Source: a virus. Taken from it: a stretch of 60,650 nt of DNA. A program made the translations under genes and the position numbers. The notes beneath the pieces are model-generated. The model was not told the DNA's origin. It searched no databases and was given only the letters and a program-made list of their open reading frames with translations. Location of the stretch: positions 1 through 60,650 of IMG/VR virus record IMGVR_UViG_3300006924_000018, one strand, 5' to 3'. Below are positions 1 to 60,650 of the stretch, piece by piece (the stretch's first letter is position 1; every line of letters starts with the position of its first letter).

Positions 1-101
1 AAAGATCCCGTCATAGTGGGCAATATCGAAAATAAAAAAATAGGCGTCGCGTGAGTCTTGCGAATAATAAACGATTGACTTGCAAGCCCTATTCTCCCCC
101 T

Positions 102-139
102 AGTCCCCTGTCGAGGCTCACACGGTCCTCACAGGGGCT
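102..139 (+). terminator. Strong GC-rich hairpin, terminator or structured leader
   Basis: CCCCTGT (105-111) pairs with ACAGGGG (131-137), then after one bulged C the GAGG (113-116) pairs with CCTC (127-130), closing a 10-base loop. Bases 102-103 can pair with 138-139 if T104 is bulged. The helix is about 11-13 pairs with single-base bulges only. It is followed by CTCACATATTTTGG, a poor U-tract, so an intrinsic terminator is possible but not clear. It could equally be a structured RNA element of the operon leader. Confidence 0.5.
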
Positions 140-166
140 CACATATTTTGGCCTATTTGTACCCCT

Positions 167-194
167 CCTGCCTTGCGTGAGAACGTCTGGCAGG
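167..194 (+). other. Hairpin with GNRA-type loop in operon leader
   Basis: CCTGCC (167-172) pairs with GGCAGG (189-194). After a 2x2 internal loop, GCGT (175-178) pairs with ACGT (183-186), one G-U pair included, closing a GAGA tetraloop (179-182), which fits the GNRA pattern. No U-tract follows, so it looks more like a structured RNA element than a terminator. It lies about 48 bases before the first start codon. Confidence 0.4.
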
Positions 195-209
195 TTATGT
201 ATATAGCAT

Positions 210-219
210 ACTATTTATT
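210..219 (+). promoter_or_regulatory. ACTATTTATT element, candidate late promoter
   Basis: ACTATTTATT starts 32 bases before the ATG at 242. The same element or a one- or two-base variant recurs before many other genes in the window (4021, 5291, 6510, 12411, 14913, 16786, 28952, 37911, 57503), always a few tens of bases upstream of a start. The spacing matches that of T4 late promoters (TATAAATA), although the core differs. The role is inferred from position and recurrence. Confidence 0.45.
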
Positions 220-241
220 GTATTGAACTATTGGATGCACA

Positions 242-607
242 ATGAGACTCCTGCTTGAGAACTGGAAGAAGTATCTGGATGAGAACATCTTCTATGTTAG
301 CATCGAAAAGCTTTTGCCCACTGAAGAGCTGGGTCACGGAAAAGATCACGATTGCCCAAGCAAGACCTGTGACGATATTATCCAACAAAAGATGGATTCT
401 ATGAAAGCTGGTGATATTAAGCCTATTGAAGTGTGCAACCAGAAGCCTGTTAACCCTTATAGGCTTCAGGGGCAGCCTTCAGCGCCCAAGACAGGTATGT
501 CAGAGCCATTTTACTACGTCTTGGACGGCCACCACAGACTAGAAGCCGCAAAGAGGCTTGGATTGGCCAAGATGCCTGTTTATTTGACACCAAAGGAAAC
601 AAAATGA
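242..607 (+). CDS. ParB-like nuclease-fold protein with N-terminal LLENW tag
   Basis: This 121-residue protein has a ParB/sulfiredoxin-type fold signature. A strand plus P-T motif lies near residues 18-27, a helix and 'KPIEV' strand near 50-64, and the diagnostic D-G-H-H-R at 95-99 is followed by 'LEAAKRLG'. In the ParB family this motif lies in the nucleotide-binding or nuclease pocket. Residues 1-14 are the LLENW-type tag ending in L-D-E, shared with four neighbours. The start at 242 is supported by the conserved tag. The stop overlaps the next start in ATGA. Family members can be CTPases, nucleases or small modification enzymes, and which applies here cannot be told. The tag suggests that it is packaged in the head and injected; that is inference. 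Confidence 0.75.
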   Translation: MRLLLENWKKYLDENIFYVSIEKLLPTEELGHGKDHDCPSKTCDDIIQQKMDSMKAGDIKPIEVCNQKPVNPYRLQGQPSAPKTGMSEPFYYVLDGHHRLEAAKRLGLAKMPVYLTPKETK

Positions 608-623
608 AACTCCTACTTGAAAA
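596..623 (+). repeat. Direct repeat copy 1 covering start and tag
   Basis: These 28 bases are identical to 1096-1123, exactly 500 bases downstream. The copy covers the end of one gene, the ribosome-binding region, the ATG and the first seven codons of the tag. Identity of the DNA, not only of the peptide, suggests recent duplication or recombination at this point. Confidence 0.9.
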
Positions 624-1107
624 CTGGAAGAAGTTTTTGAATGAAGAAAAAGAGTTCAAACAAGTTGATGACTATTACGAAATAGGAGTCTCCAAGTCTG
701 AATACCATCCAGCGTGGGATTATGAACCTAATGAGAGCCCTAGTCTTCTATCACAGGAGGCTTACGAAATGGCTTTTGATGCTGCTCAAGAACTTTCAAA
801 TAAACTTGGTTTAGGTCAAATAGCCTTATACTATGTTCAGGGAGAAAGTTTTGATAATCATCTTGCTCGTTACATCAATGGAACTTATAAGTCACCGGTA
901 ATAGTTTTGTCTGATAAGGTGGAGCAACAAGAAGAAGCCAAAATAACCCTGTTTCACGAACTGGGACACGCTTATGTAGAATCTATTGGTTTGGAGATTG
1001 ATGAAGAAGCAGAGGAGGATTTGGTGGAAGAGTTCGCACGACGCTACATACAAGATCCAGAATCAGGCTTGAACTACTTGAAGAACTTTGAAGGAGAAAC
1101 AAAATGA
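604..1107 (+). CDS. ImmA/IrrE-like zinc metallopeptidase with LLENW tag
   Basis: This 167-residue protein carries H-E-L-G-H at residues 118-122 in 'ITLFHELGHAYVE', followed by an acidic stretch and 'EEFARRY', where the third zinc ligand of this family (E-x-x-A-x-x-F-A) is expected. Small proteins of this layout belong to the ImmA/IrrE (M78) group, whose known members cleave repressors or regulators. Residues 1-14 form the tag ending in L-N-E. The gene overlaps its neighbours on both sides by ATGA and has the same leader DNA as the next gene. If the tag directs packaging, the protease would enter the host with the DNA and could cut a host regulator. The target is unknown. Confidence 0.78.
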   Translation: MKLLLENWKKFLNEEKEFKQVDDYYEIGVSKSEYHPAWDYEPNESPSLLSQEAYEMAFDAAQELSNKLGLGQIALYYVQGESFDNHLARYINGTYKSPVIVLSDKVEQQEEAKITLFHELGHAYVESIGLEIDEEAEEDLVEEFARRYIQDPESGLNYLKNFEGETK

Positions 1108-1123
1108 AACTCCTACTTGAAAA
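1096..1123 (+). repeat. Direct repeat copy 2 covering start and tag
   Basis: Identical over 28 bases to 596-623. It spans the end of the protease gene and the start and first seven codons of the kinase-like gene. Confidence 0.9.
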
Positions 1124-1805
1124 TTGGTTGAACTACCTAAACGAAGATGCAGGTGCTTCTATCCCTTGGCTTAAAGATCTAGAGGCCCTAGACGACCCGG
1201 CACTCACAGATGTAAGAAAAGCCTTCCCAGAGTGGGAGGTCTTGGGAGCCGGCTCTTATCGTGGCGTTATGGCCCCCAAGGGCGAGACTGATTATATTAT
1301 CAAGATTGTCCACGACAAGAGGGATGTTGAGCAAAACAAGGGCGAATATGAAGTTTCAAGAGACTTTCCTTCCCTATTCCCCAGAGTATATGCACATCAC
1401 CCTAACTTCAACTGGATTATTGCTGATCAGGTTGATGTAATTGACAGATTGAACACTAAATTCTTCCAAGCTTTCAAGGCTGCCTTCCCAAAGGTCACTG
1501 ATTATGCTATGGAAGTTGGTGTAGAAAACCCTATGTTTGTTTATTACGCTCTTCTCAGCGCTGCTGCTATCGGTTCAGATCCAGATTTGATCGCTGGTCT
1601 TGACACAATGCAGCAGATGATCGTTAAAAAGATTGGAATGGATAAGATCAGTAAGATTAGAGAGTTTGGCCTTAAGAATTCCGAGCCTTTCCAGAACTTT
1701 GCTAGTGCAATTGCAAAGTACGATATGAACATTTCGGATCTTACAGTAGGAAATATCGGAATTAATAGCGATGGTAAGTGGATTATCATCGACGCAGCCA
1801 TCTAG
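1104..1805 (+). CDS. Protein-kinase-like protein with LLENW tag, short C-lobe
   Basis: In this 233-residue protein the tag (1-14, ending L-N-E) is followed by a kinase-fold pattern. It has a glycine-rich loop G-A-G-S-Y-R-G at 48-54, a lysine in 'YIIKIVH' at 67, a glutamate at 81 in the alpha-C position, and a hinge-like 'WIIADQV'. The catalytic-loop-like 'S-D-L-T-V-G-N' has D212 and N217, and D230 sits in 'IIDAAI', the DFG position. The spacing D+5=N matches kinases and aminoglycoside-phosphotransferase-like enzymes. The protein ends three residues after the DFG-like aspartate, so the activation segment and the rest of the C-lobe are absent. The next gene does not supply them. An injected kinase is plausible, but activity is uncertain. 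Confidence 0.65.
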   Translation: MKLLLENWLNYLNEDAGASIPWLKDLEALDDPALTDVRKAFPEWEVLGAGSYRGVMAPKGETDYIIKIVHDKRDVEQNKGEYEVSRDFPSLFPRVYAHHPNFNWIIADQVDVIDRLNTKFFQAFKAAFPKVTDYAMEVGVENPMFVYYALLSAAAIGSDPDLIAGLDTMQQMIVKKIGMDKISKIREFGLKNSEPFQNFASAIAKYDMNISDLTVGNIGINSDGKWIIIDAAI

Positions 1806-1816
1806 GGAGCATCAAA

Positions 1817-3106
1817 ATGCCATTTCATAATGAATTCAGAGAGTGGGCTTCGCTGCAGGAGGCCCTTGAATTGCTCGAAGAGGGCGTCGAGAACCTTGGA
1901 ATCCCCGAAGAGTCTCTTAAATATGTCGAGGGCCTAGGCGCTTTGGACGACCTGCCGAAGAAAGAGAAGGCTTGGCTGCTCAGTTTGGCCACTAAACTGG
2001 CATTTATTTCCACTCCAGTGCTAAATGGCGAAGTAAAAATCCCTTTTTTCCTTGGCGTCGACGGTATGTTGAAGACGCTTGTTCGAGGGGACATCATTGA
2101 CGCCTCACAATCATACAATATTCGTAGTATGGTCGCCGACCAAATCCTAGAGCTTACATCTGGCTCTGGCGCAACAGCAGGAATTGTTGGCCTTAAGGCT
2201 ATCAAGCGGCTCGCAAAGTCCATCAAAGGAATTATGGGCAAGGTTGTGCCCCGCGAGGTGGGATTTGATGTGAAATCAGTGCCTTTTTATGGCCAAGCCC
2301 TCGAAAGATGGGATCAAAAAATTGAACAAATGATTGGAATGAACTTGCTAGCTGCTCTTTCTAGGCTAACTCTTACCAATCAGGTGCTCCAATCCGACCA
2401 CCGTGTTCTACCTATGCTAGCAAAAGCGTTGGCAGAGCCTATTTCGAGCGTAAAAACAACTGAAGATGTCGAAAAATTCGAAGAAATTGCAGCAGAAGCC
2501 TCTACAAAGGCGCTGAACCAGATCAAAAAGAAAGAAAGAGGCGAAACTGTCATTAAAAACCCTGATGGTTCATACTGGCAGGACCTCAAAACCACTTCTT
2601 GCCCTATTGAAGCTGCTCGTATGTCGCATTGCGGAAAAGAAGACGACCCAGAAGACGGAGTTTCACTTTATTCTCTCCGTATTAAGGGCGAAGATGACGA
2701 AAATTCAAAGTCTTTGGTCACGATTTCATTCAATAAGGGAACGAAGACGGTTTACCAAATCAAAGGATACAGAATTATTGACGGTGCGAAGATGGGTAAC
2801 CACGCTCCACCGGAAACTTTTGAATTTCAAGGCAAGGAATACAACCTTTGGGACAATATTGTTAACTTTTTTAAGAAAATGGGTGTCGAATACAACCTTG
2901 AAGCTGGTGCCTACTCACAGTATGGCAGCGCTTTTGAAGAGATGACCAATTACATCGATAGCTTGACCGGCGTCGTAACTGGTAAGAGACCAGAAACTGA
3001 CCTACAGTCTATGTTTGCTAACGACGAAGAGCGCTTTGGACCCGGAAACATCAATGAATCAACACAAGACTTGCTTCGATTGGCCGGGATAACAAGAAAA
3101 CATTAA
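1817..3106 (+). CDS. Phage protein with PcfJ-like Cys/His segment
   Basis: I start it at the ATG at 1817 because AGGGAG lies just upstream. A longer in-frame start at 1778 would run back into the preceding gene. That gives 429 residues. The N-terminus 'FREWASLQEA' is aromatic and ends in L-Q-E-A, so it may be a divergent packaging tag. Residues about 20-240 are mostly helical with no family I recognise. From about 250 the pattern W-x-x-L-x5-C-x3-A-x2-M-x-H-C-G (H271, C272, G273), then 'LYSLRIKGED', 'SLVTISF' and 'VYQIKGY', resembles the C-terminal domain of PcfJ-like proteins. Function is unknown. A sigma-70-like promoter follows it. Confidence 0.55.
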   Translation: MPFHNEFREWASLQEALELLEEGVENLGIPEESLKYVEGLGALDDLPKKEKAWLLSLATKLAFISTPVLNGEVKIPFFLGVDGMLKTLVRGDIIDASQSYNIRSMVADQILELTSGSGATAGIVGLKAIKRLAKSIKGIMGKVVPREVGFDVKSVPFYGQALERWDQKIEQMIGMNLLAALSRLTLTNQVLQSDHRVLPMLAKALAEPISSVKTTEDVEKFEEIAAEASTKALNQIKKKERGETVIKNPDGSYWQDLKTTSCPIEAARMSHCGKEDDPEDGVSLYSLRIKGEDDENSKSLVTISFNKGTKTVYQIKGYRIIDGAKMGNHAPPETFEFQGKEYNLWDNIVNFFKKMGVEYNLEAGAYSQYGSAFEEMTNYIDSLTGVVTGKRPETDLQSMFANDEERFGPGNINESTQDLLRLAGITRKH

Positions 3107-3113
3107 AAACTTC

Positions 3114-3142
3114 TTGTAAAGTTTCGTAAAACTAGTTATATT
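3114..3142 (+). promoter_or_regulatory. Sigma-70-like promoter plus ACTAGTTATA
   Basis: TTGTAA (3114-3119) is separated by 17 bases from TATATT (3137-3142). An ACTAGTTATA variant of the recurring junction element overlaps it at 3131-3140, 34 bases before the ATG at 3165. It lies in a 58-base gap between genes. Host polymerase use is inferred from the consensus match. Confidence 0.5.
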
Positions 3143-3164
3143 TGTATGAAATGGAGCTAATGTT

Positions 3165-3728
3165 ATGCGTAGACTTATGGAAAGCTGGGGTCGCTTCGTA
3201 AATGAAGCCGCAGACAGCGGTTTGACTTCTGTAGAGATCACAGAAATGGTAAAAAGTGGTATTCTTGAGCTCGTCAGCGGCCAACTTGACGGCCCTGCAC
3301 TCGAAGATGCCTTTCTTAAGTTCCGTGCGAACCTAATTGGTGAGCGAATCACTGCTGAAGAGTTCTCTGCGGCTTGCGACGACGCTATGAAGATGATTTC
3401 TATCTCAGCCGTCCCTAATAACCTTGACGGAAAGCTTGAGCGTATCGCAGATGTATGCCAACAGTTCTCTGAAGAGGGTCCAGTTGAAGAGATGAACTAC
3501 CGCCAAGAGCCTGAATTGCCTAATGTTGGCAATGATATGAATAAATTGTATTCTTTGGCCGCTGAACTGGCTGAAGTTGACCTCGCAACAGTTATGAAGG
3601 TCGACAATTCTATCCAAGAAGCCTTTGCAGAGCTTCAGGAGGCCGGTGAGCTTATGGATTACACCAGTCCCGAGGCACTTATGCACGCTGCGTCTATGAT
3701 GGGCGAGATTCAGGAAGAAGAGAAGTGA
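3165..3728 (+). CDS. Helical protein with LLENW-type tag
   Basis: The first 14 residues of this 187-residue protein, M-R-R-L-M-E-S-W-G-R-F-V-N-E followed by A-A, are the tag in its most T4-like form, with V-N-E then Ala as at a gp21 cleavage site. The rest is acidic and helical, with no family that I recognise ('LAAELAEVDLATVMKV', 'ALMHAASMMGEIQEEEK'). It has no cysteine-rich motif or enzyme signature beyond two scattered Cys. It could be a structural internal head protein or a scaffold-like component instead of an enzyme. It has its own promoter at 3114-3142 and overlaps the next gene by GTGA. Confidence 0.7.
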   Translation: MRRLMESWGRFVNEAADSGLTSVEITEMVKSGILELVSGQLDGPALEDAFLKFRANLIGERITAEEFSAACDDAMKMISISAVPNNLDGKLERIADVCQQFSEEGPVEEMNYRQEPELPNVGNDMNKLYSLAAELAEVDLATVMKVDNSIQEAFAELQEAGELMDYTSPEALMHAASMMGEIQEEEK

Positions 3729-4021
3729 AAAAGCTTCTTGAAAACTGGAACAGTTTTGTATCAGAAGCAAATGAGCAGGAAGAACTTGTAGAATACGTTG
3801 TTCCTGTTGGCTATTCGCTCGAAAGATGGCAAGCAAAGCGCAAGGAAGACAAGATTACCAACGCTGATTGGCATAAAGATCACCCTGAAGCCCGTTGGAA
3901 AGTCGTACACGGCCACAAGAAGGGCGAGATCGGCGATCCTGTCAACGATAAGGCAAAGAATATGTCTTACGAAGATGCAAACAAAATGCACTCTGCTATT
4001 GCAATTAGTCAGGGCGCATAA
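3725..4021 (+). CDS. Small protein with LLENW tag
   Basis: This 98-residue protein starts at GTG (3725), overlapping the TGA of the gene before it, with AGGAAGAAGAG upstream. The start is fixed by the tag M-K-K-L-L-E-N-W-N-S-F-V-S-E, followed by A. The remainder is basic and polar ('GYSLERWQAKRKEDKITNADWHKDHPEARWKVVHGHKKGEI') with several His and Trp residues, and ends in a helix 'YEDANKMHSAIAI'. I do not recognise a family. A basic small internal head protein that binds DNA is one possibility. Confidence 0.7.
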   Translation: MKKLLENWNSFVSEANEQEELVEYVVPVGYSLERWQAKRKEDKITNADWHKDHPEARWKVVHGHKKGEIGDPVNDKAKNMSYEDANKMHSAIAISQGA

Positions 4022-4030
4022 CTATTTATT
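4021..4030 (+). promoter_or_regulatory. ACTATTTATT element
   Basis: The element begins on the last base of the preceding TAA stop and lies 34 bases before the ATG at 4055. It is an exact copy of the element at 210-219. It is a candidate late promoter by recurrence and spacing. Confidence 0.45.
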
Positions 4031-4054
4031 TTGTAGCAAATTAGGGGTCCTCTT

Positions 4055-4888
4055 ATGAATGTCCGAAGCCTAGGCGACAAACTAGCGCGTGCTGTTGTGG
4101 CGGAACTATCCAAATCACGCCCTCTCAGCGGAGAAAAGACGCAGAAACTAAAGAAGTTTGTTCAAGAAGAGATGGTTCAGGCCATCCTCGGAAAGATTGA
4201 GAGCCTTCGAAGCCTAAAGGAAAATAAAATGAAGATCACAAAGACACAACTTAAGAATATTATTGCCGAAGAGATCAATCGTGCCCTCAATGAAGGCCGT
4301 GGCTTCGAGGAGCGCCGTGACAACGCTCTCTACTATGCTTATGCGTCTACACAAAGGGGCGTGTACCCAGAGAAGGTAGCTGACTTGTTCGATATGGCTC
4401 TCGACAAGGCCATCGAAGCCGGTGGTGTCTCTAGCGAGACCGAGGAGAGTCGTGATGTCTTTATTGACATTGAAGATGAGATTAAGAAGGCCGAGGGCGT
4501 TGGTAGAGAAAATATTGCAAAAGTTCTTATGGCCCTTAATACTCTTGACGGTATGTCTGTCGATCAGCTAAAAGCAATTCCTCGTAGTGACGAGGCTGCA
4601 AAGGCTGCCGAGAAGAGGGCACAGCCTGAAATCAAGCGCAAGCGCGCAGTACAGGCCAAGAGATCAATTAGGGACATTATGGGTAAGCTTGATGAAGGTA
4701 TGGATATTATGTCAATGATGTCGATGCCACTAGATCAAGTCGCTGGTATGCTAGATGTAGCCCCAGCTGTACTCGCAGGCGTTCTCGCTACTCTCGCAGG
4801 TAAGAGCGGTGGCCTTCCAAATATGGAAAACGCTGAAGAGAAAGAAACTGAAGACGTAATGGAGATCCCCCGCATCAAGCGAGGCTGA
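4055..4888 (+). CDS. Helical protein with internal second tag and in-frame start
   Basis: The full frame gives 277 residues from ATG 4055, which follows AGGGG. Residues 1-58 are basic and helical and include 'KKFVQEE'. At residue 59 a second ATG (4229) is preceded by AAAGGA at a good distance. From there the protein begins M-K-I-T-K-T-Q-L-K-N-I-I-A-E-E, the same N-terminal segment as the gene at 6544. So either two products are made from one frame, or the short form (219 residues) is the main one. The rest is charged and helical, with a Met-rich stretch 'MDIMSMMSMPLDQVAGML' and a basic C-terminus. Probably a head-internal or structural protein; function unknown. Confidence 0.6.
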   Translation: MNVRSLGDKLARAVVAELSKSRPLSGEKTQKLKKFVQEEMVQAILGKIESLRSLKENKMKITKTQLKNIIAEEINRALNEGRGFEERRDNALYYAYASTQRGVYPEKVADLFDMALDKAIEAGGVSSETEESRDVFIDIEDEIKKAEGVGRENIAKVLMALNTLDGMSVDQLKAIPRSDEAAKAAEKRAQPEIKRKRAVQAKRSIRDIMGKLDEGMDIMSMMSMPLDQVAGMLDVAPAVLAGVLATLAGKSGGLPNMENAEEKETEDVMEIPRIKRG

Positions 4889-4902
4889 TCGAGAAGGTTA
4901 AA

Positions 4903-5097
4903 ATGTCTAATTTGCTTATGAAAGTAATCGCTTGGCGATTGCTTTCTTTTTTGGTATCTATGATTATCAACTGTATTCTATTTGGCGACGTGGCTAGATC
5001 TCTCTGGATCACAGCTATCGTTATGGGTATCTTTACAGTTTTGCATTATATTTTTGAAGTAACTTGGAGTAAGTTCTTCTCAAATGTTGGGGATTAA
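4903..5097 (+). CDS. Small membrane protein, DUF2061-like
   Basis: This 64-residue protein has two predicted membrane segments (about 12-30 and 34-50). The pattern K-x-I-A-W-R-x-L at the start and 'HYIFEVTWSKF' at the end match the DUF2061 family, in which a K..WR motif precedes the first helix and Y..HE..W ends the second. DUF2061 proteins are usually bacterial inner-membrane proteins of unknown role. It lies next to another small membrane protein and overlaps its leader. A role in altering the host inner membrane is a guess. Confidence 0.65.
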   Translation: MSNLLMKVIAWRLLSFLVSMIINCILFGDVARSLWITAIVMGIFTVLHYIFEVTWSKFFSNVGD

Positions 5098-5098
5098 A

Positions 5099-5290
5099 AT
5101 GAACTACTTTCGTCATCTTGAAGATGTAAATGAATCATACGTAGAGCACTTCTATCACGCTATGTGCATCTCTTTGTTTCTGCTTAAGTTATCCTTTATT
5201 TGTGCGCTGCACGCACTTCATCCAGACGTGTTTGAGAAAGGAGTATCCAACAGGTTGGGGCAACTCGATAAGCTAATCTATCGAAAGTAG
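5099..5290 (+). CDS. Small membrane protein, DUF6356-like
   Basis: I use ATG 5099, two bases after the preceding stop and preceded by GGGGAT, instead of the in-frame ATG at 5084. The product has 63 residues. The order 'HLEDVNESYVEHFYHA', a hydrophobic segment 'MCISLFLLKLSFICALHALHP', then 'S-N-R-L-x-x-L' fits DUF6356, a family of short bacterial proteins with one membrane segment and unknown role. It is coupled to the DUF2061-like gene. The two may act together at the host inner membrane. Confidence 0.6.
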   Translation: MNYFRHLEDVNESYVEHFYHAMCISLFLLKLSFICALHALHPDVFEKGVSNRLGQLDKLIYRK

Positions 5291-5300
5291 ACTATTTATT
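5291..5300 (+). promoter_or_regulatory. ACTATTTATT element
   Basis: Directly follows the TAG stop of the gene before and lies 25 bases before the ATG at 5316. Identical to the elements at 210 and 4021. Confidence 0.45.
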
Positions 5301-5315
5301 ACGAGGTAAATAATT

Positions 5316-5744
5316 ATGTCTTCTGATTTCAAATATTCTATGGGCTTGAATCACGCTGGTGCTTATCAGGTTAGTGGTGTGCCTTTTGTTACCGGCAATC
5401 TAACAGCGCCGGCATCAGGTTCCGAGCCGTTTAAGATTGAATTCCCTTCTGTAACTCGCTGGTTTACAATTACTTCCGAAGCTAATCAACACATCCGATT
5501 TGGTTTTTCTGCTAATGGCGTCAAGAACGGCAGCCACAATTACTTCATTACACACGAAGATAATCACCCTATGCAGAACGGCCCTTACGAAATGAAGATC
5601 ACAGAGCTGTATATCTTGAGCGATAACGGCAACGCCCATACAGGCGTATATGTGATGGCAGGCTTGACAGGTCTTCCGGTAAGTCGTGTTAATAACATTT
5701 CGCCTTCTGGTTCAAACTGGTCCGGCTCACTCGGCGTTGGCTAA
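5316..5744 (+). CDS. Putative virion surface or decoration protein
   Basis: This 142-residue protein is rich in Gly, Ser, Asn and aromatic residues, with a beta pattern ('GAYQVSGVPFVTGN', 'RWFTITSEANQHIRFGFSANG', 'NGPYEMKITELYILSDN', 'TGVYVMAGLTGLP'). The conserved-looking start 'GLNHAGAYQVSG' and the length suggest a small beta-sandwich virion protein such as a head decoration or fiber-tip protein. It has no Cys and no signal peptide. It stands alone, with a late-type element before it and a sigma-70-like promoter after it. The structural role is inferred from composition only. Confidence 0.5.
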   Translation: MSSDFKYSMGLNHAGAYQVSGVPFVTGNLTAPASGSEPFKIEFPSVTRWFTITSEANQHIRFGFSANGVKNGSHNYFITHEDNHPMQNGPYEMKITELYILSDNGNAHTGVYVMAGLTGLPVSRVNNISPSGSNWSGSLGVG

Positions 5745-5757
5745 AGCATAAATTCAG

Positions 5758-5785
5758 TTGACAGTTGTTTAAAATATGTTATATT
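5758..5785 (+). promoter_or_regulatory. Sigma-70-like promoter for the phosphomannomutase gene
   Basis: TTGACA (5758-5763), a 16-base spacer and TATATT (5780-5785), preceded by ATG as in an extended -10, lie 21 bases before the ATG at 5806. This is the best -35/-10 pair in the window, with a perfect -35 box. Confidence 0.65.
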
Positions 5786-5805
5786 GTCTCTATTGAGAGG
5801 CAACT

Positions 5806-6510
5806 ATGGCAGTTTTTCTATTCGACATCGACAATACAATTACTCCTCCTCGGCAACGTATGACCGAGGAGTTTCTTGAGTTTTTCTTGCCGTTCTGTAT
5901 TGAAAACAAAGTTTATCTTTGCACCGGCTCTGACTGGCCAAAGGTCACCGAGCAGGTGCCAACAGAGATTCTAGAAATCGTCGAAGGCGTATTTACCTGT
6001 TCTGGTAATGCCCTTTGGCGCGATATGCACGAGCAAGAGAGCTGGAGGAATGACTGGCAGGTGCCGGCAGAAGTTCTTACAGAGCTTATCAAGTTCTCTA
6101 GCAGTACAAAGTCTCCTCACGTTACGGGACGTCACCTTGAAACTCGTGTTGGGATGGTGAACTTCAGCACTATCGGAAGAAACTGTACTCAAGAGCAGCG
6201 TGAAGAGTATGAAGAGTGGGATAATGAGGTTGGTGAGCGTCGACATATTGTCGATGTATTGTCAGTGAAGTTCCCAGATCTCGATTTTAATATTGGCGGA
6301 CAGATTAGCATCGACATCCACCCAAAGGGCAACGACAAATCCAGAGCAGTTCTTCTAGCAACTGCTTGGGAGCAAGACGAGATTCTTTTCTTTGGTGACA
6401 GATTGATGCCCGGTGGCAATGATTGGGCTGTCACAAAGGTCCTAAAGGAACAAAATTGTGTAAAGGTCGATAGTTGGCAAGATACTTTGAGTTTTTTGTC
6501 TAGAATTTAA
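5806..6510 (+). CDS. Phosphomannomutase, HAD superfamily
   Basis: This 234-residue protein matches the eukaryotic-type alpha-phosphomannomutase family, which interconverts mannose-6-phosphate and mannose-1-phosphate in GDP-mannose synthesis. The HAD motif F-D-I-D-N-T lies at residues 6-11 (D7 nucleophile, D9 acid/base), followed by T-P-P-R. 'TGSDWPKVTEQV', 'CSGNALWR', 'RVGMVNFSTIGRNC', 'GGQISIDIHPKGNDK' and 'FFGDRLMPGGNDW' each align with a family motif. Length is slightly below the usual 245-260. It has its own sigma-70-like promoter, so it may be expressed early. It may feed the glycosyltransferase operon at 19.5-25.7 kb, although no GDP-mannose pyrophosphorylase is seen. Confidence 0.85.
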   Translation: MAVFLFDIDNTITPPRQRMTEEFLEFFLPFCIENKVYLCTGSDWPKVTEQVPTEILEIVEGVFTCSGNALWRDMHEQESWRNDWQVPAEVLTELIKFSSSTKSPHVTGRHLETRVGMVNFSTIGRNCTQEQREEYEEWDNEVGERRHIVDVLSVKFPDLDFNIGGQISIDIHPKGNDKSRAVLLATAWEQDEILFFGDRLMPGGNDWAVTKVLKEQNCVKVDSWQDTLSFLSRI

Positions 6511-6519
6511 CTATTTATA
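6510..6519 (+). promoter_or_regulatory. ACTATTTATA element
   Basis: It overlaps the last base of the TAA stop at 6508-6510 and starts 34 bases before the ATG at 6544. It differs by one base from the ACTATTTATT copies. Confidence 0.45.
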
Positions 6520-6543
6520 ACGTAACCAAAAGTGAGGATGATT

Positions 6544-6945
6544 ATGCAGATCACAGAAAGCAAGCTACGCTCTATTATTATGGAAGAGTATGGCAGAGCA
6601 TCACGCGACCTTAAGATGGAAGCTGAAAAGGCTCGTATGAAAGATTCTGGTAAGGAAGTACACGTAGTTGCTGCAGATGGTCCCGGCGATCAAGCGGTTA
6701 TCGACAGAGACGGTGATGGCCCAGCCAAGCCAGAGATGGTCGATGAGAAGGATGTCGAAATCCTAAAAGAGGATGTAGACGTTCTTGAGGCCGCACACAG
6801 CGCACTTGTTGGCCTAATTAGCAACATCGAGAAGTCAGACTTTACACACAACAGCAACAAGCAAATTGCTCTCAGAGCGCTTGATATTGCTATGCAGACT
6901 CTCGGCACAGATATGCTAGGCGACAAGTTCGAAGACAAGATGTGA
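6544..6945 (+). CDS. Acidic protein with ITESKL-type N-terminal tag
   Basis: I start at ATG 6544, six bases after GAGG, because it places M-Q-I-T-E-S-K-L-R-S-I-I-M-E-E at the N-terminus, parallel to the internal start at 4229. A GTG at 6532 is in frame but lacks a site. The product has 133 residues. The tag ends in I-M-E-E, an I-x-E sequence like a gp21 cleavage site. The middle is acidic with 'DGPGDQAVIDRDGDGPAKP', and the end is helical. I do not recognise a family. It is likely a head-internal or structural protein coupled to the next gene. Confidence 0.65.
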   Translation: MQITESKLRSIIMEEYGRASRDLKMEAEKARMKDSGKEVHVVAADGPGDQAVIDRDGDGPAKPEMVDEKDVEILKEDVDVLEAAHSALVGLISNIEKSDFTHNSNKQIALRALDIAMQTLGTDMLGDKFEDKM

Positions 6946-6953
6946 GGCTGACT

Positions 6954-8288
6954 ATGAAGCCAGAAGAACTAGAAGAGCTAAACCTTCTTGACGAGAAGAA
7001 GAAAAAGAAGCAACAAAAGGGCAAGAAAAGAGCTCGTAAGGTTGCATCTCGTAAAAAGAAGAAGAAGGATGACCGTTGTACACGCATTGCTAAGCGAAAG
7101 TATGACGTCTGGCCTTCTGCGTATGCTTCTGGCGCTGTAGTTCAGTGTCGTCGTGGCAAGATTTGGAAGGGCCTCAAGGAAGAACAAGAAGGCCCTCTAG
7201 TGGCTGCAGAGGCAGTTATCCTAGATACTTTGAAGGTCGAGGGCGGCGCTGCCGGATTGGAGCCTCTAGAGAAGGCTGTTGAAGCCATAGAACTACCAGA
7301 GGATTTTAACCTAGTGGAGTTCCTTAAGTCTCTTGACTCTGTGGGACAGCACGAAGACGGCGACTATTACGCCGTTCAGGGACTAGAGCAAAACGTCAAA
7401 GAAAACACTGAGTATCAAGATCTTGTTATGCGGTTGGTTCTAGAAAAGCTAGAAACTATGCTAAAAGAAGACGACGACGAAGGTCTTGATAGGTGGTTTA
7501 AGCGCAAGGGGCCTCGCGGTAAGACCGGTGGATGGGTTGATTGTAATACCTGTCGGAAAAATAAAAAGACCGGTCGCACGGAGTGCAAGCAGTGCGGACG
7601 TGAAAAGGGAGAGAAGCGAGCGAAGTATCCTTCCTGCCGCCCTACGCCGGGTGCTTGCAAAGATAAGGGCAAAGGCACATCTTGGGGTAAAAAGTCCGCA
7701 AAGCGATCCAAGCGCAAAAAGAAGATGAAGGAAGCAAGAGACCAAGTTATTTCTATGCTACAAGAGCGCGTCTTTTTGCCCGGACTAAAAGAGCACGTTC
7801 AGAAAGGTATTCCAGTACACGAGAATTTCTATCGGGTTGGATCACCTTGTTTCTTTAATATGTTCAAGCAAGCTAGAGACGCCCACAAAGCGGGTCTCTA
7901 CAACACGGACAATGAAGATGAGCTCTACTACCTAAATGAGACCAACATTGGCGAGAAGGGCCTTTATGAGGGCGAGGAGGTTTATCTAGACTTCCCTTTC
8001 CTCAACGAAGCAGAATACCAAGGCAAAAAGGTTGAGCTTGGCAAGCCTAAGCGCGGTGGTTCCAAGAAGTTCTATGTTTACGTTAAGGACGGCGACAAAG
8101 TAAAGAAGGTCTCTTTCGGATCACCTGATATGCCGCTTCGTATTAGCAACGATAAAGCTAGGGCTTCTTTTGTGGCGCGTCACAATTGCAAGGAAAAGAA
8201 GCCAAGGACCTCCGCAGGCTACTGGTCTTGTAGAATTGGACGCTACCCACATCTTACTGGTGCCAAGAAGAAGTACACTTGGTGGTAA
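6954..8288 (+). CDS. Multi-module basic Cys-containing phage protein (DUF5872-like)
   Basis: ATG 6954 follows GAGG at six bases, giving 444 residues. It begins with a very basic stretch (about 16-45, many Lys). 'CTRIAKRKYDVWPSAYASGAVVQCRRG' follows, then an acidic linker, then 'WVDCNTCRKNK...CKQCGREK...YPSCRPTPGAC', both resembling DUF5872-type modules. 'GIPVHENFYRVGSPCFFNMFKQAR' to 'EVYLDFPF' is a third module, and 'FVARHNC...AGYWSCRIGRYPHL' near the end a fourth. I know these modules as separate segments in other marine phage proteins; that is from memory. The Cys pairs suggest zinc binding. 'F-L-N-E-A' near residue 351 could be a prohead-protease site. Likely a DNA-associated virion protein. 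Confidence 0.55.
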   Translation: MKPEELEELNLLDEKKKKKQQKGKKRARKVASRKKKKKDDRCTRIAKRKYDVWPSAYASGAVVQCRRGKIWKGLKEEQEGPLVAAEAVILDTLKVEGGAAGLEPLEKAVEAIELPEDFNLVEFLKSLDSVGQHEDGDYYAVQGLEQNVKENTEYQDLVMRLVLEKLETMLKEDDDEGLDRWFKRKGPRGKTGGWVDCNTCRKNKKTGRTECKQCGREKGEKRAKYPSCRPTPGACKDKGKGTSWGKKSAKRSKRKKKMKEARDQVISMLQERVFLPGLKEHVQKGIPVHENFYRVGSPCFFNMFKQARDAHKAGLYNTDNEDELYYLNETNIGEKGLYEGEEVYLDFPFLNEAEYQGKKVELGKPKRGGSKKFYVYVKDGDKVKKVSFGSPDMPLRISNDKARASFVARHNCKEKKPRTSAGYWSCRIGRYPHLTGAKKKYTWW

Positions 8289-8289
8289 G

Positions 8290-8580
8290 ATGGAAAAGTT
8301 TCCTTTTGAAGAGATTGCCCTAGAGAACAACCTCAAGCTTCGAACGTTTTCACCAGATGTGGATACTGAAGAGTTGGTGTGGCACCGTGACCGTGAAGAC
8401 CGAAAGGTTTTCATTGTTGAGTCTGGTGGTTGGCAATTGCAAATGGATAATGAAATTCCACAATTGTTGGAGAACACAGCTACTTATAGTATACCTGCAA
8501 GGGTCTTTCACCGTGTAATCAAGGGTGAGGGAACTTTGATTGCCTTAATTGAAGAAAAGCCTTTTGGAGAAAACAAATGA
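8290..8580 (+). CDS. Small cupin-fold protein
   Basis: I start at ATG 8290, two bases after the preceding stop. The frame is open back to 8170 but that part lies inside the gene before. The 96-residue protein has the order 'ELVWHRDREDRKVFIVESGGWQLQMDNEIP' then 'ATYSIPARVFHRVIKGEGTLIALIEE', which fits a cupin beta-barrel with a His in each of the two cupin motifs. Similar small proteins occur in T4-like phages. A metal-dependent enzyme or a sugar-binding role is possible, but the substrate cannot be told. Confidence 0.6.
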   Translation: MEKFPFEEIALENNLKLRTFSPDVDTEELVWHRDREDRKVFIVESGGWQLQMDNEIPQLLENTATYSIPARVFHRVIKGEGTLIALIEEKPFGENK

Positions 8581-8996
8581 TCAAGATTATTATTGGCAAA
8601 GTAATGGATATGGTCTGCCCAAAGGCTACACAAGACCTTGAGCTGAATACTAAGAACAGGAACGCAGCAATCAAGGAAGACTATATTCAGTATGGGCCAT
8701 TAAACCTAAGCGATGAAGATTACTGGGATAGAGCAGCCGAACACTGGAACACTACACCAGAGGTTGCCAAAGAGTCAAAGTGCTCCAACTGTGTGGCATT
8801 TGACATCTCTCCTAGAATGTTGAAGTGTATGCCGGGACCAACTTCGGAACCCATTGAGGACGAAGACGGCTACCTAGGCTACTGCTATATGCACCATTTT
8901 AAGTGCCATTCAGCAAGAACTTGCTACACTTGGGCCGCAGGCGGCCCCATCAAGAGTGATGAAGTTTCTATGGAATGGCAAAAGAAGAGTGAATAA
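8577..8996 (+). CDS. Cys-rich metal-binding protein
   Basis: This 139-residue protein overlaps the previous gene by ATGA. The C-terminal half holds 'CSNCVAFD', 'LKCMPG', 'GYCYMHHFKCHSARTCYTW', so six or more Cys and several His within about 50 residues. That is suited to an iron-sulfur cluster or zinc. C-x-x-C, a Cys some 15 residues later and G-Y-C resemble the HiPIP ligand order, but the match is loose. The N-terminus is charged and ordinary. Soluble, no signal peptide. Function unknown. Confidence 0.6.
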   Translation: MIKIIIGKVMDMVCPKATQDLELNTKNRNAAIKEDYIQYGPLNLSDEDYWDRAAEHWNTTPEVAKESKCSNCVAFDISPRMLKCMPGPTSEPIEDEDGYLGYCYMHHFKCHSARTCYTWAAGGPIKSDEVSMEWQKKSE

Positions 8997-9307
8997 TGAA
9001 AAGATATGAACTACTTGCTACTCCTAATAGCAGCGCAGAGAAAATTAACGAAAACAGGGAAGCTTCTCCGACAGAGTATTACCCTACTCAGGCTTTAAGT
9101 CAGGCCAAGTACAAGTTCTATGAGAACACTATGATGCAGATTGGACGTCTTGTGTCACAGATGGCGAAGGAAGCACAGGCATCTGGCTTGCGAGGCGATG
9201 ATGTTGATTACCTTCTCGATGACACTTTTCCACGGTTAGAGGACGCCGTTGCTTACGCAAAGAGCGTTGTTGAAGTTTTAAGGAACAAAAAGGAAGATGA
9301 AGACTAA
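8996..9307 (+). CDS. Small helical protein of unknown function
   Basis: This 103-residue protein starts at ATG 8996, overlapping the preceding stop (TAATG). It has a short polar N-terminus, then helices 'ALSQAKYKFYENTMMQIGRLVSQMAKEAQASG' and 'FPRLEDAVAYAKSVVEVLRNKKEDED'. It has no Cys and no motif I can name. It lies inside a run of small overlapping genes (8290-10140) that are probably translated from one message. Confidence 0.6.
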   Translation: MKRYELLATPNSSAEKINENREASPTEYYPTQALSQAKYKFYENTMMQIGRLVSQMAKEAQASGLRGDDVDYLLDDTFPRLEDAVAYAKSVVEVLRNKKEDED

Positions 9308-9560
9308 CAAAATCTTTGGTAAAAGATCTGACCTTAAGGTTGGTGACCTAGTTTGGTGGACTGATTTGGACAATATCCGCCACAAGAACTATGGTGTTAT
9401 CAAAGAGTTTGAATTGGTTTCGAAAGGTGGAAGGTTTGTTTGGATGGCCATAGTATTTCAGGTCGAAAAAATGAAATACCATACTTTTTTAACTTCTATT
9501 TTGCACAAAGAAGACAAACAGGATAAATTAGATATTAGGGCGAACACTTATGCAATGTAA
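9297..9560 (+). CDS. Small basic beta protein of unknown function
   Basis: This 87-residue protein overlaps the preceding gene by 11 bases. The pattern 'LKVGDLVWWTDLDNIRHKNYGVIKEF...GRFVWMAIVFQV' looks like a small SH3-like barrel (G-D-L-V followed by G-V-I), as in many short phage proteins. No catalytic residues can be named. It overlaps the protease gene at 9550 by 11 bases. Confidence 0.6.
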   Translation: MKTNKIFGKRSDLKVGDLVWWTDLDNIRHKNYGVIKEFELVSKGGRFVWMAIVFQVEKMKYHTFLTSILHKEDKQDKLDIRANTYAM

Positions 9561-10140
9561 GATCAAAAACTATACAAAGTATGATATGTCTGATGTCATT
9601 GACATTTTGAAGAAGTTCATCCCATATGCTAAAAAGAAGATGGGCTTCGATAAGCCGGTCGATGTTGATCTTGTGTCCGACCCAGAGAACGGCGTCGACC
9701 CTCTCGGAAAGACAGCATATTATGTTCCTGATGAGATGAAGGTTGTTATTTATACTGATAATCGACATCCAAAAGATATTCTTCGTTCGGTTTCACACGA
9801 ACTTATGCACCACGCACAAAACTGCCGTGGGGATTTCGACAAGATTTCTACTCCTATGACTCTAGGATATGCCCAAGAAGATCCACATCTCCGTAATATG
9901 GAGAAGGAAGCATACGAAGCTGCGTATATCTTTAGAGACTTCACAGACCAGCACTTTGGCGAAGGCTACCAAAAGAAAGAACTCAACGAATGGAAGACCG
10001 AAACTTTGTTTGATCGACTAAATAGTAAGTGGGCAACAGGTGCCGAAATCGAATTCATCGTTGAGAACAATCTACAAAAGGTCAGCCCTATTGGTAGTCA
10101 ACGAAGAGTTATTTACGAGAGACTAAAGAATGCCAAGTAA
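9550..10140 (+). CDS. HExxH zinc metallopeptidase
   Basis: This 196-residue protein has 'RSVSHELMHHAQNCRG' with H-E-L-M-H at 83-87 and a likely third ligand in 'NMEKEAYEAAY' about 30 residues later, a gluzincin layout. The N-terminus predicts a small alpha/beta domain. The C-terminus (about 140-196) adds helices 'LFDRLNSKWATGAEIEFIV'. Unlike the protease at 604 it lacks the LLENW tag, so it is not an obvious injected protein. It may act on virion proteins during assembly or on a host protein. I do not recognise it as the prohead protease, which is a serine protease in T4. Confidence 0.75.
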   Translation: MQCKIKNYTKYDMSDVIDILKKFIPYAKKKMGFDKPVDVDLVSDPENGVDPLGKTAYYVPDEMKVVIYTDNRHPKDILRSVSHELMHHAQNCRGDFDKISTPMTLGYAQEDPHLRNMEKEAYEAAYIFRDFTDQHFGEGYQKKELNEWKTETLFDRLNSKWATGAEIEFIVENNLQKVSPIGSQRRVIYERLKNAK

Positions 10141-12415
10141 CAGTACGGGAACTATTACATCGGTTGTCGATGCAAATATGGTCATCTTTAGAGGTGGCTG
10201 TACTATTGGCGGTTTCGATTGTTGGACGGATGCCAAGAATGGTGTGGATGGCTCGGGTGCTATTACCCTTAATACGACTGCACAGTCGCAAGCTCGCGGT
10301 ATTGGTGTCGACGATGACCCTAACGGCAACTATGTACAGATTCGTAGATCTTACTTTGTTTTCGACACAAGTGCGATTACAACTGCCAGTGTTGTAACTG
10401 GTGCAGAGTATTCTTTCTTCATTCCAGCTGGCACTGTTACGGCTGGTGGTGTGTACAAGCTTGTTAAGCTTTCCGATAACACTACCGGCAGCTACAATGG
10501 CGGTAGCCCAGTAGCATTTAGTTCAGATGACTTTAACGCTTTTGACGGCGTGTCAACACCCACTGATAGCTTTGCTGGGCAGTCAACCGACTATAGCGAT
10601 GCTTTTACGGGCCTTACTGCGGCTACTTACAATTCCGTAACCCTCACACAAAATGCGCTTGACGATATGGTGGCAAACGACGAAATTAAGTTTGCTATGA
10701 TCGAATACACATATGACTACACTGACAACAACCCTCGGGATGCTGGGTTGGATGGGTTTATGACAGTTGGTACTTTCTATAGTGAATCAACAGACGCCAA
10801 TAAACGCCCAAAGATTGACTATTCGCTCTTTACTCCTGATACACAGGGCACTGACGACGTGTCTACTTTTGCGTATGCTCTCTCTAATGGCCGGTCTTTA
10901 GCGTTTGGTGAAGGAGAAACATTTAGTCCTTTTAGCGACGCAAGTTACACATCCCCTGATTTTACAGAGCACACTAATGTTGTTGTGTTTGACAGTAGTG
11001 ATACTGCGACCGGTCGAGGTAGTTTTACCGTAACTCGCTCCGGCAGTTATATGGCCGTATTTGTGGCTAGAGTAGGTTCAAACGATGCTGAAAGAAACGT
11101 CGTCACATCTAGAATCAAGCTAAACAGTACTCCCCAAATTACAGCACAGTTTGGCGTAGATTCGAGTTTAGGGCAGGTCGAGAGAACTTCCCACGCAGTC
11201 CTAAAAGACTTGGCAGCCGATGATGTAATTACTTTTGACCTATCGGTCACCGGAGATCTTCAAAGCGATGCAATCACTTCAAGGGCCGGCACTGCAGCCT
11301 TCATTTATTACCTCGACGAAGGCTTTGGAAACTTGCACATTACTGCCGAGACTACGCCGGCATCTACAGCAGAATACAACCCGTTTGACGCTACAACTGC
11401 TCCGGGTAGTGGTGCCACAATTGTAAAAACATACGACGACGGAGGCAGGGTTGTTGAAGCACCAAGTGCAAATTCTGGCTCACTCAAGGTATCACAGACG
11501 TCAAGAGCGTTCACTGTTGCTAACTTGTACTCAACATCAGCTGAGGTTAGCGACCACTCTGTCGACAATTATGTAAAAAAGAATGGCACTCCTTTGAGTT
11601 ACCAAAGAGTAAGACTAGATCTGCAGCAGGACAGTGTTGAATCAACTCTTGTAGCGATGGATGAGCACAGCACCAATGATACCTTCTTTACTACTATGGA
11701 TGGCGTGCTATCAAACGACATTAAGACCTCGGCTGGATCTAGTTTCAGCGTTATCGAAGTCCCTTCTGTCGCTAACTTTGCTAGTGTGGGTCTATTAAAT
11801 AATACTGATCAAGTTACAGCGCTCAACGTGCTCAATCCGTTTGATGAAGATTACTCAAGTACTTGGGGAGTCAACGCTGCTAGCTCAAGCGTTATGTATG
11901 ATTCTGGTTCCGGGCGGTTTTACCTTGGGAGAGATGGTAACTACGCGATGGTTCTATCGGCACTTTATAACGTTGGCGGCGATACCGAAGTTGGCTTGAG
12001 TGTAAGAAAGAACGGAACTTCTGTATATACGTTCGACCAGACTTTCGATTCCGATACCGACCCACAAGAACAAACAAATATCATTTTGTTCAACAGCGCT
12101 TCAGGTGGAGACTACATTGATGTGTTTACCTCTGCTTCTGCAGCTGATCACTTCTTGCGGGCTGGTACATCCGTATTTATGTTCGAGCTTACGGGAACTT
12201 TGTATGTCCCGCCACCGCCGCCGACACCACCTAGCGAGGCCGTAACTGGATCTTTTTATTCACCAGAGTACGTAATTAATACTTATGCCGATCTGTCAGC
12301 ACAGTACGATAAAGCAGTAGCTCAGGTGCCATTTGCGCTAGGTACACCCGGACCCGGAAGATTGAGACTTCTATCAAAGGCACCAGTAATTTCCACTGGG
12401 AATAAAAAGAACTAA
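10130..12415 (+). CDS. Modular virion fiber protein
   Basis: The 761-residue protein is beta-rich and Ser/Thr/Asp-rich. Residues about 1-235 resemble a DNRLRE-type structural domain ('QIRRSYFVFDTSAITTASVVTGAEYSF'). After that, three related modules of about 120-140 residues follow. Each has a phrase like 'SGSYMAVFVARV', then a strand with 'R-x-K-x-N-x-T', then 'D-x-x-x-x-x-x-E', and closes with 'AGTxxFxxxL', as in C1q/TNF-like jelly rolls. A proline run (P-P-P-P-P-T-P-P) precedes a short tail ending in 'RLRLLSKAP'. It is a likely tail or head fiber with trimeric beta domains. The start overlaps the protease gene by 11 bases. Confidence 0.65.
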   Translation: MPSNSTGTITSVVDANMVIFRGGCTIGGFDCWTDAKNGVDGSGAITLNTTAQSQARGIGVDDDPNGNYVQIRRSYFVFDTSAITTASVVTGAEYSFFIPAGTVTAGGVYKLVKLSDNTTGSYNGGSPVAFSSDDFNAFDGVSTPTDSFAGQSTDYSDAFTGLTAATYNSVTLTQNALDDMVANDEIKFAMIEYTYDYTDNNPRDAGLDGFMTVGTFYSESTDANKRPKIDYSLFTPDTQGTDDVSTFAYALSNGRSLAFGEGETFSPFSDASYTSPDFTEHTNVVVFDSSDTATGRGSFTVTRSGSYMAVFVARVGSNDAERNVVTSRIKLNSTPQITAQFGVDSSLGQVERTSHAVLKDLAADDVITFDLSVTGDLQSDAITSRAGTAAFIYYLDEGFGNLHITAETTPASTAEYNPFDATTAPGSGATIVKTYDDGGRVVEAPSANSGSLKVSQTSRAFTVANLYSTSAEVSDHSVDNYVKKNGTPLSYQRVRLDLQQDSVESTLVAMDEHSTNDTFFTTMDGVLSNDIKTSAGSSFSVIEVPSVANFASVGLLNNTDQVTALNVLNPFDEDYSSTWGVNAASSSVMYDSGSGRFYLGRDGNYAMVLSALYNVGGDTEVGLSVRKNGTSVYTFDQTFDSDTDPQEQTNIILFNSASGGDYIDVFTSASAADHFLRAGTSVFMFELTGTLYVPPPPPTPPSEAVTGSFYSPEYVINTYADLSAQYDKAVAQVPFALGTPGPGRLRLLSKAPVISTGNKKN

Positions 12416-12420
12416 TTATT
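12411..12420 (+). promoter_or_regulatory. ACTAATTATT element
   Basis: It overlaps the TAA stop of the fiber gene and starts 27 bases before the ATG at 12438. It differs from ACTATTTATT by one base. A strong AGGAGGGG ribosome-binding site follows at 12427-12434. Confidence 0.4.
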
Positions 12421-12437
12421 AAATATAGGAGGGGATT

Positions 12438-12677
12438 ATGAACCCAAGAAGAAGACGTGAACTCCGACGCCAGCGTGCAGAAGCTGCGGCTGCAAAGATC
12501 GAAGTTGCACCAGTAGTTGAAGCACCAGTTGTCGAGGCGCCAGTTGTCGAGGCTCCTGTTGTAGAAGAGGCGCCTGTAGTTGAGGAGGCACCAGCCGCCG
12601 AGGTTGCAGAGGAGAAGCCAAAGAAGACCACACGTCGTCGCAAGACACGTAAGCCAGCTGCTAAGAAAGCGGAGTGA
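12438..12677 (+). CDS. Repeat-rich protein with basic ends
   Basis: This 79-residue protein has one of the strongest ribosome-binding sites in the window (AGGAGGGG). The N-terminus is Arg-rich (N-P-R-R-R-R-E-L-R-R-Q-R). The centre has five copies of P-V-V-E-A or P-V-V-E-E-A, and the C-terminus is rich in Lys, Arg, Thr and Ala like a histone H1 tail. It has no Cys, no aromatic residues and no fold of its own expected. The strong site and basic ends suggest an abundant DNA-binding or head-internal protein. The repeat number may vary between relatives. Confidence 0.65.
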   Translation: MNPRRRRELRRQRAEAAAAKIEVAPVVEAPVVEAPVVEAPVVEEAPVVEEAPAAEVAEEKPKKTTRRRKTRKPAAKKAE

Positions 12678-12682
12678 TTTAA

Positions 12683-14716
12683 ATGTTGAACCTTTTGCTT
12701 GAGGGCGGTGTAGCAGGCCATATGAGCCATCTATATGAAGACCCTTCTCTTACCTTTACCAAAATGAAAGAAATCCTTCTAGCGGCCTCACAGGGCTCAC
12801 TAGAGGGCACAGAGAAGGTCGACGGCCAGAATCTGTTCTTGTCCTATGATGTCAAGACCGGTAAGGCCAAAGCCGCTCGAAACAAAGGGAACATCAAGGC
12901 CGGAGGTCTTTCTGCGTCTGAGCTAGCTGCAAAGTTTGCTGGACGTGGAACTGTCGAGGTTGCTTTCAACGATGCTTTTGCAGCATTTGAAAAAGCAGTC
13001 GAGAAGTTCTCTGACGAGGAAAAGTTGGAGATCTTCGGCCCTGATACTAACATCTATTACAATGCCGAGATTCAAGACCCTAGAAACGCGAATCTCATCA
13101 ATTATGACTTCAAGGCACTAAAGATTCACCGAGACGGCCACGCCGAATTTGATCGTGAAACAGGTGCCCCCACAGGCAGGGACGTTAACACCGATATAGC
13201 TGCCATCCAGAGCGCACTTGAGAGAGTTCAAGATGAGCTTGAAGGTGAGCACCGTATTGAGATGAATGCTCTTCGCAAGCTTGTAAAGCTTGAGGATGAC
13301 AGTATTGTAGAAGATACTCTCGACCGCCTAGAAGCTGCACTTGATGCTGAAGGTATCAGCGACAACCAGACGGTTGGTGATTATCTAATTACAAGAATCT
13401 CAAATATGATCGACGCTGCTGTTGACGTAGATCGTGAAGCGAAAATCCTAATCATCAAGAAGATTATGGGGGTTAAGGGCTTGAACATTAATAAGATTCT
13501 TAAAATGGTCCCCGAGGATCAGGACAAGGCTGTTGTAAGGCAGATGGTCAAGATGTCAGCCGACATCAAGAAGAAGGCCATCCAACCAATCGAAGATATT
13601 ATTCACGATTTTGCTGTTGAGATGCTTTCTGTCTTTGAATCAGCATACGTTATCGACAATTCTGCGGAAGCAATGCGACTTCGTAAGGAAGTAGAGCAAG
13701 CAATTGATCAAATCAAGGCATCCGGTAACGAGGAAGCAAATGAAGTACTAGTACAGCAGTTGAGGAAGCTAGAAAAGCTAGACAAGACCTTGACTGCTGC
13801 TGAGGGCTTTGTGTTCATCTATGATGGTAAAACATACAAGCTAACCGGCAACTTTGCTCCTATCAATCAGATTCTTGGTCTCTTCAAGTATGGTCGTGGT
13901 AGTATTCCACCGGTTCAGAAAGTAAACGAACAAGACGAAGCTGAAAGATCTGGAAAGAAGAAGATCGGCATCTACGCTGGCCGGTTCCAACCTATGGGTC
14001 GTCACCACTATAATGCTTACAAGTCCATTGTTGACAGTGGCTTGGTCGACGATGTATATGTTGTGACAAGCGACAAGGTTCAACTTCCAAAGTCTCCATT
14101 CGACTTCAAAGAGAAAAAGCAGATTATTGCTGCTCACGGAGTACCGACTGATCGTATCGTAAAGGCCAAGAATCCATACAATGCTATGGAGATCGCCAAG
14201 AATATGGATCCTGAAGATGTTGAAATCGTGTACTTCGTTGGCGGTAAGGATATGGCTGAAAACCCAAGGTTCAGCAAGACCTCTGGTACAACAAAAGAAG
14301 GTTATGACTGGAGTTTGGCGATTACACCTTTTGGCTCTCTTGATATTGAGGGCCTAGGCCGTATGTCTGGTACTAGAATGCGCGAGCTTCTAGCCACTGG
14401 GGATATGGAGATTCTTAAAAAAGTGATGGGACCAGAATTCGACCTCAGTGTTGCTCCGCTAATTTTTAAGAAATTAAAAAAGTCAGAGCCAGTTTCAGAG
14501 AATATTAAAAAAGATTTTAAAAAAGAAGAGAATCTTAAAGAACTCGAAGACTTGTTTAAAGAAGTTTTTAATAAAAAGTTTAAGAATCAATTCATTGATC
14601 TGGATATGCTCCTAGGAGACGAAATGCCCCTAGAAGAGGAAGAAGAACTCGACGAAATGTCCGGTGCTGTCGGAGGAATGGGCTTTGCGGGTCCAGTGTC
14701 GGATGACAAGGAGTGA
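12683..14716 (+). CDS. Ligase-like nucleotidyltransferase fused to NMNAT-like domain
   Basis: This 677-residue protein has two enzyme-like parts. Residues about 1-400 carry E-K-V-D-G with K45 in the K-x-D-G motif I of the ligase/capping nucleotidyltransferase superfamily, 'YYNAEIQDPR' near 125, and E-G-F-V (374-377) followed by 'YKLTGN', fitting motifs IV and V. A helical insert separates them. Residues about 428-595 have G-R-F-Q-P-M-G-R-H-H (433-442) and 'MSGTRMREL' (561-569), the HIGH and ISTTxxR motifs of NMN or related adenylyl/cytidylyltransferases, but with the first His of HxGH replaced by Gly. The C-terminal 80 residues are charged. It could couple NAD metabolism to end-joining of nucleic acid. 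Substrate unknown. Confidence 0.65.
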   Translation: MLNLLLEGGVAGHMSHLYEDPSLTFTKMKEILLAASQGSLEGTEKVDGQNLFLSYDVKTGKAKAARNKGNIKAGGLSASELAAKFAGRGTVEVAFNDAFAAFEKAVEKFSDEEKLEIFGPDTNIYYNAEIQDPRNANLINYDFKALKIHRDGHAEFDRETGAPTGRDVNTDIAAIQSALERVQDELEGEHRIEMNALRKLVKLEDDSIVEDTLDRLEAALDAEGISDNQTVGDYLITRISNMIDAAVDVDREAKILIIKKIMGVKGLNINKILKMVPEDQDKAVVRQMVKMSADIKKKAIQPIEDIIHDFAVEMLSVFESAYVIDNSAEAMRLRKEVEQAIDQIKASGNEEANEVLVQQLRKLEKLDKTLTAAEGFVFIYDGKTYKLTGNFAPINQILGLFKYGRGSIPPVQKVNEQDEAERSGKKKIGIYAGRFQPMGRHHYNAYKSIVDSGLVDDVYVVTSDKVQLPKSPFDFKEKKQIIAAHGVPTDRIVKAKNPYNAMEIAKNMDPEDVEIVYFVGGKDMAENPRFSKTSGTTKEGYDWSLAITPFGSLDIEGLGRMSGTRMRELLATGDMEILKKVMGPEFDLSVAPLIFKKLKKSEPVSENIKKDFKKEENLKELEDLFKEVFNKKFKNQFIDLDMLLGDEMPLEEEEELDEMSGAVGGMGFAGPVSDDKE

Positions 14717-14738
14717 GATTCCTTTTGTGACGATTGTG

Positions 14739-14809
14739 TGACATTATGATTTTTTTGTTGTCGAACCAACCTACGTTTGGTATTCTTTCTAAGTCAAAAC
14801 ATAATGTCA
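14739..14809. repeat. Perfect 10-base inverted repeat TGACATTATG
   Basis: TGACATTATG (14739-14748) and CATAATGTCA (14800-14809) are perfect reverse complements, 51 bases apart. The interval contains a T-run (14750-14757) and a weak ACCAA/TTGGT hairpin (14765-14781). The arms could form an outer stem or be a pair of protein-binding sites. Confidence 0.6.
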
Positions 14810-14817
14810 TAAATAAA

Positions 14818-14861
14818 TTTCAACTAAATAAATAAAAACAGTTATTCTGATTTAGTTGAAA
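14818..14861. repeat. Perfect 12-base inverted repeat TTTCAACTAAAT
   Basis: TTTCAACTAAAT (14818-14829) and ATTTAGTTGAAA (14850-14861) are perfect reverse complements around a 20-base AT-rich centre. It begins only eight bases after the previous inverted repeat ends. It is a candidate operator, origin element or terminator; no G+C-rich stem is present. Confidence 0.6.
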
Positions 14862-14912
14862 CACTAAGTAGAAACATTATAGTAGAAACAATAGAAAAGA
14901 TAGCTGATAGAT

Positions 14913-14922
14913 ACTAATTATA
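14913..14922 (+). promoter_or_regulatory. ACTAATTATA element
   Basis: Starts 36 bases before the ATG at 14949, a spacing equal to that of other copies of the junction element. The same ten bases occur at 57503-57512 before another gene. Confidence 0.4.
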
Positions 14923-14948
14923 ATAGCTGTCACTGCTACGGAGTTATT

Positions 14949-15740
14949 ATGTCAGAAAGAGTAGATCTACTGGAAGAGCATCTTCTACGTAAGTTAGTTT
15001 ATAAGATGATTAAGCAGAAGCTTTCTGAGGCTTCGGTCAAGAGCTCAAACCCTAATGCTCCTCACGACATTACAGCTATGAACTTCCTTGATGAGCTATT
15101 TCAGAACATTATGAAGAATCTAGAATCTGACTATAAGTCTCTCACTACCAGTGATGAACAGAGAGGTTCTTTTTCAGCTCACATCATTAACGCTACCAAC
15201 GATCTTCTCAAGACAATTGACTCCAACCCTGAAGATGGCACTGACGACTCACAGCTAGATAAAGAAATTGATGACCTTATCAGATCTAGTAGTTCAGCCA
15301 GTGCAGCGTCTGAAGAACTAGAGTCCCCACTACAGGAAGAAATTGATATTGAGATCGTTGATGATGAAGACGAGCCTGAAGTTCCTGTAGCTGATATGGA
15401 AGAGCCAGAGATCGATATTGTCAGTAGTGTAGCTGATGAAGAAGACTCAGAAGCTGAAGAGGACGAAGAAGAAAAGCAGAAGTTTGCTGGCGGTCTTGCA
15501 AAGCAGGGACTAGACAATACAGGACGTAATAAGGCTTACGAGTCTTTTAATGACGTCTCCACCCAGATTCAGAGAACCTATGAGCGTATCGATGCAGACT
15601 CTGTGGTACCAGCCGATAAGCTACCAGCTTTCGGTAGAGATATGCCAGAGCGCGACGTATTCCGATACTACATCATTAAGAATCTAATTCTTCACTTCGA
15701 AAACTTCGAGAAAGAACTTCAGAATATGCCCAACGACTGA
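14949..15740 (+). CDS. Acidic helical protein of unknown function
   Basis: This 263-residue protein has a helical N-terminus 'LLEEHLLRKLVYKMIKQKLSEA' (L-S-E-A could be a prohead-protease-like site). A Ser/Ala-rich and strongly acidic middle follows (about 105-178, mostly Asp/Glu/Ser), then a more ordinary C-terminal domain 'RDVFRYYIIKNLILHFENFEKELQNMP'. An acidic disordered centre between two folded ends is typical of scaffold-like or regulatory adaptor proteins. No family recognised. It overlaps the next gene by one base (TGATG), so the two are probably co-translated and may work together. Confidence 0.6.
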   Translation: MSERVDLLEEHLLRKLVYKMIKQKLSEASVKSSNPNAPHDITAMNFLDELFQNIMKNLESDYKSLTTSDEQRGSFSAHIINATNDLLKTIDSNPEDGTDDSQLDKEIDDLIRSSSSASAASEELESPLQEEIDIEIVDDEDEPEVPVADMEEPEIDIVSSVADEEDSEAEEDEEEKQKFAGGLAKQGLDNTGRNKAYESFNDVSTQIQRTYERIDADSVVPADKLPAFGRDMPERDVFRYYIIKNLILHFENFEKELQNMPND

Positions 15741-16093
15741 TGTCTTGGAAGAGAAAAAAAAGAACAGTCTCAAAATACGAACAGTATTCCATCTCTAAAG
15801 ACCTGCGAGCTAAAGGTCTTTCAAATGATGAGTTTGAGACTATGATGTCACAGCTTTCTCTTGAGGACCTTATCGCCCTCAAGATGGAGCTTTCTGTAAG
15901 GCCAGCTAATAACAGGCTTTACAGTATTCCTTTGTGGAAGACACTGCCAACGATAGTTCAGGAAGCCATTTTTAAGTTTGCTTATTCCTGCACCAGATCA
16001 CAGAGAGAAGCAATGGCTTTCCTTGGTTTGGAGGCAGTTCGCTTTTATAAATTAAGAAAACGATTTGGTCTAGATCGACTTTTTGAAAAATAG
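15740..16093 (+). CDS. Small basic protein with possible HTH
   Basis: This 117-residue protein has a basic N-terminus (W-K-R-K-K-R-T), helices 'KGLSNDEFETMMSQLSLEDLIALKMELS', then 'AIFKFAYSCTRSQREAMAFLGLEAVRFYKLRKRFGL'. The last helices have the spacing of a Fis-like helix-turn-helix (A-x-x-x-L-G-x-x-x-x-x-x-x-x-x-R-x-G-L). A DNA-binding regulator is plausible. It is translationally coupled to the acidic protein before it. A sigma-70-like promoter follows. Confidence 0.55.
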   Translation: MSWKRKKRTVSKYEQYSISKDLRAKGLSNDEFETMMSQLSLEDLIALKMELSVRPANNRLYSIPLWKTLPTIVQEAIFKFAYSCTRSQREAMAFLGLEAVRFYKLRKRFGLDRLFEK

Positions 16094-16096
16094 CAG

Positions 16097-16123
16097 TTGA
16101 CATATCCTTTGCAATGTTATAAG
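16097..16123 (+). promoter_or_regulatory. Sigma-70-like promoter
   Basis: TTGACA (16097-16102) is followed after 15 bases by TATAAG (16118-16123), preceded by ATGT as at 5776 and 25776. A second TATAAT lies at 16126-16131. It sits in a 57-base gap before the ATG at 16151. Confidence 0.5.
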
Positions 16124-16150
16124 TTTATAATATAAGCAAATGGAGACGCA

Positions 16151-16570
16151 ATGTCTGAAAAGAGACCAACTGTTATGGTAAGCGGCGGATTCGATCCAGT
16201 ACATAAGGGTCATATTCGTATGATTCTAGAGGCCGGCGAATACGGCGATGTCATTGTTGTTGCTAATTCTGATGACTGGCTAATGCGAAAGAAGGGCTAC
16301 GTATTCCAAGATTGGATGCACCGAGCAGAGATCCTTGGAGCAATCCGTGGTGTAGCGTTCGTATCAAAGGTTGATGACAGCGACAACACAGTCTGCGCAG
16401 CCATTCGCGAATGGAAACCTGACTACTTTGCCAACGGTGGCGACCGAGGTAAGGAAAACACACCGGAGCAAGACGTCTGCGAAGAGCTAGGCGTCAAGAT
16501 GCTCTGGGGTGTTGGCGGCGAAGACAAAGCCGCTGCTTCTTCTGAACTTGTAAAGAGAATCAGAAAATGA
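16151..16570 (+). CDS. Nucleotidylyltransferase, RfaE2/TagD-like
   Basis: This 139-residue protein has the H-x-G-H motif in 'SGGFDPVHKGHIRM' (about residues 12-25), 'VVANSDDWLMRKKGYVF', and 'FANGGDRG', with 'SSELVKRIRK' at the end in the place of the usual S-T-T-x-x-x-x-I. This is the compact fold of glycerol-3-phosphate cytidylyltransferase and the C-terminal domain of the heptose-1-phosphate adenylyltransferase. It would activate a sugar- or polyol-phosphate with CTP or ATP. With the phosphomannomutase and the glycosyltransferase operon it suggests precursor supply for a phage-directed glycan. Exact substrate cannot be read. Confidence 0.75.
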   Translation: MSEKRPTVMVSGGFDPVHKGHIRMILEAGEYGDVIVVANSDDWLMRKKGYVFQDWMHRAEILGAIRGVAFVSKVDDSDNTVCAAIREWKPDYFANGGDRGKENTPEQDVCEELGVKMLWGVGGEDKAAASSELVKRIRK

Positions 16571-16794
16571 TTCGTACCGTAAAGCTAAAGAAGGGGACAA
16601 GAATTTATTCTGCGAGGAACGATGCCGACAGGTATACCTCCCCCGACTACCAGAGTTTTACAGAGTTAGAGGAGAACCTACAACTGGAAGTTGCTAGGTA
16701 TGGGGAACTCAAGGACTATGCAGCAGTTAAGGTTGAATTGACTGCAGGCGCATCATTTGGATGGGTCAGAGTCTCTGACATCGAGACTATTTAG
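16567..16794 (+). CDS. Small protein of unknown function
   Basis: This 75-residue protein overlaps the gene before by ATGA. The pattern 'VKLKKGTRIYSAR', 'AAVKVELTAGASFGWVRVSDIETI' suggests a small beta-barrel similar to SH3-like domains (K-K-G-T...W-V). No catalytic or metal-binding residues visible. The stop overlaps an ACTATTTAGA element used, perhaps, by phoH. Confidence 0.6.
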   Translation: MIRTVKLKKGTRIYSARNDADRYTSPDYQSFTELEENLQLEVARYGELKDYAAVKVELTAGASFGWVRVSDIETI

Positions 16795-16795
16795 A
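16786..16795 (+). promoter_or_regulatory. ACTATTTAGA element
   Basis: It overlaps the TAG stop at 16792-16794 and starts 38 bases before the phoH start at 16824. The 3' two bases differ from the main form. Confidence 0.35.
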
Positions 16796-16823
16796 GCGGG
16801 ACTAACAGCAAGGAGCTGTAACA

Positions 16824-18179
16824 ATGGCAAAGAAGACTTACGTATTGGATACTAGTGTGTGTTTGTGTGACGCTGATAGCATTTACAGCTATGGAAACAA
16901 CGACATTCTCCTGCCTATTAAGGTACTAGAGGAAATCGACAAGCACAAGAAGCGCCAAGATGGCGTCGGTATGAACGCACGAACAATTATTCGTTATCTA
17001 GACGAACTACGAGCAAAGGGCAGCCTACAAAAAGGTGTAAGGATTGCAAAGGGCAAGGGCATCCTACGAGTCGCAGCCGACAGTATCGAAGACCTTCCAG
17101 CCGATCTAGATGCTAGTGTACCAGATCACAAGATTCTTTCAACAGCTTTGGCAGAAGACCGAACAAATGGAAGTCGTAAAACAATCCTAGTGTCAAGAGA
17201 CATCAACTTGCGCGTCATTTCAGATGCGGTTGGTCTATTGTCCGAGGACTACATTGAGAATCAAATCCTCAAGCGCTCCGAGGGCCTTTACAAAGGCTTT
17301 AAGACAATCTTGGTAGACGAGCAGGTAATTGATTCACACTACGCTGGAGAGGCCGTTTACCTCGACGAGGAAGAGGTTGACAAACTCTTTATAAATGAAT
17401 TCGTTATGTTGGTATCAAATTACAACGATAAAAAGTCTGCTCTTGCAAGATATGTCGGCCCGCACAGTCCACTTCTATCCCTACAGGAGTTCAAGCGCGG
17501 CCTCTGGGGCGTTCACGCTCGCAACAAAGAGCAGCTATTCGCACTCAACCTACTAATGGACCCAAGCGTCCAGATTGTTTCACTTGTCGGCAAGGCAGGA
17601 TCTGGTAAGACCCTCATTTCTATTGCTGCTGGTCTAGAGCAGGTAATTTCAAATCCTAGTATTATGGATATGGCAAATGGCAAGCATCGCGGCGAAGGCT
17701 TGTACAAGAAGCTAGTAGTATCACGACCAGTTATGCCTATGGGTAAAGATATTGGCTTCTTGCCGGGTACAATGGAAGAAAAGATGGCCCCGTGGCTAGC
17801 ACCTGTACAGGATAATCTTAAGTTCCTTACTGGTAACGACCAGACCACACTACAGCAGTATATGGATAAGGGTGTTATCGAGATGGAGGCACTTACATAT
17901 ATCCGTGGCCGCTCAATTGCCAATGCTTTTATTGTCATCGACGAGGCACAGAACTTGACACAGCACGAGATCAAGACAATCCTAACTCGCGTTGGCGAAG
18001 GTACAAAGATCGTCCTAACTGGTGACGTAGAACAGATTGACAACATTTACATCAATGAGCGCTCATCTGGCCTTACACACGCCGTTGAGAGATTTAAGCA
18101 GCACCCTATTGCTGGCCACATTACCCTACGAAAGGGTGAACGTTCAGAGGTCGCATCACTCGCTGCCAAGGTACTATGA
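16824..18179 (+). CDS. phoH: PIN-PhoH protein (PhoH-like ATPase with RNase domain)
   Basis: This 451-residue protein has an N-terminal PIN domain ('YVLDTSVCLCDADSI' with the first Asp, then 'LPIKVLEEIDKHK', 'DHKILSTALAE', 'VSRDINLRV'). A PhoH P-loop ATPase follows: Walker A G-K-A-G-S-G-K-T (about 256-263), 'VSRPVMPMGKDIGFLPGT', Walker B I-V-I-D-E-A-Q-N (about 370-377), and 'LTGDVEQID'. This is the PhoH2 architecture, described as an RNA helicase with RNase activity. PhoH genes are common in marine phages. AGGAG precedes the ATG. It is followed at once by a small gene whose ribosome-binding site overlaps its stop. Confidence 0.92.
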   Translation: MAKKTYVLDTSVCLCDADSIYSYGNNDILLPIKVLEEIDKHKKRQDGVGMNARTIIRYLDELRAKGSLQKGVRIAKGKGILRVAADSIEDLPADLDASVPDHKILSTALAEDRTNGSRKTILVSRDINLRVISDAVGLLSEDYIENQILKRSEGLYKGFKTILVDEQVIDSHYAGEAVYLDEEEVDKLFINEFVMLVSNYNDKKSALARYVGPHSPLLSLQEFKRGLWGVHARNKEQLFALNLLMDPSVQIVSLVGKAGSGKTLISIAAGLEQVISNPSIMDMANGKHRGEGLYKKLVVSRPVMPMGKDIGFLPGTMEEKMAPWLAPVQDNLKFLTGNDQTTLQQYMDKGVIEMEALTYIRGRSIANAFIVIDEAQNLTQHEIKTILTRVGEGTKIVLTGDVEQIDNIYINERSSGLTHAVERFKQHPIAGHITLRKGERSEVASLAAKVL

Positions 18180-18186
18180 GGATACT

Positions 18187-18480
18187 ATGTTAAACGAAGA
18201 AGACGTAATCAACCAAGATTTGTACAGTACTGTCGAGGCCGATACCGGCCTCAAGGCACTAGTTACAGAGTATGTCGGCAATCGACTGCTACCGGTAGAC
18301 AATCAAGTTACACTTGATATGGTCATCGAAGTCTTTGCTACTGAGTTCCCTGAGTTCCTATTGCCAGTCGCGGAAGAGAATTTTATTCGTGGCTACAAGC
18401 AGGCGATGAACGACTTGGACAACAGCAAAGATATTTTCGCTGGCCTAGAGGATTTTGTTAATGCCATTACGGAAGAGTGA
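18187..18480 (+). CDS. Small acidic protein of unknown function
   Basis: I use ATG 18187, preceded by GAGG overlapping the phoH stop; the frame is open back into phoH but no site supports an earlier start. The product has 97 residues, acidic and helical ('MVIEVFATEFPEFLLPVAEENFIRGYKQAMNDLDNSK'). The tail 'FVNAITEE' is acidic. No family recognised. Coupling to phoH suggests a shared time of expression. Confidence 0.65.
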   Translation: MLNEEDVINQDLYSTVEADTGLKALVTEYVGNRLLPVDNQVTLDMVIEVFATEFPEFLLPVAEENFIRGYKQAMNDLDNSKDIFAGLEDFVNAITEE

Positions 18481-18853
18481 AATTAGAGAGACTGGCGAAG
18501 GTCAGGTCGAGGTTGTAGTCGAATACGAGATCCGAAGGGTCTTCCACAAGCGACAAGGCATCCCGGTAATGATTTTTAAAGATTCTGATGCTATTGAGCT
18601 ATTGGAATCTGCTGGCTATGATAAGTATAAATTGACCACCGATGGCGTAGTAGCCTCTAACTCCATCAGATTTCCACAAGTAGCAGTTTGGAAATTTGCA
18701 AAAGTTCTTGACACTCCAAAAAAGAAGAGGTACAATAGATCACGTAAGAAGAAAGTAACTCCTTCTCTTACTGATCTGGAGGAGTCGTGCGAGAACACAT
18801 CTCATTCTCCGAGTTCAAGCTCTGGTCAGAGTGTACTTGGAGACACAAACTAA
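18461..18853 (+). CDS. Basic small protein of unknown function
   Basis: The start at ATG 18461 overlaps the preceding gene by 20 bases and is preceded by AGAGG at eight bases. It gives 130 residues. The centre 'EYEIRRVFHKRQGIPVMIFKDSDAIELLESAGYDKYKL' suggests an alpha/beta fold. 'KKKRYNRSRKKKV' is a strongly basic patch for nucleic-acid binding, and the C-terminal 25 residues are Ser-rich and encoded in the overlap with the nuclease gene. No family recognised. Its position between phoH and a Cas4-like nuclease fits a nucleic-acid role. Confidence 0.55.
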   Translation: MPLRKSEIRETGEGQVEVVVEYEIRRVFHKRQGIPVMIFKDSDAIELLESAGYDKYKLTTDGVVASNSIRFPQVAVWKFAKVLDTPKKKRYNRSRKKKVTPSLTDLEESCENTSHSPSSSSGQSVLGDTN

Positions 18854-19551
18854 AGTACATCGAAGGTCTTGATGGTTTTACCGGCAACGCTTTTACAGCG
18901 TTCGGCTCTGCCATCCACTCTGCTTGCGAAGAGATCGCAGTAAAGAACCTCGAAGGCATCGAAGAGAAGTTTGAAAAGTTTTTCGACAACGAGATCGAAG
19001 AGCTTGAAGAGGTCACTGACCGTGACCGCAAACTTCTCACAGAGATGAGAGATCAAGGAAAGAATATCCTTCCACACGTTTTGGTTGAGCTGGAGAAGCA
19101 GTTCCCAAATTTTGAACTTGTTGCGGTGGAAGAGGATTTGTTCGAAGAATTCGAGGAAGGTGGCCTTAAGTTTAAGGGCTATATTGACCTCGTTCTTAAG
19201 TCGGAAGACGGTAAGTACCACATTATTGACTGGAAATCTTGCTCTTGGGGCTGGGATGCCCGCAAGAAGGCAGACAAGATTCTGGGCTACCAGCTAGTCT
19301 TCTATAAGTGGTTCTGGGCTAGGAAGCACGATGTACCTCTAGAGAACATCGAGACCCACTTCGGACTTCTAAAAAGAACAGCAAAGAAAAATAACGTTGA
19401 GATCTTCAGGGTCACCAGTGGCCAGAAAAAGGTCGACAATGCGTTGACTGCACTTAAGAATGCAGTTATAAATATTAAGAGACAAAGGTTCATCAAGAAC
19501 CGCCTGTCTTGCAAGTATTGTCCTTTTTATAGGACTGAACATTGTAGGTGA
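18787..19551 (+). CDS. PD-(D/E)xK nuclease, Cas4/RecB-like
   Basis: GTG 18787 is chosen because GGAGGAG lies just upstream and the protein then begins with the conserved 'SFSEFKLWSECTWRHKLKY'. It overlaps the gene before by 67 bases. The 254 residues include 'FGSAIHSACEE', 'FKGYIDLVLK' with the active-site Asp, and 'HIIDWKSC' (D-x-K). C16 together with C242, C245 and C253 matches the four-cysteine iron-sulfur cluster of Cas4/AddB nucleases. Such enzymes resect DNA ends. In phages they support recombination or DNA degradation. Confidence 0.8.
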   Translation: MREHISFSEFKLWSECTWRHKLKYIEGLDGFTGNAFTAFGSAIHSACEEIAVKNLEGIEEKFEKFFDNEIEELEEVTDRDRKLLTEMRDQGKNILPHVLVELEKQFPNFELVAVEEDLFEEFEEGGLKFKGYIDLVLKSEDGKYHIIDWKSCSWGWDARKKADKILGYQLVFYKWFWARKHDVPLENIETHFGLLKRTAKKNNVEIFRVTSGQKKVDNALTALKNAVINIKRQRFIKNRLSCKYCPFYRTEHCR

Positions 19552-19559
19552 GGAATTAA

Positions 19560-20828
19560 ATGACAACAGATAAGAAGACAAAAGTATTTGTGATTTCCGA
19601 TCACCCATTCGCTCCTTCTGGAGTTGGCACACAGACGCGCTACATCATCGAATCGCTACTAGAGACTGGCCGATACCAGTTCGTATGCTTTGGTGGAGCA
19701 GTGTCTCATCGTGACTACTCCCCGCAGAAGACCGAGCAGTGGGGCGACGATTTGATCGTATACCCAGTTCAAGGCTACGGAACACAAGAGCAGGTCCGCT
19801 CTTTGCTAATGCAGCAGCGCCCTGATATTCTATGGTTTATGACCGACCCCCGCTTTTATCAGTGGTTGTGGGATATGGAGAACGAAGTTCGTGTACACAT
19901 CCCTATGGTCTACTATCACGTTTGGGACAACTTCCCAGCACCAACATTCAACCGCTCATACTATGAGTCAACTGATGTTATCGCAACTATCTCAAAGGTA
20001 ACAGATGAGATTGTAAAGCAGGTAGCGCCTTCAGTTGAGCGCCACTACCTACCACACGCAGTAGATATGAATGTATTCAAGCCAGCAGAGGAGCACCAGC
20101 GCCTCGCATTGCGTCAGCAGCAGTTTGGCCCTGATTCCGAAGACAAGTTTATTTGCTTCTGGAATAATCGAAATGCACGTCGAAAGATGTCAGGCTCTTT
20201 GGTATTTTGGTTCCACGAGTGGGCACAAAAGGTTGGCACCGATAATGTCAAGCTCGTTATGCACACTGATCCAAAGGACTCAAACGGTCAAGACCTAGAA
20301 GCTATTGTACACGAACTTGATGCCACAGGCGGACACATTGTTTTCTCAAAGAGCAAGGTAGAGCCACAGCACTTGGCAGCTATGTACAATATTTCAGACG
20401 TAACAATTAACATCTCAGATGCTGAAGGCTTCGGCCTAGCGACTCTAGAGTCACTTTCTTGCGGAACACCAATCATCGTAAATATGACTGGCGGACTACA
20501 GGAGCAGGTCACAGATGGTGACGAGTGGTTTGGTATTGGTATCGAGCCTTCGTCTCGCGCCGTTATTGGGTCACAGCAGGTGCCCTTTATTTATGAAGAC
20601 CGAATCTCCAAGGAAGATTTTCACGCGGCTCTAGACCGTATGTATGAGCTTTCTAGAGAGGAAAGAGGGGAGCTTGGCGCCAAGGGTCGCAATCACATTG
20701 AGAAGAATTATAACTTCGAGACTTTCAAGACCCGTTGGATTGAGCTTATGGACTCCATTCACGAGCGATATGGCTCTTGGGAGAATAGAAAGGGCTACTC
20801 CCCTTGGGAACTAAAGGAGATTAAGTGA
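19560..20828 (+). CDS. GT4-type glycosyltransferase
   Basis: This 422-residue protein has the GT-B fold. The start 'KVFVISDHPFAPSGVGTQTRYIIESLL' is the glycine-rich N-terminal loop of GT4 enzymes. The C-terminal domain has 'FICFWNNRNARRKMSG' and the E-x7-E donor site in 'DAEGFGLATLESLSCGTPII'. It transfers a sugar from a nucleotide donor. No membrane segment. First of six genes packed with overlaps or gaps under ten bases to 25735. Acceptor unknown: DNA base, virion protein or host surface glycan. Confidence 0.85.
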   Translation: MTTDKKTKVFVISDHPFAPSGVGTQTRYIIESLLETGRYQFVCFGGAVSHRDYSPQKTEQWGDDLIVYPVQGYGTQEQVRSLLMQQRPDILWFMTDPRFYQWLWDMENEVRVHIPMVYYHVWDNFPAPTFNRSYYESTDVIATISKVTDEIVKQVAPSVERHYLPHAVDMNVFKPAEEHQRLALRQQQFGPDSEDKFICFWNNRNARRKMSGSLVFWFHEWAQKVGTDNVKLVMHTDPKDSNGQDLEAIVHELDATGGHIVFSKSKVEPQHLAAMYNISDVTINISDAEGFGLATLESLSCGTPIIVNMTGGLQEQVTDGDEWFGIGIEPSSRAVIGSQQVPFIYEDRISKEDFHAALDRMYELSREERGELGAKGRNHIEKNYNFETFKTRWIELMDSIHERYGSWENRKGYSPWELKEIK

Positions 20829-22054
20829 TGAAGAGAATTATTTTTAGAGGCCCTTGCCTCTCACAGTCCGGCTACGGTGAGCACGCTCGTATGGTTTTGC
20901 GCGCTCTCCGCACTCGCGAAGAAGAACTAGACATCGCTATTATCCCTGTTGGTTGGGGTCAGACAGGCTGGGTAACAGACCCTTCTGAGTTCCGCGCTTG
21001 GATGGACGCTGCGATCCTAAAGGGCCAGCAGTACATTCAGCAGAAGGTTCCTTTTGATATTTCAATTCAGGTTGCAATCCCCGGCGAATTTGAGCGTCTA
21101 GCTCCTGTTAACATCGGGGTTACAGCGGGTATCGAGACAACTAAGATGTCACCAGACTGGGTGCAGAAGTCTAATATGATGGACAAGATCATTACTATCT
21201 CAGAGCACGCCAAGTGGTCTTTTGAGAACACCTCATACGAAGGTAAGGACCAGTTCGGTAATGATGTCACGCTAAAGATAACAGCCCCTGTAGAAGTAGT
21301 TGGATACCCAGTCCGAGACATCACGCCGGACGAGAGCTTTAGCCTAGACCTTGAAACAGATTTCAACTACCTAGCAGTCGGCCAGTGGGGTCCACGAAAG
21401 AACCTCGCTAGCCTAATCACTTGGTGGCTGCAGGAATGCTGGGATCAGCCAGTTGGCCTCGTACTCAAGACAAGTACAAGAAGAAATAATGTTATGGATC
21501 GCAACTTCACACAGCAGCGCCTCCAGAACATCGTAGATTCTGTTAAGCTTGACGAATCCGAGCGTCAATGCAAGGTGTACCTCCTACACGGAGACCTCTC
21601 CGAGCCAGAGATGCAAGCACTATATGCCAATGATAAGATTTCCTGTATGATCACAACAACTCACGGCGAAGGCTTTGGCCTTCCTATGTTTGAGTTTGCA
21701 CAGCACGGAAAGCCAATCATTGCTCCAGAGTGGTCAGGTCACCTAGACTTCCTCACCAATGCCAAGCGCAAGCCCGGATTTATGCCAGTGAGATATACAC
21801 TAGCACAGATTCAGCCACAGGCAGTAGTTGAGAATATGCTAATTCCAGAATCACAGTGGTGCTACGCCGAGGAAGCCTCTTTTAAGCAGCGCCTACGACA
21901 GGTCAAGAAGAGCGATAAGTGGTCTAAGCGCGCAGCAGAGCACGTAGATTACATCCTTGAGCAGTTCGACGCAGACAGGATCAACAATATGTTCTGCGAC
22001 GCAGTTCTAGGTAGCCAAGAGGCAACTGAAGATGAATATGAAATCATTCTTTGA
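20828..22054 (+). CDS. GT4-like glycosyltransferase
   Basis: I choose ATG 20828, eight bases after AGGAG, over the GTG at 20825; it overlaps the preceding TGA. The 408 residues again show a GT-B fold: 'RGPCLSQSGYGEHARMVLRAL' at the N-terminus, 'YLAVGQWGPRKNLASLI' in the linker, and 'TTHGEGFGLPMFEFAQHGKPIIAP' as the donor-binding site. It is related in layout to the gene before but not a close copy. 'SGHLDFLT' follows the donor motif. Confidence 0.82.
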   Translation: MKRIIFRGPCLSQSGYGEHARMVLRALRTREEELDIAIIPVGWGQTGWVTDPSEFRAWMDAAILKGQQYIQQKVPFDISIQVAIPGEFERLAPVNIGVTAGIETTKMSPDWVQKSNMMDKIITISEHAKWSFENTSYEGKDQFGNDVTLKITAPVEVVGYPVRDITPDESFSLDLETDFNYLAVGQWGPRKNLASLITWWLQECWDQPVGLVLKTSTRRNNVMDRNFTQQRLQNIVDSVKLDESERQCKVYLLHGDLSEPEMQALYANDKISCMITTTHGEGFGLPMFEFAQHGKPIIAPEWSGHLDFLTNAKRKPGFMPVRYTLAQIQPQAVVENMLIPESQWCYAEEASFKQRLRQVKKSDKWSKRAAEHVDYILEQFDADRINNMFCDAVLGSQEATEDEYEIIL

Positions 22055-23066
22055 GTGTAGCTTTTTCAAGTCTCCCCCGCAGCGAGAAGGCAGTTTTGTC
22101 GTCAAGCAGGGGGAGCTTGCTATCAAGGACTTCAATCCATCAGATGCAAGGCACAAGTTTCAGAAGCAGGAGATTAAATACTCCTGCTTTTGGCTTAAGC
22201 AAGAAAACTGGGATTCCTCGAAGCCAGCAATCATTATCCCGATCAAGGATAACAACAAGCTTTTGAAGATTACCTGCGACAACCTTATCGAGACGCAGGT
22301 TGCATCTGTAGCTAACGTAATCATTGTTGACGACCGGTCAGAAGAAGACATCAAGTCGACTGCTATTTCAAGCGGCTTTTCATATCTTCGAGTGGACAAT
22401 GATAAGGGCTTTAATTTTTCGATGCTTAACAACATCGCAGCAAAGCTATGTGATGACAATGGCGTAAAAACTATTGTTCTTTGGAACTCTGATCTTTGGG
22501 CTAGAAGTAAAGAAGACTTCACTAGCCTTTTGGGGAAGCACAGAGAGTCAGGTAGCAAGCTTTCGGGGACCAAGTTGGTATACCCGCCAGCAGCTATGAG
22601 TCTAAATAAGGAAGTCGACACTGATAATATCAAGACTTTCTTTCCGAATATGACAGACGGGCGCTGGCGAGAGACTGTGCAATTTGGTGGAGATACGTGG
22701 GTACCACACCCACAAGGCTGGGGGCCAAACCATTTCAAGCGTTTCGCACAGCCAGAAAATCCATACGTAGATTGTGACAGAGGATGCTCTTTCATTACAG
22801 GGGCACTTCAGGTTTGGGACCTTCAATATTTTAAAAAACTCGGTGGACTCAATCCGAGTATGGCCAAGCAACATCAAGATGTCGACCTTTGCCTTAAGGC
22901 AATCAAATCCGGCATTGTACCGATGTATTTTGGCAAAGACAGAATGTTTTACCACGATGAATCTGCCATTCTTATGAAGGAAGGCAAAAATGACTTGCAA
23001 ACAGTCAGCGATTCTGTTATATTTTACAAAACTTGGAACGAAAAGATTCCACAATTAGTTTTTTAG
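22032..23066 (+). CDS. GT2-type glycosyltransferase
   Basis: This 344-residue protein starts at ATG 22032, overlapping the preceding gene by 23 bases; an in-frame ATG at 22038 is equally possible. After about 55 unusual residues it has 'KPAIIIPIKDNNKLLKITCDNLI', 'VIIVDDRSEED', then 'NDKGFNFSMLNN', 'LWNSDLW' at the D-x-D position, and 'GCSFITGALQVWDLQYFKKLGGLNPSM...QDVDLCLKA'. This is the GT-A fold of family 2, usually metal-dependent. Cytoplasmic. Confidence 0.8.
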   Translation: MNMKSFFECSFFKSPPQREGSFVVKQGELAIKDFNPSDARHKFQKQEIKYSCFWLKQENWDSSKPAIIIPIKDNNKLLKITCDNLIETQVASVANVIIVDDRSEEDIKSTAISSGFSYLRVDNDKGFNFSMLNNIAAKLCDDNGVKTIVLWNSDLWARSKEDFTSLLGKHRESGSKLSGTKLVYPPAAMSLNKEVDTDNIKTFFPNMTDGRWRETVQFGGDTWVPHPQGWGPNHFKRFAQPENPYVDCDRGCSFITGALQVWDLQYFKKLGGLNPSMAKQHQDVDLCLKAIKSGIVPMYFGKDRMFYHDESAILMKEGKNDLQTVSDSVIFYKTWNEKIPQLVF

Positions 23067-23075
23067 GAGTTAATC

Positions 23076-24077
23076 GTGGCAGAAACAGTATTGATCACAG
23101 GTGGTGCCGGATTTATCGGTCATCACCTTATTTATCGTATGCTAAACGACACTGATTACAATGTGGTAATCCTTGATCGCCTAGATACGTCTGGAAACCT
23201 TAACCGTGTACACGAGGTTCTTGAGCTCGATAGTTCATATCGATCCCGAGTTAAGTTTGTGTGGCACGACCTTAAGGCTCCAATCAACGAAGTACTAGCA
23301 AAGCAGATTGGCGATGTACATTATGTATTTCACCTCGCAGCTGGTTCGCACGTTGATCGCTCTATTGAGTACCCTCTAGAATTTGTTCTAGACAACGTAG
23401 TAGGTACAACAAACCTACTCGATTATGCGAGAACACACATTCGCGACACTATGAAGTTGTTCCTATACTTCTCCACCGATGAAGTGTTCGGCCCAGCACC
23501 AGAAGGCGTTTTGTACAAGGAGTGGGATCGCTACAATTCAGGCAATCCTTACTCTGCATCAAAGGCCGGTGCAGAGGAGATGTGCTTGGCGTACTGCAAC
23601 ACATACCGTATGCCCATCATCATTACGCACACAATGAATGTTTTTGGTATCCGTCAGCACCCAGAGAAGTACATTCCACTTCTCATCCAAAAGGTCCGTG
23701 ACGGCGAGAAGGTAACAATTCATTCAAACCCATCAAAGACAAAGGCTGGCAGCCGCTTCTACATTAACACAGAAGACGTCGCATCAGCTATGATGTTCCT
23801 AATGGACAATCACAAGATTGGTGACAAGTACAACATTGTTGGCGAGCGAGAGATGGATAATCTTGAGCTAGCACAGACAGTCGCATCCATTATGGGCAAG
23901 CCACTCAATTACGAGATGGTAGATTTTCACTCTTCACGTCCGGGCCACGACCTACGTTATGCGCTCTGCGGCGAGAAGATGGAAAAGATGGGCTGGGTAC
24001 CAGAGCAGTCAGTCACAGAGCGTCTACGCGAAGTAATTGATTGGTCACTACAAAATAATCATTGGCTACTTAAGTGA
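23076..24077 (+). CDS. NAD-dependent sugar-nucleotide 4,6-dehydratase, RmlB-like
   Basis: This 333-residue protein starts at GTG 23076 with TAGGAG upstream. It has the Rossmann motif T-G-G-A-G-F-I-G, 'HLAAGSHVDRSI', 'YFSTDEVFGP' with the T-D-E triad of 4,6-dehydratases, and Y-S-A-S-K (Y-x-x-x-K) as catalytic pair. 'HTMNVFGIRQHPEKYIP' and 'GSRFYINTEDVASAM' are family substrate-binding strands. It makes a 4-keto-6-deoxy sugar nucleotide from an NDP-hexose. It lies among glycosyltransferases, which indicates that the phage makes its own donor sugar. Confidence 0.85.
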   Translation: MAETVLITGGAGFIGHHLIYRMLNDTDYNVVILDRLDTSGNLNRVHEVLELDSSYRSRVKFVWHDLKAPINEVLAKQIGDVHYVFHLAAGSHVDRSIEYPLEFVLDNVVGTTNLLDYARTHIRDTMKLFLYFSTDEVFGPAPEGVLYKEWDRYNSGNPYSASKAGAEEMCLAYCNTYRMPIIITHTMNVFGIRQHPEKYIPLLIQKVRDGEKVTIHSNPSKTKAGSRFYINTEDVASAMMFLMDNHKIGDKYNIVGEREMDNLELAQTVASIMGKPLNYEMVDFHSSRPGHDLRYALCGEKMEKMGWVPEQSVTERLREVIDWSLQNNHWLLK

Positions 24078-24083
24078 GGTAAC

Positions 24084-24842
24084 GTGAGCATCATCGGAAT
24101 TACAAGAATCAGAAACGAAGCTGATATTATCAAGAGTACTCTAGATCACGTATCAGAATTTGTAGATGAGATTATGGTTTTCGATGATTGTTCAACCGAC
24201 AGCACAGTCGAGGTTTGCAAGAGCCACGAGAAAGTGACAAAGATTATTAGAGCAAAAAGCTGGGAACCCAATCCGGTTCGTCGACAAGTTCTAGAAGGTA
24301 CGCAGCGTCAGGCAGTGTACAATCTAGCAGCAAAGTCTTCACCGGATTGGGTTTACTACTTTGACTCTGATGAGTTTGCCTACCTAGAGGGAGTGGACCT
24401 AGAGGACACCTCGGTAGGAGCTTACGAGATGCGTCTGTTTGATTACTATATCACACCTGAAGACGTAGATAAGACATTCCTAGAGCGAAAGTGGATTGGC
24501 CCTGAGTACAGAGACATTATGACCCTTTTCAGACCAACTCCTTTCGTTAGGTTCCACACAAGAGTGCCTGCAGGTGTCGGGCAAAAGAGCAAGGCTGGCT
24601 TTATTAAGCACTACGGCAAGGCAATCTCGGTCGAACAGTGGGAGAGCACTTGCGATTATTACATCAATCACTTGTTTGAGAATCAGCCCGGTAATTCAAC
24701 CATCTCCGAAAAGTGGAGAAAAAGAAAGGGCAAAGCAGTACACGACGGAATCTCTGATTTTGGTCGCAAGTTGATTACTTGGGCAGATAGAGACAACCCA
24801 AGTCTAGTAGTAGACAATTCGTTTGGACAGGCAGAAAGATGA
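24084..24842 (+). CDS. GT2-type glycosyltransferase, short
   Basis: This 252-residue protein starts at GTG 24084 after GTGAGG. It has 'GITRIRNEADIIKSTLDHVSEFVDEIMVFDDCSTDSTVEVCKSH' and 'DWVYYFDSDEFAY' with D-S-D, the metal-binding D-x-D. It is a GT-A-fold family 2 enzyme. The C-terminal third is unusual for the family and has 'YYINHLFENQPG'. Overlaps the next gene by ATGA. Confidence 0.8.
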   Translation: MSIIGITRIRNEADIIKSTLDHVSEFVDEIMVFDDCSTDSTVEVCKSHEKVTKIIRAKSWEPNPVRRQVLEGTQRQAVYNLAAKSSPDWVYYFDSDEFAYLEGVDLEDTSVGAYEMRLFDYYITPEDVDKTFLERKWIGPEYRDIMTLFRPTPFVRFHTRVPAGVGQKSKAGFIKHYGKAISVEQWESTCDYYINHLFENQPGNSTISEKWRKRKGKAVHDGISDFGRKLITWADRDNPSLVVDNSFGQAER

Positions 24843-25735
24843 GAATTCTAGTTGGACAAAATCACCTAGACACTCTTGGCGGCTCAGAGACCTACACCTA
24901 CGCTCTAGTTGAAGAGCTGGTCCGCCAAGGGCACGAGGTCCGCGTTGTATGTATGCCGAAGCGAAAAGGCTTTGTCGCATATCAGATTTTCGAGAACTTC
25001 GGAATCGAAGTCAACCACCTGAACGGCGCTGAATTTGATCTTGCCTTGATTAGCCACAATAGCATTTTTAATCTGATGGCTGCCAACAAGATTGCTGCAA
25101 AGAAAACATTTCAAATCTGTCACGGCACCACACCGCCTCTAGAGCAGCCTTGCGGCCATCCGGGTGTAGAATATATCTCCATCTCTGAGGAGGTGCGAGA
25201 TCACGTTCTGGCGAAGGGACACGAGTCCACGGTTATTAGGAATGGAATCAACACGGACAAGTTTAGCCAGACGTCAATTAACCAAGAGCTAAAGAACGTC
25301 CTATCCTTGTCACAGTCAGAGAGGTTGAATGCTTTTCTTTCTAAGGTGTGCAAGAGAAACGGGTGGGAGTTTGATTCCTTCAATAAGTTCAAGAATCCTG
25401 TGTTTGAGATTCACGAGCATATCCAGAAAGCAGATATGGTTGTAACCCTCGGTCGCGGCGCTTATGAATCTATGTCTTGTGGTAAGAACGTTCTGATCGC
25501 AGACTTTAGGCAGTACCAGTCACCAATGATGGACGGCTTACTCACTCCAGAGAACATCGACAATATTATCAAGAATAACTGTTCTGGCCGCGCAAATAGG
25601 CTAACAATTACAGAAGCTACAATGACAGAACAGTTCAACAAGTACGATATTGCATATGGCGAAGCAAATCGTCAGTACGCCTTGGAAAATCTTAATATTC
25701 AAAATCAAGTCAAAAAGATGATTGATATTAAGTAA
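24839..25735 (+). CDS. GT4-like glycosyltransferase, small
   Basis: This 298-residue protein starts 'RILVGQNHLDTLGGSETYTYALVEELVRQGHEVRVV', a clear GT4 N-terminal domain. The C-terminal domain is short: 'YISISEEVRDHVLAKGHESTVIRNGINTDKF' and then 'HIQKADMVVTLGRGAYESMSCGKNVLIAD', where the E-x-M-S-C-G part keeps the second donor-site glutamate. At about 300 residues it is smaller than usual (350-420). It ends the glycosyltransferase operon; a promoter follows. Confidence 0.78.
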   Translation: MRILVGQNHLDTLGGSETYTYALVEELVRQGHEVRVVCMPKRKGFVAYQIFENFGIEVNHLNGAEFDLALISHNSIFNLMAANKIAAKKTFQICHGTTPPLEQPCGHPGVEYISISEEVRDHVLAKGHESTVIRNGINTDKFSQTSINQELKNVLSLSQSERLNAFLSKVCKRNGWEFDSFNKFKNPVFEIHEHIQKADMVVTLGRGAYESMSCGKNVLIADFRQYQSPMMDGLLTPENIDNIIKNNCSGRANRLTITEATMTEQFNKYDIAYGEANRQYALENLNIQNQVKKMIDIK

Positions 25736-25757
25736 AGAACAAATGTAAAAAAACTAG

Positions 25758-25785
25758 TTGCCATTTGTCGTATAGATGTTATAAT
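25758..25785 (+). promoter_or_regulatory. Sigma-70-like promoter
   Basis: TTGCCA (25758-25763), 16-base spacer, then a perfect TATAAT (25780-25785) with GATGT before it. It lies in the 90-base gap after the glycosyltransferase operon and before the gene set that leads to gp55. Confidence 0.6.
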
Positions 25786-25825
25786 TCTTAAGTAAGAAAG
25801 ATATTTCTTTTATAGGAGTTATACT

Positions 25826-26020
25826 ATGTCAAACGAAATGAATCTATCCGACGAAGCAGTCGGCGCTATTATGATGGCCCTACAGAAGTCCCTAATGGAG
25901 CAGACAGATATTGTTCCAACACTCAAGGGCTTCCGTCTACGACTTTCCGATAAAGGACTAGTTGTAATGAACCCACCTATTGTAAAGCTCGCAACTGACG
26001 ATGAGGTTGAGAGTGCCTAG
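25826..26020 (+). CDS. Small protein of unknown function
   Basis: This 64-residue protein follows a good AGGAG site (25815-25819). The pattern 'LSDEAVGAIMMALQKSLMEQTDIVPTLKGFRLRLSDKGLVVMNPPIV' suggests a helix followed by two strands. Small size and place directly before a zinc-ribbon protein and gp55 fit a regulatory role such as a transcription accessory factor, but no similarity to gp33 is seen. Overlaps the next gene by eight bases. Confidence 0.55.
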   Translation: MSNEMNLSDEAVGAIMMALQKSLMEQTDIVPTLKGFRLRLSDKGLVVMNPPIVKLATDDEVESA

Positions 26021-26282
26021 GTATAACTATCGGTGTGCCCAGTGCGAGAATACTATGGTAATTAATCATAGTATGTCAGAACGCGCAGAAACGTGTCTAG
26101 AGTGCGGGGCAACCGGTAGCCTACATAGAGTGCCGTCTTTATTTAGAGCGGCCTCTACAAGCGGCACCAACAAGCCGGGAGAGCTTGTTAAGGCGTACAT
26201 TGAGCAGACCAAAGAAGCTGTTCGCGAAGAGAAGACCACTTTGAGAAAGGATTACGACCCAAATGACTATCATAATCGGTAA
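26013..26282 (+). CDS. FmdB-type zinc-ribbon protein
   Basis: I start at GTG 26013, giving the family's usual opening M-P-x-Y-x-Y-x-C; ATG 26001 is in frame but would add four residues. The 89 residues have C-A-Q-C at about 8-11 and C-L-E-C-G at about 29-33, a four-Cys zinc ribbon as in FmdB-family regulators. The C-terminal half is helical and charged. It may bind DNA or RNA. It overlaps genes on both sides. Confidence 0.72.
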   Translation: MPRYNYRCAQCENTMVINHSMSERAETCLECGATGSLHRVPSLFRAASTSGTNKPGELVKAYIEQTKEAVREEKTTLRKDYDPNDYHNR

Positions 26283-26679
26283 TCAAGAAATTGTTCTAAA
26301 CTTTTGGACACTAGCATTTGTTGTATCGCTGCTAGTGAATGGGTTTTTTGCTTTCTATGTACGCTACCTTCTCCGACAACTAATTTCTCTATCTGAGACA
26401 ATGATCGATGTCAATAATGAGTTTATTAGTTTCTCATCTCACCTAAAAGCATTGTATGAGATGGAGACTTTTTATGGAGATGCAACACTTGAGGGCCTGA
26501 TCAACCACACAAAGCACCTAGTCCAGAAGTTCGAAGAATTCGAGGATCAGGTCGGCTTTGAAGACGATCTAGAAGAACTACAGGAAGAAGACGATGGCAC
26601 AAGCGAAGAGAACGAGACGCCGCAGATCCAGCAGCAAGCGGAAGTATTTTACGGCGGAACACGAAGCGGCAATCCTTGA
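26263..26679 (+). CDS. Membrane-anchored helical protein
   Basis: This 138-residue protein has one membrane segment 'FWTLAFVVSLLVNGFFAFYV' at about 14-33, followed by a long amphipathic helical region ('LLRQLISLSETMIDVNNEFISFSSHLKALYEMETFYGDATLEGLINHTKHLVQKF') and an acidic tail. Probably anchored in the inner membrane with a coiled-coil domain. No lipobox or spanin features. The last 86 bases overlap the gp55 gene in another frame. Function unknown. Confidence 0.6.
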   Translation: MTIIIGNQEIVLNFWTLAFVVSLLVNGFFAFYVRYLLRQLISLSETMIDVNNEFISFSSHLKALYEMETFYGDATLEGLINHTKHLVQKFEEFEDQVGFEDDLEELQEEDDGTSEENETPQIQQQAEVFYGGTRSGNP

Positions 26680-27298
26680 GTACGTCTCAACAGACGACTT
26701 TAGAAGGAAGGAAGAGCTTTACAGGAATATGATTGCACCTGTCTTTGACGAGATGGTTGACAAGATTGTATACACCTACAATTTTGCTTCTCTTCCAAAC
26801 ATCGACTCACTCAGGGCAGAGTGTAAGGTATGGCTAACCACCATCCTAAGCAAGTTCAATCCTGAAAAGGCCAAGGCTTTTACCTACTTTACGGTTGTTA
26901 CCAAGAACTGGTTCATCGCTCAGACCAAAAAGCGCTCCAAGCGTAATCGCGAAGAAATCAACATTTCCCAAATGCCAAAGGAACTAGAGCTTCGTTGTAT
27001 GTCTTCCCGCGTAACTTACGAAGAAGATCGCGAGCAAGACGAATTTATTATGAACCTCAAGGCAAGTATGATCGACTGGGAAAATGATGTCGACAAGACC
27101 AACGACGAAAAGGTCATCAAGGCAATTCAGATTCTATTTGAACAGTGCGATAAGATTGAAATTTTCAACAAGAAGGCTATTTACTTGTACCTAAGAGAGC
27201 TAACTGGCTTGAATACTAAGCAGGTTGTATCTAGTTTGAAGAAGTTCAGACTAAAGTATAGATCATTCAAGACAGACTGGATTGAGAGTGATACGTGA
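26594..27298 (+). CDS. 55: Late sigma factor, gp55-like
   Basis: This 234-residue protein starts at ATG 26594, after AGGAAGAAG. It has a basic N-terminus (R-R-R-R-S-S-S-K-R), then 'NIDSLRAECKVWLTTILSKFNPEKAKAFTYFTVVTKNWFIAQTKKRSKR', which matches sigma region 2 as found in T4 gp55, where N-P-x-K-A-x-A-x-x-Y-F is typical. The C-terminus 'LTGLNTKQVVSSLKKFRLKYRSF' may contact DNA or the clamp. In T4, gp55 recognises TATAAATA with gp33 and the sliding clamp. Here it may recognise the ACTANTTA element described separately. Overlaps the membrane-protein gene by 86 bases. Confidence 0.78.
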   Translation: MAQAKRTRRRRSSSKRKYFTAEHEAAILEYVSTDDFRRKEELYRNMIAPVFDEMVDKIVYTYNFASLPNIDSLRAECKVWLTTILSKFNPEKAKAFTYFTVVTKNWFIAQTKKRSKRNREEINISQMPKELELRCMSSRVTYEEDREQDEFIMNLKASMIDWENDVDKTNDEKVIKAIQILFEQCDKIEIFNKKAIYLYLRELTGLNTKQVVSSLKKFRLKYRSFKTDWIESDT

Positions 27299-27594
27299 AA
27301 AAGAGCCTAGAAGATCTAATTGAAAATGCAATCATTAACATCGAAGAGGATCGCTCTGTAACAAGGACACTCCTCGATGATGTAACGAATTATCTTTCAA
27401 AGAACGAAGAGAACCATAAGTACGTCGGAGCAACGGCTGCAAAGTATGTTGAAACCCTCCAGCGATCAAACGAGCAGCTAGTTAAGGTCGCCGCGCTTAT
27501 GCAAAAGCAGTCAAAATCTGAAGGATTGTCAGATCTCGACAGAACGCAGATCTTCGATATGCTACAGGATGAGAGAAACGAGGACGAAGATTAA
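27295..27594 (+). CDS. Small helical protein next to gp55
   Basis: This 99-residue protein starts at GTG 27295, overlapping the gp55 stop (GTGA). All-helical: 'SLEDLIENAIINIEEDRSVTRTLLDDVTNYLSK', 'YVGATAAKYVETLQRSNEQLVKVAALMQKQ', acidic end 'DMLQDERNEDED'. Position suggests a late-transcription co-activator (gp33 role) or a small terminase-like protein, but I see no sequence match to either. Confidence 0.6.
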   Translation: MKKSLEDLIENAIINIEEDRSVTRTLLDDVTNYLSKNEENHKYVGATAAKYVETLQRSNEQLVKVAALMQKQSKSEGLSDLDRTQIFDMLQDERNEDED

Positions 27595-28949
27595 TGGCAA
27601 AGAAAGAGGATGAAGACAAGATCGCGTCTACTGCATTGCCAGTAGGCGTTTTGGACTATCTGGCTGGGCTTGTTCCGTTTGATGTCACTTCTCCATCTTT
27701 CACAAGCAGCGATTACGTTGATGACAGGATGGTCCCATTCTCAGCTAATCGCGTCCATAATAACCGGCGAGACTCCATCGGCCTAGACAAGCCAAAGCAC
27801 GGCACAATTGTAAAGGTTCTAGAAGAGATCCCAAGCGATACCGCAAACTACGACACATCCACTTGGACTGGGTACCGTCCCGGAAATCATACAGTTGGTT
27901 TTTACCGAGTAAGAGTTCAGACTGTACACGACGAAAGCCTTCCGGTACCCGATGCCCGTGATCCTGCATCACCACGTACACAAAGGCGAGCAAACAATTT
28001 TCCAAAAGCTGTGTTCCTCAATCAGTCTGGAGTGCTAACAATTGGAACCAATGTTCTAGTGCGTCCCTTGGATGCAAATCGGGAGTTCTGGGAGATCGTA
28101 AAAGTGCTGGGGAACCCGGCAGCCGACACTCTATCCACTTTACCACCACCCTCTGCAAAGTCTGCTCACGCAAAGGGTAGCTCGCAGCCAGCAGGCTCTG
28201 GTACCGGCGTACCACCCAAAGTACCGGCAAAGGTGCCAGCGCCCAAGATTGTGGTGGATCCAAGTAAAGCTAGGAAGAAGCCTTGCCCAGATATATCTAC
28301 AAAGTCCAAGCTCGAAGAGTCGGCAGCAAAGCTTGGAATCGACCCAACAACCTTGTTAACAATTGCGAGAGTTGAAGGCGGTAGGCCAAGCGCACTTAGG
28401 TTTGAGCCACACCTCTTTTTGAGAAAGGTTCCGGGTGCTGCCATTGATTACACCCCCGGCTCAGACTTTTGTCCTGAGAAGAGAAACGGGAAGTGCATTG
28501 ATACGGTCTCGTATGTTGGATCGGAGACTAACAGGTCGGCTTTCGAAAAAGCTTACGCTATCGACCCACAAGCGGCGATTAGATCAACTTCTTTTGGATC
28601 ATTTCAGGTAATCCCGGCAGGTAATCTTGAGCACCTTTCGGAAGATCCACAAGCTTTTCTCGACAGGTTTGATAATGAACCAGAGTCTTTGTCTTATGAT
28701 ATGCTAGAAGCCTTTATCGAGGCCGATCCTCGGCTAGTAGAGGCAGCAGAGAATCAAGACTGGAGAACATTCGCTCGCATCTATAACGGCCCCAAAGCTG
28801 ACGAGCAGGGCTACCCAGAGAAGTTTGCTGCAACATATGATTACGCAAAGAATCAAGGATGCTTCCCAGAATCTTCTCCACTTGCAGTCGCAGAGAACGG
28901 AGAAGATCCATTTGGAACAAGCCCACTCTCTGATGAAGAAACCGGCTGA
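27594..28949 (+). CDS. Tail lysozyme / baseplate hub, N-acetylmuramidase domain
   Basis: The 451-residue protein has an N-terminal part with an OB-fold-like pattern (about 60-175, 'KHGTIVKVLEEI', 'GFYRVRVQTVHD', 'FWEIVKVLG'). A Pro/Ala/Lys linker (about 178-222) and a C-terminal N-acetylmuramidase domain (DUF3380-like, about 235-425) follow. The domain shows 'IARVEGGRPSALRFEPHLF' with catalytic E261, 'AYAIDPQAAIRSTSFGSFQVI', and 'DWRTFARIYNGP'. It is the functional counterpart of T4 gp5, cutting cell-wall glycan during injection, but with a different lysozyme fold. Start overlaps the gene before by one base. Confidence 0.8.
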   Translation: MAKKEDEDKIASTALPVGVLDYLAGLVPFDVTSPSFTSSDYVDDRMVPFSANRVHNNRRDSIGLDKPKHGTIVKVLEEIPSDTANYDTSTWTGYRPGNHTVGFYRVRVQTVHDESLPVPDARDPASPRTQRRANNFPKAVFLNQSGVLTIGTNVLVRPLDANREFWEIVKVLGNPAADTLSTLPPPSAKSAHAKGSSQPAGSGTGVPPKVPAKVPAPKIVVDPSKARKKPCPDISTKSKLEESAAKLGIDPTTLLTIARVEGGRPSALRFEPHLFLRKVPGAAIDYTPGSDFCPEKRNGKCIDTVSYVGSETNRSAFEKAYAIDPQAAIRSTSFGSFQVIPAGNLEHLSEDPQAFLDRFDNEPESLSYDMLEAFIEADPRLVEAAENQDWRTFARIYNGPKADEQGYPEKFAATYDYAKNQGCFPESSPLAVAENGEDPFGTSPLSDEETG

Positions 28950-28951
28950 CA

Positions 28952-28961
28952 ACTATTTAAT
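28952..28961 (+). promoter_or_regulatory. ACTATTTAAT element
   Basis: Two bases after the TGA of the hub gene and 24 bases before the ATG at 28976. One of the closest copies to a start. Confidence 0.4.
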
Positions 28962-28975
28962 AGGTAGAGAGAAAT

Positions 28976-29896
28976 ATGTCACCCAAGAAGCCAATTGATT
29001 CACGCGAGAACACGCCCGAGACCGGAGAGGTCAACGGTATTTTTAACCGTGAAAAGAAAGAGCAAGTACCAAGGTTTAACCAGCGCCCAAGCGAGAAGGT
29101 AATTAGCAAAGGCAACTCTTGGATTGTGCTTGGTCGTGATCGTCCTTCTACAAAGGAATCTGGTTACGGCGGTAGCGGTGATTCGAGAGCATCCTCAATC
29201 GACTTAGTTGTAGGACGCCAAGGTACCAACCCGAGCGACGACACAGTAATCGACCCAAACTTTGGTGCCCTCTCGCTGAACAGGCAGTCGGGCGATGCAG
29301 CTAGAATTCATATATCTCAGAGAACTGATGTCGATGCAAACTTTGGCCTCCGTGAAGGAAAGCGAGGTATGTCGGTTGGTAAATCAGCTATTGCTCTGAA
29401 GGCAGATGATGTAAGAGTCATCGCCAGAGAAGGTATTAAGTTGGTAACTGGCGGCTCAAAGGTGGTTGACTCAAAGGGCAATAAGTCAAATATTATCCAC
29501 GGGATTGAACTTATCGCCGGCAACCTAGACCTCACCGACCAAACAGGCAGGGACTACATCCAGCCACTCGTCAAGGGCACAAACCTTAAAGACTTCTTGT
29601 TTTCGTTGACAGAGCAGGTAAACAATTTGAATTCTCTAATCCAAAGAATTCTGGAGATCCAAGTAAAGGTCAACAATGCCCTTCTAGCTCCACACACAAG
29701 CAGCCCCACAGGCGGCCCAACAGTGCCAAACCCAGCAACCATTTCTACAGTACTAACTTCCAACACGGAATTTTTAGCAGACGCTGTTATTGAACTACAG
29801 CTGCTAAGAGATGTTGTGTTGCTATCTTTGGTTGGCGACTACTTGATTGAAGATGGTGATGTGAATATTCTAAGTAAGCATAATAGGACTAACTGA
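28976..29896 (+). CDS. Baseplate central spike-like protein
   Basis: This 306-residue protein has a flexible polar N-terminus, then beta-strand repeats 'DAARIHISQRTDVDANFGLREG', 'KSAIALKADDVRVIAREGIKLVTGG', of the kind seen in the triple-stranded beta-prism of phage spikes. A helical section 'LFSLTEQVNNLNSLIQRILEIQVKVNNALL' at about 207-240 may trimerise. It directly follows the tail lysozyme, as spike segments do in T4-like baseplates, and overlaps giant protein 1 by one base. Confidence 0.6.
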   Translation: MSPKKPIDSRENTPETGEVNGIFNREKKEQVPRFNQRPSEKVISKGNSWIVLGRDRPSTKESGYGGSGDSRASSIDLVVGRQGTNPSDDTVIDPNFGALSLNRQSGDAARIHISQRTDVDANFGLREGKRGMSVGKSAIALKADDVRVIAREGIKLVTGGSKVVDSKGNKSNIIHGIELIAGNLDLTDQTGRDYIQPLVKGTNLKDFLFSLTEQVNNLNSLIQRILEIQVKVNNALLAPHTSSPTGGPTVPNPATISTVLTSNTEFLADAVIELQLLRDVVLLSLVGDYLIEDGDVNILSKHNRTN

Positions 29897-32800
29897 TGAC
29901 AAATGCAAAGAACAATCTAGGACTTTCAGCAGCGCTTGAGTATTTCAAGGGCCGTTCAGTTTTGCTCGACGCAGCATTTGCACAGCAGATTGGTCTCACG
30001 CCTTCTGTTCCTTCACCGTTAGCGGAAAACAACGCACCCCTAGATCCAGAAGAATTGTTGTTCGTGCCCCTAGACTTGCAAGATCCTCTTAAGCCTCAGA
30101 ACACTCTACGCACCAGTGATCTTATTTTTTGCGACAGACCAGAGTATTTTAGGGGCCTCGAAGAGTGTAATATTTGCCGGAAGAACCCAGCTGCATATGT
30201 TCCAGACTGGAGAACGCTACCACTAAACAGTAACTTCCTAAATGGCCGCACCTGCCAGCAGTCAGTAGTTGTAGACACTGGCCGTACCGGCATTCCGAAA
30301 GTGGAAGAGGTAATTGAGAGCATCAAGAGAAAAGGAATCGAACTACTTCTCGATGCTTACGGTAAGAGCCAACTCACGACAACAGTTTATTACGTACTAA
30401 ATAATCAGAACGAACCAGAGAACCGCGACCTATCAGTGCTAACCATTCAGAGCGAGCAAGAAGAGCTTAACGGTCTCAGAATTGCTGACAAGGTAAACGT
30501 GGGCGCTAGCGCAGCCGAGCTTCTAGGCGATGAAGGCACGGCACCTCTTTCAATGCCCAGATTTAGAACTGGCTACCGTCGCCTACTGCGACAGGTCAAC
30601 ACAGCCGATATTTTGCTAGAGACCAACAACGCTCAGGGCCTACCGGCTGTAACAATTGAATATTTCGTCCCCAGAATTGCAGGCAAGAATACCGTAACTA
30701 CAAAAGCTCTAGTCTCAGTTGACGCGAATTCCTTTGCTTTGGTACCGACTGCAATTGTGACGACACCAGTAATCACTCGCGAACTTGATCTTGACAACAC
30801 TATTGAAGTCACTATTCAAGGAGCACGTCTCCGAAACGCATTCAAGCAAGCTCGCTATGCCTTGAGAAGATCTAATATTTACGCCACAAGAGCTATTAAG
30901 GGTACCAACGAGGGCAGATTCTACAGAGCTGACGACGAAACTGGAATTCCTGTTGTGTACGACTTCAATGAAGAAGCACGACAGCTTATGAAGTATATGA
31001 GGACCATCCTAATTCCTGCCATTCAGAAGGGCGGAGGGTTCAGAATCACAGAGCTTGACAAGATTCGAATTGTTTTCGAAACCAGAGAATCCAATACACA
31101 ACTAAAGGTTGTGGATGCGGTCCTAAACAAATTGGGCTGTAAAGAATTTAGCCTGCTAGATTACGACAACAAGATTAACGAAGTAACAGAGTTCTTCAAT
31201 TACTCTAGGCCCACAACTCTAGGTTATGTAGCGGCCCTTCCAAATATCGAGAACTACCTCCGCGCAACCCCAGAGGTTGTGTGGCTAGATTTCATTACAC
31301 AGTTTACCTACCCAGCAGTAGAGTTTAAAAACCCTCTAGATCTAGTGACCCTAGAAGACGATAGGAGCCTAGCAGAGTGCGTCGCCCAAAAGACAGGTGC
31401 CGAACTAGTAGGCAAAGTACTAAACGATATTCTAGACACCCCTGACCTCGTTCTAGACGGCCTCACAGAATCTATTTGCAAGGCAGCTGCTGATGTTGCT
31501 GCTGACCGCTTGGCTGAAGAAGATGTTATCGCAGCGGAACGCATTAAGGATGTTGAGTCAATCAAGAAACAGATCAAGGCCAAGAGAAAAGAGCTTGATG
31601 CTCTAGACCCAGAAGACGCAGGCTACGATACGCAGCTGTTTATTATTGAAAGCGAGATCGATAATCTAAACACTGCACTCAAGAACGCAAAGGAAGCCCG
31701 CAAGACAGCGAAGTCAGTCTCGCGCTCGACTGCGAATAGTGCTCGCCTCGACCGTGCCACAAAGCAGCTACAGAAAAAGCTATCCGTTGCATCGTCAAGC
31801 TACGAAGAGCGACCTCTGGCAAAGATTCTTGTAACAGCTATCACATATGGCATCGAGCAGGCAGTCATAGAAGAAAAGGCTTCAATCACACCTATGGTTC
31901 CTAAGCCACTAGAACTACCAGAAGTACAAGAAGCTATTAATAAGACAGGCGGCTGGTGCGGTATCGTACAGCTAATTTTGGAAGCCTCACAGTGCTTGAT
32001 GAAGGGTCTCGGAGTTGACGACTTCAAGAAGACTGTCATTGCACAAGTCCTAAAGGGTATGAGGGTAGAAGAACTCCTGCAATTCATTGATCGCCTAGAA
32101 CCAGTAGCGCCAGATGCAACTGCAAAGATTCAACGTGAAGTGGCAGAACTATTTGGCGTTGGGCTGGAGGCTTTGCTCAATTCTGTGGTCGAGTCCAACA
32201 GCCACCAGACATTCGAGTACGCCGACAAGATTAGAAATAGGTCAAATCAGCTGATTGCCAATGACAATGAGCTTTCAAGAGCCGATGCGCGGAATACTGC
32301 AAAGCAAGAACTTATTAGAGAACGAGAAGTTAGGAACAGCCAAGAAGAGAAGGTAAGCCCAACAGGGACAATCACCTCATCAGCATACCGAAGCGAAGTT
32401 AACGAAGAGGCGCTAGAAGCAGCTCAATCCGCCCTTCAGTTGGTTGATCTAATTGTAGAATTCATTATGGAGGCCATCGAGGGCCAGATTGATAGAGTCT
32501 TTGACATTCTTGAAGAATCAACCCCCGGCTTTACGATCATCAGGAATATGATTAGGGACATTGAGTGTTTGGTACCAGATGGCGGTCTTCTAAATCCTCC
32601 GCTCGGCCAGAGCTTGAAGTCTCTCAACTTTGACCTATGTGCTTTGTCCAAAACAGGCAAGATCGAATTCACCAGACCTAGGTTGAATCCGCCTCTTAAC
32701 GGCGCTGAGATCAAGGCGAATCTAAGAAACTTCCACAAGTTGCTGGCAGACTATCTTCTAGATCTCTTGATCGATCTCTCAACACAGTTGCTCATCAATG

Positions 32801-35800
32801 CTATTACTTCAATTGTCGAGGCTGTGCTAGACTTGGCCTGTGATCTAATCGCCGCAGGCGCAGCTTCTATTGCTGACGAGCTTACTGGAAATTCAAAGTT
32901 CAAAGAGGATCTTCGTCGAGCAGTATGTCCTGATGACGAACTAACAGACGCACAGTTCCAAGAAGCAATGAGCAACATTTTCGGTGCCCTAACTAATACT
33001 ACATCTGGGACTGATTGTGTTGCGAACCTAACAAAGGAAGAGTTGGGTAACTTCCTAGATTCTGTTTTGGTAACAATCTCATACAATGAACTTTATAATT
33101 TGCTTCTTGGAGAGGCAAACCCAAATACCTATAAGATTGTGTCCGAACTAGCTAAGGCATCCGGCTCCGATTGCATCGCAGAAATCTTTGGAAACATCGA
33201 TAACGTCATTAGCTACTTCTCTGGACTAGGGTCCATCATCGATGCTAGAAATGCTTTCGATAATTTCCCAGAGGATGTTTTCCTCCGAGATAATTTGAAT
33301 GTCTGCCCTCCAGACACACAGGACATCATCCGCGACATTCAGGCGAAGCTCCTCGAAGGCAAGGGCCTTTCAGATCAGCAGATCCAAGACCAGCTTGACT
33401 ACGCCAAAGAAAGGGCAAAAGAGAAGCTAGAAAACCTAGTAGACCTATTGACCAAGGGTCCTTACAAGGATTTGCCGTCCCTTGCTGCCTCTGGTGAGTG
33501 TCCCTCAAGTGGCCTACTACGCTCATCACCAGCAGTTCAGACCGCTTTACTAGCTGCCCTAGATGCAAATGCAGAAGCTGGCGAGAACGCAATCCTAAGA
33601 GACCTTATGGGCAACAATGGACTTTTCCCAAGGATCCTGTCAGATTCCGAAGGTCAGGGCTTGAAGCTACATAGATTTTTGACTTCTGGGCTCTTTGGTA
33701 ACTCAATTGGTAGAAAGAACCTGCTATTCCAGTTCTATTCCGATGACGCACTAGTATACTCTGAACTTGATCTAAACAAGCGCGGCGAAACAACTCTTAA
33801 AGCAAAAGAGCTCCGCAGAGTAAACCAGTACGGCGAGAAGTACCCTGCTGCCCTATCTCTGATTCAGCCTATGGGCGGTTTCCCACCAACCATTGGGGCT
33901 TATCTCTACAATAAGATGAAGAATTCTGACATCGGCCTAGTAGGAGAAGATAAGGTAAGCCAAGAGCTTGTGTTCAAGACAAGACTGCAGGACCCAGAGA
34001 TTAGGGACGAGATTGAGTCAGCCAAGGTTCGCAACGAGAGAATTATCAACAAAAGAAAGCTCTTTATTGCAAAGTGGGCCGCTGCAACACATTTTGTGGA
34101 TTACGAGACCCTTAAGGCTGAGCTCATCGAACTAAAAGACGGAATGCCTGTAGTTGAAGGTGGGAACACTATTCCCCTCGCAGACCAGATCACAATTGAA
34201 ACATTAAACACAGAAGCAAAGTCTTGGACTAATCCTACAATTGAAAAGCGCCGCGCAATTTATGTTGGCCTAATCAACGCCTGCTCACAGCCCATATTCT
34301 TGAGCGGAATCAATTACCGCGAGTACTCACCAGAAGAAAGACTGCAGCGATTGTTGAGTTCTGTAGCAAAGGACAAGAAGAACCTCCTAATTAACGGAAG
34401 AATTGTCGGAATTAGTCTTGCCGACTACCGTGACAGAATTAAGACTAGAAAGTTTGACAATATCGGATCTGGCGTAAAGCAGTACTATAATATCAATCTT
34501 GCACGCAAGTTCACACTTACACAGCAGTTGCGTGACTTTTATATGGAGATCGCAGAGGACAATTATGATTCTGCATTTAGCCCGATTCCTTTGGACAATC
34601 CTTTTGAACTTGGTATGGAATTTATCCCGTACCGAGAGAAGGAAGCCTTTGTCGCCGGCTCATCTCAGCTAGAAGACCCAGACGTAAAGATCTCTGTTAC
34701 TTACAATATGAACCCGCAGAATGATGATGGCACGTTCTTTGAAGACAAGTACAAGTACAGAGTTGCAGTTATTGAGACAATTAATCCTTTTGGTGAGCCG
34801 AAGAGACTTAGCAATAAGCAGCAGCTAGAAGATCTCTACAATGCAGATGAGGCCGTCCCCGGAGCAGTGGCTGGCCCTATTGTTCCCGGCGCAGCAGGGT
34901 CCGCTGACATTCAGTTCTATAAGGATATTAGCTCTGTGCCAGACGCACAGGTACAAGGCTACATCGATCAGTATATCGGCGACACTACAGCGTCAGATGT
35001 AAAGTACTCATACGAAACAGAGTTCTTTAGAAACTGGCTAAATGCAAACATTGCAAAAGAAGATATTCGTTTCAAGGAAGATATTGATTCTGATAAGTTG
35101 GTCAAGTTCTTCGATTTTGTAAACCAAGGATTCTTCAGAAGGGTCGCAGCAAGAATTGCAGTTCCAGATAGTGCTGAGCAGTACAAAGAGCATACTCTAG
35201 TAGAGAATGAAGAGGACGGCCAGACACAGATTAGTGATAGTAGCAACACTCTTGCAATTGCTAATGGTTTCTTGTTCGGCTATGACCCCGCTGCACAGCC
35301 TGAAGCTATCGTCCTAGACCCAGCCAAGTACGGCGGAACCGAGTCGCGCCCACCATATTACTTGGAGCCACCGGCATTTAAGGGATGGCTTGGTTTGCTA
35401 CAGAAGCTTATGCCGCCAGAAGAGTCTTGCGATCCAAAGAGCCTACCGCTATATGATATGAGAGACATCTCGGACGATATGCAGAGCCTATTTGGCCAAC
35501 TCAACCGCGACGAACGCCTAAACTTCCAGCCTTTCTGCACCAAGGAAGCGCCATACGACTCTGTAAGAGACAGCGCAACAACGGTATCTTTGGAAAGTAT
35601 GATTCGTATGACAACAAGAGTGCATACAATTGACTTCCTATTGAAGTGCGTACCAGTTCTATCGCAGTATTCTGCCAACTTCGAAGGTAACTTTGATGAT
35701 TTGCTAGAAACATATCTTGGTGATTACGTGATTGATCGCGTTCGAGACCAAGGTGTCACGAGCCCAACACGAAACATTACTGTAACACCAGAAGGAACTA

Positions 35801-37536
35801 TCTTTATTGGCAAGGATACAGTACCTACAAACAAGTATTACTATAACTTCCTTGAAACTGCCGTATCCAACATCATTAGGAAGATCGAATCAGGTGTAAT
35901 CGATAGAGATCAGGACCTAAATCAAGATCAAAAGAAGGCGCTAACAGAGATTGAAACTGTAATTAACGATTATTACAACAACTTCGATGGCACAGAAGCA
36001 GTGCTATCCGAAGAAGCAATCTCCGCGCAGGATATGATTAATAGAGCAACATCCCCATCTGCGAGAAACCAGTCGAACCTTGGAAGAGGTTCTGCCAAAT
36101 TCAGCAAGGCCCGCGCAAGAAGGATCAAGGTTGGGCTCCTATACGCAACAATCCGCAAAACAGAAAGCCAAGCCAAGACACTATTTTCTCTATATGTTAA
36201 GCAAGAGTTTGATGCTCTGCGCAAGCGCCTAGACTCGGCACTACAGCCAGAGATTGATGATCTTGGCCTTATGATGGTCTCGGATGGAACGTTTGTCAAT
36301 GGAGCAATTGCCAAGAGATCTTACACAAAGGGTGAAGTATTCAACGACATCGACGAGGGCGAGGCTAGCGAGCCTGTCTATGTGACACGCCCAGACGGCA
36401 CAATTGAATACGAGGTTGCCTATGATGTGCCATACGTCGCAGCTGATGGCAAACTTAAGTCCAATATTAAGTCAAGAACCATCCAGCTAGAAGATACAGA
36501 AGATGCTATCAACGAGCAGTTGAAAGAAGTCTTTGGTGGTGCATTACCGTTCACAATCGACCTCAGCGAAAAGGAAGGTACCGCTTGGCCATTTGTGCTA
36601 GAGAAGTACATTCGTATCGAGGAGAAGGCAGGCGTCCGAGTGCCAGAGCAGGATATTGTCAACAGAGACGATAGCCTCAGAGGTGTTGTGAATATCAATA
36701 GCTGGGTCGAATACCTTAACACACTTCCCGCTGATATTAGAAAGGGCAAGATTAGTGACTATTGGCAAGACTGGCATTTTGGTCTCCGCGTGTCATTGAT
36801 GCTCGACAGAGACGACGAATCACTAGGTCAGCTTCTAAAGAATAAGGGCCTACTTTTCACCAGCGAAGCAAAGACAGTAACTTTGGAAGACGGGACTAAG
36901 AAGATCCTAGTACCAATCGCAGCAGGTGAGCTCCCTATCATCGACCAGACAATTACAGATGCCACAGTGGAGACTAGATTCTTGGGCGCTGGCTCAGCAG
37001 ATATGAAGGTATTTAAGGAACCAGATCTTCTCAGGCAGTACGACACATTGTGCTTGGTTAACGAGTTGGTCGCAACTGATGAGTATCGAGCTTTCTTTGA
37101 ATACTTGTTCCCTCTGAAGAGATACTTGTCTTTGGTAACAATCTTTGTTGCCAACACCTTCTATCTTTCAATCGGCAACTCTGGCAATGCAGATCCCGAA
37201 GAGGGTATCCCTGCAGGAGACCGATGGGCCGCTCCCGGTGGCCGTATCGGCTCTACCTTTAGAAGATGGGACAAGAACTACGACAACTTCAGGCGCTCTA
37301 GAAGAATTTTCAAGAGACTATTTATGGAGCTGTATAGAACTAGGAACAAGACACCTGCTCGACCAAGAGCAGCGGTCGATAGGGACAGAAGAAAGGATTC
37401 GGTTAAGGATCTTTTGGCTGACTTGATCCCCGATAAGATGCTAGATGGAATGCCTTGGTGGCAACGTCGAAGCAGGATCGACAAGCCATTTGATATGTTC
37501 GATAATGAATGTGCAGATGAGGAGGATTATTTCTGA
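29896..37536 (+). CDS. Giant baseplate/tail structural protein, 2546 aa
   Basis: This is an uninterrupted 7.6-kb frame between the spike and gp25. Near the start it has a Cys pair in 'EECNICRKN'. A coiled coil is likely at about 545-640 ('ERIKDVESIKKQIKAKRKELDAL', 'ESEIDNLNTALKNAKEARKTAK'), and hydrophobic helices lie around 960-1000 ('LINAITSIVEAVLDLACDLIAAGAASIADEL'). The rest is mixed alpha/beta without repeats I can align. The C-terminus is basic and Arg/Trp-rich. It is not the even helical pattern of a tape-measure protein. A very large hub- or wedge-associated protein is the best guess. Confidence 0.6.
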   Translation: MTNAKNNLGLSAALEYFKGRSVLLDAAFAQQIGLTPSVPSPLAENNAPLDPEELLFVPLDLQDPLKPQNTLRTSDLIFCDRPEYFRGLEECNICRKNPAAYVPDWRTLPLNSNFLNGRTCQQSVVVDTGRTGIPKVEEVIESIKRKGIELLLDAYGKSQLTTTVYYVLNNQNEPENRDLSVLTIQSEQEELNGLRIADKVNVGASAAELLGDEGTAPLSMPRFRTGYRRLLRQVNTADILLETNNAQGLPAVTIEYFVPRIAGKNTVTTKALVSVDANSFALVPTAIVTTPVITRELDLDNTIEVTIQGARLRNAFKQARYALRRSNIYATRAIKGTNEGRFYRADDETGIPVVYDFNEEARQLMKYMRTILIPAIQKGGGFRITELDKIRIVFETRESNTQLKVVDAVLNKLGCKEFSLLDYDNKINEVTEFFNYSRPTTLGYVAALPNIENYLRATPEVVWLDFITQFTYPAVEFKNPLDLVTLEDDRSLAECVAQKTGAELVGKVLNDILDTPDLVLDGLTESICKAAADVAADRLAEEDVIAAERIKDVESIKKQIKAKRKELDALDPEDAGYDTQLFIIESEIDNLNTALKNAKEARKTAKSVSRSTANSARLDRATKQLQKKLSVASSSYEERPLAKILVTAITYGIEQAVIEEKASITPMVPKPLELPEVQEAINKTGGWCGIVQLILEASQCLMKGLGVDDFKKTVIAQVLKGMRVEELLQFIDRLEPVAPDATAKIQREVAELFGVGLEALLNSVVESNSHQTFEYADKIRNRSNQLIANDNELSRADARNTAKQELIREREVRNSQEEKVSPTGTITSSAYRSEVNEEALEAAQSALQLVDLIVEFIMEAIEGQIDRVFDILEESTPGFTIIRNMIRDIECLVPDGGLLNPPLGQSLKSLNFDLCALSKTGKIEFTRPRLNPPLNGAEIKANLRNFHKLLADYLLDLLIDLSTQLLINAITSIVEAVLDLACDLIAAGAASIADELTGNSKFKEDLRRAVCPDDELTDAQFQEAMSNIFGALTNTTSGTDCVANLTKEELGNFLDSVLVTISYNELYNLLLGEANPNTYKIVSELAKASGSDCIAEIFGNIDNVISYFSGLGSIIDARNAFDNFPEDVFLRDNLNVCPPDTQDIIRDIQAKLLEGKGLSDQQIQDQLDYAKERAKEKLENLVDLLTKGPYKDLPSLAASGECPSSGLLRSSPAVQTALLAALDANAEAGENAILRDLMGNNGLFPRILSDSEGQGLKLHRFLTSGLFGNSIGRKNLLFQFYSDDALVYSELDLNKRGETTLKAKELRRVNQYGEKYPAALSLIQPMGGFPPTIGAYLYNKMKNSDIGLVGEDKVSQELVFKTRLQDPEIRDEIESAKVRNERIINKRKLFIAKWAAATHFVDYETLKAELIELKDGMPVVEGGNTIPLADQITIETLNTEAKSWTNPTIEKRRAIYVGLINACSQPIFLSGINYREYSPEERLQRLLSSVAKDKKNLLINGRIVGISLADYRDRIKTRKFDNIGSGVKQYYNINLARKFTLTQQLRDFYMEIAEDNYDSAFSPIPLDNPFELGMEFIPYREKEAFVAGSSQLEDPDVKISVTYNMNPQNDDGTFFEDKYKYRVAVIETINPFGEPKRLSNKQQLEDLYNADEAVPGAVAGPIVPGAAGSADIQFYKDISSVPDAQVQGYIDQYIGDTTASDVKYSYETEFFRNWLNANIAKEDIRFKEDIDSDKLVKFFDFVNQGFFRRVAARIAVPDSAEQYKEHTLVENEEDGQTQISDSSNTLAIANGFLFGYDPAAQPEAIVLDPAKYGGTESRPPYYLEPPAFKGWLGLLQKLMPPEESCDPKSLPLYDMRDISDDMQSLFGQLNRDERLNFQPFCTKEAPYDSVRDSATTVSLESMIRMTTRVHTIDFLLKCVPVLSQYSANFEGNFDDLLETYLGDYVIDRVRDQGVTSPTRNITVTPEGTIFIGKDTVPTNKYYYNFLETAVSNIIRKIESGVIDRDQDLNQDQKKALTEIETVINDYYNNFDGTEAVLSEEAISAQDMINRATSPSARNQSNLGRGSAKFSKARARRIKVGLLYATIRKTESQAKTLFSLYVKQEFDALRKRLDSALQPEIDDLGLMMVSDGTFVNGAIAKRSYTKGEVFNDIDEGEASEPVYVTRPDGTIEYEVAYDVPYVAADGKLKSNIKSRTIQLEDTEDAINEQLKEVFGGALPFTIDLSEKEGTAWPFVLEKYIRIEEKAGVRVPEQDIVNRDDSLRGVVNINSWVEYLNTLPADIRKGKISDYWQDWHFGLRVSLMLDRDDESLGQLLKNKGLLFTSEAKTVTLEDGTKKILVPIAAGELPIIDQTITDATVETRFLGAGSADMKVFKEPDLLRQYDTLCLVNELVATDEYRAFFEYLFPLKRYLSLVTIFVANTFYLSIGNSGNADPEEGIPAGDRWAAPGGRIGSTFRRWDKNYDNFRRSRRIFKRLFMELYRTRNKTPARPRAAVDRDRRKDSVKDLLADLIPDKMLDGMPWWQRRSRIDKPFDMFDNECADEEDYF

Positions 37537-37919
37537 TGCCAAAAGGATTCAACGTACAAGAGCCCCTATCCATCGACGCAGTTGATGGAAACTACAGGCT
37601 GATTAAGGTACCCAGCGAGGCGATTACGCAGAACCTAAGATTCCTCGTATTGACCGCTCCGGGTGAACGTATCCGAGTTCCAAGCTTCGGCGTTGGGCTT
37701 CGAAACTATTTGTTCGAAAACTATACACAAGAACTTGCAAATAGGTTGAGAGAGAATATTCTGGAACAGGCACAGATCTTTATGCCATATATCACCATCA
37801 CTAGCATCGAGATCGATGACAGTGCCATTGGAGCCAACCAGCTAACAGTCGGTATTCACTTTGAAGCTAACTCAACGATTGAGTTTAGCGACTTTTTATT
37901 GCTAACAGTTACTATTTAG
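37536..37919 (+). CDS. 25: Baseplate wedge protein gp25-like
   Basis: This 127-residue protein matches the GPW/gp25 family: 'AITQNLRFLVLTAPGERIRVPSFGVGLRNYLFENYTQELANRLRENILEQAQIFMPYITITSIEI'. The motif L-x-T-x-P-G-E-R-x-x-x-P-x-F-G-x-G-L is diagnostic. In T4 gp25 joins wedge to sheath and has no lysozyme activity in spite of old names. Standard length. The stop overlaps a junction element before gp6. Confidence 0.92.
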   Translation: MPKGFNVQEPLSIDAVDGNYRLIKVPSEAITQNLRFLVLTAPGERIRVPSFGVGLRNYLFENYTQELANRLRENILEQAQIFMPYITITSIEIDDSAIGANQLTVGIHFEANSTIEFSDFLLLTVTI

Positions 37920-37920
37920 T
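37911..37920 (+). promoter_or_regulatory. ACTATTTAGT element
   Basis: It overlaps the TAG stop of the gp25-like gene and starts 33 bases before the ATG at 37944. Confidence 0.4.
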
Positions 37921-37943
37921 CATAGCGATTCTTGGGACAATAT

Positions 37944-39749
37944 ATGAAAAAGTACAACAAGAAATTTGTTTCTGTCGATTATACTGGCAGAGACTTCAAT
38001 ACAATCAAAGAAAATCTAACTAGCTACGCAAAGCGCTACTACCCTGACACATTCAGAGACTTTACAGAAGCCAGCTTTGGTTCTATGATGTTAGATTCTG
38101 TGGCATACGTCGGTGACGTATTGTCCTTCTATACTGATTATAATTTCAACGAGTCTTTGCTAGCCACATCCAATGACTACAATAATGCGATTCGACTCGC
38201 CCGCCAGATGGGATACAAGTTCAAGGGCTCTCCTTCCGCTACTGGAAAGGTCGCTGTTTATGTTATTGTCCCTGCAGCTTCCACCGGCAGAGGCCCAGAT
38301 AGCGCTTTGATGCCAATTCTCAAGCGCAACACAGTATTGGGCTCTAATAACGGCTCTTCCTTTATCGTAACAAGCGATGTTCGCTTTGACGACCCCTTCA
38401 ATGAAGTAGTTGTAGCAAGGATTAACGAAACAACTGGCCTACCAGTGTCCTATGCCGTGAAGGCTTATGCAGATGTTATTTCCGGTGAGTTTAAAACAAC
38501 ACAGATTGAAGTTGGTAACTTTGAGAAGTTCAAGAAAGTAGTTCTAGATGATTCAAATGTAACCGAGATTCTATCGGTTATCGATAGTGATGGTAACGAG
38601 TACTTCGAGGTAGAGAACCTATCGGAAGAGATTGTCTTCAAGGAGCAATCAAATACTGACCCGAACACAAGAGAACAGTCTCCCTCAATCTTGATCCCAA
38701 CACCAGTGCCAAGAAGGTTTGTATCAGAGAAGGATCTCCGAGAGACAACACTTATTTTTGGTCACGGGTCAGAGGACAGTGCCCTAGATAACGCAATCCC
38801 TGAACCAACCAGTGTTGCATTCCAGCAGTTTGGTCGCACATATGTAAGCGATGTAACCTTCGACCCCAGAAACCTAATCAGCAATAACAGCTTTGGTATC
38901 GCTCCTGAGAACACGACGTTAACAATCACATATAGAAGGAATATTGACTCCTCTACTAATGCGGCTGTAGGTACAGTTACAAATGTTCTCACGCCTTCAG
39001 TGGATTTTAATGATCCAGACCAGACTACCGCTTCAAATCGCAAAGATGTAGTCGCATCACTAGAGTGCTTCAACGAAGAGCCAATCAATGCTTCCTCGGC
39101 GATTATGTCTCTAGAGGATCTAAAAGAGGTTGCTTTGGCATCTTTTGGAGCTCAGAGCCGTGCAGTAACAGCGCAGGACTATGAGGCACTATGCTATACA
39201 TTGCCATCACAGTACGGCAACATTAGAAGAGCCAGAGCTGTAAGAGATGCTGATGCGAACAATCGAAACATTAACTTGTATGCTCTAGCATCGGACCAGA
39301 ATGGTAAGCTATCAGCGCCAAACTCTGTAACAAAGAATAATATCAAGAACTGGATCAACCGTTATCGTATGATCGGAGACACAATCGACGTACAGAATGG
39401 TATCATTGTCAATATCGGAGTTGAGTTTAGTATTTCGGTATTGGAACCATACAACAAGTTCGAAGTTCTAGAGCAGGCAATTACAGCCGTACAGAACTTT
39501 TTTGCACGCCCATTCTTTATTGGACAGCCACTAAGTATCCTTGAGATCTACACCGTACTGCAGAATGTAGACGGAGTTGCAGATATTTCTAAAGTAAAGT
39601 TTGCGTCAAAGACTGGAACCGATTATAATAATAATTACATTAACTTGTCAAGATATACAACAACTGATGGCCGCAGAATCGTTCCGCCTGAGAACGTGGC
39701 ATTCCAAATCAAGTTCCCCGGAACTGACATTAAGGGAGAGGTTAAGTAA
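37944..39749 (+). CDS. 6: Baseplate wedge protein gp6-like
   Basis: I use ATG 37944 (601 residues); a TTG at 37932 would add four residues. The N-terminus 'FVSVDYTGRDFNTIKENLTSYAKRYYPDTFRDFTEASFGSMMLDSVAYVGDVLSFYTDYNFNESLL' is typical of T4 gp6 and its baseplate-J-like relatives. The length matches too. A core strand-helix domain 'LKEVALASFGAQSRAVTAQDYEALCYTLPSQYGNIRRARAVRD' at about 400-440 is the conserved gpJ part. gp6 forms the wedge ring of the baseplate. Overlaps the next gene by one base. Confidence 0.88.
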   Translation: MKKYNKKFVSVDYTGRDFNTIKENLTSYAKRYYPDTFRDFTEASFGSMMLDSVAYVGDVLSFYTDYNFNESLLATSNDYNNAIRLARQMGYKFKGSPSATGKVAVYVIVPAASTGRGPDSALMPILKRNTVLGSNNGSSFIVTSDVRFDDPFNEVVVARINETTGLPVSYAVKAYADVISGEFKTTQIEVGNFEKFKKVVLDDSNVTEILSVIDSDGNEYFEVENLSEEIVFKEQSNTDPNTREQSPSILIPTPVPRRFVSEKDLRETTLIFGHGSEDSALDNAIPEPTSVAFQQFGRTYVSDVTFDPRNLISNNSFGIAPENTTLTITYRRNIDSSTNAAVGTVTNVLTPSVDFNDPDQTTASNRKDVVASLECFNEEPINASSAIMSLEDLKEVALASFGAQSRAVTAQDYEALCYTLPSQYGNIRRARAVRDADANNRNINLYALASDQNGKLSAPNSVTKNNIKNWINRYRMIGDTIDVQNGIIVNIGVEFSISVLEPYNKFEVLEQAITAVQNFFARPFFIGQPLSILEIYTVLQNVDGVADISKVKFASKTGTDYNNNYINLSRYTTTDGRRIVPPENVAFQIKFPGTDIKGEVK

Positions 39750-41233
39750 TGGGTATCAAGAGATTCTTCGCAGAGAAAGACAACACTATTACAAATGCTT
39801 TTGAGGCGAATCTCACTACTCGTGGGACAGGCTCCAATATGGGTGCTGCAGACATCCTAGAGGTATTCTCTATCTACGCACAGGCTAGCTCATCTGCTGG
39901 CTTGTCAAACGAGAAGTCCAGAGCCATTATTCAGTTCCCAGTTGATGACATTACAAATGCTCGCTCTACGGGCCAGATTCCTGCCAGTGGCTCTGTTAGT
40001 TTTTACCTCAAGCTAGCCAACGCCCGCCACGGCCAAACCCTTCCAAAGGGCTTTACGCTCGTCACAGCACCAGTTTCTGGGGCTGCTTGGACAGAGGGCG
40101 AGGGCCTAGATATGGAGAACTATTCTGACATTGGAGTCTCCAACTGGATCTCTGCTAGTGAAGGCGTAGGTTGGCAAACAGAAGGTGGAGACTATTATAG
40201 TGCTTCCGAGGTATCCCAGTTATTCGATAAGGGAACGGAAGATTTGGAGATCAATGTCACAAGCATTGTGGAAGACTGGATCGCAGGCACTGTTCCCAAT
40301 TACGGCTTCGGCGTATTTCTGACTTCATCAGAAGAGAACTCCACAAGTCGCTCATACTACACAAAGAAGTTCTTCTCAAGAACCTCAGAGTTCTTCTTTA
40401 AGCGTCCAGTAGTAGAGGCTCGGTTCAACGCGACCGTGCAGGATGACCGTGGAAACTTTTTCTACTCAAGTTCACTAGCATCAGCTGAAGAGAATCTAAA
40501 CACAATTTATCTCTATAACAGAGTCCGTGGCCGTCTACGGAACATTCCTAGCATCGGAACAGGAAACATTTATGTATCTGTTTTCTCAGGCTCCACAGAG
40601 CCAACAGGCTCTGCAATTGATCTAGTGGCAGATGGCACCCACGTTCTTCCGGGTGATCTAACAGTTGTAACCGGAGAGCACGTCTCAACAGGCATCTACA
40701 AGGCCACATTTGCCGCTACAGCAGCCGCAACACCTTTGGATACCCTATTCGACGTCTGGCACAATAGCGACCTCACAGTGCAGTTTAAGACCGGCTCAAT
40801 CACGCCTCTTACATTGGACGCATCATCGGAAGCATATGCTGAAAGGTACATCAATAAGATTACTAACTTGAAGCCAGAATACTTTACTGACGAAACCGCT
40901 CGTTTCCGTGTATACACAAGGCCAAGAAACTGGCAGCCAAACATCTATACTGTAGCCCAGCAAAGACCAGAGACAACCATTATCCCTAGTTCTAGCTTCT
41001 CGGTCTATAGAATCGCAGACGATCAAAGCGTAATTCCCTTTGGAACAGGGTCTGACCTACATACCGTAATGAGCTACGATAGTAGAGGAAATTACTTTGA
41101 TTTGGACATCTCAATGCTAGAGCCTGATTACGCCTACGGTATTGAGCTTTGCCACTATAATGACTACACAGGTGGCTGGGACATTCAAGAAGAAGTGTTC
41201 AAATTTAGAGTTGAAAAAAGACAAACCAAGTAA
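39749..41233 (+). CDS. Virion structural protein, DNRLRE-like
   Basis: The first 240 residues of this 494-residue protein have the order 'SRAIIQFPVDDI', 'VSFYLKLANARHGQTLPKGFTL', 'DLEINVTSIVEDWIAG...YGFGVFLTSS', 'RSYYTKKFFSRTSEFFFKRPVVEARF', which resembles the DNRLRE/carbohydrate-binding-like module also used in cell-surface proteins. The C-terminal half is beta-rich with 'YAERYINKITNLKPEYFTDETARFRVYTRPRNWQPNIY'. It lies in the baseplate block. Likely a peripheral baseplate or fiber-base protein. Confidence 0.6.
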   Translation: MGIKRFFAEKDNTITNAFEANLTTRGTGSNMGAADILEVFSIYAQASSSAGLSNEKSRAIIQFPVDDITNARSTGQIPASGSVSFYLKLANARHGQTLPKGFTLVTAPVSGAAWTEGEGLDMENYSDIGVSNWISASEGVGWQTEGGDYYSASEVSQLFDKGTEDLEINVTSIVEDWIAGTVPNYGFGVFLTSSEENSTSRSYYTKKFFSRTSEFFFKRPVVEARFNATVQDDRGNFFYSSSLASAEENLNTIYLYNRVRGRLRNIPSIGTGNIYVSVFSGSTEPTGSAIDLVADGTHVLPGDLTVVTGEHVSTGIYKATFAATAAATPLDTLFDVWHNSDLTVQFKTGSITPLTLDASSEAYAERYINKITNLKPEYFTDETARFRVYTRPRNWQPNIYTVAQQRPETTIIPSSSFSVYRIADDQSVIPFGTGSDLHTVMSYDSRGNYFDLDISMLEPDYAYGIELCHYNDYTGGWDIQEEVFKFRVEKRQTK

Positions 41234-41256
41234 TTAGTATTAGAGGGTAAGCTAAT

Positions 41257-44200
41257 ATGCCAAAGGCTAGAGATCTATTCGGCCCAAAGAAGGTCGTTGA
41301 GAGCACAAACCTCGAAGAAAACTTCAGTGATATTGAATCTCTAAGAAATCTTCGTGCAAAGACAGAACTCAAGAAGCGAATGATCCCTCGGATCGACTAT
41401 GCGACCGCTTCAAACTTTGCCAAGTTTGGCTCCGCAGAACTCTACTACCAGAGTGCGATGGAGAACATCGCAAACCAGTACCCTTATGACGGCTCTGAGG
41501 CCGAAAAGGTAGAATTCCTTAACGCTTCGTCGTACATTGATCTATACATTTTTGAGAACGAGTACCCTCGACAGAATGGTTACGTAGTAATTTCATCAAA
41601 CGGCTGGGGATCATCCACCGGTATTACCGATGGCTTTGGTATGCCAGTAGACCAAGAGTACATCTCCGTCAGAGGTAACCTAAACACAGCTTCTGCAGGT
41701 ATGGTCGGCAAACCTCTAGCAGAAACCTTCAGCGGATCTAACATTTACGATGAGAACCCCTACGATACATTGGGCCTCACCGATTCTGGCAGGAACGGAA
41801 CCCGCACAGATAACCTTCTTATGGACTTCCAGCGCGGAGTAACCCTAGAATTCTGGATGAAGAAGAGCGAGTTTTTGCCTTCATCGACACAGAAAGAGGT
41901 CGTATTCGACGTATGGAATAGCGCAGCTGACACCAGCGATTCATATGGTCGCATCACACTTTATATGTCAGCTTCAGCAGATGGTGCCAATCCTTGGCGT
42001 ATGAATTTGAAGTCGGGGTCAGTCGGCTTTGCAGACATCAATCTAGGCACTTGGCAGACCACCGGAACACTTGCTGACGGCGAGTGGCATCACTATGCTT
42101 TCTCTGTTAAGAGCGAATCTGGGCAGTCTAGCATTAAGTGCTACCTAGATGGCGATCTCAAGAATACCCTTACATCTGCGATGGATCTAAGTGAAGTAAC
42201 TGGTGCTATTAATGGTAGAGTTGGTGCTCTAATTGCAGCCCCATCTGGCTCCTCAGCGACAGCAGGCGCTGGCAAGCTTTCTGCTTCACTCGATGAATTG
42301 CGCTACTGGAAGACAGAGCGCAGCGCAGAAGACATTGGAAAGAACTACATCACCAATGTTTACGGCGGCGCAAACACAGATATTTCTAATACAGAGCTTG
42401 GTATCTACTTTAAGTTCAACGAGGGTATTGCCCTCAACGATACACTAGACGCTATCGTATTGGATTACTCAGGTCGCGTTTCTAACGGTAGCTGGGTAGG
42501 GTACCCCGGTCCAGCTGCACGAAGCACAGGCTCTGCTATTGTCCTAGCCGGCGCAGCCCCAGTAGAGTTTAGAGACCCAGTAGTATACAAGACAAACCCA
42601 GACTATGTAGCCAAACTAGAAGAGTTGACTGCTAGTGGTTCATACTACGACACACAAAATACATCCTTGTTGTTCAACACATTCCCTAACTTTGTTATTG
42701 ATGGCGACAACGGAAACCTAAAGTCAACGATCCAGATTATGGCTAGCCAGTTTGACGATATGTACCTTGAGATGCAAGAAGTTAACAAGGTTAAGGATGT
42801 ATCATACGGTCAGAACACAAATGTAAACGCTGATGTTGATTATAAGGCACACCCAAATATGGACCGTGTACTTCAGTCCATCGGTATCGACACCAATGAA
42901 TTGTTCGAAGACCAGAGTCTACAAGAGTTTGCAAGGGCCAGAAACGACCTCCAGATCTTTGAAAAGGATCTAACTGACGTCAAGAACCAAGTCTACAGCA
43001 ACATTTACAACAACGCTATGAACATCTTGAAGTCTAAGGGTACTGAAAAGTCTGTTCGCAACTTCTTGAGATGTCTAGGCGTAAACGACAGAGTTATCAA
43101 TCTTAATATGTACTCCAGCAATAGAGAGTACGTAATCGAAGATCGCTTTGTCAACAACACAGAAAACAAGAAGTACATTGATTTTGACCGTGCAGACCAC
43201 CTTCAGGCCACAATCTTCCAGACTGCTTCTTCGAATCCGAACACAAGAGGGCAGACATTCGTATCTGGAACAAACAATGTTTCTGCTTCGTTCACAGCGG
43301 AAGTTAACGTATACTTCCCGCGCAAGCGTACACCGGGCGAACCCGGATACTACACAACTAGTTTCTTGACATCATCAATTTTTGGTACTCACCGAGTTGA
43401 CTCTAATGGATCATATGACTGGTTCCCCGGTGCTGGTGCTGATTCTAACTTCCAGCTTGTTGCATTGCGACCATTTGAGGACTCCAAGGATGCTCGCTTT
43501 GCTATCGTTACAAGATATGGCGGAACACTACTAACAACCGATCTATACAAGAATGTATACGATGGTAATGAGTGGACCTTTGCAGTGTCTTTGTTCAACA
43601 GCCAGCAAGACTATGCAGGCGGCCCGGACAATATGCCAGAGCCAACTTATTACATTGGACTTACTGGATACAATACAGAAGGCTACTTTGTAAAAGAGAG
43701 CTTTGCACAGAGCGCATCTATTGCCAACACTACATACGCACAGAATATCCTAACACAGGACAAACGATACTTCCTAGGCGCTGACCGCTTCAACTACTCT
43801 GGCTCAGTTCAGACAAATACCGATGTCAAGATCGGATACCTAAGACATTACGACAATACTGTTTTGACACCAGAGACCGTTGCCGTCCACGCAAAGGACA
43901 GAAATGTATACGGTCCTAACGATGCCTCAAGAAACATTTCTATGTTCAACTCCGAAGAGGCAACCGGGTCGTACTTCCCAGAAGTAAGCAGCTTGCTATT
44001 TAACGTCGACTTCCAGACCGTAACAGGCTCCGACGCCTCCGGTGGGTTCTTGGCAGTCGACTTCGCTTCAGGCTCTATTTCTGCTACCGAAGATATTAGA
44101 AATAACTACCCTGCAAATTACGCTGATAGTATTGCAACACAGTATGAGTTCTCCGGCTTCGGCTTTGAGGCTAGCAGCCAAGCTGCAGTTGACAACAGAG

Positions 44201-47200
44201 TGGTTGTCGGATCCGACATTCAGATGCCAGAGAGTCTATTGTCGACAGACTTGGTTAATGTGTTGACTTCCGATGATGAGGTGTTCACAAGGCAGTACAG
44301 TCCAGAGACACTTTACTCATCACTAGAGAAGAGCCTAAGTAATGCTTACTCAAGAGAGATTATCGATTTCTTGGGCAGCGCCCGCGAATTCAATGAAATC
44401 ATTGGCGAAGCAGGTGCACAGTACAGAGGCGACTACGGCAAGCTACCTAATCTAAGGGACTTGTTCTTCCAGAGATTGCAGGCTGTAACAGACTTCAATA
44501 AGTTCTACGAATTCTACAAGTGGTTTGATGACAGTGTTCTTAACTTTATCCTCCAGCTAGTCCCAGAATCAGCGAACGTTCGTGACGGTATTCAAAACGT
44601 AATTGAAAGCCATATCCTTGAGCGCAACAAGGTAGTTACACAGTACCCTCTATTCCGTCAGGTAGTTGAGGACACCAACACCTTTGGTGCAACCCTACAG
44701 GGTGGAAACGACCTAGACTACAACTGGAAGTACGGCCACGCCCCTGTCGGTACCACAGCACAGTCAGAAAATACGCTCTGGTGGAAGAACCGTGCAGAGA
44801 GGGAAGGTGCCTCCGAGGCAGCCTCCGACAGTGCAGCCGTACAGATCGTATCACAGAACAGAAACCTTAGAGAGTACAGGAAGAACTTTACATCTGCAGG
44901 CTCCTCATACTTCAAGGCAGATTCAGTTAATAACAAGATTGCAGAAAATGTTTCTCTTGGTGTCGCTGCCTCCAAGACAGTGGCTGCTGGTGTCAACCCC
45001 GAAACCTCGAAGGACCCCGCCCTACTGAAGAGCGTGGTAAGTAAGTTCTCTTCCGAGCAAGACATCCGTATCCTAATCAACGGAACTGATGCCCCATCAG
45101 TCGACAATGATGACGTCGAACTAGATCTAGGCAAGAGAAAGAAAGAGCTTGCGATCTTCAGCATTATTGGAGAAGAGGCAGGCGAAGTCGCCGATTACTA
45201 CAACTATAAAGTAGAGTCTTTCCTTCCGGCCACTATTTTGAGCGCTTCGGCAACTAGAAACGCTATGCTAGAAGATTATAACAGCGTAGCTGACACAAAG
45301 ATTGACATTGGTAATATGCACCTAGATACCGTAATTGGTAATGAGATTCCTGCGCAGGGCGTCTTTTCGGAGACGCACGTAGGTGGTAACCAGCATCGCC
45401 ACATTGACATTAACGCCGGATCAGACGATGCCACCAACCGGCCAGAATCATTTAAGCTGAAGGCAGGACAGACTGGCGGCAACCCTGTAATCTGGATCGC
45501 TGCTCCACAGGCTGCAGACGCCCAGACAGCAGCTCCTAACACTAATCTTCCTTATGCGGTCTACACCAGAGACGGACTCGCCAAGCGCCCTCTAAACATT
45601 AAGAATATTAAGTACAACTCCGGCTCACAAAACTACGGTAACTACAAGGAAGACTATGAGCTAATGCAGCTTGGTGGACGAACAGCTAATAACGTGGCGT
45701 TTGTGCAGGCTGGAGGATTTGGCACCGCAAGCATTGACTCTACCTTCGTAACTGGCGTGGTCGATTATACAAAGCCATCTAGGCCCGCGAGAAAGCACGT
45801 TATTGTTAACCGCTTCTCCGCACCCGGCGATGCCAATACAATGGGAGACAACCTAGGTGGTCCGGGCTTGGATTATGAGGCAGCTGAATATAGTCCTTAC
45901 AATAATCTAAACTTTAGAAACCTTACTGTTCGCTTGCCACTAAACAAGAAGTTCCTTGTTGATAGGGCAAACAGCGGCGGGTTTAGCAGTGATAGTTCAA
46001 CTCCGACCGGCGCTGTCAATTACAATCCTTCATATGTAATCTCTTCTTCTTACTATGGAAGCTCGTCACTTTACGGCGTCAATCGCGGAGTACCAAGCTT
46101 CCACAAGGTGCAGAGAAACGGAACACCTGTAAGAACACAGACATCAAGCGTAGACTTCGTGGATAACGGAACAGACACTAAGGTCCGCTACGATAACGCA
46201 TACGTAGCCACTAGCATCCCAGCAACAGATCTAAGATACCAGTGGATCTCCTCTTCCATCGAGGGCACACAAAACGTTCTTGTATACCAAAGCTTCGATG
46301 GCGTGGTATCCACATCAGCCGGCTTGGTAAGCGAGCTTAATTTTGTAGCCACATCAGACAATAATCCGAACGTATCATTTGTTGGCGCTAACACATTCGT
46401 AACAGGCGCTGCAGATGTCATCTTCGTGCCTACTATCGATGCTTCCTCTCTAACTTTGAGCTACCCAGCAACTGGGACAGCAGGTACAGTCAACGATTAC
46501 ATCCTCGACGCCAACGGACCATACCAGTATGCTTCATTCAAGCAGCTCCGTGCAGGTGAGTCAAGAATCAATCGATACTTCAGAAAGAACAACCTCTTCA
46601 GCTATCCGGGTGCCGCTCGCGTATTTACTGACTCCAATACAAATATCGTCCGTACAGACAGTGGCCCAAAGACATTTGTAGCGACGCAATCAGTTATCAC
46701 AAACCGATATGAGCCAGTTTTGCTTGAGGTAGAAATTGATGAAGCATCTCACGTATTGAGTGTTGAGAACGGCAACCAAAAGGTATACTTCTCACAGGAC
46801 GACATCAATAAGGGCTTTGCAGTTGTAGAGAACTCAAATCAGAGTGCTTTTGACACCGTAATCAGCACTTTCGGAAGCAATGGTGGCATTGAGGTTAACA
46901 AGGTGACCTACCGCGAAACAGTATGGCCAACAGAAGAGAACTCATTCCTACAGAAGGTTCGTGAAAGAATCGGATTTGAGAACAACTTCTGGAGGGACAC
47001 AGCAGCTAATAGACAGTCCAAGGGCCGTCGAACAGACACTCGCGGCAAGCGCTTTGGCGTAACAGATCCTAACTCGCTATACGGTCGTTCATCTTGGGAC
47101 CTAGACGCATACCCCGGCTTCGAGACCACGGAATTCATCAGCGCACCAGCGAGCGAGCAGACAAGTAAGGCGGCACAACCTTCAGCTATCAATTCTGACT

Positions 47201-50200
47201 CCGGGCTAGGAAACTCTGGCATACTTCAGAATTACACTACGTTTAGTAAGATTAGATACTCTGGCGGTACAACGGGCGAGCGAAAGCAGCCTGCCCTTGG
47301 TGGAGCAACACCTCTCAATGTGCAGCCAATGCTGGCAAGAAACCACTTTATCCAAGACCCCCGCTCAGCAGTATCAAAGCACGGTATGCAAATTGAGCTT
47401 AGCGGTGGCACAGTAGTTCAAAATCTTCCAAAGCCTCCGGGTGACGAAAACAATCATATTTATTCTTTGCTTGGCTCTGGTTATGCAAAGTGGGAAGCCG
47501 GCATACAGGCAGGTCGTTACATATATAGTGGTAGTCAAGTCGTGTTTGTTGATGAGCCTTCAAGCCCCTTCGACGATACATACGACGATTACGCATACGA
47601 CGTCAAGACAAAACGAAAAGATATGTCAGTCATTCCAGAGTACATCTCATCTGATTTTGTAGGAACAGACTTGCAGGCTGCAGATGTATTTGATTCTGCT
47701 TCGTTCAACAGCAATTTCTCAATCAAGCTGGCAGACAGCGATGACACCGGTGCCCGCTCACTTCTAAGGGGCCTACCTACCGACTCGTCAGAAGCAGGCT
47801 TCTTTGATATTTACTCACATAGTGACTTCTTGAAGCATTTTGAGGAAGTCAAGCAAGTGTCGGCTGATAACGGACTAGAAGAAAATCGATTGACCCTTAA
47901 GTTTAGAGGAGTTAAGAAGTTCTTGCCATATGATGGCTTCTTCCCTGCCGAAAGAGCAAGGAAGGTCGCAGAACAGTTCTTCGATACCTATGGCGAAGAG
48001 TCATTTATTATCCCTGCAGAGTCTAAAGCCTCAGCCCAGTACTCAGAGACTAATAAGTTGCGCCCGATCTTGCAGACTATGTTCGCACCCGGACTTATGT
48101 TTAACGCAATCAAGTCAGGTATGGCAGTAGATTATCCGATATTCACTGGCTCATATGATGAAGACTTCCGCTTGATTGCAAAGGACCTCACCCTTGATAG
48201 TACTGCAAACGGCAGCACAGTCAAGAGAAACGAAGTAAGATGTATTGGTACTTCTAGCTTCCAGCACAGAGTTCCTTTTGAAGCACTCTACAAGCCAGAG
48301 CTACTGCAGGGCTTGACAATCTTTGATAATGAGCCAACACAGGTCACCAACATTGGTGGCTTGAACTCCGGCCAGAGACTTCGCAATATTGTGAGCTTCA
48401 GCGACACTAACAATCTATACATTAATATTGTCAACAACTACCTCGCAGAATCTGTAAACTTCTTCTTGGCCGACGGAAGAACAACAAGAATTGTTTCTCG
48501 TCCACAGAAGGATTTCTTAACAGTCACACCGGGCAAGGCTTATGGTATGCGTCTCAAGATGTATAGGTCTCTTGATGTGCCAAAGATGTCTTCTGGTAGT
48601 CACGGAAACTACCCAATTCCGCAGATCGTCTCCGAGGGCGCGAGAGGTCCGAAGGCTTATATTTATATCAATGATGGTCTCATCGGAGGTAATTACAAGG
48701 CACTCCTATACCCTTCTTGTGTCTCTTCTGACCGTGACGCCAATTATGATACAAACTTTACAGCATCATTCACATTCAGTAGCTCGGCTGGGTCTTGGAC
48801 TATTACGGGCTTGTCAGCTGACAATGCTAACGCCGCACAGGACGATGAGTATGATGCTGGAGGAAACAGCTTCCAGTTCACGACAGAACAATATGATGCA
48901 GCCACCGAAGAGCCTCCAGTACAAAACATTGAAAATCTAGCAAACAACTTGGTAAATGTTATCAACCTTAATTCGGATTATAGTGCTAGATCACTTAATC
49001 AAAGTATTGGATACGCCAATATGCCGGGTGCATCCGGCTCTGGCGATCCTTGTAATGGCGGCGTACCTAGCACTAACCTCGCCACCTTTACAGTAATCGA
49101 GATCTCTTCAAACTTGCTAGAAAGCGGAATTGAGTTCGCCGTCTCTAATAGTGCGGTACCTAGTAATACCGATAACGCTCTAGATAACTTCTTCTTCATT
49201 AGTGACACGTTGCTCACGGAGATTGATGAAGACATTACTACACAAACCGATGATTCAAAGGCTAGAATTGCCACTGGCAGCTTCTCCCTTAATGTTGATT
49301 TGGTAGGTTACAGTAGGCCAACATTGACAATGTATTCTAGGCCGACAGCCTTCGGTCCTCCTACAATGGGCTTTGCAAATACCGAGACAAATGCTGCTAT
49401 CTTTTCTGGAGCATACGATAGCGTTAATGGATACAATATGCCATTTACGCCTCCTTACTACGATGGCGAGTCTTGGATGGACATTATTTATATTCCGCCC
49501 GGAACTTCTGCAAGCGGCTCGTCTGCTGTAGTGCCGGAAGGCTTCAAGCCAGTATTGACCGGTGACCCGACCACCAGTAAGCAGTTGTTTAATTTCCCAG
49601 ATGCCGCAATTTCTGGCACTAATGAGGATGACACCTTTGCAACTCGGCAAGATGGCTTGTTCGTGAAGTACTGGCGCTTCGATCAAGACGCAGGCTCAAA
49701 CCCCGGAACTACATACGCAGCACAGGACGGAAACCTAAACAGCAACGCTATGCAGCTATCTGCTAGTGTCAACGCCTTTAATGTAATCGGAGAAGGCGAT
49801 GACGCAAGGTGGTCCATTGATCTTAAGTTCGAGGCACCAATTGCTAACTTTGGCCACTTGGCCGGCTACGACTCAGTTACGCAGCCAAATGGCGAGTTGT
49901 CTGCATCTGTAGGTAGAGGTATGTGGCATCAGTTTGGGCGCATTCCAAAGGAAGACGAAGGAATTTACCTTAAGGTTGAGAGAATCCCTAACGATTGGCT
50001 CGATAATCACCCATCTGGCACTATCGGTACTGGCCGCGATTACACTGGCATCGGCTCCGCCTCAGTAGGCGAAGCCTATACAGTACATCCATTTGGAGAT
50101 AAGACAGTATCGGTATCTCCAAGGGATAGTATTTCTTTGGCTAATGTTTGTGGGTTCAACACCAAGCCTGTCAAGCTAGGTAAGCTACGCGAGTTCAAGG

Positions 50201-50808
50201 TTGTAAAGGAAGCTGTCGTTGCCGTTCCATTCCGTAATGTTAATGGTACAAAGAAGCTATTTAGCCTCCTAGATGGAACAACCGAGACCAAGAATAGGGT
50301 CGATAATTTGATTTCTTCTATCAAGAATGGCGAAACAGACAGCTCAAGCATCGCACAACAGGTGCAGAAGATGTTGGACTACAATTTCCCACCATACTTG
50401 GACTTCATTACCTACCCAGAGAAGGTTGAGCCTTACGCAGCATATGTCTTCGAGTTTGAGCATACATTTAGCAAGGACGACCTAAACTACATTTGGCAGA
50501 ACCTAGTGCCGCCTTCAGGCAAGTCAATTGAAGAAGTCGAGTCTGTAGTATCGCACGTACTCAAGAGCGACGAGATTCTAGGCAAGTATGACGGCACAGA
50601 ATCCGATACCGTTATTCCAAGCGATATTCAGTGGATGGTGTTCAAGGTCAAGCAAAAGGCCAAGACTAATTATGATAGAGACATCCTAGGCGCAGACATC
50701 GAAGAAGAAGGTCAGCAGATCTTCGGCTACAACTGGCCATACGATCACTTCAGCCTTGTAGAGGTAGGAAAGTTGGACGTAGAAGTTGACCTAGAAGACA
50801 AGGAATGA
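41257..50808 (+). CDS. Giant baseplate protein with LamG-like domain, 3183 aa
   Basis: This 9.55-kb frame is the largest gene here. Residues about 185-390 are a concanavalin/LamG-like jelly roll ('GVTLEFWMKKS', 'GEWHHYAFSVKS...IKCYLDGDL', 'ASLDELRYWKTERSAEDI'). After it 'FPNFVIDGDNGNLKSTIQIMASQFDDMYLEMQEV', 'NAMNILKSKGTEKSVRNFLRCLGV' and 'IIGEAGAQYRGDYGKLPNLRDLFFQRLQAVTDFNKFYEFYKWFDDS' form a helical core of the kind I associate with large wedge proteins in marine phages. Long beta-rich parts follow. The place of T4 gp7 is likely, but the protein is three times its length. Confidence 0.6.
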   Translation: MPKARDLFGPKKVVESTNLEENFSDIESLRNLRAKTELKKRMIPRIDYATASNFAKFGSAELYYQSAMENIANQYPYDGSEAEKVEFLNASSYIDLYIFENEYPRQNGYVVISSNGWGSSTGITDGFGMPVDQEYISVRGNLNTASAGMVGKPLAETFSGSNIYDENPYDTLGLTDSGRNGTRTDNLLMDFQRGVTLEFWMKKSEFLPSSTQKEVVFDVWNSAADTSDSYGRITLYMSASADGANPWRMNLKSGSVGFADINLGTWQTTGTLADGEWHHYAFSVKSESGQSSIKCYLDGDLKNTLTSAMDLSEVTGAINGRVGALIAAPSGSSATAGAGKLSASLDELRYWKTERSAEDIGKNYITNVYGGANTDISNTELGIYFKFNEGIALNDTLDAIVLDYSGRVSNGSWVGYPGPAARSTGSAIVLAGAAPVEFRDPVVYKTNPDYVAKLEELTASGSYYDTQNTSLLFNTFPNFVIDGDNGNLKSTIQIMASQFDDMYLEMQEVNKVKDVSYGQNTNVNADVDYKAHPNMDRVLQSIGIDTNELFEDQSLQEFARARNDLQIFEKDLTDVKNQVYSNIYNNAMNILKSKGTEKSVRNFLRCLGVNDRVINLNMYSSNREYVIEDRFVNNTENKKYIDFDRADHLQATIFQTASSNPNTRGQTFVSGTNNVSASFTAEVNVYFPRKRTPGEPGYYTTSFLTSSIFGTHRVDSNGSYDWFPGAGADSNFQLVALRPFEDSKDARFAIVTRYGGTLLTTDLYKNVYDGNEWTFAVSLFNSQQDYAGGPDNMPEPTYYIGLTGYNTEGYFVKESFAQSASIANTTYAQNILTQDKRYFLGADRFNYSGSVQTNTDVKIGYLRHYDNTVLTPETVAVHAKDRNVYGPNDASRNISMFNSEEATGSYFPEVSSLLFNVDFQTVTGSDASGGFLAVDFASGSISATEDIRNNYPANYADSIATQYEFSGFGFEASSQAAVDNRVVVGSDIQMPESLLSTDLVNVLTSDDEVFTRQYSPETLYSSLEKSLSNAYSREIIDFLGSAREFNEIIGEAGAQYRGDYGKLPNLRDLFFQRLQAVTDFNKFYEFYKWFDDSVLNFILQLVPESANVRDGIQNVIESHILERNKVVTQYPLFRQVVEDTNTFGATLQGGNDLDYNWKYGHAPVGTTAQSENTLWWKNRAEREGASEAASDSAAVQIVSQNRNLREYRKNFTSAGSSYFKADSVNNKIAENVSLGVAASKTVAAGVNPETSKDPALLKSVVSKFSSEQDIRILINGTDAPSVDNDDVELDLGKRKKELAIFSIIGEEAGEVADYYNYKVESFLPATILSASATRNAMLEDYNSVADTKIDIGNMHLDTVIGNEIPAQGVFSETHVGGNQHRHIDINAGSDDATNRPESFKLKAGQTGGNPVIWIAAPQAADAQTAAPNTNLPYAVYTRDGLAKRPLNIKNIKYNSGSQNYGNYKEDYELMQLGGRTANNVAFVQAGGFGTASIDSTFVTGVVDYTKPSRPARKHVIVNRFSAPGDANTMGDNLGGPGLDYEAAEYSPYNNLNFRNLTVRLPLNKKFLVDRANSGGFSSDSSTPTGAVNYNPSYVISSSYYGSSSLYGVNRGVPSFHKVQRNGTPVRTQTSSVDFVDNGTDTKVRYDNAYVATSIPATDLRYQWISSSIEGTQNVLVYQSFDGVVSTSAGLVSELNFVATSDNNPNVSFVGANTFVTGAADVIFVPTIDASSLTLSYPATGTAGTVNDYILDANGPYQYASFKQLRAGESRINRYFRKNNLFSYPGAARVFTDSNTNIVRTDSGPKTFVATQSVITNRYEPVLLEVEIDEASHVLSVENGNQKVYFSQDDINKGFAVVENSNQSAFDTVISTFGSNGGIEVNKVTYRETVWPTEENSFLQKVRERIGFENNFWRDTAANRQSKGRRTDTRGKRFGVTDPNSLYGRSSWDLDAYPGFETTEFISAPASEQTSKAAQPSAINSDSGLGNSGILQNYTTFSKIRYSGGTTGERKQPALGGATPLNVQPMLARNHFIQDPRSAVSKHGMQIELSGGTVVQNLPKPPGDENNHIYSLLGSGYAKWEAGIQAGRYIYSGSQVVFVDEPSSPFDDTYDDYAYDVKTKRKDMSVIPEYISSDFVGTDLQAADVFDSASFNSNFSIKLADSDDTGARSLLRGLPTDSSEAGFFDIYSHSDFLKHFEEVKQVSADNGLEENRLTLKFRGVKKFLPYDGFFPAERARKVAEQFFDTYGEESFIIPAESKASAQYSETNKLRPILQTMFAPGLMFNAIKSGMAVDYPIFTGSYDEDFRLIAKDLTLDSTANGSTVKRNEVRCIGTSSFQHRVPFEALYKPELLQGLTIFDNEPTQVTNIGGLNSGQRLRNIVSFSDTNNLYINIVNNYLAESVNFFLADGRTTRIVSRPQKDFLTVTPGKAYGMRLKMYRSLDVPKMSSGSHGNYPIPQIVSEGARGPKAYIYINDGLIGGNYKALLYPSCVSSDRDANYDTNFTASFTFSSSAGSWTITGLSADNANAAQDDEYDAGGNSFQFTTEQYDAATEEPPVQNIENLANNLVNVINLNSDYSARSLNQSIGYANMPGASGSGDPCNGGVPSTNLATFTVIEISSNLLESGIEFAVSNSAVPSNTDNALDNFFFISDTLLTEIDEDITTQTDDSKARIATGSFSLNVDLVGYSRPTLTMYSRPTAFGPPTMGFANTETNAAIFSGAYDSVNGYNMPFTPPYYDGESWMDIIYIPPGTSASGSSAVVPEGFKPVLTGDPTTSKQLFNFPDAAISGTNEDDTFATRQDGLFVKYWRFDQDAGSNPGTTYAAQDGNLNSNAMQLSASVNAFNVIGEGDDARWSIDLKFEAPIANFGHLAGYDSVTQPNGELSASVGRGMWHQFGRIPKEDEGIYLKVERIPNDWLDNHPSGTIGTGRDYTGIGSASVGEAYTVHPFGDKTVSVSPRDSISLANVCGFNTKPVKLGKLREFKVVKEAVVAVPFRNVNGTKKLFSLLDGTTETKNRVDNLISSIKNGETDSSSIAQQVQKMLDYNFPPYLDFITYPEKVEPYAAYVFEFEHTFSKDDLNYIWQNLVPPSGKSIEEVESVVSHVLKSDEILGKYDGTESDTVIPSDIQWMVFKVKQKAKTNYDRDILGADIEEEGQQIFGYNWPYDHFSLVEVGKLDVEVDLEDKE

Positions 50809-50820
50809 TAAGGAGAACAT

Positions 50821-51816
50821 ATGACTTTCTTTAATCAAAAGCAGGATGTTCTGGAGTTGAGGCTCACTAACTATGGCGAAAGCCAGTTGGCCAAGGGCAA
50901 GCTCCGTCCCTCATACTATTCCTTCTCTGACGAGGACGTCATCTATAACTTTTCTTCATCTGCCGAAGAGCTACAGAATGAAGTCGACGGCAGAATCAAG
51001 CTCGACACTCCGTATAGAAAGGTGCAGAAGAATCGGTTTTCAAACTCTAGAGATGCCAAGGCAGGCAACATCGTCGGTGTAGATTTCGAGTCCGAGATGG
51101 CCAAGATGAATTCTGTTGGCACCTGCGCATCGCAGAATAGCGGAAGCTCTGCGTTGAAGGTCATCGTCCTAGGAAACGAGATTGAGGCGTTTAGCAACTT
51201 CTACACATCATCAGGTGACCAGAGAGTGGCACTGCCTATTCCGCAGATCGATGTTAATATCGAATTCCAGTCTATGATTGATAGGTTTGGCGCAAAGAAG
51301 ACTCCTTTTGAAGTCGATGATGGCCTCAGCGAGCAAGACATCTTTGCTGACGGCGGATCCGTGTATATTGCATCACAAGAGATCACTTTGATGATCGAAG
51401 AGCAAAATACTTCTGTAGGCTTCGAGAACTTTGAGGTTGAGGTATTTGAAATTGTAGACGGCGAGCCTAACTACCTAGGAGATCAGCCGCTCCGTAAACT
51501 TCAGTTCATCAAGCAAGAAGATGACATTAGGGTCGATGACAAGGGACTATACATCACGGAAGATGAACAGAGAGAAAGAAAGAGAGCAATTGGCTCTGTA
51601 AGACAAACGACAGATAATGTAGAGTACTATTTTGACGTATTCACGGACACCTACAATGAAATCCCAGACAGCTTCATTTGTAGTCTAGTATCAGAAGTTA
51701 AGACTGGTGACTTCGCCCTCGATGCCGAGCTACGCGAGCTTTGCTCTAGAGATCAAATCGCAGTTACTGACGACAAGGTATACATTAATGGGTTGCCTTC
51801 TTCCGACGACTGTTAA
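50821..51816 (+). CDS. Virion structural protein with LTxxGxxxLAxG domain
   Basis: The start of this 331-residue protein, 'FFNQKQDVLELRLTNYGESQLAKGKLRPSYYSFSDEDVIYN', is a domain also found, in diverged form, at the start of the protein at 57543. The centre has 'VALPIPQIDVNIEFQ' and 'GFENFEVEVFEIV'. Two Cys pairs lie in the C-terminus. It lies two genes from the giant wedge protein. Likely part of the tail or baseplate. AAGGAG precedes the ATG. Confidence 0.65.
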   Translation: MTFFNQKQDVLELRLTNYGESQLAKGKLRPSYYSFSDEDVIYNFSSSAEELQNEVDGRIKLDTPYRKVQKNRFSNSRDAKAGNIVGVDFESEMAKMNSVGTCASQNSGSSALKVIVLGNEIEAFSNFYTSSGDQRVALPIPQIDVNIEFQSMIDRFGAKKTPFEVDDGLSEQDIFADGGSVYIASQEITLMIEEQNTSVGFENFEVEVFEIVDGEPNYLGDQPLRKLQFIKQEDDIRVDDKGLYITEDEQRERKRAIGSVRQTTDNVEYYFDVFTDTYNEIPDSFICSLVSEVKTGDFALDAELRELCSRDQIAVTDDKVYINGLPSSDDC

Positions 51817-51850
51817 CCCCAAACTTACATAGGAAACTAGTTAGTAAACG

Positions 51851-54800
51851 ATGGCATCTTTTAATATCACATCACTAGAAGACACAATTGTCCCTTCCGC
51901 ATACATTGAGGAAGTAGTCGTAAATTACGATACCTCATTCGCTCTTGGCGTAAACAACAAGCAGGGAACAAGGTACATTGACAAGTACGGAAACGAGAAG
52001 TTCTCAGTTAGCCCTCTAGCATCTGGCGAGCAGGTACCAGAAAGAAACTTGGCACTAGACGTAAAGATGTTCTTGATGCTCACAGAGAAGGTGTATAGAG
52101 ATCTCTCGGATAGCAAAGAGTTGAAGTCACACATCTTGGTGGCCGACACTAACAAGAAGATCAATCTTTTGCGCGGAGGGGAATACTCCTTCGCAGAGAT
52201 TCAGAACTTGATTTCTCAAAAAGAATTGTACCACCAGACAGTCTCATTCGCTTCTGTAGAAGAGAGGGCAGAAAAGGTGATGCTTGATGGCAAGACTTTC
52301 TATAGATTGCCGTATGAAGCTTCTATCGTCCTAGAAGAGGCCAAAAACGTCGCTGTCTTTGCCTTTACTACTGCGCAGGACCTAAATAGCAGAACTTTGA
52401 ACAGCAAAGGGCAGCTTTATGGCCGTTTGACAGGCGAAATTGTCCTTTTGGACGGTACAGTACCTAACGAATACTACTATTTTTCCGACACAGATAACCA
52501 AATTTGGGCTGGATCAGTACATTCTGGCACGCAGGCAGGCACATATTCTGCTGGTTTGAAGGAAATCAGTGGCCAAAATGAGGCCCTTGTAGCCCAAAAG
52601 ACAAGTGTGTACAAGGTATTTGACCGTAGATCGGTCGATATTGAGCAACTTTTCGAAGAAGTAAAGGACGAATTTAGCTTCGAGGCCGAAGCAAAGGTGT
52701 TTGAAGACACAAAGACCTCTGAAAAGCTAACATTTGCAGCTAAGACCTCTGGCCTCAGTCCGATTATGAGCAGTATTGTTAGAAAAGAAAGGACAAAGGT
52801 ATCAAATGTTCCTGTAAGATACGTCAGTAACTTGATGTTCATCGACGCAGAGCAGATCTTGAGAGAGAATTCAAGATACGCTAGCCTACTAGACAGACTA
52901 GATGACAATGAGTTCAATTACGCCCTCCGAAGCACCACACTTGACTTCGTAGAAATCTCTAGAACCTCCATTTACAGGAGTGAGGAAAATGATCAAACAA
53001 TCATTAACACCTCTTTCCGCCCCGGAGAATCTAACGCAAAATCACAAACAAATAATGTTGCCAACTCTCTTATCTCTGGTGGTAACTCCTTTACAACATT
53101 CGCATACCTAGAGGAAGAGGACAGCAACTCATACGGCCTTCCTATGAAGAAGTTCAAGGCCCTAACCTTTGTTGACGAGGTACCAACTTCTTTGAGAAAG
53201 TCAGACTTCTATTACACTGTCAGACTCCAGATCGCAGATGGAATTGGCAAGTTCATAGAGTCTAGAATCGACACAGTTAGAGAAAAGCTCCTAGCATTCA
53301 AGTCTTTGTACGCTAAGCTCAGTAACCCTACCTTCTCCGATACGGAAGGCAACTTCAACGCACGAGCGAAGAGCAAGCAAGACGACGCAAAGTTGGTTGA
53401 AGTCCTTTCGGAGATGGTTTCTGCAATGAGCTTCTTCTTCGACCTCAGTGACAAGACCACTGCTTCCAATCTTTTGAATGCTACTTACTTTGCGTCTAAT
53501 ACAGAGACTGGCAATATCTACGAGATGGACAAGGCTTACAGAACATACGAGAAGCTATACAGCTTCCTAGTAGATCAGTTCTCATACGGCGCAGAATCAG
53601 CCGGGAACCTTAATATTGAAGCTTCCAGTGCTTCTGGAAAGTTCAAGAATATCGAGCTTGAAAAGATTTCCAACATCATCAATCTTAACTTCGACCGTGC
53701 TGTAGGGCTCAAGTTCATTGATACCTATAATCCTATGTACAATAGGGAAGGCATTTCTGGCAAGATGCCACTTTTCTTGCCAGCAGTTTCCAGAAGAGTG
53801 CTGAAGTCTGACACTAGAGTAGACACATCGTTGTCAAATCCAGACACAACAGATACTTTCTTGACCTACTATAATCTCCATTCAGTTCTTTTGGACAGAG
53901 ATTACCTTATTCGCAAGGCTGCCTTTAGTGACACGATGGGCAACAATGCGGACTATATCGAATACCTTTCTATTTTGCTAAACGACTCAATCAAGAAGTC
54001 AAAGCATCAGATTTATGTCGGTGAGTTACCGTACTCCACCACCAAGAAAAAGAATGCCAAGAAAGTCAAGCTTGGTGAAAGAAACAGAAACTACGAGTGC
54101 TATATTGGACTACTAGAGTCTTTGGCAACGCTTGGCATTTCTATGGACGCCAACATCATTGCAGAGTCACTAGACGATGGCCGCTTTGAAGTAAGCAACT
54201 CTGAGCAGAAGAGCCGTTTTGTCGATCTTGACTTTGTGTCTTCGAAGATTCCTTCTATGATTTCAAAGATTGTCCAGAAGTCTTACATCAATGAGAATGC
54301 CCTTGGTATCCTGCCAGACAACGTAGCCAACCCGTTCACCTCCTTGGTCAACGCATCAGCCGGCCAGATCCCGTTCCAGTTCACAAGTTTGGGAACAAAT
54401 TCTTCGAATGTGCTAGGAAATGATAAGGTTGTATTTGCGAACGATAAGTTCAGTTTACTTGACAAAGATGTCTTGAGCTATTATTATTATAATTATGCAA
54501 CTTTGGGAACTGTCAAAGTTATCGTTGATTTTGAGCAAGGCTCAATGACTCCAATCTACAGGGAGCTCACAGCTGAAGAGCTAAATGAGCAGAACCTTGG
54601 TAGGAACACTAAATATATCTGCAAGGTAGATATGTATAGCAACCCACGATTGTTGACCAACATCTTTACTGGTCTAGATACAAAGATCCTAGAACAGCAT
54701 TTTGCTGTAATTCAGGGCGCTCCTATTCAGGAAAAGCTAGACCAGTCTGACCTAATTAACGAAAACAACATTGAAGCTCCTAGAGTACCGCAGGTATCTA

Positions 54801-54946
54801 ATACGGTGGCCGCTGCAATCGAAGACCTTTCGAGAATCAATAGTGTAGGGTTTAATATCTACGAGAAATACTTCTCCTCTTCACTATTTGTTAAGCAGCC
54901 CGTAGAGGTTACAGAGTTGCGATTTGAATTTGATCGCAGCAAGTAA
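51851..54946 (+). CDS. Large virion structural protein, 1031 aa
   Basis: No family recognised. The protein is mixed alpha/beta with long helical parts at about 450-660 ('IADGIGKFIESRIDTVREKLLAFKSLYAKL', 'YRTYEKLYSFLVDQF'), then a segment 'YIEYLSILLNDSIKKSKHQIYVGELPYSTTKKKNAKKVKLG', and a Tyr run 'SYYYYNYATLGTVKVIVDF' near the end. One or two Cys only. It is placed among baseplate/tail proteins and is probably a component of the same complex. An ACTAGTTAGT variant lies only 15 bases before the ATG. Confidence 0.6.
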   Translation: MASFNITSLEDTIVPSAYIEEVVVNYDTSFALGVNNKQGTRYIDKYGNEKFSVSPLASGEQVPERNLALDVKMFLMLTEKVYRDLSDSKELKSHILVADTNKKINLLRGGEYSFAEIQNLISQKELYHQTVSFASVEERAEKVMLDGKTFYRLPYEASIVLEEAKNVAVFAFTTAQDLNSRTLNSKGQLYGRLTGEIVLLDGTVPNEYYYFSDTDNQIWAGSVHSGTQAGTYSAGLKEISGQNEALVAQKTSVYKVFDRRSVDIEQLFEEVKDEFSFEAEAKVFEDTKTSEKLTFAAKTSGLSPIMSSIVRKERTKVSNVPVRYVSNLMFIDAEQILRENSRYASLLDRLDDNEFNYALRSTTLDFVEISRTSIYRSEENDQTIINTSFRPGESNAKSQTNNVANSLISGGNSFTTFAYLEEEDSNSYGLPMKKFKALTFVDEVPTSLRKSDFYYTVRLQIADGIGKFIESRIDTVREKLLAFKSLYAKLSNPTFSDTEGNFNARAKSKQDDAKLVEVLSEMVSAMSFFFDLSDKTTASNLLNATYFASNTETGNIYEMDKAYRTYEKLYSFLVDQFSYGAESAGNLNIEASSASGKFKNIELEKISNIINLNFDRAVGLKFIDTYNPMYNREGISGKMPLFLPAVSRRVLKSDTRVDTSLSNPDTTDTFLTYYNLHSVLLDRDYLIRKAAFSDTMGNNADYIEYLSILLNDSIKKSKHQIYVGELPYSTTKKKNAKKVKLGERNRNYECYIGLLESLATLGISMDANIIAESLDDGRFEVSNSEQKSRFVDLDFVSSKIPSMISKIVQKSYINENALGILPDNVANPFTSLVNASAGQIPFQFTSLGTNSSNVLGNDKVVFANDKFSLLDKDVLSYYYYNYATLGTVKVIVDFEQGSMTPIYRELTAEELNEQNLGRNTKYICKVDMYSNPRLLTNIFTGLDTKILEQHFAVIQGAPIQEKLDQSDLINENNIEAPRVPQVSNTVAAAIEDLSRINSVGFNIYEKYFSSSLFVKQPVEVTELRFEFDRSK

Positions 54947-54957
54947 AGGAATCTATA

Positions 54958-57507
54958 ATGCCTAAGAAAGTCACACTTGTAAATGATGAGCTACTTAACT
55001 TCGACCTAAAGGATCCTTTTGTTACCAATTTCGGATCTTGGGATCGGAAGAAAAGAAAGCTTGCATACGAGTACAACAACGATATTCCCGTCAATATTAC
55101 TATCGAAGATGTCAAGTATAAGAAAGTTTCTAGCACAGATTCAATCGCAGATGCTTTCTACAAGGTTGAGTTCAATGTCAGCCCTACAGGGGACGACAAC
55201 AAATTCCGTCAAGCAATCGGAAGCATCGTACTAGATCGAAGGTACTACGATTATGCTACCGAAATCACAATGCCTGATGAGGCTTCTGACGTTTTCGATG
55301 CCAATGCAGACAGCAACACAGCAGCTGTCCCAGCAGTAGGCGTGCAGATGGAATATCTTCGAGAGAACATCGCACTTGAAGACACTGTTAGCGATGTAAC
55401 AGATGAAAAGATGCTCGTTAACTACTACGAGCCGCAGACAGAGGGCATTAGTAATAGAAACTCTCTGATTAAGATGGCCAAGGCGGCCCTACTACAGGAC
55501 GCTGCACAGCGCACTAAGTACACAAACGTCATTATCCCGCCCGAAAGTGTTGAGAATATCAACGAGACCAACACATTGATTAGAAACCTAGAGCGCCAAA
55601 GCTACGATGCTGAGAGCCTAGACTACACGTCAGAGCTAGCATACTGCGCTAGAGTCTCTATGAAGGACACTAATGGCAGCATCGAGCAGGCCCAAGAGCT
55701 GGTAAAGGTTGCTAACAACCTAATGTTCTTCCCTGAGATCCCCGAGAACCCTTCAGAGGGCGACATCGGAACACTACTAATGCGCTGGCACGCAGAGAGC
55801 CCAGAGACTTTTGTGCAGGAAGGGAAGTATGTGGCAGCGAACCCAGCAGGCGTAGCGACAAACAAAACATACGAGTCATACTCATTGCTTGAGTGGCTTA
55901 ACGGCGTAGCACCTGCATCGGTTGGTGACCTAGATAGCGGCACTTCTGTAGTAGACTATGTAAGAGATCCTGCAGCAAGCACAGATTTGGCAATCAACAA
56001 TTACGATAACAAGCTAAAGTTCACCAGAGCGCTCTCCACAGTTGCGCAGAAGTACATTGATGAGTTTTTGGCCGGTAACGCTGCAAAGAGAGTTGAAGAC
56101 TCGTTCGTTGGTAAACTCGGCAGTTCAGAGATCCTGTACTACAAGGTGGATAAGTTTGAGGGTAATAGCTCCACTGGGACACCACTACAGACCTTCTATG
56201 TTCCAAACACGGCAGAAAATATTGAGTACATCGACTCGCAAGTCATCTATGGCAGAGAGTACACCTACGTAATCAATTATGTTGTAGCCATTCACGGCTG
56301 CTCATACGAATACAAGAACTTGCGTGAGAATGATGACGGTACCTATAAGCTAGTAGCGCACTCATACCCAGAGCTCCGCGTAGTGGTAGTGCCAGCGTTT
56401 ATCCGAACAGCTGCGATGCTCTCACCTCCTCCAATGGTGCCAGAGTTTGAAATCTTGCCGATCAGACGTCAGGAAAATAGAGTAAAGATTGTGTTCTACT
56501 CTAGGTACGGCTCCGAGGTCGCACGACCAATGACCCTTCAGAACGCTGACGGGCAGCTTGTTAATCGCTATTTGAGAAACGGCTATATGAATAGCAGGAA
56601 CGGCGAGCTTGTATATGAGAGCAGGGTTACAAACGAACAGTTTACGATCTTCACCACGTCAAGGCCGCCACAGTCCGAGACAGACTACAGAAACTTTAGA
56701 GACAATGTGTTTGCCACAGTATCTACTAGAGCATCAGATTCTGACCTCCTTGCAGACTCTGCGGCTGTTGTGCTGGAGCTTAAGCCTAATAAGAAGTACT
56801 ACCTTACAGCGACCGCCAAGACCCGTCTAGGTATGTCTTCTAATCCTACAGGTATCTTCGAGATTATGTACATTAACAAGGATGGCATCTCCAGAATTGA
56901 GTATGGGGAGTACACAAAGCCCGATGTACGCGAGGAGTCCAGCAGAGAGACAAAATCACTAACTAAGTTTGTCAATATCCGACCAGTCTTTGCACAGGTT
57001 ACACCAAACCTAGAGAAGTCAAAGCTAGCAGATGCTGATGGAGAGCTCGAAACTAGTAAGGGTAAGGAAGTATTCTTGGGCGTGAAAGAAGATTCACTAT
57101 TCGGTGGTCCGGGTGTTGGTAAGAAGTTCAAGTTCCGCTTCAGATCAAAGAACACTAACAAAGCCTTCGATTTGAATGTGACCTGCGTAAACACCAAGGT
57201 CGAGTCTGAGTTCTCGCGAGAGGACGATTCTATTAAGATGGCCCCGGAATTCGACCAACTTACACAAGAAGATATTGAAACCGCAAGAGAAAGATCGAAC
57301 CCCGGATACCCATTTGGCGGTGCGGTACAAGCGCCTACACAGTCGCCACCTTCCAGTAATAGTACAAGCATTTTGGTTGTTGGTGGTGTAGATAAATCCA
57401 AAAAAGTAGTTGCATCTTTTGAGGAAGATGTTATTACTAATGAAAGTGGTAATTCGCTAGACCAACAAAGCGAACAAATAACAGATCTTTTCCCAAGCGG
57501 AAACTAA
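54958..57507 (+). CDS. Large virion structural protein with Ig/FN3-like part, 849 aa
   Basis: No family recognised for the N-terminal half, which begins with 'VTLVNDELLNFDLKDPFVTNFGSWDRKKRKLAYEYNN'. From about 480 the pattern 'VPEFEILPIRRQENRVKIVFYSRYG', 'AAVVLELKPNKKYYLTATAKTRLGMSSNPTGIFEI' is like an FN3/Ig-like sandwich. The C-terminus has a Pro/Ser linker and an acidic tail. Likely a tail or baseplate accessory. AAAGGA precedes the ATG. Confidence 0.6.
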   Translation: MPKKVTLVNDELLNFDLKDPFVTNFGSWDRKKRKLAYEYNNDIPVNITIEDVKYKKVSSTDSIADAFYKVEFNVSPTGDDNKFRQAIGSIVLDRRYYDYATEITMPDEASDVFDANADSNTAAVPAVGVQMEYLRENIALEDTVSDVTDEKMLVNYYEPQTEGISNRNSLIKMAKAALLQDAAQRTKYTNVIIPPESVENINETNTLIRNLERQSYDAESLDYTSELAYCARVSMKDTNGSIEQAQELVKVANNLMFFPEIPENPSEGDIGTLLMRWHAESPETFVQEGKYVAANPAGVATNKTYESYSLLEWLNGVAPASVGDLDSGTSVVDYVRDPAASTDLAINNYDNKLKFTRALSTVAQKYIDEFLAGNAAKRVEDSFVGKLGSSEILYYKVDKFEGNSSTGTPLQTFYVPNTAENIEYIDSQVIYGREYTYVINYVVAIHGCSYEYKNLRENDDGTYKLVAHSYPELRVVVVPAFIRTAAMLSPPPMVPEFEILPIRRQENRVKIVFYSRYGSEVARPMTLQNADGQLVNRYLRNGYMNSRNGELVYESRVTNEQFTIFTTSRPPQSETDYRNFRDNVFATVSTRASDSDLLADSAAVVLELKPNKKYYLTATAKTRLGMSSNPTGIFEIMYINKDGISRIEYGEYTKPDVREESSRETKSLTKFVNIRPVFAQVTPNLEKSKLADADGELETSKGKEVFLGVKEDSLFGGPGVGKKFKFRFRSKNTNKAFDLNVTCVNTKVESEFSREDDSIKMAPEFDQLTQEDIETARERSNPGYPFGGAVQAPTQSPPSSNSTSILVVGGVDKSKKVVASFEEDVITNESGNSLDQQSEQITDLFPSGN

Positions 57508-57512
57508 TTATA
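57503..57512 (+). promoter_or_regulatory. ACTAATTATA element
   Basis: It overlaps the TAA stop at 57505-57507 and starts 40 bases before the ATG at 57543. Same ten bases as at 14913. Confidence 0.35.
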
Positions 57513-57542
57513 AATTGAAATAGCTCGCGTTTAGGAGAACAA

Positions 57543-58442
57543 ATGGCTTTTCTCGACAATTCAGGTGATATTATTCTAGATGCCGTGTTGACTGACACAG
57601 GCAGAATGCGTTTGGCGAAGGGCGACGGCTCCTTCAAGATTGTAAAGTTCGCACTTGGCGACGACGAGATCAATTATACACGATTTGATCTTAATCACCC
57701 AAGCGGCTCTGCATACGCAGACCTCGAACTTCTACAGACACCAGTACTAGAGTCCTTCACCAATAACACTTCTTTGATGAACTCAAGACTAGTAACCATT
57801 CCTAGAAACAATCTCCTATATCTACCAGTTGTTAAGCTCAACGAGAATTTCGCTGGCACAGCTAGAAACACAGAGATCAGTCAGTTTGCAATTGCAGTCA
57901 ACGATGCAACTGTAAGCACTTTCGCATCCGGCTCTGGCGTCATCGACGGCACAGGCGCTGGCAACATTGATAACAACATCCGCCTTGATCAGGGCCTAGA
58001 TACTTCCGCTATCTCCCCTACTCGTGCGCTTGACCCACTCCTCGTTGAAACACAGTACATCCTAGAGATCGACAACCGTCTAGGCTCCATCGTTTCAATC
58101 CCAGAGAAGGGCAATACAGTTGCTCCTCTATCCTTTATCGACGATGACCAGATTGCAACTTACGTTCTATCTCTAGATGCTGACCCTGATTTTGTTGATT
58201 CTATCACCAACACAACAACTGGCGGCAACCAGACTATCGCTGGCCCTCGCGGAACCAGACTACGCTTCAGCGTTCAGGCTTCTTTGGAGCTAAACGCCAG
58301 CGCATTCTTGTTTGACCAGTTGGGCTCCGAGACCACGCTTCTCGGCAACAACGTTGATTCAATCGACACAGTAATTCGAGTAACCGGTGGTACCACTGGC
58401 TACCGCGTTGACGTTCCAGTAAGATTCATTAGAAACCGCTGA
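57543..58442 (+). CDS. Virion structural protein with LTDxGRxxLAxG domain
   Basis: The first 50 residues of this 299-residue protein, 'GDIILDAVLTDTGRMRLAKGDGSFKIVKFALGDDEINYTRFD', share the layout of the protein at 50821: L-T-x-x-G-x-x-x-L-A-K-G, then a strand and an acidic D-D-E or D-E-D with Y. The rest is beta-rich ('GPRGTRLRFSVQASLELNASAFLFDQLGS', 'VIRVTGGTTGYRVDVPVRFIRNR'). Probably a repeated part of the tail or baseplate surface. A good AGGAG precedes the ATG. Confidence 0.65.
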   Translation: MAFLDNSGDIILDAVLTDTGRMRLAKGDGSFKIVKFALGDDEINYTRFDLNHPSGSAYADLELLQTPVLESFTNNTSLMNSRLVTIPRNNLLYLPVVKLNENFAGTARNTEISQFAIAVNDATVSTFASGSGVIDGTGAGNIDNNIRLDQGLDTSAISPTRALDPLLVETQYILEIDNRLGSIVSIPEKGNTVAPLSFIDDDQIATYVLSLDADPDFVDSITNTTTGGNQTIAGPRGTRLRFSVQASLELNASAFLFDQLGSETTLLGNNVDSIDTVIRVTGGTTGYRVDVPVRFIRNR

Positions 58443-58457
58443 TAAAAGGATTAAAAA

Positions 58458-59549
58458 ATGGCTAACACTTTTAAGCTAATTCGCAATACCGATATTACCT
58501 CTGCCAAGACAAACTTGCACGAGTCAATTCCACTAACTGGAACCATCGCTTCAGGTACATACGCAGACGAGAACATCAAGAATTACGCTCACGGTATGTT
58601 CCAGTCAGTATACGACTACCCTTACCTATCATCATCAGCGAACCACGTTTTCGATGTTACTTTTGGACTTTCAGCGGACGTTGCCTCAGTTACTTCACAA
58701 GAGCAGAAGAAGCGCAACATTTATCAGCAGTTCGCACAGACTTTGGTAGGATATGACGTAACTGGCTCAATCCGCGACTTTGACATCGACGGTATTCTCG
58801 GAACTGGCTCAACAATGGACTACATTGCTGCTGTTCCTTTCTCCCGCCTCCTAGTCAAGGATGAAGTCAAGAAGGGCTCATTTGAGGTCGAGCTTGGCGT
58901 CGCAGCTAACTATGCCAAAGACGGCTCTGTATTCACAGAGCGTATCAAGGTCTTTGACTCCGGCGCGCTAAACAGCTACAAGATCAACTCCCCAGCCGGC
59001 GAATACGGTCTCCTCTACGCGACCAACTCTGCTGGATCACCAATCAACGGTACCAACATTCAGGCTGGTGGTGCTGATGCACAGCCAGTTGGCCTAGTTT
59101 ATTATCAGGCCGGCGTTGCGATCCTCAATATGAAGGCGCTAACAATGACCGGCACCGACGAAGACGGCATCTTGTCTTCCTCCGTTGAGTATAATGTGGG
59201 CGAAGATGACTTTGTGGATGCTGTACTTACCGATAACATTGAGCAGATTTCTGATGACCTCCGTGTTCGCTTGTACAACCTTTCCTTCAACAACACAGTA
59301 GAGCTTAACTCAACCATTTACTTCTGCCGCGCAGATCACAACGAGTTCAACTACTCTGCTAACCCAACCTATCTTGACTCCTCACAGATTCGAGTCAAGA
59401 ATAACTCAAACGACACGCCAGTAGCGTACTTCACAACTGTTGGACTTTACTCTGCTGACAATGAGTTGCTAGCAGTAGCCAAGCTCTCCGAGCCACTTCG
59501 CAAGGATCCAACACAGAACTACACTATCCGCGTCCGTCTAGACTACTGA
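58458..59549 (+). CDS. Virion structural protein, 363 aa
   Basis: Beta-rich. The end, 'STIYFCRADHNEFNYSANPTYLDSSQIRVKNNSNDTPVAYFTTVGLYSADNELLAVAKLSEPLRKDPTQNYTIRVRLDY', is a conserved-looking domain that I recognise from memory in marine myovirus virion proteins; N-Y-S-x-N-P-T-Y is its signature and recurs in the next gene. The start 'TFKLIRNTDITSAKTNLHESIPLTGTIASGTYAD' is likely the docking part. It ends seven bases before the next ATG. Confidence 0.65.
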   Translation: MANTFKLIRNTDITSAKTNLHESIPLTGTIASGTYADENIKNYAHGMFQSVYDYPYLSSSANHVFDVTFGLSADVASVTSQEQKKRNIYQQFAQTLVGYDVTGSIRDFDIDGILGTGSTMDYIAAVPFSRLLVKDEVKKGSFEVELGVAANYAKDGSVFTERIKVFDSGALNSYKINSPAGEYGLLYATNSAGSPINGTNIQAGGADAQPVGLVYYQAGVAILNMKALTMTGTDEDGILSSSVEYNVGEDDFVDAVLTDNIEQISDDLRVRLYNLSFNNTVELNSTIYFCRADHNEFNYSANPTYLDSSQIRVKNNSNDTPVAYFTTVGLYSADNELLAVAKLSEPLRKDPTQNYTIRVRLDY

Positions 59550-59555
59550 TGCGAT

Positions 59556-60650
59556 ATGTCCATCTACAAACTTCAAAACGATGACATTCTATTCAACACT
59601 CTAAAGACTCACCCAGAAAATGAGTTCTTTATCTATAGTGGTAGTATCTACTATCAAAACCAAAACGCGATCTCTGGCGCAAACGTAGACAACCTGTACG
59701 GAATCCCAACAGGCTACGTTTCGCTATATCAGATTAATGTAGATAGAGCTGCATCTGATGTCGTATATCCTTTTGTGACAAAGGGTCGCGATTCGCTATT
59801 GAACGATCCGATCTTCAAGAACGTATCACAGGACGATTACAAGAAGGCTCAGCCGGGAACTACCTTCACCGGATCTTACGACATCTCTGCCAGTATCTCT
59901 AGGGAGCACTTTACAGCCAGCCATCTTGAGGTAATGGAGGCAGCCAATGCCGCTGTTATCAACGCTAACAGAAACAAGGCCGTTTCAGACTTTCAGAATG
60001 CTGAAGAGATTCGTCCTTTAATCTCCGCCAGCACACTCAAGTCGCTGGAAGCCACACTAGACTATAATGCCTTCCAGAGTCCTCACTTCTTTTATTCTGC
60101 CAGTATTCAAGACGGCCCACAGAGAGATCTAGATGTAGTTCAGTCAACACTTATCTCTATCCCAAGCGTATTCTACGGCTCCAAGATCAAGCCAGGATCA
60201 GTAAAGTTGGACTATTATGTCACTGGAACTTATATTGGTAGCTTGGTCGATAGCAAGCAAAATGGTGAACTTATTCAGGTAAGCAGTAGTTACGCTTCTG
60301 ATCGTAATGGCTCTGTCGCTGGTGTCGTGTTGTACCGAGAGGGATTTATTCTACTCACAGGCTCATACGACCTTAGCGCGCAGAAACACCCAGTTGTAGG
60401 CGACCCTACTTCAAACGCGCAGTGGATCCACTGGGGCAGTAGTCTAAATATTACTGGCAGTGATCCAATCTCGGCAAATAAGCTTTCCTTTGAAGGCACT
60501 AGGTACACACATACGAACACATACTTCACCACACTACCAAAGGCGCAGCTGAACTGGTCAAACAACCCTACATACCTAGAGCGCCCTGCTAACGCGATTG
60601 AGGGCCTAGGGTTCAGAACAGGCTCTGCATTTGCTATCGAAACAGAAAGA
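59556..60650 (+). CDS. Virion structural protein, 5' part only
   Basis: The frame from ATG 59556 is open for 365 codons to the end of the window, with no stop, so the gene is cut at its 3' end. It begins M-S-I-Y-K-L-Q-N-D-D-I-L-F. A helical part 'HFTASHLEVMEAANAAVINANRNKAVSDFQNAEEI' is at about 128-162, with beta strands after it ('PSVFYGSKIKPGSVKLDYYVTG'). 'LNWSNNPTYLERPA' near the end parallels 'FNYSANPTYLDS' of the preceding gene. Likely a baseplate or tail surface protein. The ATG at 59549 in another frame gives no product. Confidence 0.7.
   Translation, partial: MSIYKLQNDDILFNTLKTHPENEFFIYSGSIYYQNQNAISGANVDNLYGIPTGYVSLYQINVDRAASDVVYPFVTKGRDSLLNDPIFKNVSQDDYKKAQPGTTFTGSYDISASISREHFTASHLEVMEAANAAVINANRNKAVSDFQNAEEIRPLISASTLKSLEATLDYNAFQSPHFFYSASIQDGPQRDLDVVQSTLISIPSVFYGSKIKPGSVKLDYYVTGTYIGSLVDSKQNGELIQVSSSYASDRNGSVAGVVLYREGFILLTGSYDLSAQKHPVVGDPTSNAQWIHWGSSLNITGSDPISANKLSFEGTRYTHTNTYFTTLPKAQLNWSNNPTYLERPANAIEGLGFRTGSAFAIETER

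Follow-up and report, generated by a model that had tools for sequence, protein, structure and literature searches.

In phage T4, the first ten residues of the internal protein IPIII suffice for entry into the head, with residues 4 and 7 of this capsid-targeting sequence (CTS) serving targeting and residues 8 and 10 serving processing, and the protease gp21 cuts after L/I-x-E (PMC9026906). Processing is not confined to the start of a protein, as Alt is processed at both ends (PMC9026906). All three T4 internal proteins inhibit GmrSD restriction enzymes (PMC12373910). Here we analyse a 60,650-base virus record (the window, meaning this whole stretch of DNA) in which otherwise unrelated genes open with one of two short peptides, and compare these peptides with the T4 system.

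Tagged genes in the window

A first-pass annotation had proposed that five genes of the window share one N-terminal motif. The open reading frames were confirmed, and the motif is present at residue 1 in 5/5 (genes 242, 604, 1104, 3165 and 3725, named by their first base; Table 1). We refer to this motif as tag A. The proposed contents of the five genes also stood: a ParB-like protein (ParB/sulfiredoxin fold), an ImmA-like protease (ImmA/IrrE-like, with HELGH present and a score below the Pfam cut-off), a kinase-like protein (resembling APH/PRPK kinases in a low-confidence model) and two unknowns for which Pfam gave no family assignment. Overlooked at that stage were a second peptide, MKITKxxLKxIIKEE (tag B), at 4229 and 6544, and a gene without a clear tag at 1817–3106 inside the cluster. 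Genes 604, 1104 and 3725 each overlap the preceding neighbour by 4 bases, an operon-like arrangement. The DNA pattern of the tag core occurs in the window record at exactly the five tag-A starts, all on the + strand, and nowhere on the − strand.

Table 1 Tagged genes of the window and neighbouring genes discussed with them.
Position	Strand	Feature	Evidence
242..607	+	Tag A (MRLLLENWKKYLDE) and ParB/sulfiredoxin-fold body	ORF, fold comparison
604..1107	+	Tag A (MKLLLENWKKFLNE) and ImmA/IrrE-like metallopeptidase	ORF, Pfam below cut-off, HELGH
1104..1805	+	Tag A (MKLLLENWLNYLNE) and kinase-like protein, APH/PRPK type fold	ORF, low-confidence model
1817..3106	+	No clear tag; gene within the tagged cluster	
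3165..3728	+	Tag A (MRRLMESWGRFVNE) and body without known family	ORF, Pfam
3725..4021	+	Tag A (MKKLLENWNSFVSE) and body without known family, GTG start	ORF, Pfam
4229..4888	+	Tag B (MKITKTQLKNIIAEE) and body of unknown family	
6544..6945	+	Tag B (MQITESKLRSIIMEE) and body of unknown family	
6942..8288	+	No clear tag; domains common to tag-A protein L046 and tag-B protein L123	
8577..8996	+	Untagged here; homologues L046, L082, L060 and G003 have tag A	

Among homologues of gene 242, the tag is kept in 7/9, two of these seven being without L-x-E. Gene 1104 has three tagged homologues, and a further viral scan gave no homologue of it.

Elsewhere in the window, a 677-aa protein (12683–14716) starts with MLNLLLEGGVAGHM, and similar EGG-AGH-like starts recur in relatives; in L021 such a start directly follows tag A. 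The region 19560–25735 holds a cluster of genes that, judged by eye, resemble glycosyltransferases and a sugar epimerase; the cluster is partly kept in relatives.

Occurrence of the tags beyond chance

Weight models of the two tags were applied to 2,928 predicted proteins, with thresholds of at least 8 bits (tag A) and at least 12 bits (tag B). Nearly all matches lay within the first 30 residues (249/257 for tag A and 143/152 for tag B), while shuffled proteins gave one tag-A and two tag-B matches with the same models. A reversed-sequence control, drawn from seven T4-like records and the window, gave no match. At the DNA level, a pattern for M-K-x-[LF]-[LF]-E-N-W was found in at least 120 stretches of the viral collection, and among the matches listed, 160 of 170 open a frame of at least 45 codons. 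The weight-model results together with the shuffled and reversed controls rule out chance as the source of the shared starts. Ordinary paralogy was also ruled out, as the tagged bodies align without any invariant column.

A swapped pattern, LLNEW, matched 39 times in the whole collection. It was rejected as a clean negative control, as about a dozen of these matches are a real variant tag (MKKLLNEWxxFLxE); many others are repeats of one gene and lie within a longer frame. One gene with the variant tag (L270 2442–3137) has a body homologous to part of a giant Elemovirus protein (NC_055852 50563–61647), which is annotated as structural and with DUF3293.

A short tblastn search of the tag against isolated phages returned nothing useful, and no convincing tag A was seen in six phage records that are close by gp23, including the isolates Mel-JY01, immuto and RM378. 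Flavobacterium phage immuto (MW353176), which carries gp21 and gp23, has four genes (1812, 103774, 117599 and 118597) that share another start, F[DN]L[KR]xFLxEN, and this peptide has the same L-x-E geometry.

Unrelated bodies behind the tags

A search for the tag in relatives had been suggested as a check on whether it marks many unrelated domains, and it does, with about 90 body clusters behind tag A. In contigs of uncultured marine viruses we counted 186 tag-A genes in 90 body clusters and 125 tag-B genes in 95, six clusters occurring with both tags. Pfam domains behind tag A alone include DUF192, PGDYG, guanylate kinase, NUDIX, tRNA-ligase-type phosphodiesterase, HAD, 5'-nucleotidase, AAA_33, zeta toxin, SET, amidase, protein kinase, metallopeptidase, GNAT and CPT. 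Tag-A bodies are mostly enzyme-like, and they vary from phage to phage. The bodies behind tag B are for the most part small and lack known domains, the only recognised ones being TseH-like and DUF3008. Most tagged proteins are small and apparently single-domain; a minority are fusions.

Geometry of the putative cleavage site

When T4 CTS positions 4, 7, 8 and 10 are transferred by spacing, they fall on W8, F/Y11, L12 (the L/I position) and E14 of tag A and on L8, I11, I12 and E14 of tag B; counted back from the Glu, both tags have hydrophobic residues at the T4 CTS places. Beyond this geometry there is no sequence identity between the tags and the T4 CTS, and both length and residues differ, so the initial statement that the tag has the same length as its T4 counterpart was incorrect (14 residues vs 10).

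For 142 tag-A starts that were chosen without regard to residues 9–20, [LIVM]xE was present within residues 10–20 in 131, against a background of 23% in other proteins. Of the 29 starts that lack E14, 20 still have the motif but at a different spacing (p about 2e-7), as in MKLLFENWRKYLLTEA and MKKLFENWREFELLKEA; such conservation is difficult to account for if L-x-E is not an independent site. The further suggestion that Ala often follows holds for genes 3165 and 3725, but not in the wider set, where Ala accounts for 11% and Glu is commonest at 21%.

The tag helix is amphipathic (mean hydrophobic moment 0.55 vs 0.27). In models of the proteins from genes 242 and 1104, it is predicted as a short helix outside the domain, with very low confidence (mean pLDDT over residues 1–10 of 48 and 33, respectively). 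The packaging reading would have been refuted had the tag belonged to the folded domain in each of the five families; the models suggest otherwise for the two proteins that were modelled.

As a control in T4 itself, the CTS pattern found ipII and ipIII and, beyond these, only gp61.1. This hypothetical protein (NC_000866 18966–19130) starts with MKTFKEFIKE, near the CTS of ipII and ipIII, and judging by that start it may be an unrecognised internal protein.

Tagged genomes and head genes

Near-complete genomes carry 15–27 tagged genes each (G017, 15; G018, 16; G003, 15; G021, 27; G010, 21). A T4-type gp21 prohead protease was found in 10/10 tagged records of at least 174 kb and gp23 in 9/9 tested tagged records of that size, and an untagged 229-kb record from the control scan is without gp21. 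Most tagged records of 100–125 kb also lack gp21, an absence that says little because these records are probably fragments. Neither gp21 nor gp23 is present in the window record, a fragment that stops short of where its relatives have the head operon, and the head genes of its phage are inferred from synteny. Five of the large genomes are largely colinear with the window from its position at about 9.5 kb through to its end. In G017, counting onward from the homologue of the last window gene, terminase follows after about 14 kb and gp21 after about 20 kb. All five have a tag cluster at the matching place, just before the homologue of window gene 9550.

This 30-kb island holds most of the tagged genes and lies away from the head operon (59/254 genes tagged, vs 7/273 in the tail region). 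Compared with the tail region, the head operon shows a borderline excess of tagged genes (p = 0.055). Four tagged genes lie beside gp21 (G017:122477, G018:154705, G018:155128 and G021:16921), the first of which has tag A at its start and tag B at its end. We considered whether the slot after gp21 holds one protein family with swapped tags, and rejected this.

The major capsid protein gp23 itself begins with MKEL[LF]ENW in three records (G034, L044 and L077). Most other gp23 proteins have only a looser LLxKW element in common, and for the majority of gp23 propeptides the weight model gave no significant link to tag A, so we treat copying of the gp23 propeptide by the tag as a lead and not a result. 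In L228 (LR756508, a 484-kb uncultured phage; 756–2832 and 17745–23624), several genes adjoining gp23 open with tag-B-like peptides, and the same record encodes a family of similar proteins with short CTS-like starts, such as MKLKGILKEA.

Tag exchange, internal copies and shared DNA

Homologous bodies can carry either tag, with tag A in L019 and L121 vs tag B in L098, in L046 vs L123, and in L099 vs G021:123029; homologous bodies without a clear tag are found in window genes 6942 and 8577. Tags also occur inside proteins (L083, L068 and G003:11642) and, for tag A, at the very C-terminus (G010:74956–76791, 611 aa; L059:9854–11626, 590 aa). A C-terminal tag ending at the Glu could still target its protein, but could not be removed by a cut after that residue. 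In L239, a single frame with several domains includes a homologue of gene 604 (55% identity), and the junctions on both sides of that domain, GQQKESIQN[TI]LR[QR]MIKEE, are tag-B-like.

As many as 23 unrelated body clusters, including four in G017, have one and the same 24-nt gene start (ATGAAACTCCTACTTGAAAATTGG); in the window, gene 1104 matches it exactly and gene 604 is one base off. Synonymous sites of tag A are conserved to about codon 10 (up to 1.0 bit per site in codons 3–6 and 9–10) and are at background thereafter, where F/Y-L-x-E is still conserved as protein: codons 11–14 keep their residues with a codon choice near background. The leucines at positions 3–5 favour CTC, CTA and CTT, although these make up 9, 13 and 21%, respectively, of all Leu codons. 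The simplest reading of these patterns is a 5' cassette that spreads by recombination, joined to a putative cleavage site under protein-level selection, although the first ten codons could still have a role at the nucleotide level.

Discussion

We consider it likely that the tags are capsid-targeting propeptides for the cargo of T4-like phages, while recognising that no virion or cleavage data exist and that docking, cleavage, packaging and injection are all inferred, the last three from T4. The short amphipathic N-terminal helix would dock a protein into the prohead core, gp21 would cut after [LIV]-x-E during head maturation to leave the bare enzyme in the head, and the enzyme would enter the next host with the DNA, there probably disarming defences and redirecting metabolism. 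Tag B, having the same geometry, would do the same job, and both tags would pass from gene to gene in the form of short DNA cassettes. Support for head packaging is good but inferential, and we judge packaging itself somewhat more likely than the injection of working effectors. The first-pass annotation's reading of the tag is supported, as those of its predictions that sequence can address all came out in favour; presence in virions, cleavage and injection remain inference. Counted against the model are the window and many fragments without gp21 and gp23, the lack of gp21 in most tagged records of 100–125 kb, the two gene 242 homologues without L-x-E, the unmatched majority of gp23 propeptides, the borderline head-operon enrichment and the unremovable C-terminal tags. 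A more ambitious form of the model is a real possibility, though one we hold only tentatively: the two interchangeable tags would constitute a plug-in loading system, in which a 5' cassette of about 30 nt, copying the start of the gp23 propeptide, recombines onto genes and turns their products into injected cargo, amounting to 15–27 proteins per phage and including fusions split at tag-like sites.

Tagged proteins might instead enter the prohead core and be cut by gp21, yet act there as core filler or assembly factors, or be degraded, and never be injected as effectors. The tagged genes adjoining gp21 in the head operon and the mostly small, domain-free tag-B bodies would fit such a role, which we nevertheless think unlikely, considering that tag-A bodies are mostly enzyme-like and variable across phages, that most of these bodies are encoded in the island, at a distance from the head operon, and that the CTS-bearing internal proteins of T4 are injected and block restriction enzymes (PMC12373910). 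The tag could also direct proteins elsewhere, to the tail tube or baseplate, the membrane or a replication compartment; there are no localisation data, and an N-terminal amphipathic helix with a moment such as this one is a general targeting device. However, another destination would not explain why L-x-E is conserved separately, why the geometry matches that of the T4 CTS, why the tag is linked with gp21 or why gp23 opens with it in three records, and we rate it as decidedly improbable.

The DNA-level conservation raises a different alternative, that the 5' conservation reflects a DNA or RNA element (in translation or recombination, for instance), with the peptide as a by-product. Synonymous conservation, the skewed Leu codons and the single 24-nt start common to unrelated bodies speak for such an element. 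It would not account for codons 11–14, where residues are kept without unusual codon choice, for the in-frame shifts of L-x-E, for tags that recur within and at the end of proteins, or for the replacement of tag A by tag B, whose DNA is different, and we see very little room for it as the whole explanation.

If the capsid-targeting reading is true, the proteins that a large group of marine T4-like phages injects could be listed by a short sequence search; for most of these proteins no role is known, and the search would also point to many candidate anti-defence enzymes. The natural variants of the two tags would show what a capsid-targeting signal requires, and the suggested way in which phages recruit cargo would be for a gene to acquire a short DNA cassette at its 5' end.

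Comparison with known systems

Our literature search, limited to open-licence papers, found no description of tags A or B. Polyvalent proteins of phages and plasmids, as far as the parts of the source available to us go (Iyer et al, 2017; PMC5512222), have overlapping domains (ParB-like and metallopeptidase) and are predicted to be packaged and injected, and some tagged proteins are likewise multi-domain. However, polyvalent proteins combine several effector domains in one polypeptide, whereas tagged genes mostly encode one domain, each with its own tag, and no such tag is described in those parts. The giant phages phiKZ and SPN3US, whose ejection proteins are cut by distant gp21 relatives, also package many proteins in the head and process them after Glu; the portions of the sources available to us report no comparable short shared N-terminal tag (PMC9026906, PMC10052503), and the tagged genomes, unlike these phages, have the T4 types of gp21 and gp23.

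The closest counterpart is the CTS of the T4 internal proteins (IPI, IPII and IPIII) and of Alt, which gp21 cuts. Both systems place a short N-terminal peptide on otherwise unrelated proteins, both have the hydrophobic-x-x-hydrophobic-[LI]-x-E geometry, the tagged genomes encode T4-type gp21 and gp23, and the cargo of T4 relatives is also variable (PMC9026906). The tagged phages differ in having a longer tag (14 residues rather than 10), two interchangeable tags, 15–27 tagged genes per genome where T4 has few, an enzyme-rich cargo, internal and C-terminal copies, tag-like fusion junctions and conservation of the tag at the DNA level. The tags described here are best filed as a far larger variant of the T4 internal-protein system.

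Follow-up and report, generated by a model that had tools for sequence, protein, structure and literature searches.

A perfect direct repeat as the likely border of one cassette in a tagged-gene array of an uncultivated T4-like phage

The repeat and the tagged genes around it

The window, by which we mean the whole stretch of 60,650 nucleotides analyzed here (positions 1 to 60,650 of the IMG/VR virus record IMGVR_UViG_3300006924_000018), contains five genes that begin with a similar short N-terminal tag, at positions 242, 604, 1104, 3165 and 3725, all on the plus strand. The first of them (242-607, 121 residues) joins the tag MRLLLENWKKYLDE to a ParB/DGHHR-like domain, a weak assignment; homologues of this gene occurred in 14 loci, and those in L037 and L085 were 61-66% identical. 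The second (604-1107, 167 residues) carries the tag MKLLLENWKKFLNE in front of an HExxH metallopeptidase-like body, as judged from weak Pfam and PHROG matches and an HELGH motif, and its predicted structure was of middling quality and matched no fold significantly. We found no relative of this protein among named phages and a single one in IMG/VR, in locus L003, where a 55% identical body follows a different tag as part of a longer protein of several units. The third gene (1104-1805, 233 residues; tag MKLLLENWLNYLNE) has a kinase-like body matching phrog_4301 and tagged relatives in three loci (L028, L051 and L113); its structure was predicted with low confidence, and the weak Foldseek matches were almost all to kinases. 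The remaining two genes are located further downstream (3165-3728, 187 residues, tag MRRLMESWGRFVNE; and 3725-4021, 98 residues, tag MKKLLENWNSFVSE), and the GTG start of the latter overlaps the stop codon of the former.

A second N-terminal tag type was observed on the genes at 4229-4888 (plus strand; MKITKTQLKNIIAEE, also with [LI]-x-E) and 6544-6945 (MQITESKLRSIIMEE, of the same kind and ending in I-x-E), and similar starts were present on some head-cluster genes of relatives. The gene at 8577-8993 encodes a CPKATQDLELN body that is untagged here and stands behind an MKLLLENW-type tag in many relatives, and the phage also encodes, at 5806-6510, a phosphomannomutase of eukaryotic type (PF03332, E 9e-33). 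Pfam and PHROG scans of the window proteins matched no internal-protein family.

Bases 596-623 are identical to bases 1096-1123 on the plus strand, and this 28-base direct repeat is exact, just as the initial annotation had reported. It is maximal at 28 bases, since the adjoining positions are mismatched on both sides (G/A at 595/1095 and C/T at 624/1124), and no third copy was present in the window with up to three mismatches allowed. By simple arithmetic, the chance expectation for an exact repeat of this length in 60 kb of random sequence is about 1e-8. A 79%-similar copy at 234-285 belongs to the same set as the tag genes. The repeat is composed of GAAACAAA upstream, the ATG and 17 more coding bases. 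Copy 1 (596-623) covers the end of the first gene (E-T-K-stop), an ATGA overlap and the first 20 bases of the second gene's tag, and copy 2 (1096-1123) covers the end of the second gene (again E-T-K-stop), an ATGA overlap and the first 20 bases of the third gene's tag. The bases upstream of each ATG thus double as the final codons of the gene before it, and the TGA of that gene overlaps the ATG, which places the repeat at two gene joints. Exactly one gene (604-1107) is flanked by the two copies; it belongs to a series of tagged genes in which stop and start codons overlap from one gene to the next.

The initial annotation had described the repeat as covering a ribosome site, the ATG and seven tag codons. 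The ATG is indeed included; however, only five whole codons follow it, and of the seventh codon just two bases are covered (604-623). The Shine-Dalgarno-like AGGA/AGGAG lies mostly outside, with GAAACAAA being the only upstream part covered. The identity does extend upstream of the ATG, by eight bases, but the fact that the same bases code for the end of the preceding gene had been overlooked.

Twenty of the 28 repeat bases correspond to the commonest DNA form of the MKLLLENWRKYLNE-like tag. Since most MKLLLENW tags carry this 20-base core, its identity alone is no proof of a recent local event. The eight upstream bases are a peculiarity of this window: matching runs of at least eight bases were rare among unrelated upstream regions. 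Between loci they occurred in six of 20,823 tag pairs, and within loci in two of 199, the window providing one of the two. These extra bases probably record one copying event around the 604 cassette. A recent tandem duplication of a whole gene, with the two bodies diverging later, could also leave two adjacent copies sharing 28 bases, the upstream ones included. However, the bodies of the 604 and 1104 genes fall into different clusters, each with tagged or untagged relatives elsewhere, and only four of 73 adjacent tag pairs had the same body family. Duplication in place was rejected on the basis of these unrelated bodies, and we regard it as exceedingly improbable.

A tag shared at the DNA level

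To describe the distribution of the tag, we searched with degenerate DNA encoding M[KR]LLLENW, in which all synonymous leucine, glutamate and asparagine codons were allowed. It matched at least 120 virus contig stretches, and a looser protein pattern applied to these stretches revealed at least 226 tag genes in at least 108 loci. With near-identical contigs removed, there were 200 tag genes in 107 non-redundant loci, whose bodies formed approximately 95 clusters by single linkage among the matches listed. In 15 larger contigs the tag was present one to nine times, usually clustered and nearly always on the same strand. Searches for the tag DNA in named phages gave chance-level partial matches only, a narrow exact form of it was not found in any of 84,980 species genomes of bacteria and archaea, and the tag peptide had no match in a literature search.

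Analysis of synonymous codons revealed that the haplotype AAACTCCTACTTGAAAAT occurred exactly in 53 of 92 MKLLLENW tags (58%, among the matches listed), compared with 0.08% expected from codon usage in the early codons of other genes, an approximately 700-fold excess. A codon-usage artefact as the source of the DNA identity was therefore rejected. The leucine codons CTCCTACTT (CTC-CTA-CTT) were found in none of 76 other Leu-Leu-Leu stretches. The synonymous excess was confined to codons 2-10 and nearly gone in codons 11-16, and tag residues 12-14 were conserved as peptide without such an excess. Upstream of the ATG, the tag genes showed ordinary ribosome-site bias only and the bases were not conserved. 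The conserved DNA spans the ATG to near codon 10, and it persists with GTG or TTG starts. Taken together, these comparisons of sequence show the first ~30 bases of the tag to be a DNA block common to many genes and phages.

It might be supposed that the peptide is simply kept for its function and that the DNA identity comes from limited codon choice, with no exchange at all. Such selection would agree with the strong conservation of the peptide and with its last part (L-x-E), where conservation is seen at the protein level only. On the other hand, both the haplotype excess and the absence of the leucine codon series from other genes speak against it, as do the exact tag-to-tag deletions and swaps described below, and protein-level selection alone appears extremely unlikely.

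A different explanation is that the ~30 bases are kept for a function at the nucleotide level, such as translation initiation, a regulator site or a nuclease target, with exchange being a side effect. The conserved stretch runs from the start codon to near codon 10, a region that may bear on translation, and this holds with GTG and TTG starts as well. However, the 5' untranslated bases are not conserved, and the tag alleles LLL, LLM and LLF have different synonymous haplotypes even within one genome, which fits copied DNA lineages and not one selected motif. We consider this explanation unlikely.

Gain, loss and exchange of cassettes in related contigs

The initial annotation had proposed comparing related phages for gain, loss or swapping of the segment between the two repeats, and had named fixed gene content with a diverged repeat as the refuting outcome. 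Relatives were available as metagenome assemblies, in which short repeats are places where assemblers can join falsely. First, we found five contigs from five metagenomes (L034, L048, L093, L019 and L029) whose flanks were collinear and 91-97% identical to L034, the shared left flank being 1.4-1.9 kb long and the right one 4-8 kb. Compared with L034, bases 1878-2595 (718 bp) were missing from L048, bases 1454-2248 (795 bp) from L093, and bases 1454-2595 (1142 bp) from both L019 and L029. All joints of these losses were at tag ATGs or inside the tag, that is, exactly tag-to-tag. Second, L151 and L152 shared a homologue of the first window gene (93%) and a right-hand gene (84%), whereas the tagged gene between them was different; the left homology stopped 28 bases into the tag. 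Third, the gene that follows the first gene varied among lineages, being HExxH peptidase-like in the window, kinase-like in L085/L144, and a different tagged gene in L143, L145, L149, L151 and L152. The 4-base overlap after the first gene was present in five lineages (the window, L085/L144, L143, L145 and L149).

In L085 the kinase-like gene comes immediately after the first gene, and we initially considered this a simple loss of the 604 gene. However, the kinase-like genes of L085 and of the window are not detectably similar outside the tag, so loss and replacement are indistinguishable at this locus.

The same trend was observed over all pairs. Homology upstream of a start continued downstream of it in 13% of the cases at tags (53 pairs). 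For starts without a tag, the corresponding value was 75% when a tag lay within 3 kb (264 pairs) and 62% when it lay farther away (273 pairs). A bootstrap over loci placed the difference between tags and nearby non-tag starts at 0.37-0.80, the pair statistics not being independent. When pairs similar only upstream were compared with pairs similar only downstream, the identity profiles crossed over bases 0 to ~30 of the tag.

The apparent gains and losses could be produced by chimeric assemblies joined at the tag, especially as many assembly word sizes exceed the length of the shared stretches (27-50 bases). However, the five contigs came from five metagenomes, and L019 and L029 share the form that is shorter by three cassettes yet differ in sequence. 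The L151/L152 swap lies between two conserved flanks, and the neighbours after the first gene vary across lineages. Assembly artefacts are thus a very unlikely source of the pattern.

In terms of sequence, the comparisons show whole cassettes to have been gained, lost or exchanged between related contigs, with the joints in the tag block. The five-contig losses, the L151/L152 swap and the varied genes after the first gene are what the initial annotation had asked about, and fixed content with a diverged repeat is not what the relatives show. Its idea of a cassette-exchange design is strongly supported by these relatives as far as bodies exchanged behind one tag by recombination are concerned; however, a conserved leader with the ribosome site is not supported as the exchanged unit, as the DNA conservation in general starts at the ATG. 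No close relative of the window was found by DNA among named phages or by the proteins of the genes at 1104 and 1817, so that recombination at the 596/1096 pair itself is presumed.

Some relatives displayed fused forms. In L085 (10758-11474), L153 and L156, the body of the first gene is fused behind a further 110-200 residues, and the L085 gene retains what looks like a second tag-like junction (SAFMNEN), so that two cassettes have possibly merged into one gene. In L003 (3994-7044), at least three units, each headed by the second tag type (e.g., KESIQNTLRQMIKEE), follow one another in one frame of more than 1000 residues; this chain is possibly a polyprotein of packaged cargo cut by a prohead protease. 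GroEL-like, Hsp20-like, peptide deformylase-like and adenylosuccinate synthetase-like genes, as read from translations, were observed near the tag array of L085 (2888-9351).

The tag as a probable capsid-targeting sequence

A possible role of the tag was suggested by its last residues. In 143 of 162 tags the motif [LIVMF]xE has its last residue at position 14 or 15, compared with 9 of 162 at a +30 control. In T4, the cleavage site of gp21 follows L/I-X-E, and the 10 N-terminal residues of IPIII are enough for encapsidation (PMC9026906). An S77 (gp21-type) prohead protease and gp23 were both present in all eight tag contigs longer than 150 kb, the gp23 N-termini of the large tag contigs had conserved L-x-E sites, and a tag gene was located directly after the protease in contig G003. 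Because of the L/I-x-E motif at a fixed position and the presence of the gp21-type protease and gp23 in all eight large contigs, the tag is most likely a capsid-targeting sequence. The window is a 60-kb fragment in which the S77 protease and gp23 were not seen. The homologue of its gene at 5316-5744 (plus strand; 38% identity, E 7e-26, to L128:5256-5684) lies in the head cluster of a relative, G003, beside the S77 protease, and therefore the window array probably lies near head genes too.

Exchange could also proceed as described with a tag that serves another purpose, for example as a peptide targeting a membrane or a host complex. The window fragment, in which no such protease was seen, would agree with this, but the fixed position of L/I-x-E, the occurrence of the gp21-type protease and gp23 in every large contig, and the tag genes lying inside or beside the head cluster all argue for the capsid; a non-capsid role seems rather unlikely.

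Based on these results, it is likely that the repeat represents the borders of one cassette in a tagged-cargo array of a T4-like phage, in which the tag would provide both exchange and capsid targeting. Each gene of such an array consists of an N-terminal tag of ~14 residues and an unrelated body. Homologous recombination between tag copies, either within one phage or between co-infecting phages, would remove or insert a body in frame with the stop/start overlap kept, and the new gene would be expressed and tagged at once. The tag would then take the protein into the prohead, where a gp21-type protease would cut after L/I-x-E, and injection of the cargo might accompany that of the DNA, plausibly to counter a variety of host defences; we infer each of these steps (packaging, cleavage and injection). 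The ParB/DGHHR-like, HExxH peptidase-like and kinase-like bodies, although weakly assigned, would suit takeover or counter-defence. It should be pointed out that ~30 bases of homology is short for general recombination, which counts against this mechanism. A more specialized possibility, that the ~30-base tag DNA has been selected as a recombination site, possibly served by a dedicated nuclease or short-homology machinery, and that the arrays are a purpose-built device for reshuffling injected proteins, is in our opinion quite unlikely.

The T-even internal proteins are diverse defence inhibitors whose leader is their sole common part (PMC3012670, PMC12373910). Their loci (IPI, IPII and IPIII) are similar to the tag arrays in having a short conserved N-terminal leader with a gp21-type cleavage motif and highly diverse bodies, several per genome, with content that varies between related phages. 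The tags agree with the T-even type in leader length (~10-20 residues followed by L/I-x-E), and related phages differ here as well in how many bodies they carry, in which ones and in what order. Repoila et al. reportedly attributed the T-even shuffling, in 1994, to promoter-bearing repeats of ~70 bp flanking each gene. Such repeats do not appear to flank the tag genes, as the bases upstream of the ATG are unconserved between unrelated ones. Instead, the tag-coding sequence itself is the shared DNA at which recombination takes place, often where two genes overlap by ATGA. Moreover, unlike the T-even phages, the phages carrying the tag are uncultivated and mostly marine, with the ~95 body clusters among the matches listed.

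Two other systems deserve comparison. According to the part of PMC5694885 on which we drew, the packaged ejection proteins of the giant phages phiKZ and SPN3US also have an N-terminal propeptide cut after x-x-E by a gp21-like protease and comprise many different inner-head proteins, including two paralogues with identical first 15 residues; their propeptides, in contrast, are often longer than 100 residues and cleaved at A/S-x-E, and that part of the source describes no cassette array. Polymorphic toxins (MuF and others) combine a constant N-terminal delivery part with interchangeable C-terminal activities, and the polyvalent proteins of phages are injected multidomain proteins (PMC12226406, PMC7824862). 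Unlike in both of these groups, the tag has only ~14 residues and probably comes off before delivery, and every cargo has a small gene of its own, whereas L003 has a multi-unit fused version. Thus, the tag arrays resemble T-even internal-protein loci in role and differ in that the homology for exchange lies inside the targeting tag.

The tag offers a simple sequence handle for packaged, and probably injected, proteins of uncultivated T4-like phages. If the bodies are anti-defence or takeover proteins like T4 IPI-III, the arrays would be a rich source of unknown effectors. A delivery signal would double as the recombination homology that renews its cargo, and the individual steps can be seen in five natural variants of a single locus. 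By recombination at the tag, marine T4-like phages can therefore probably alter the set of proteins that they package.
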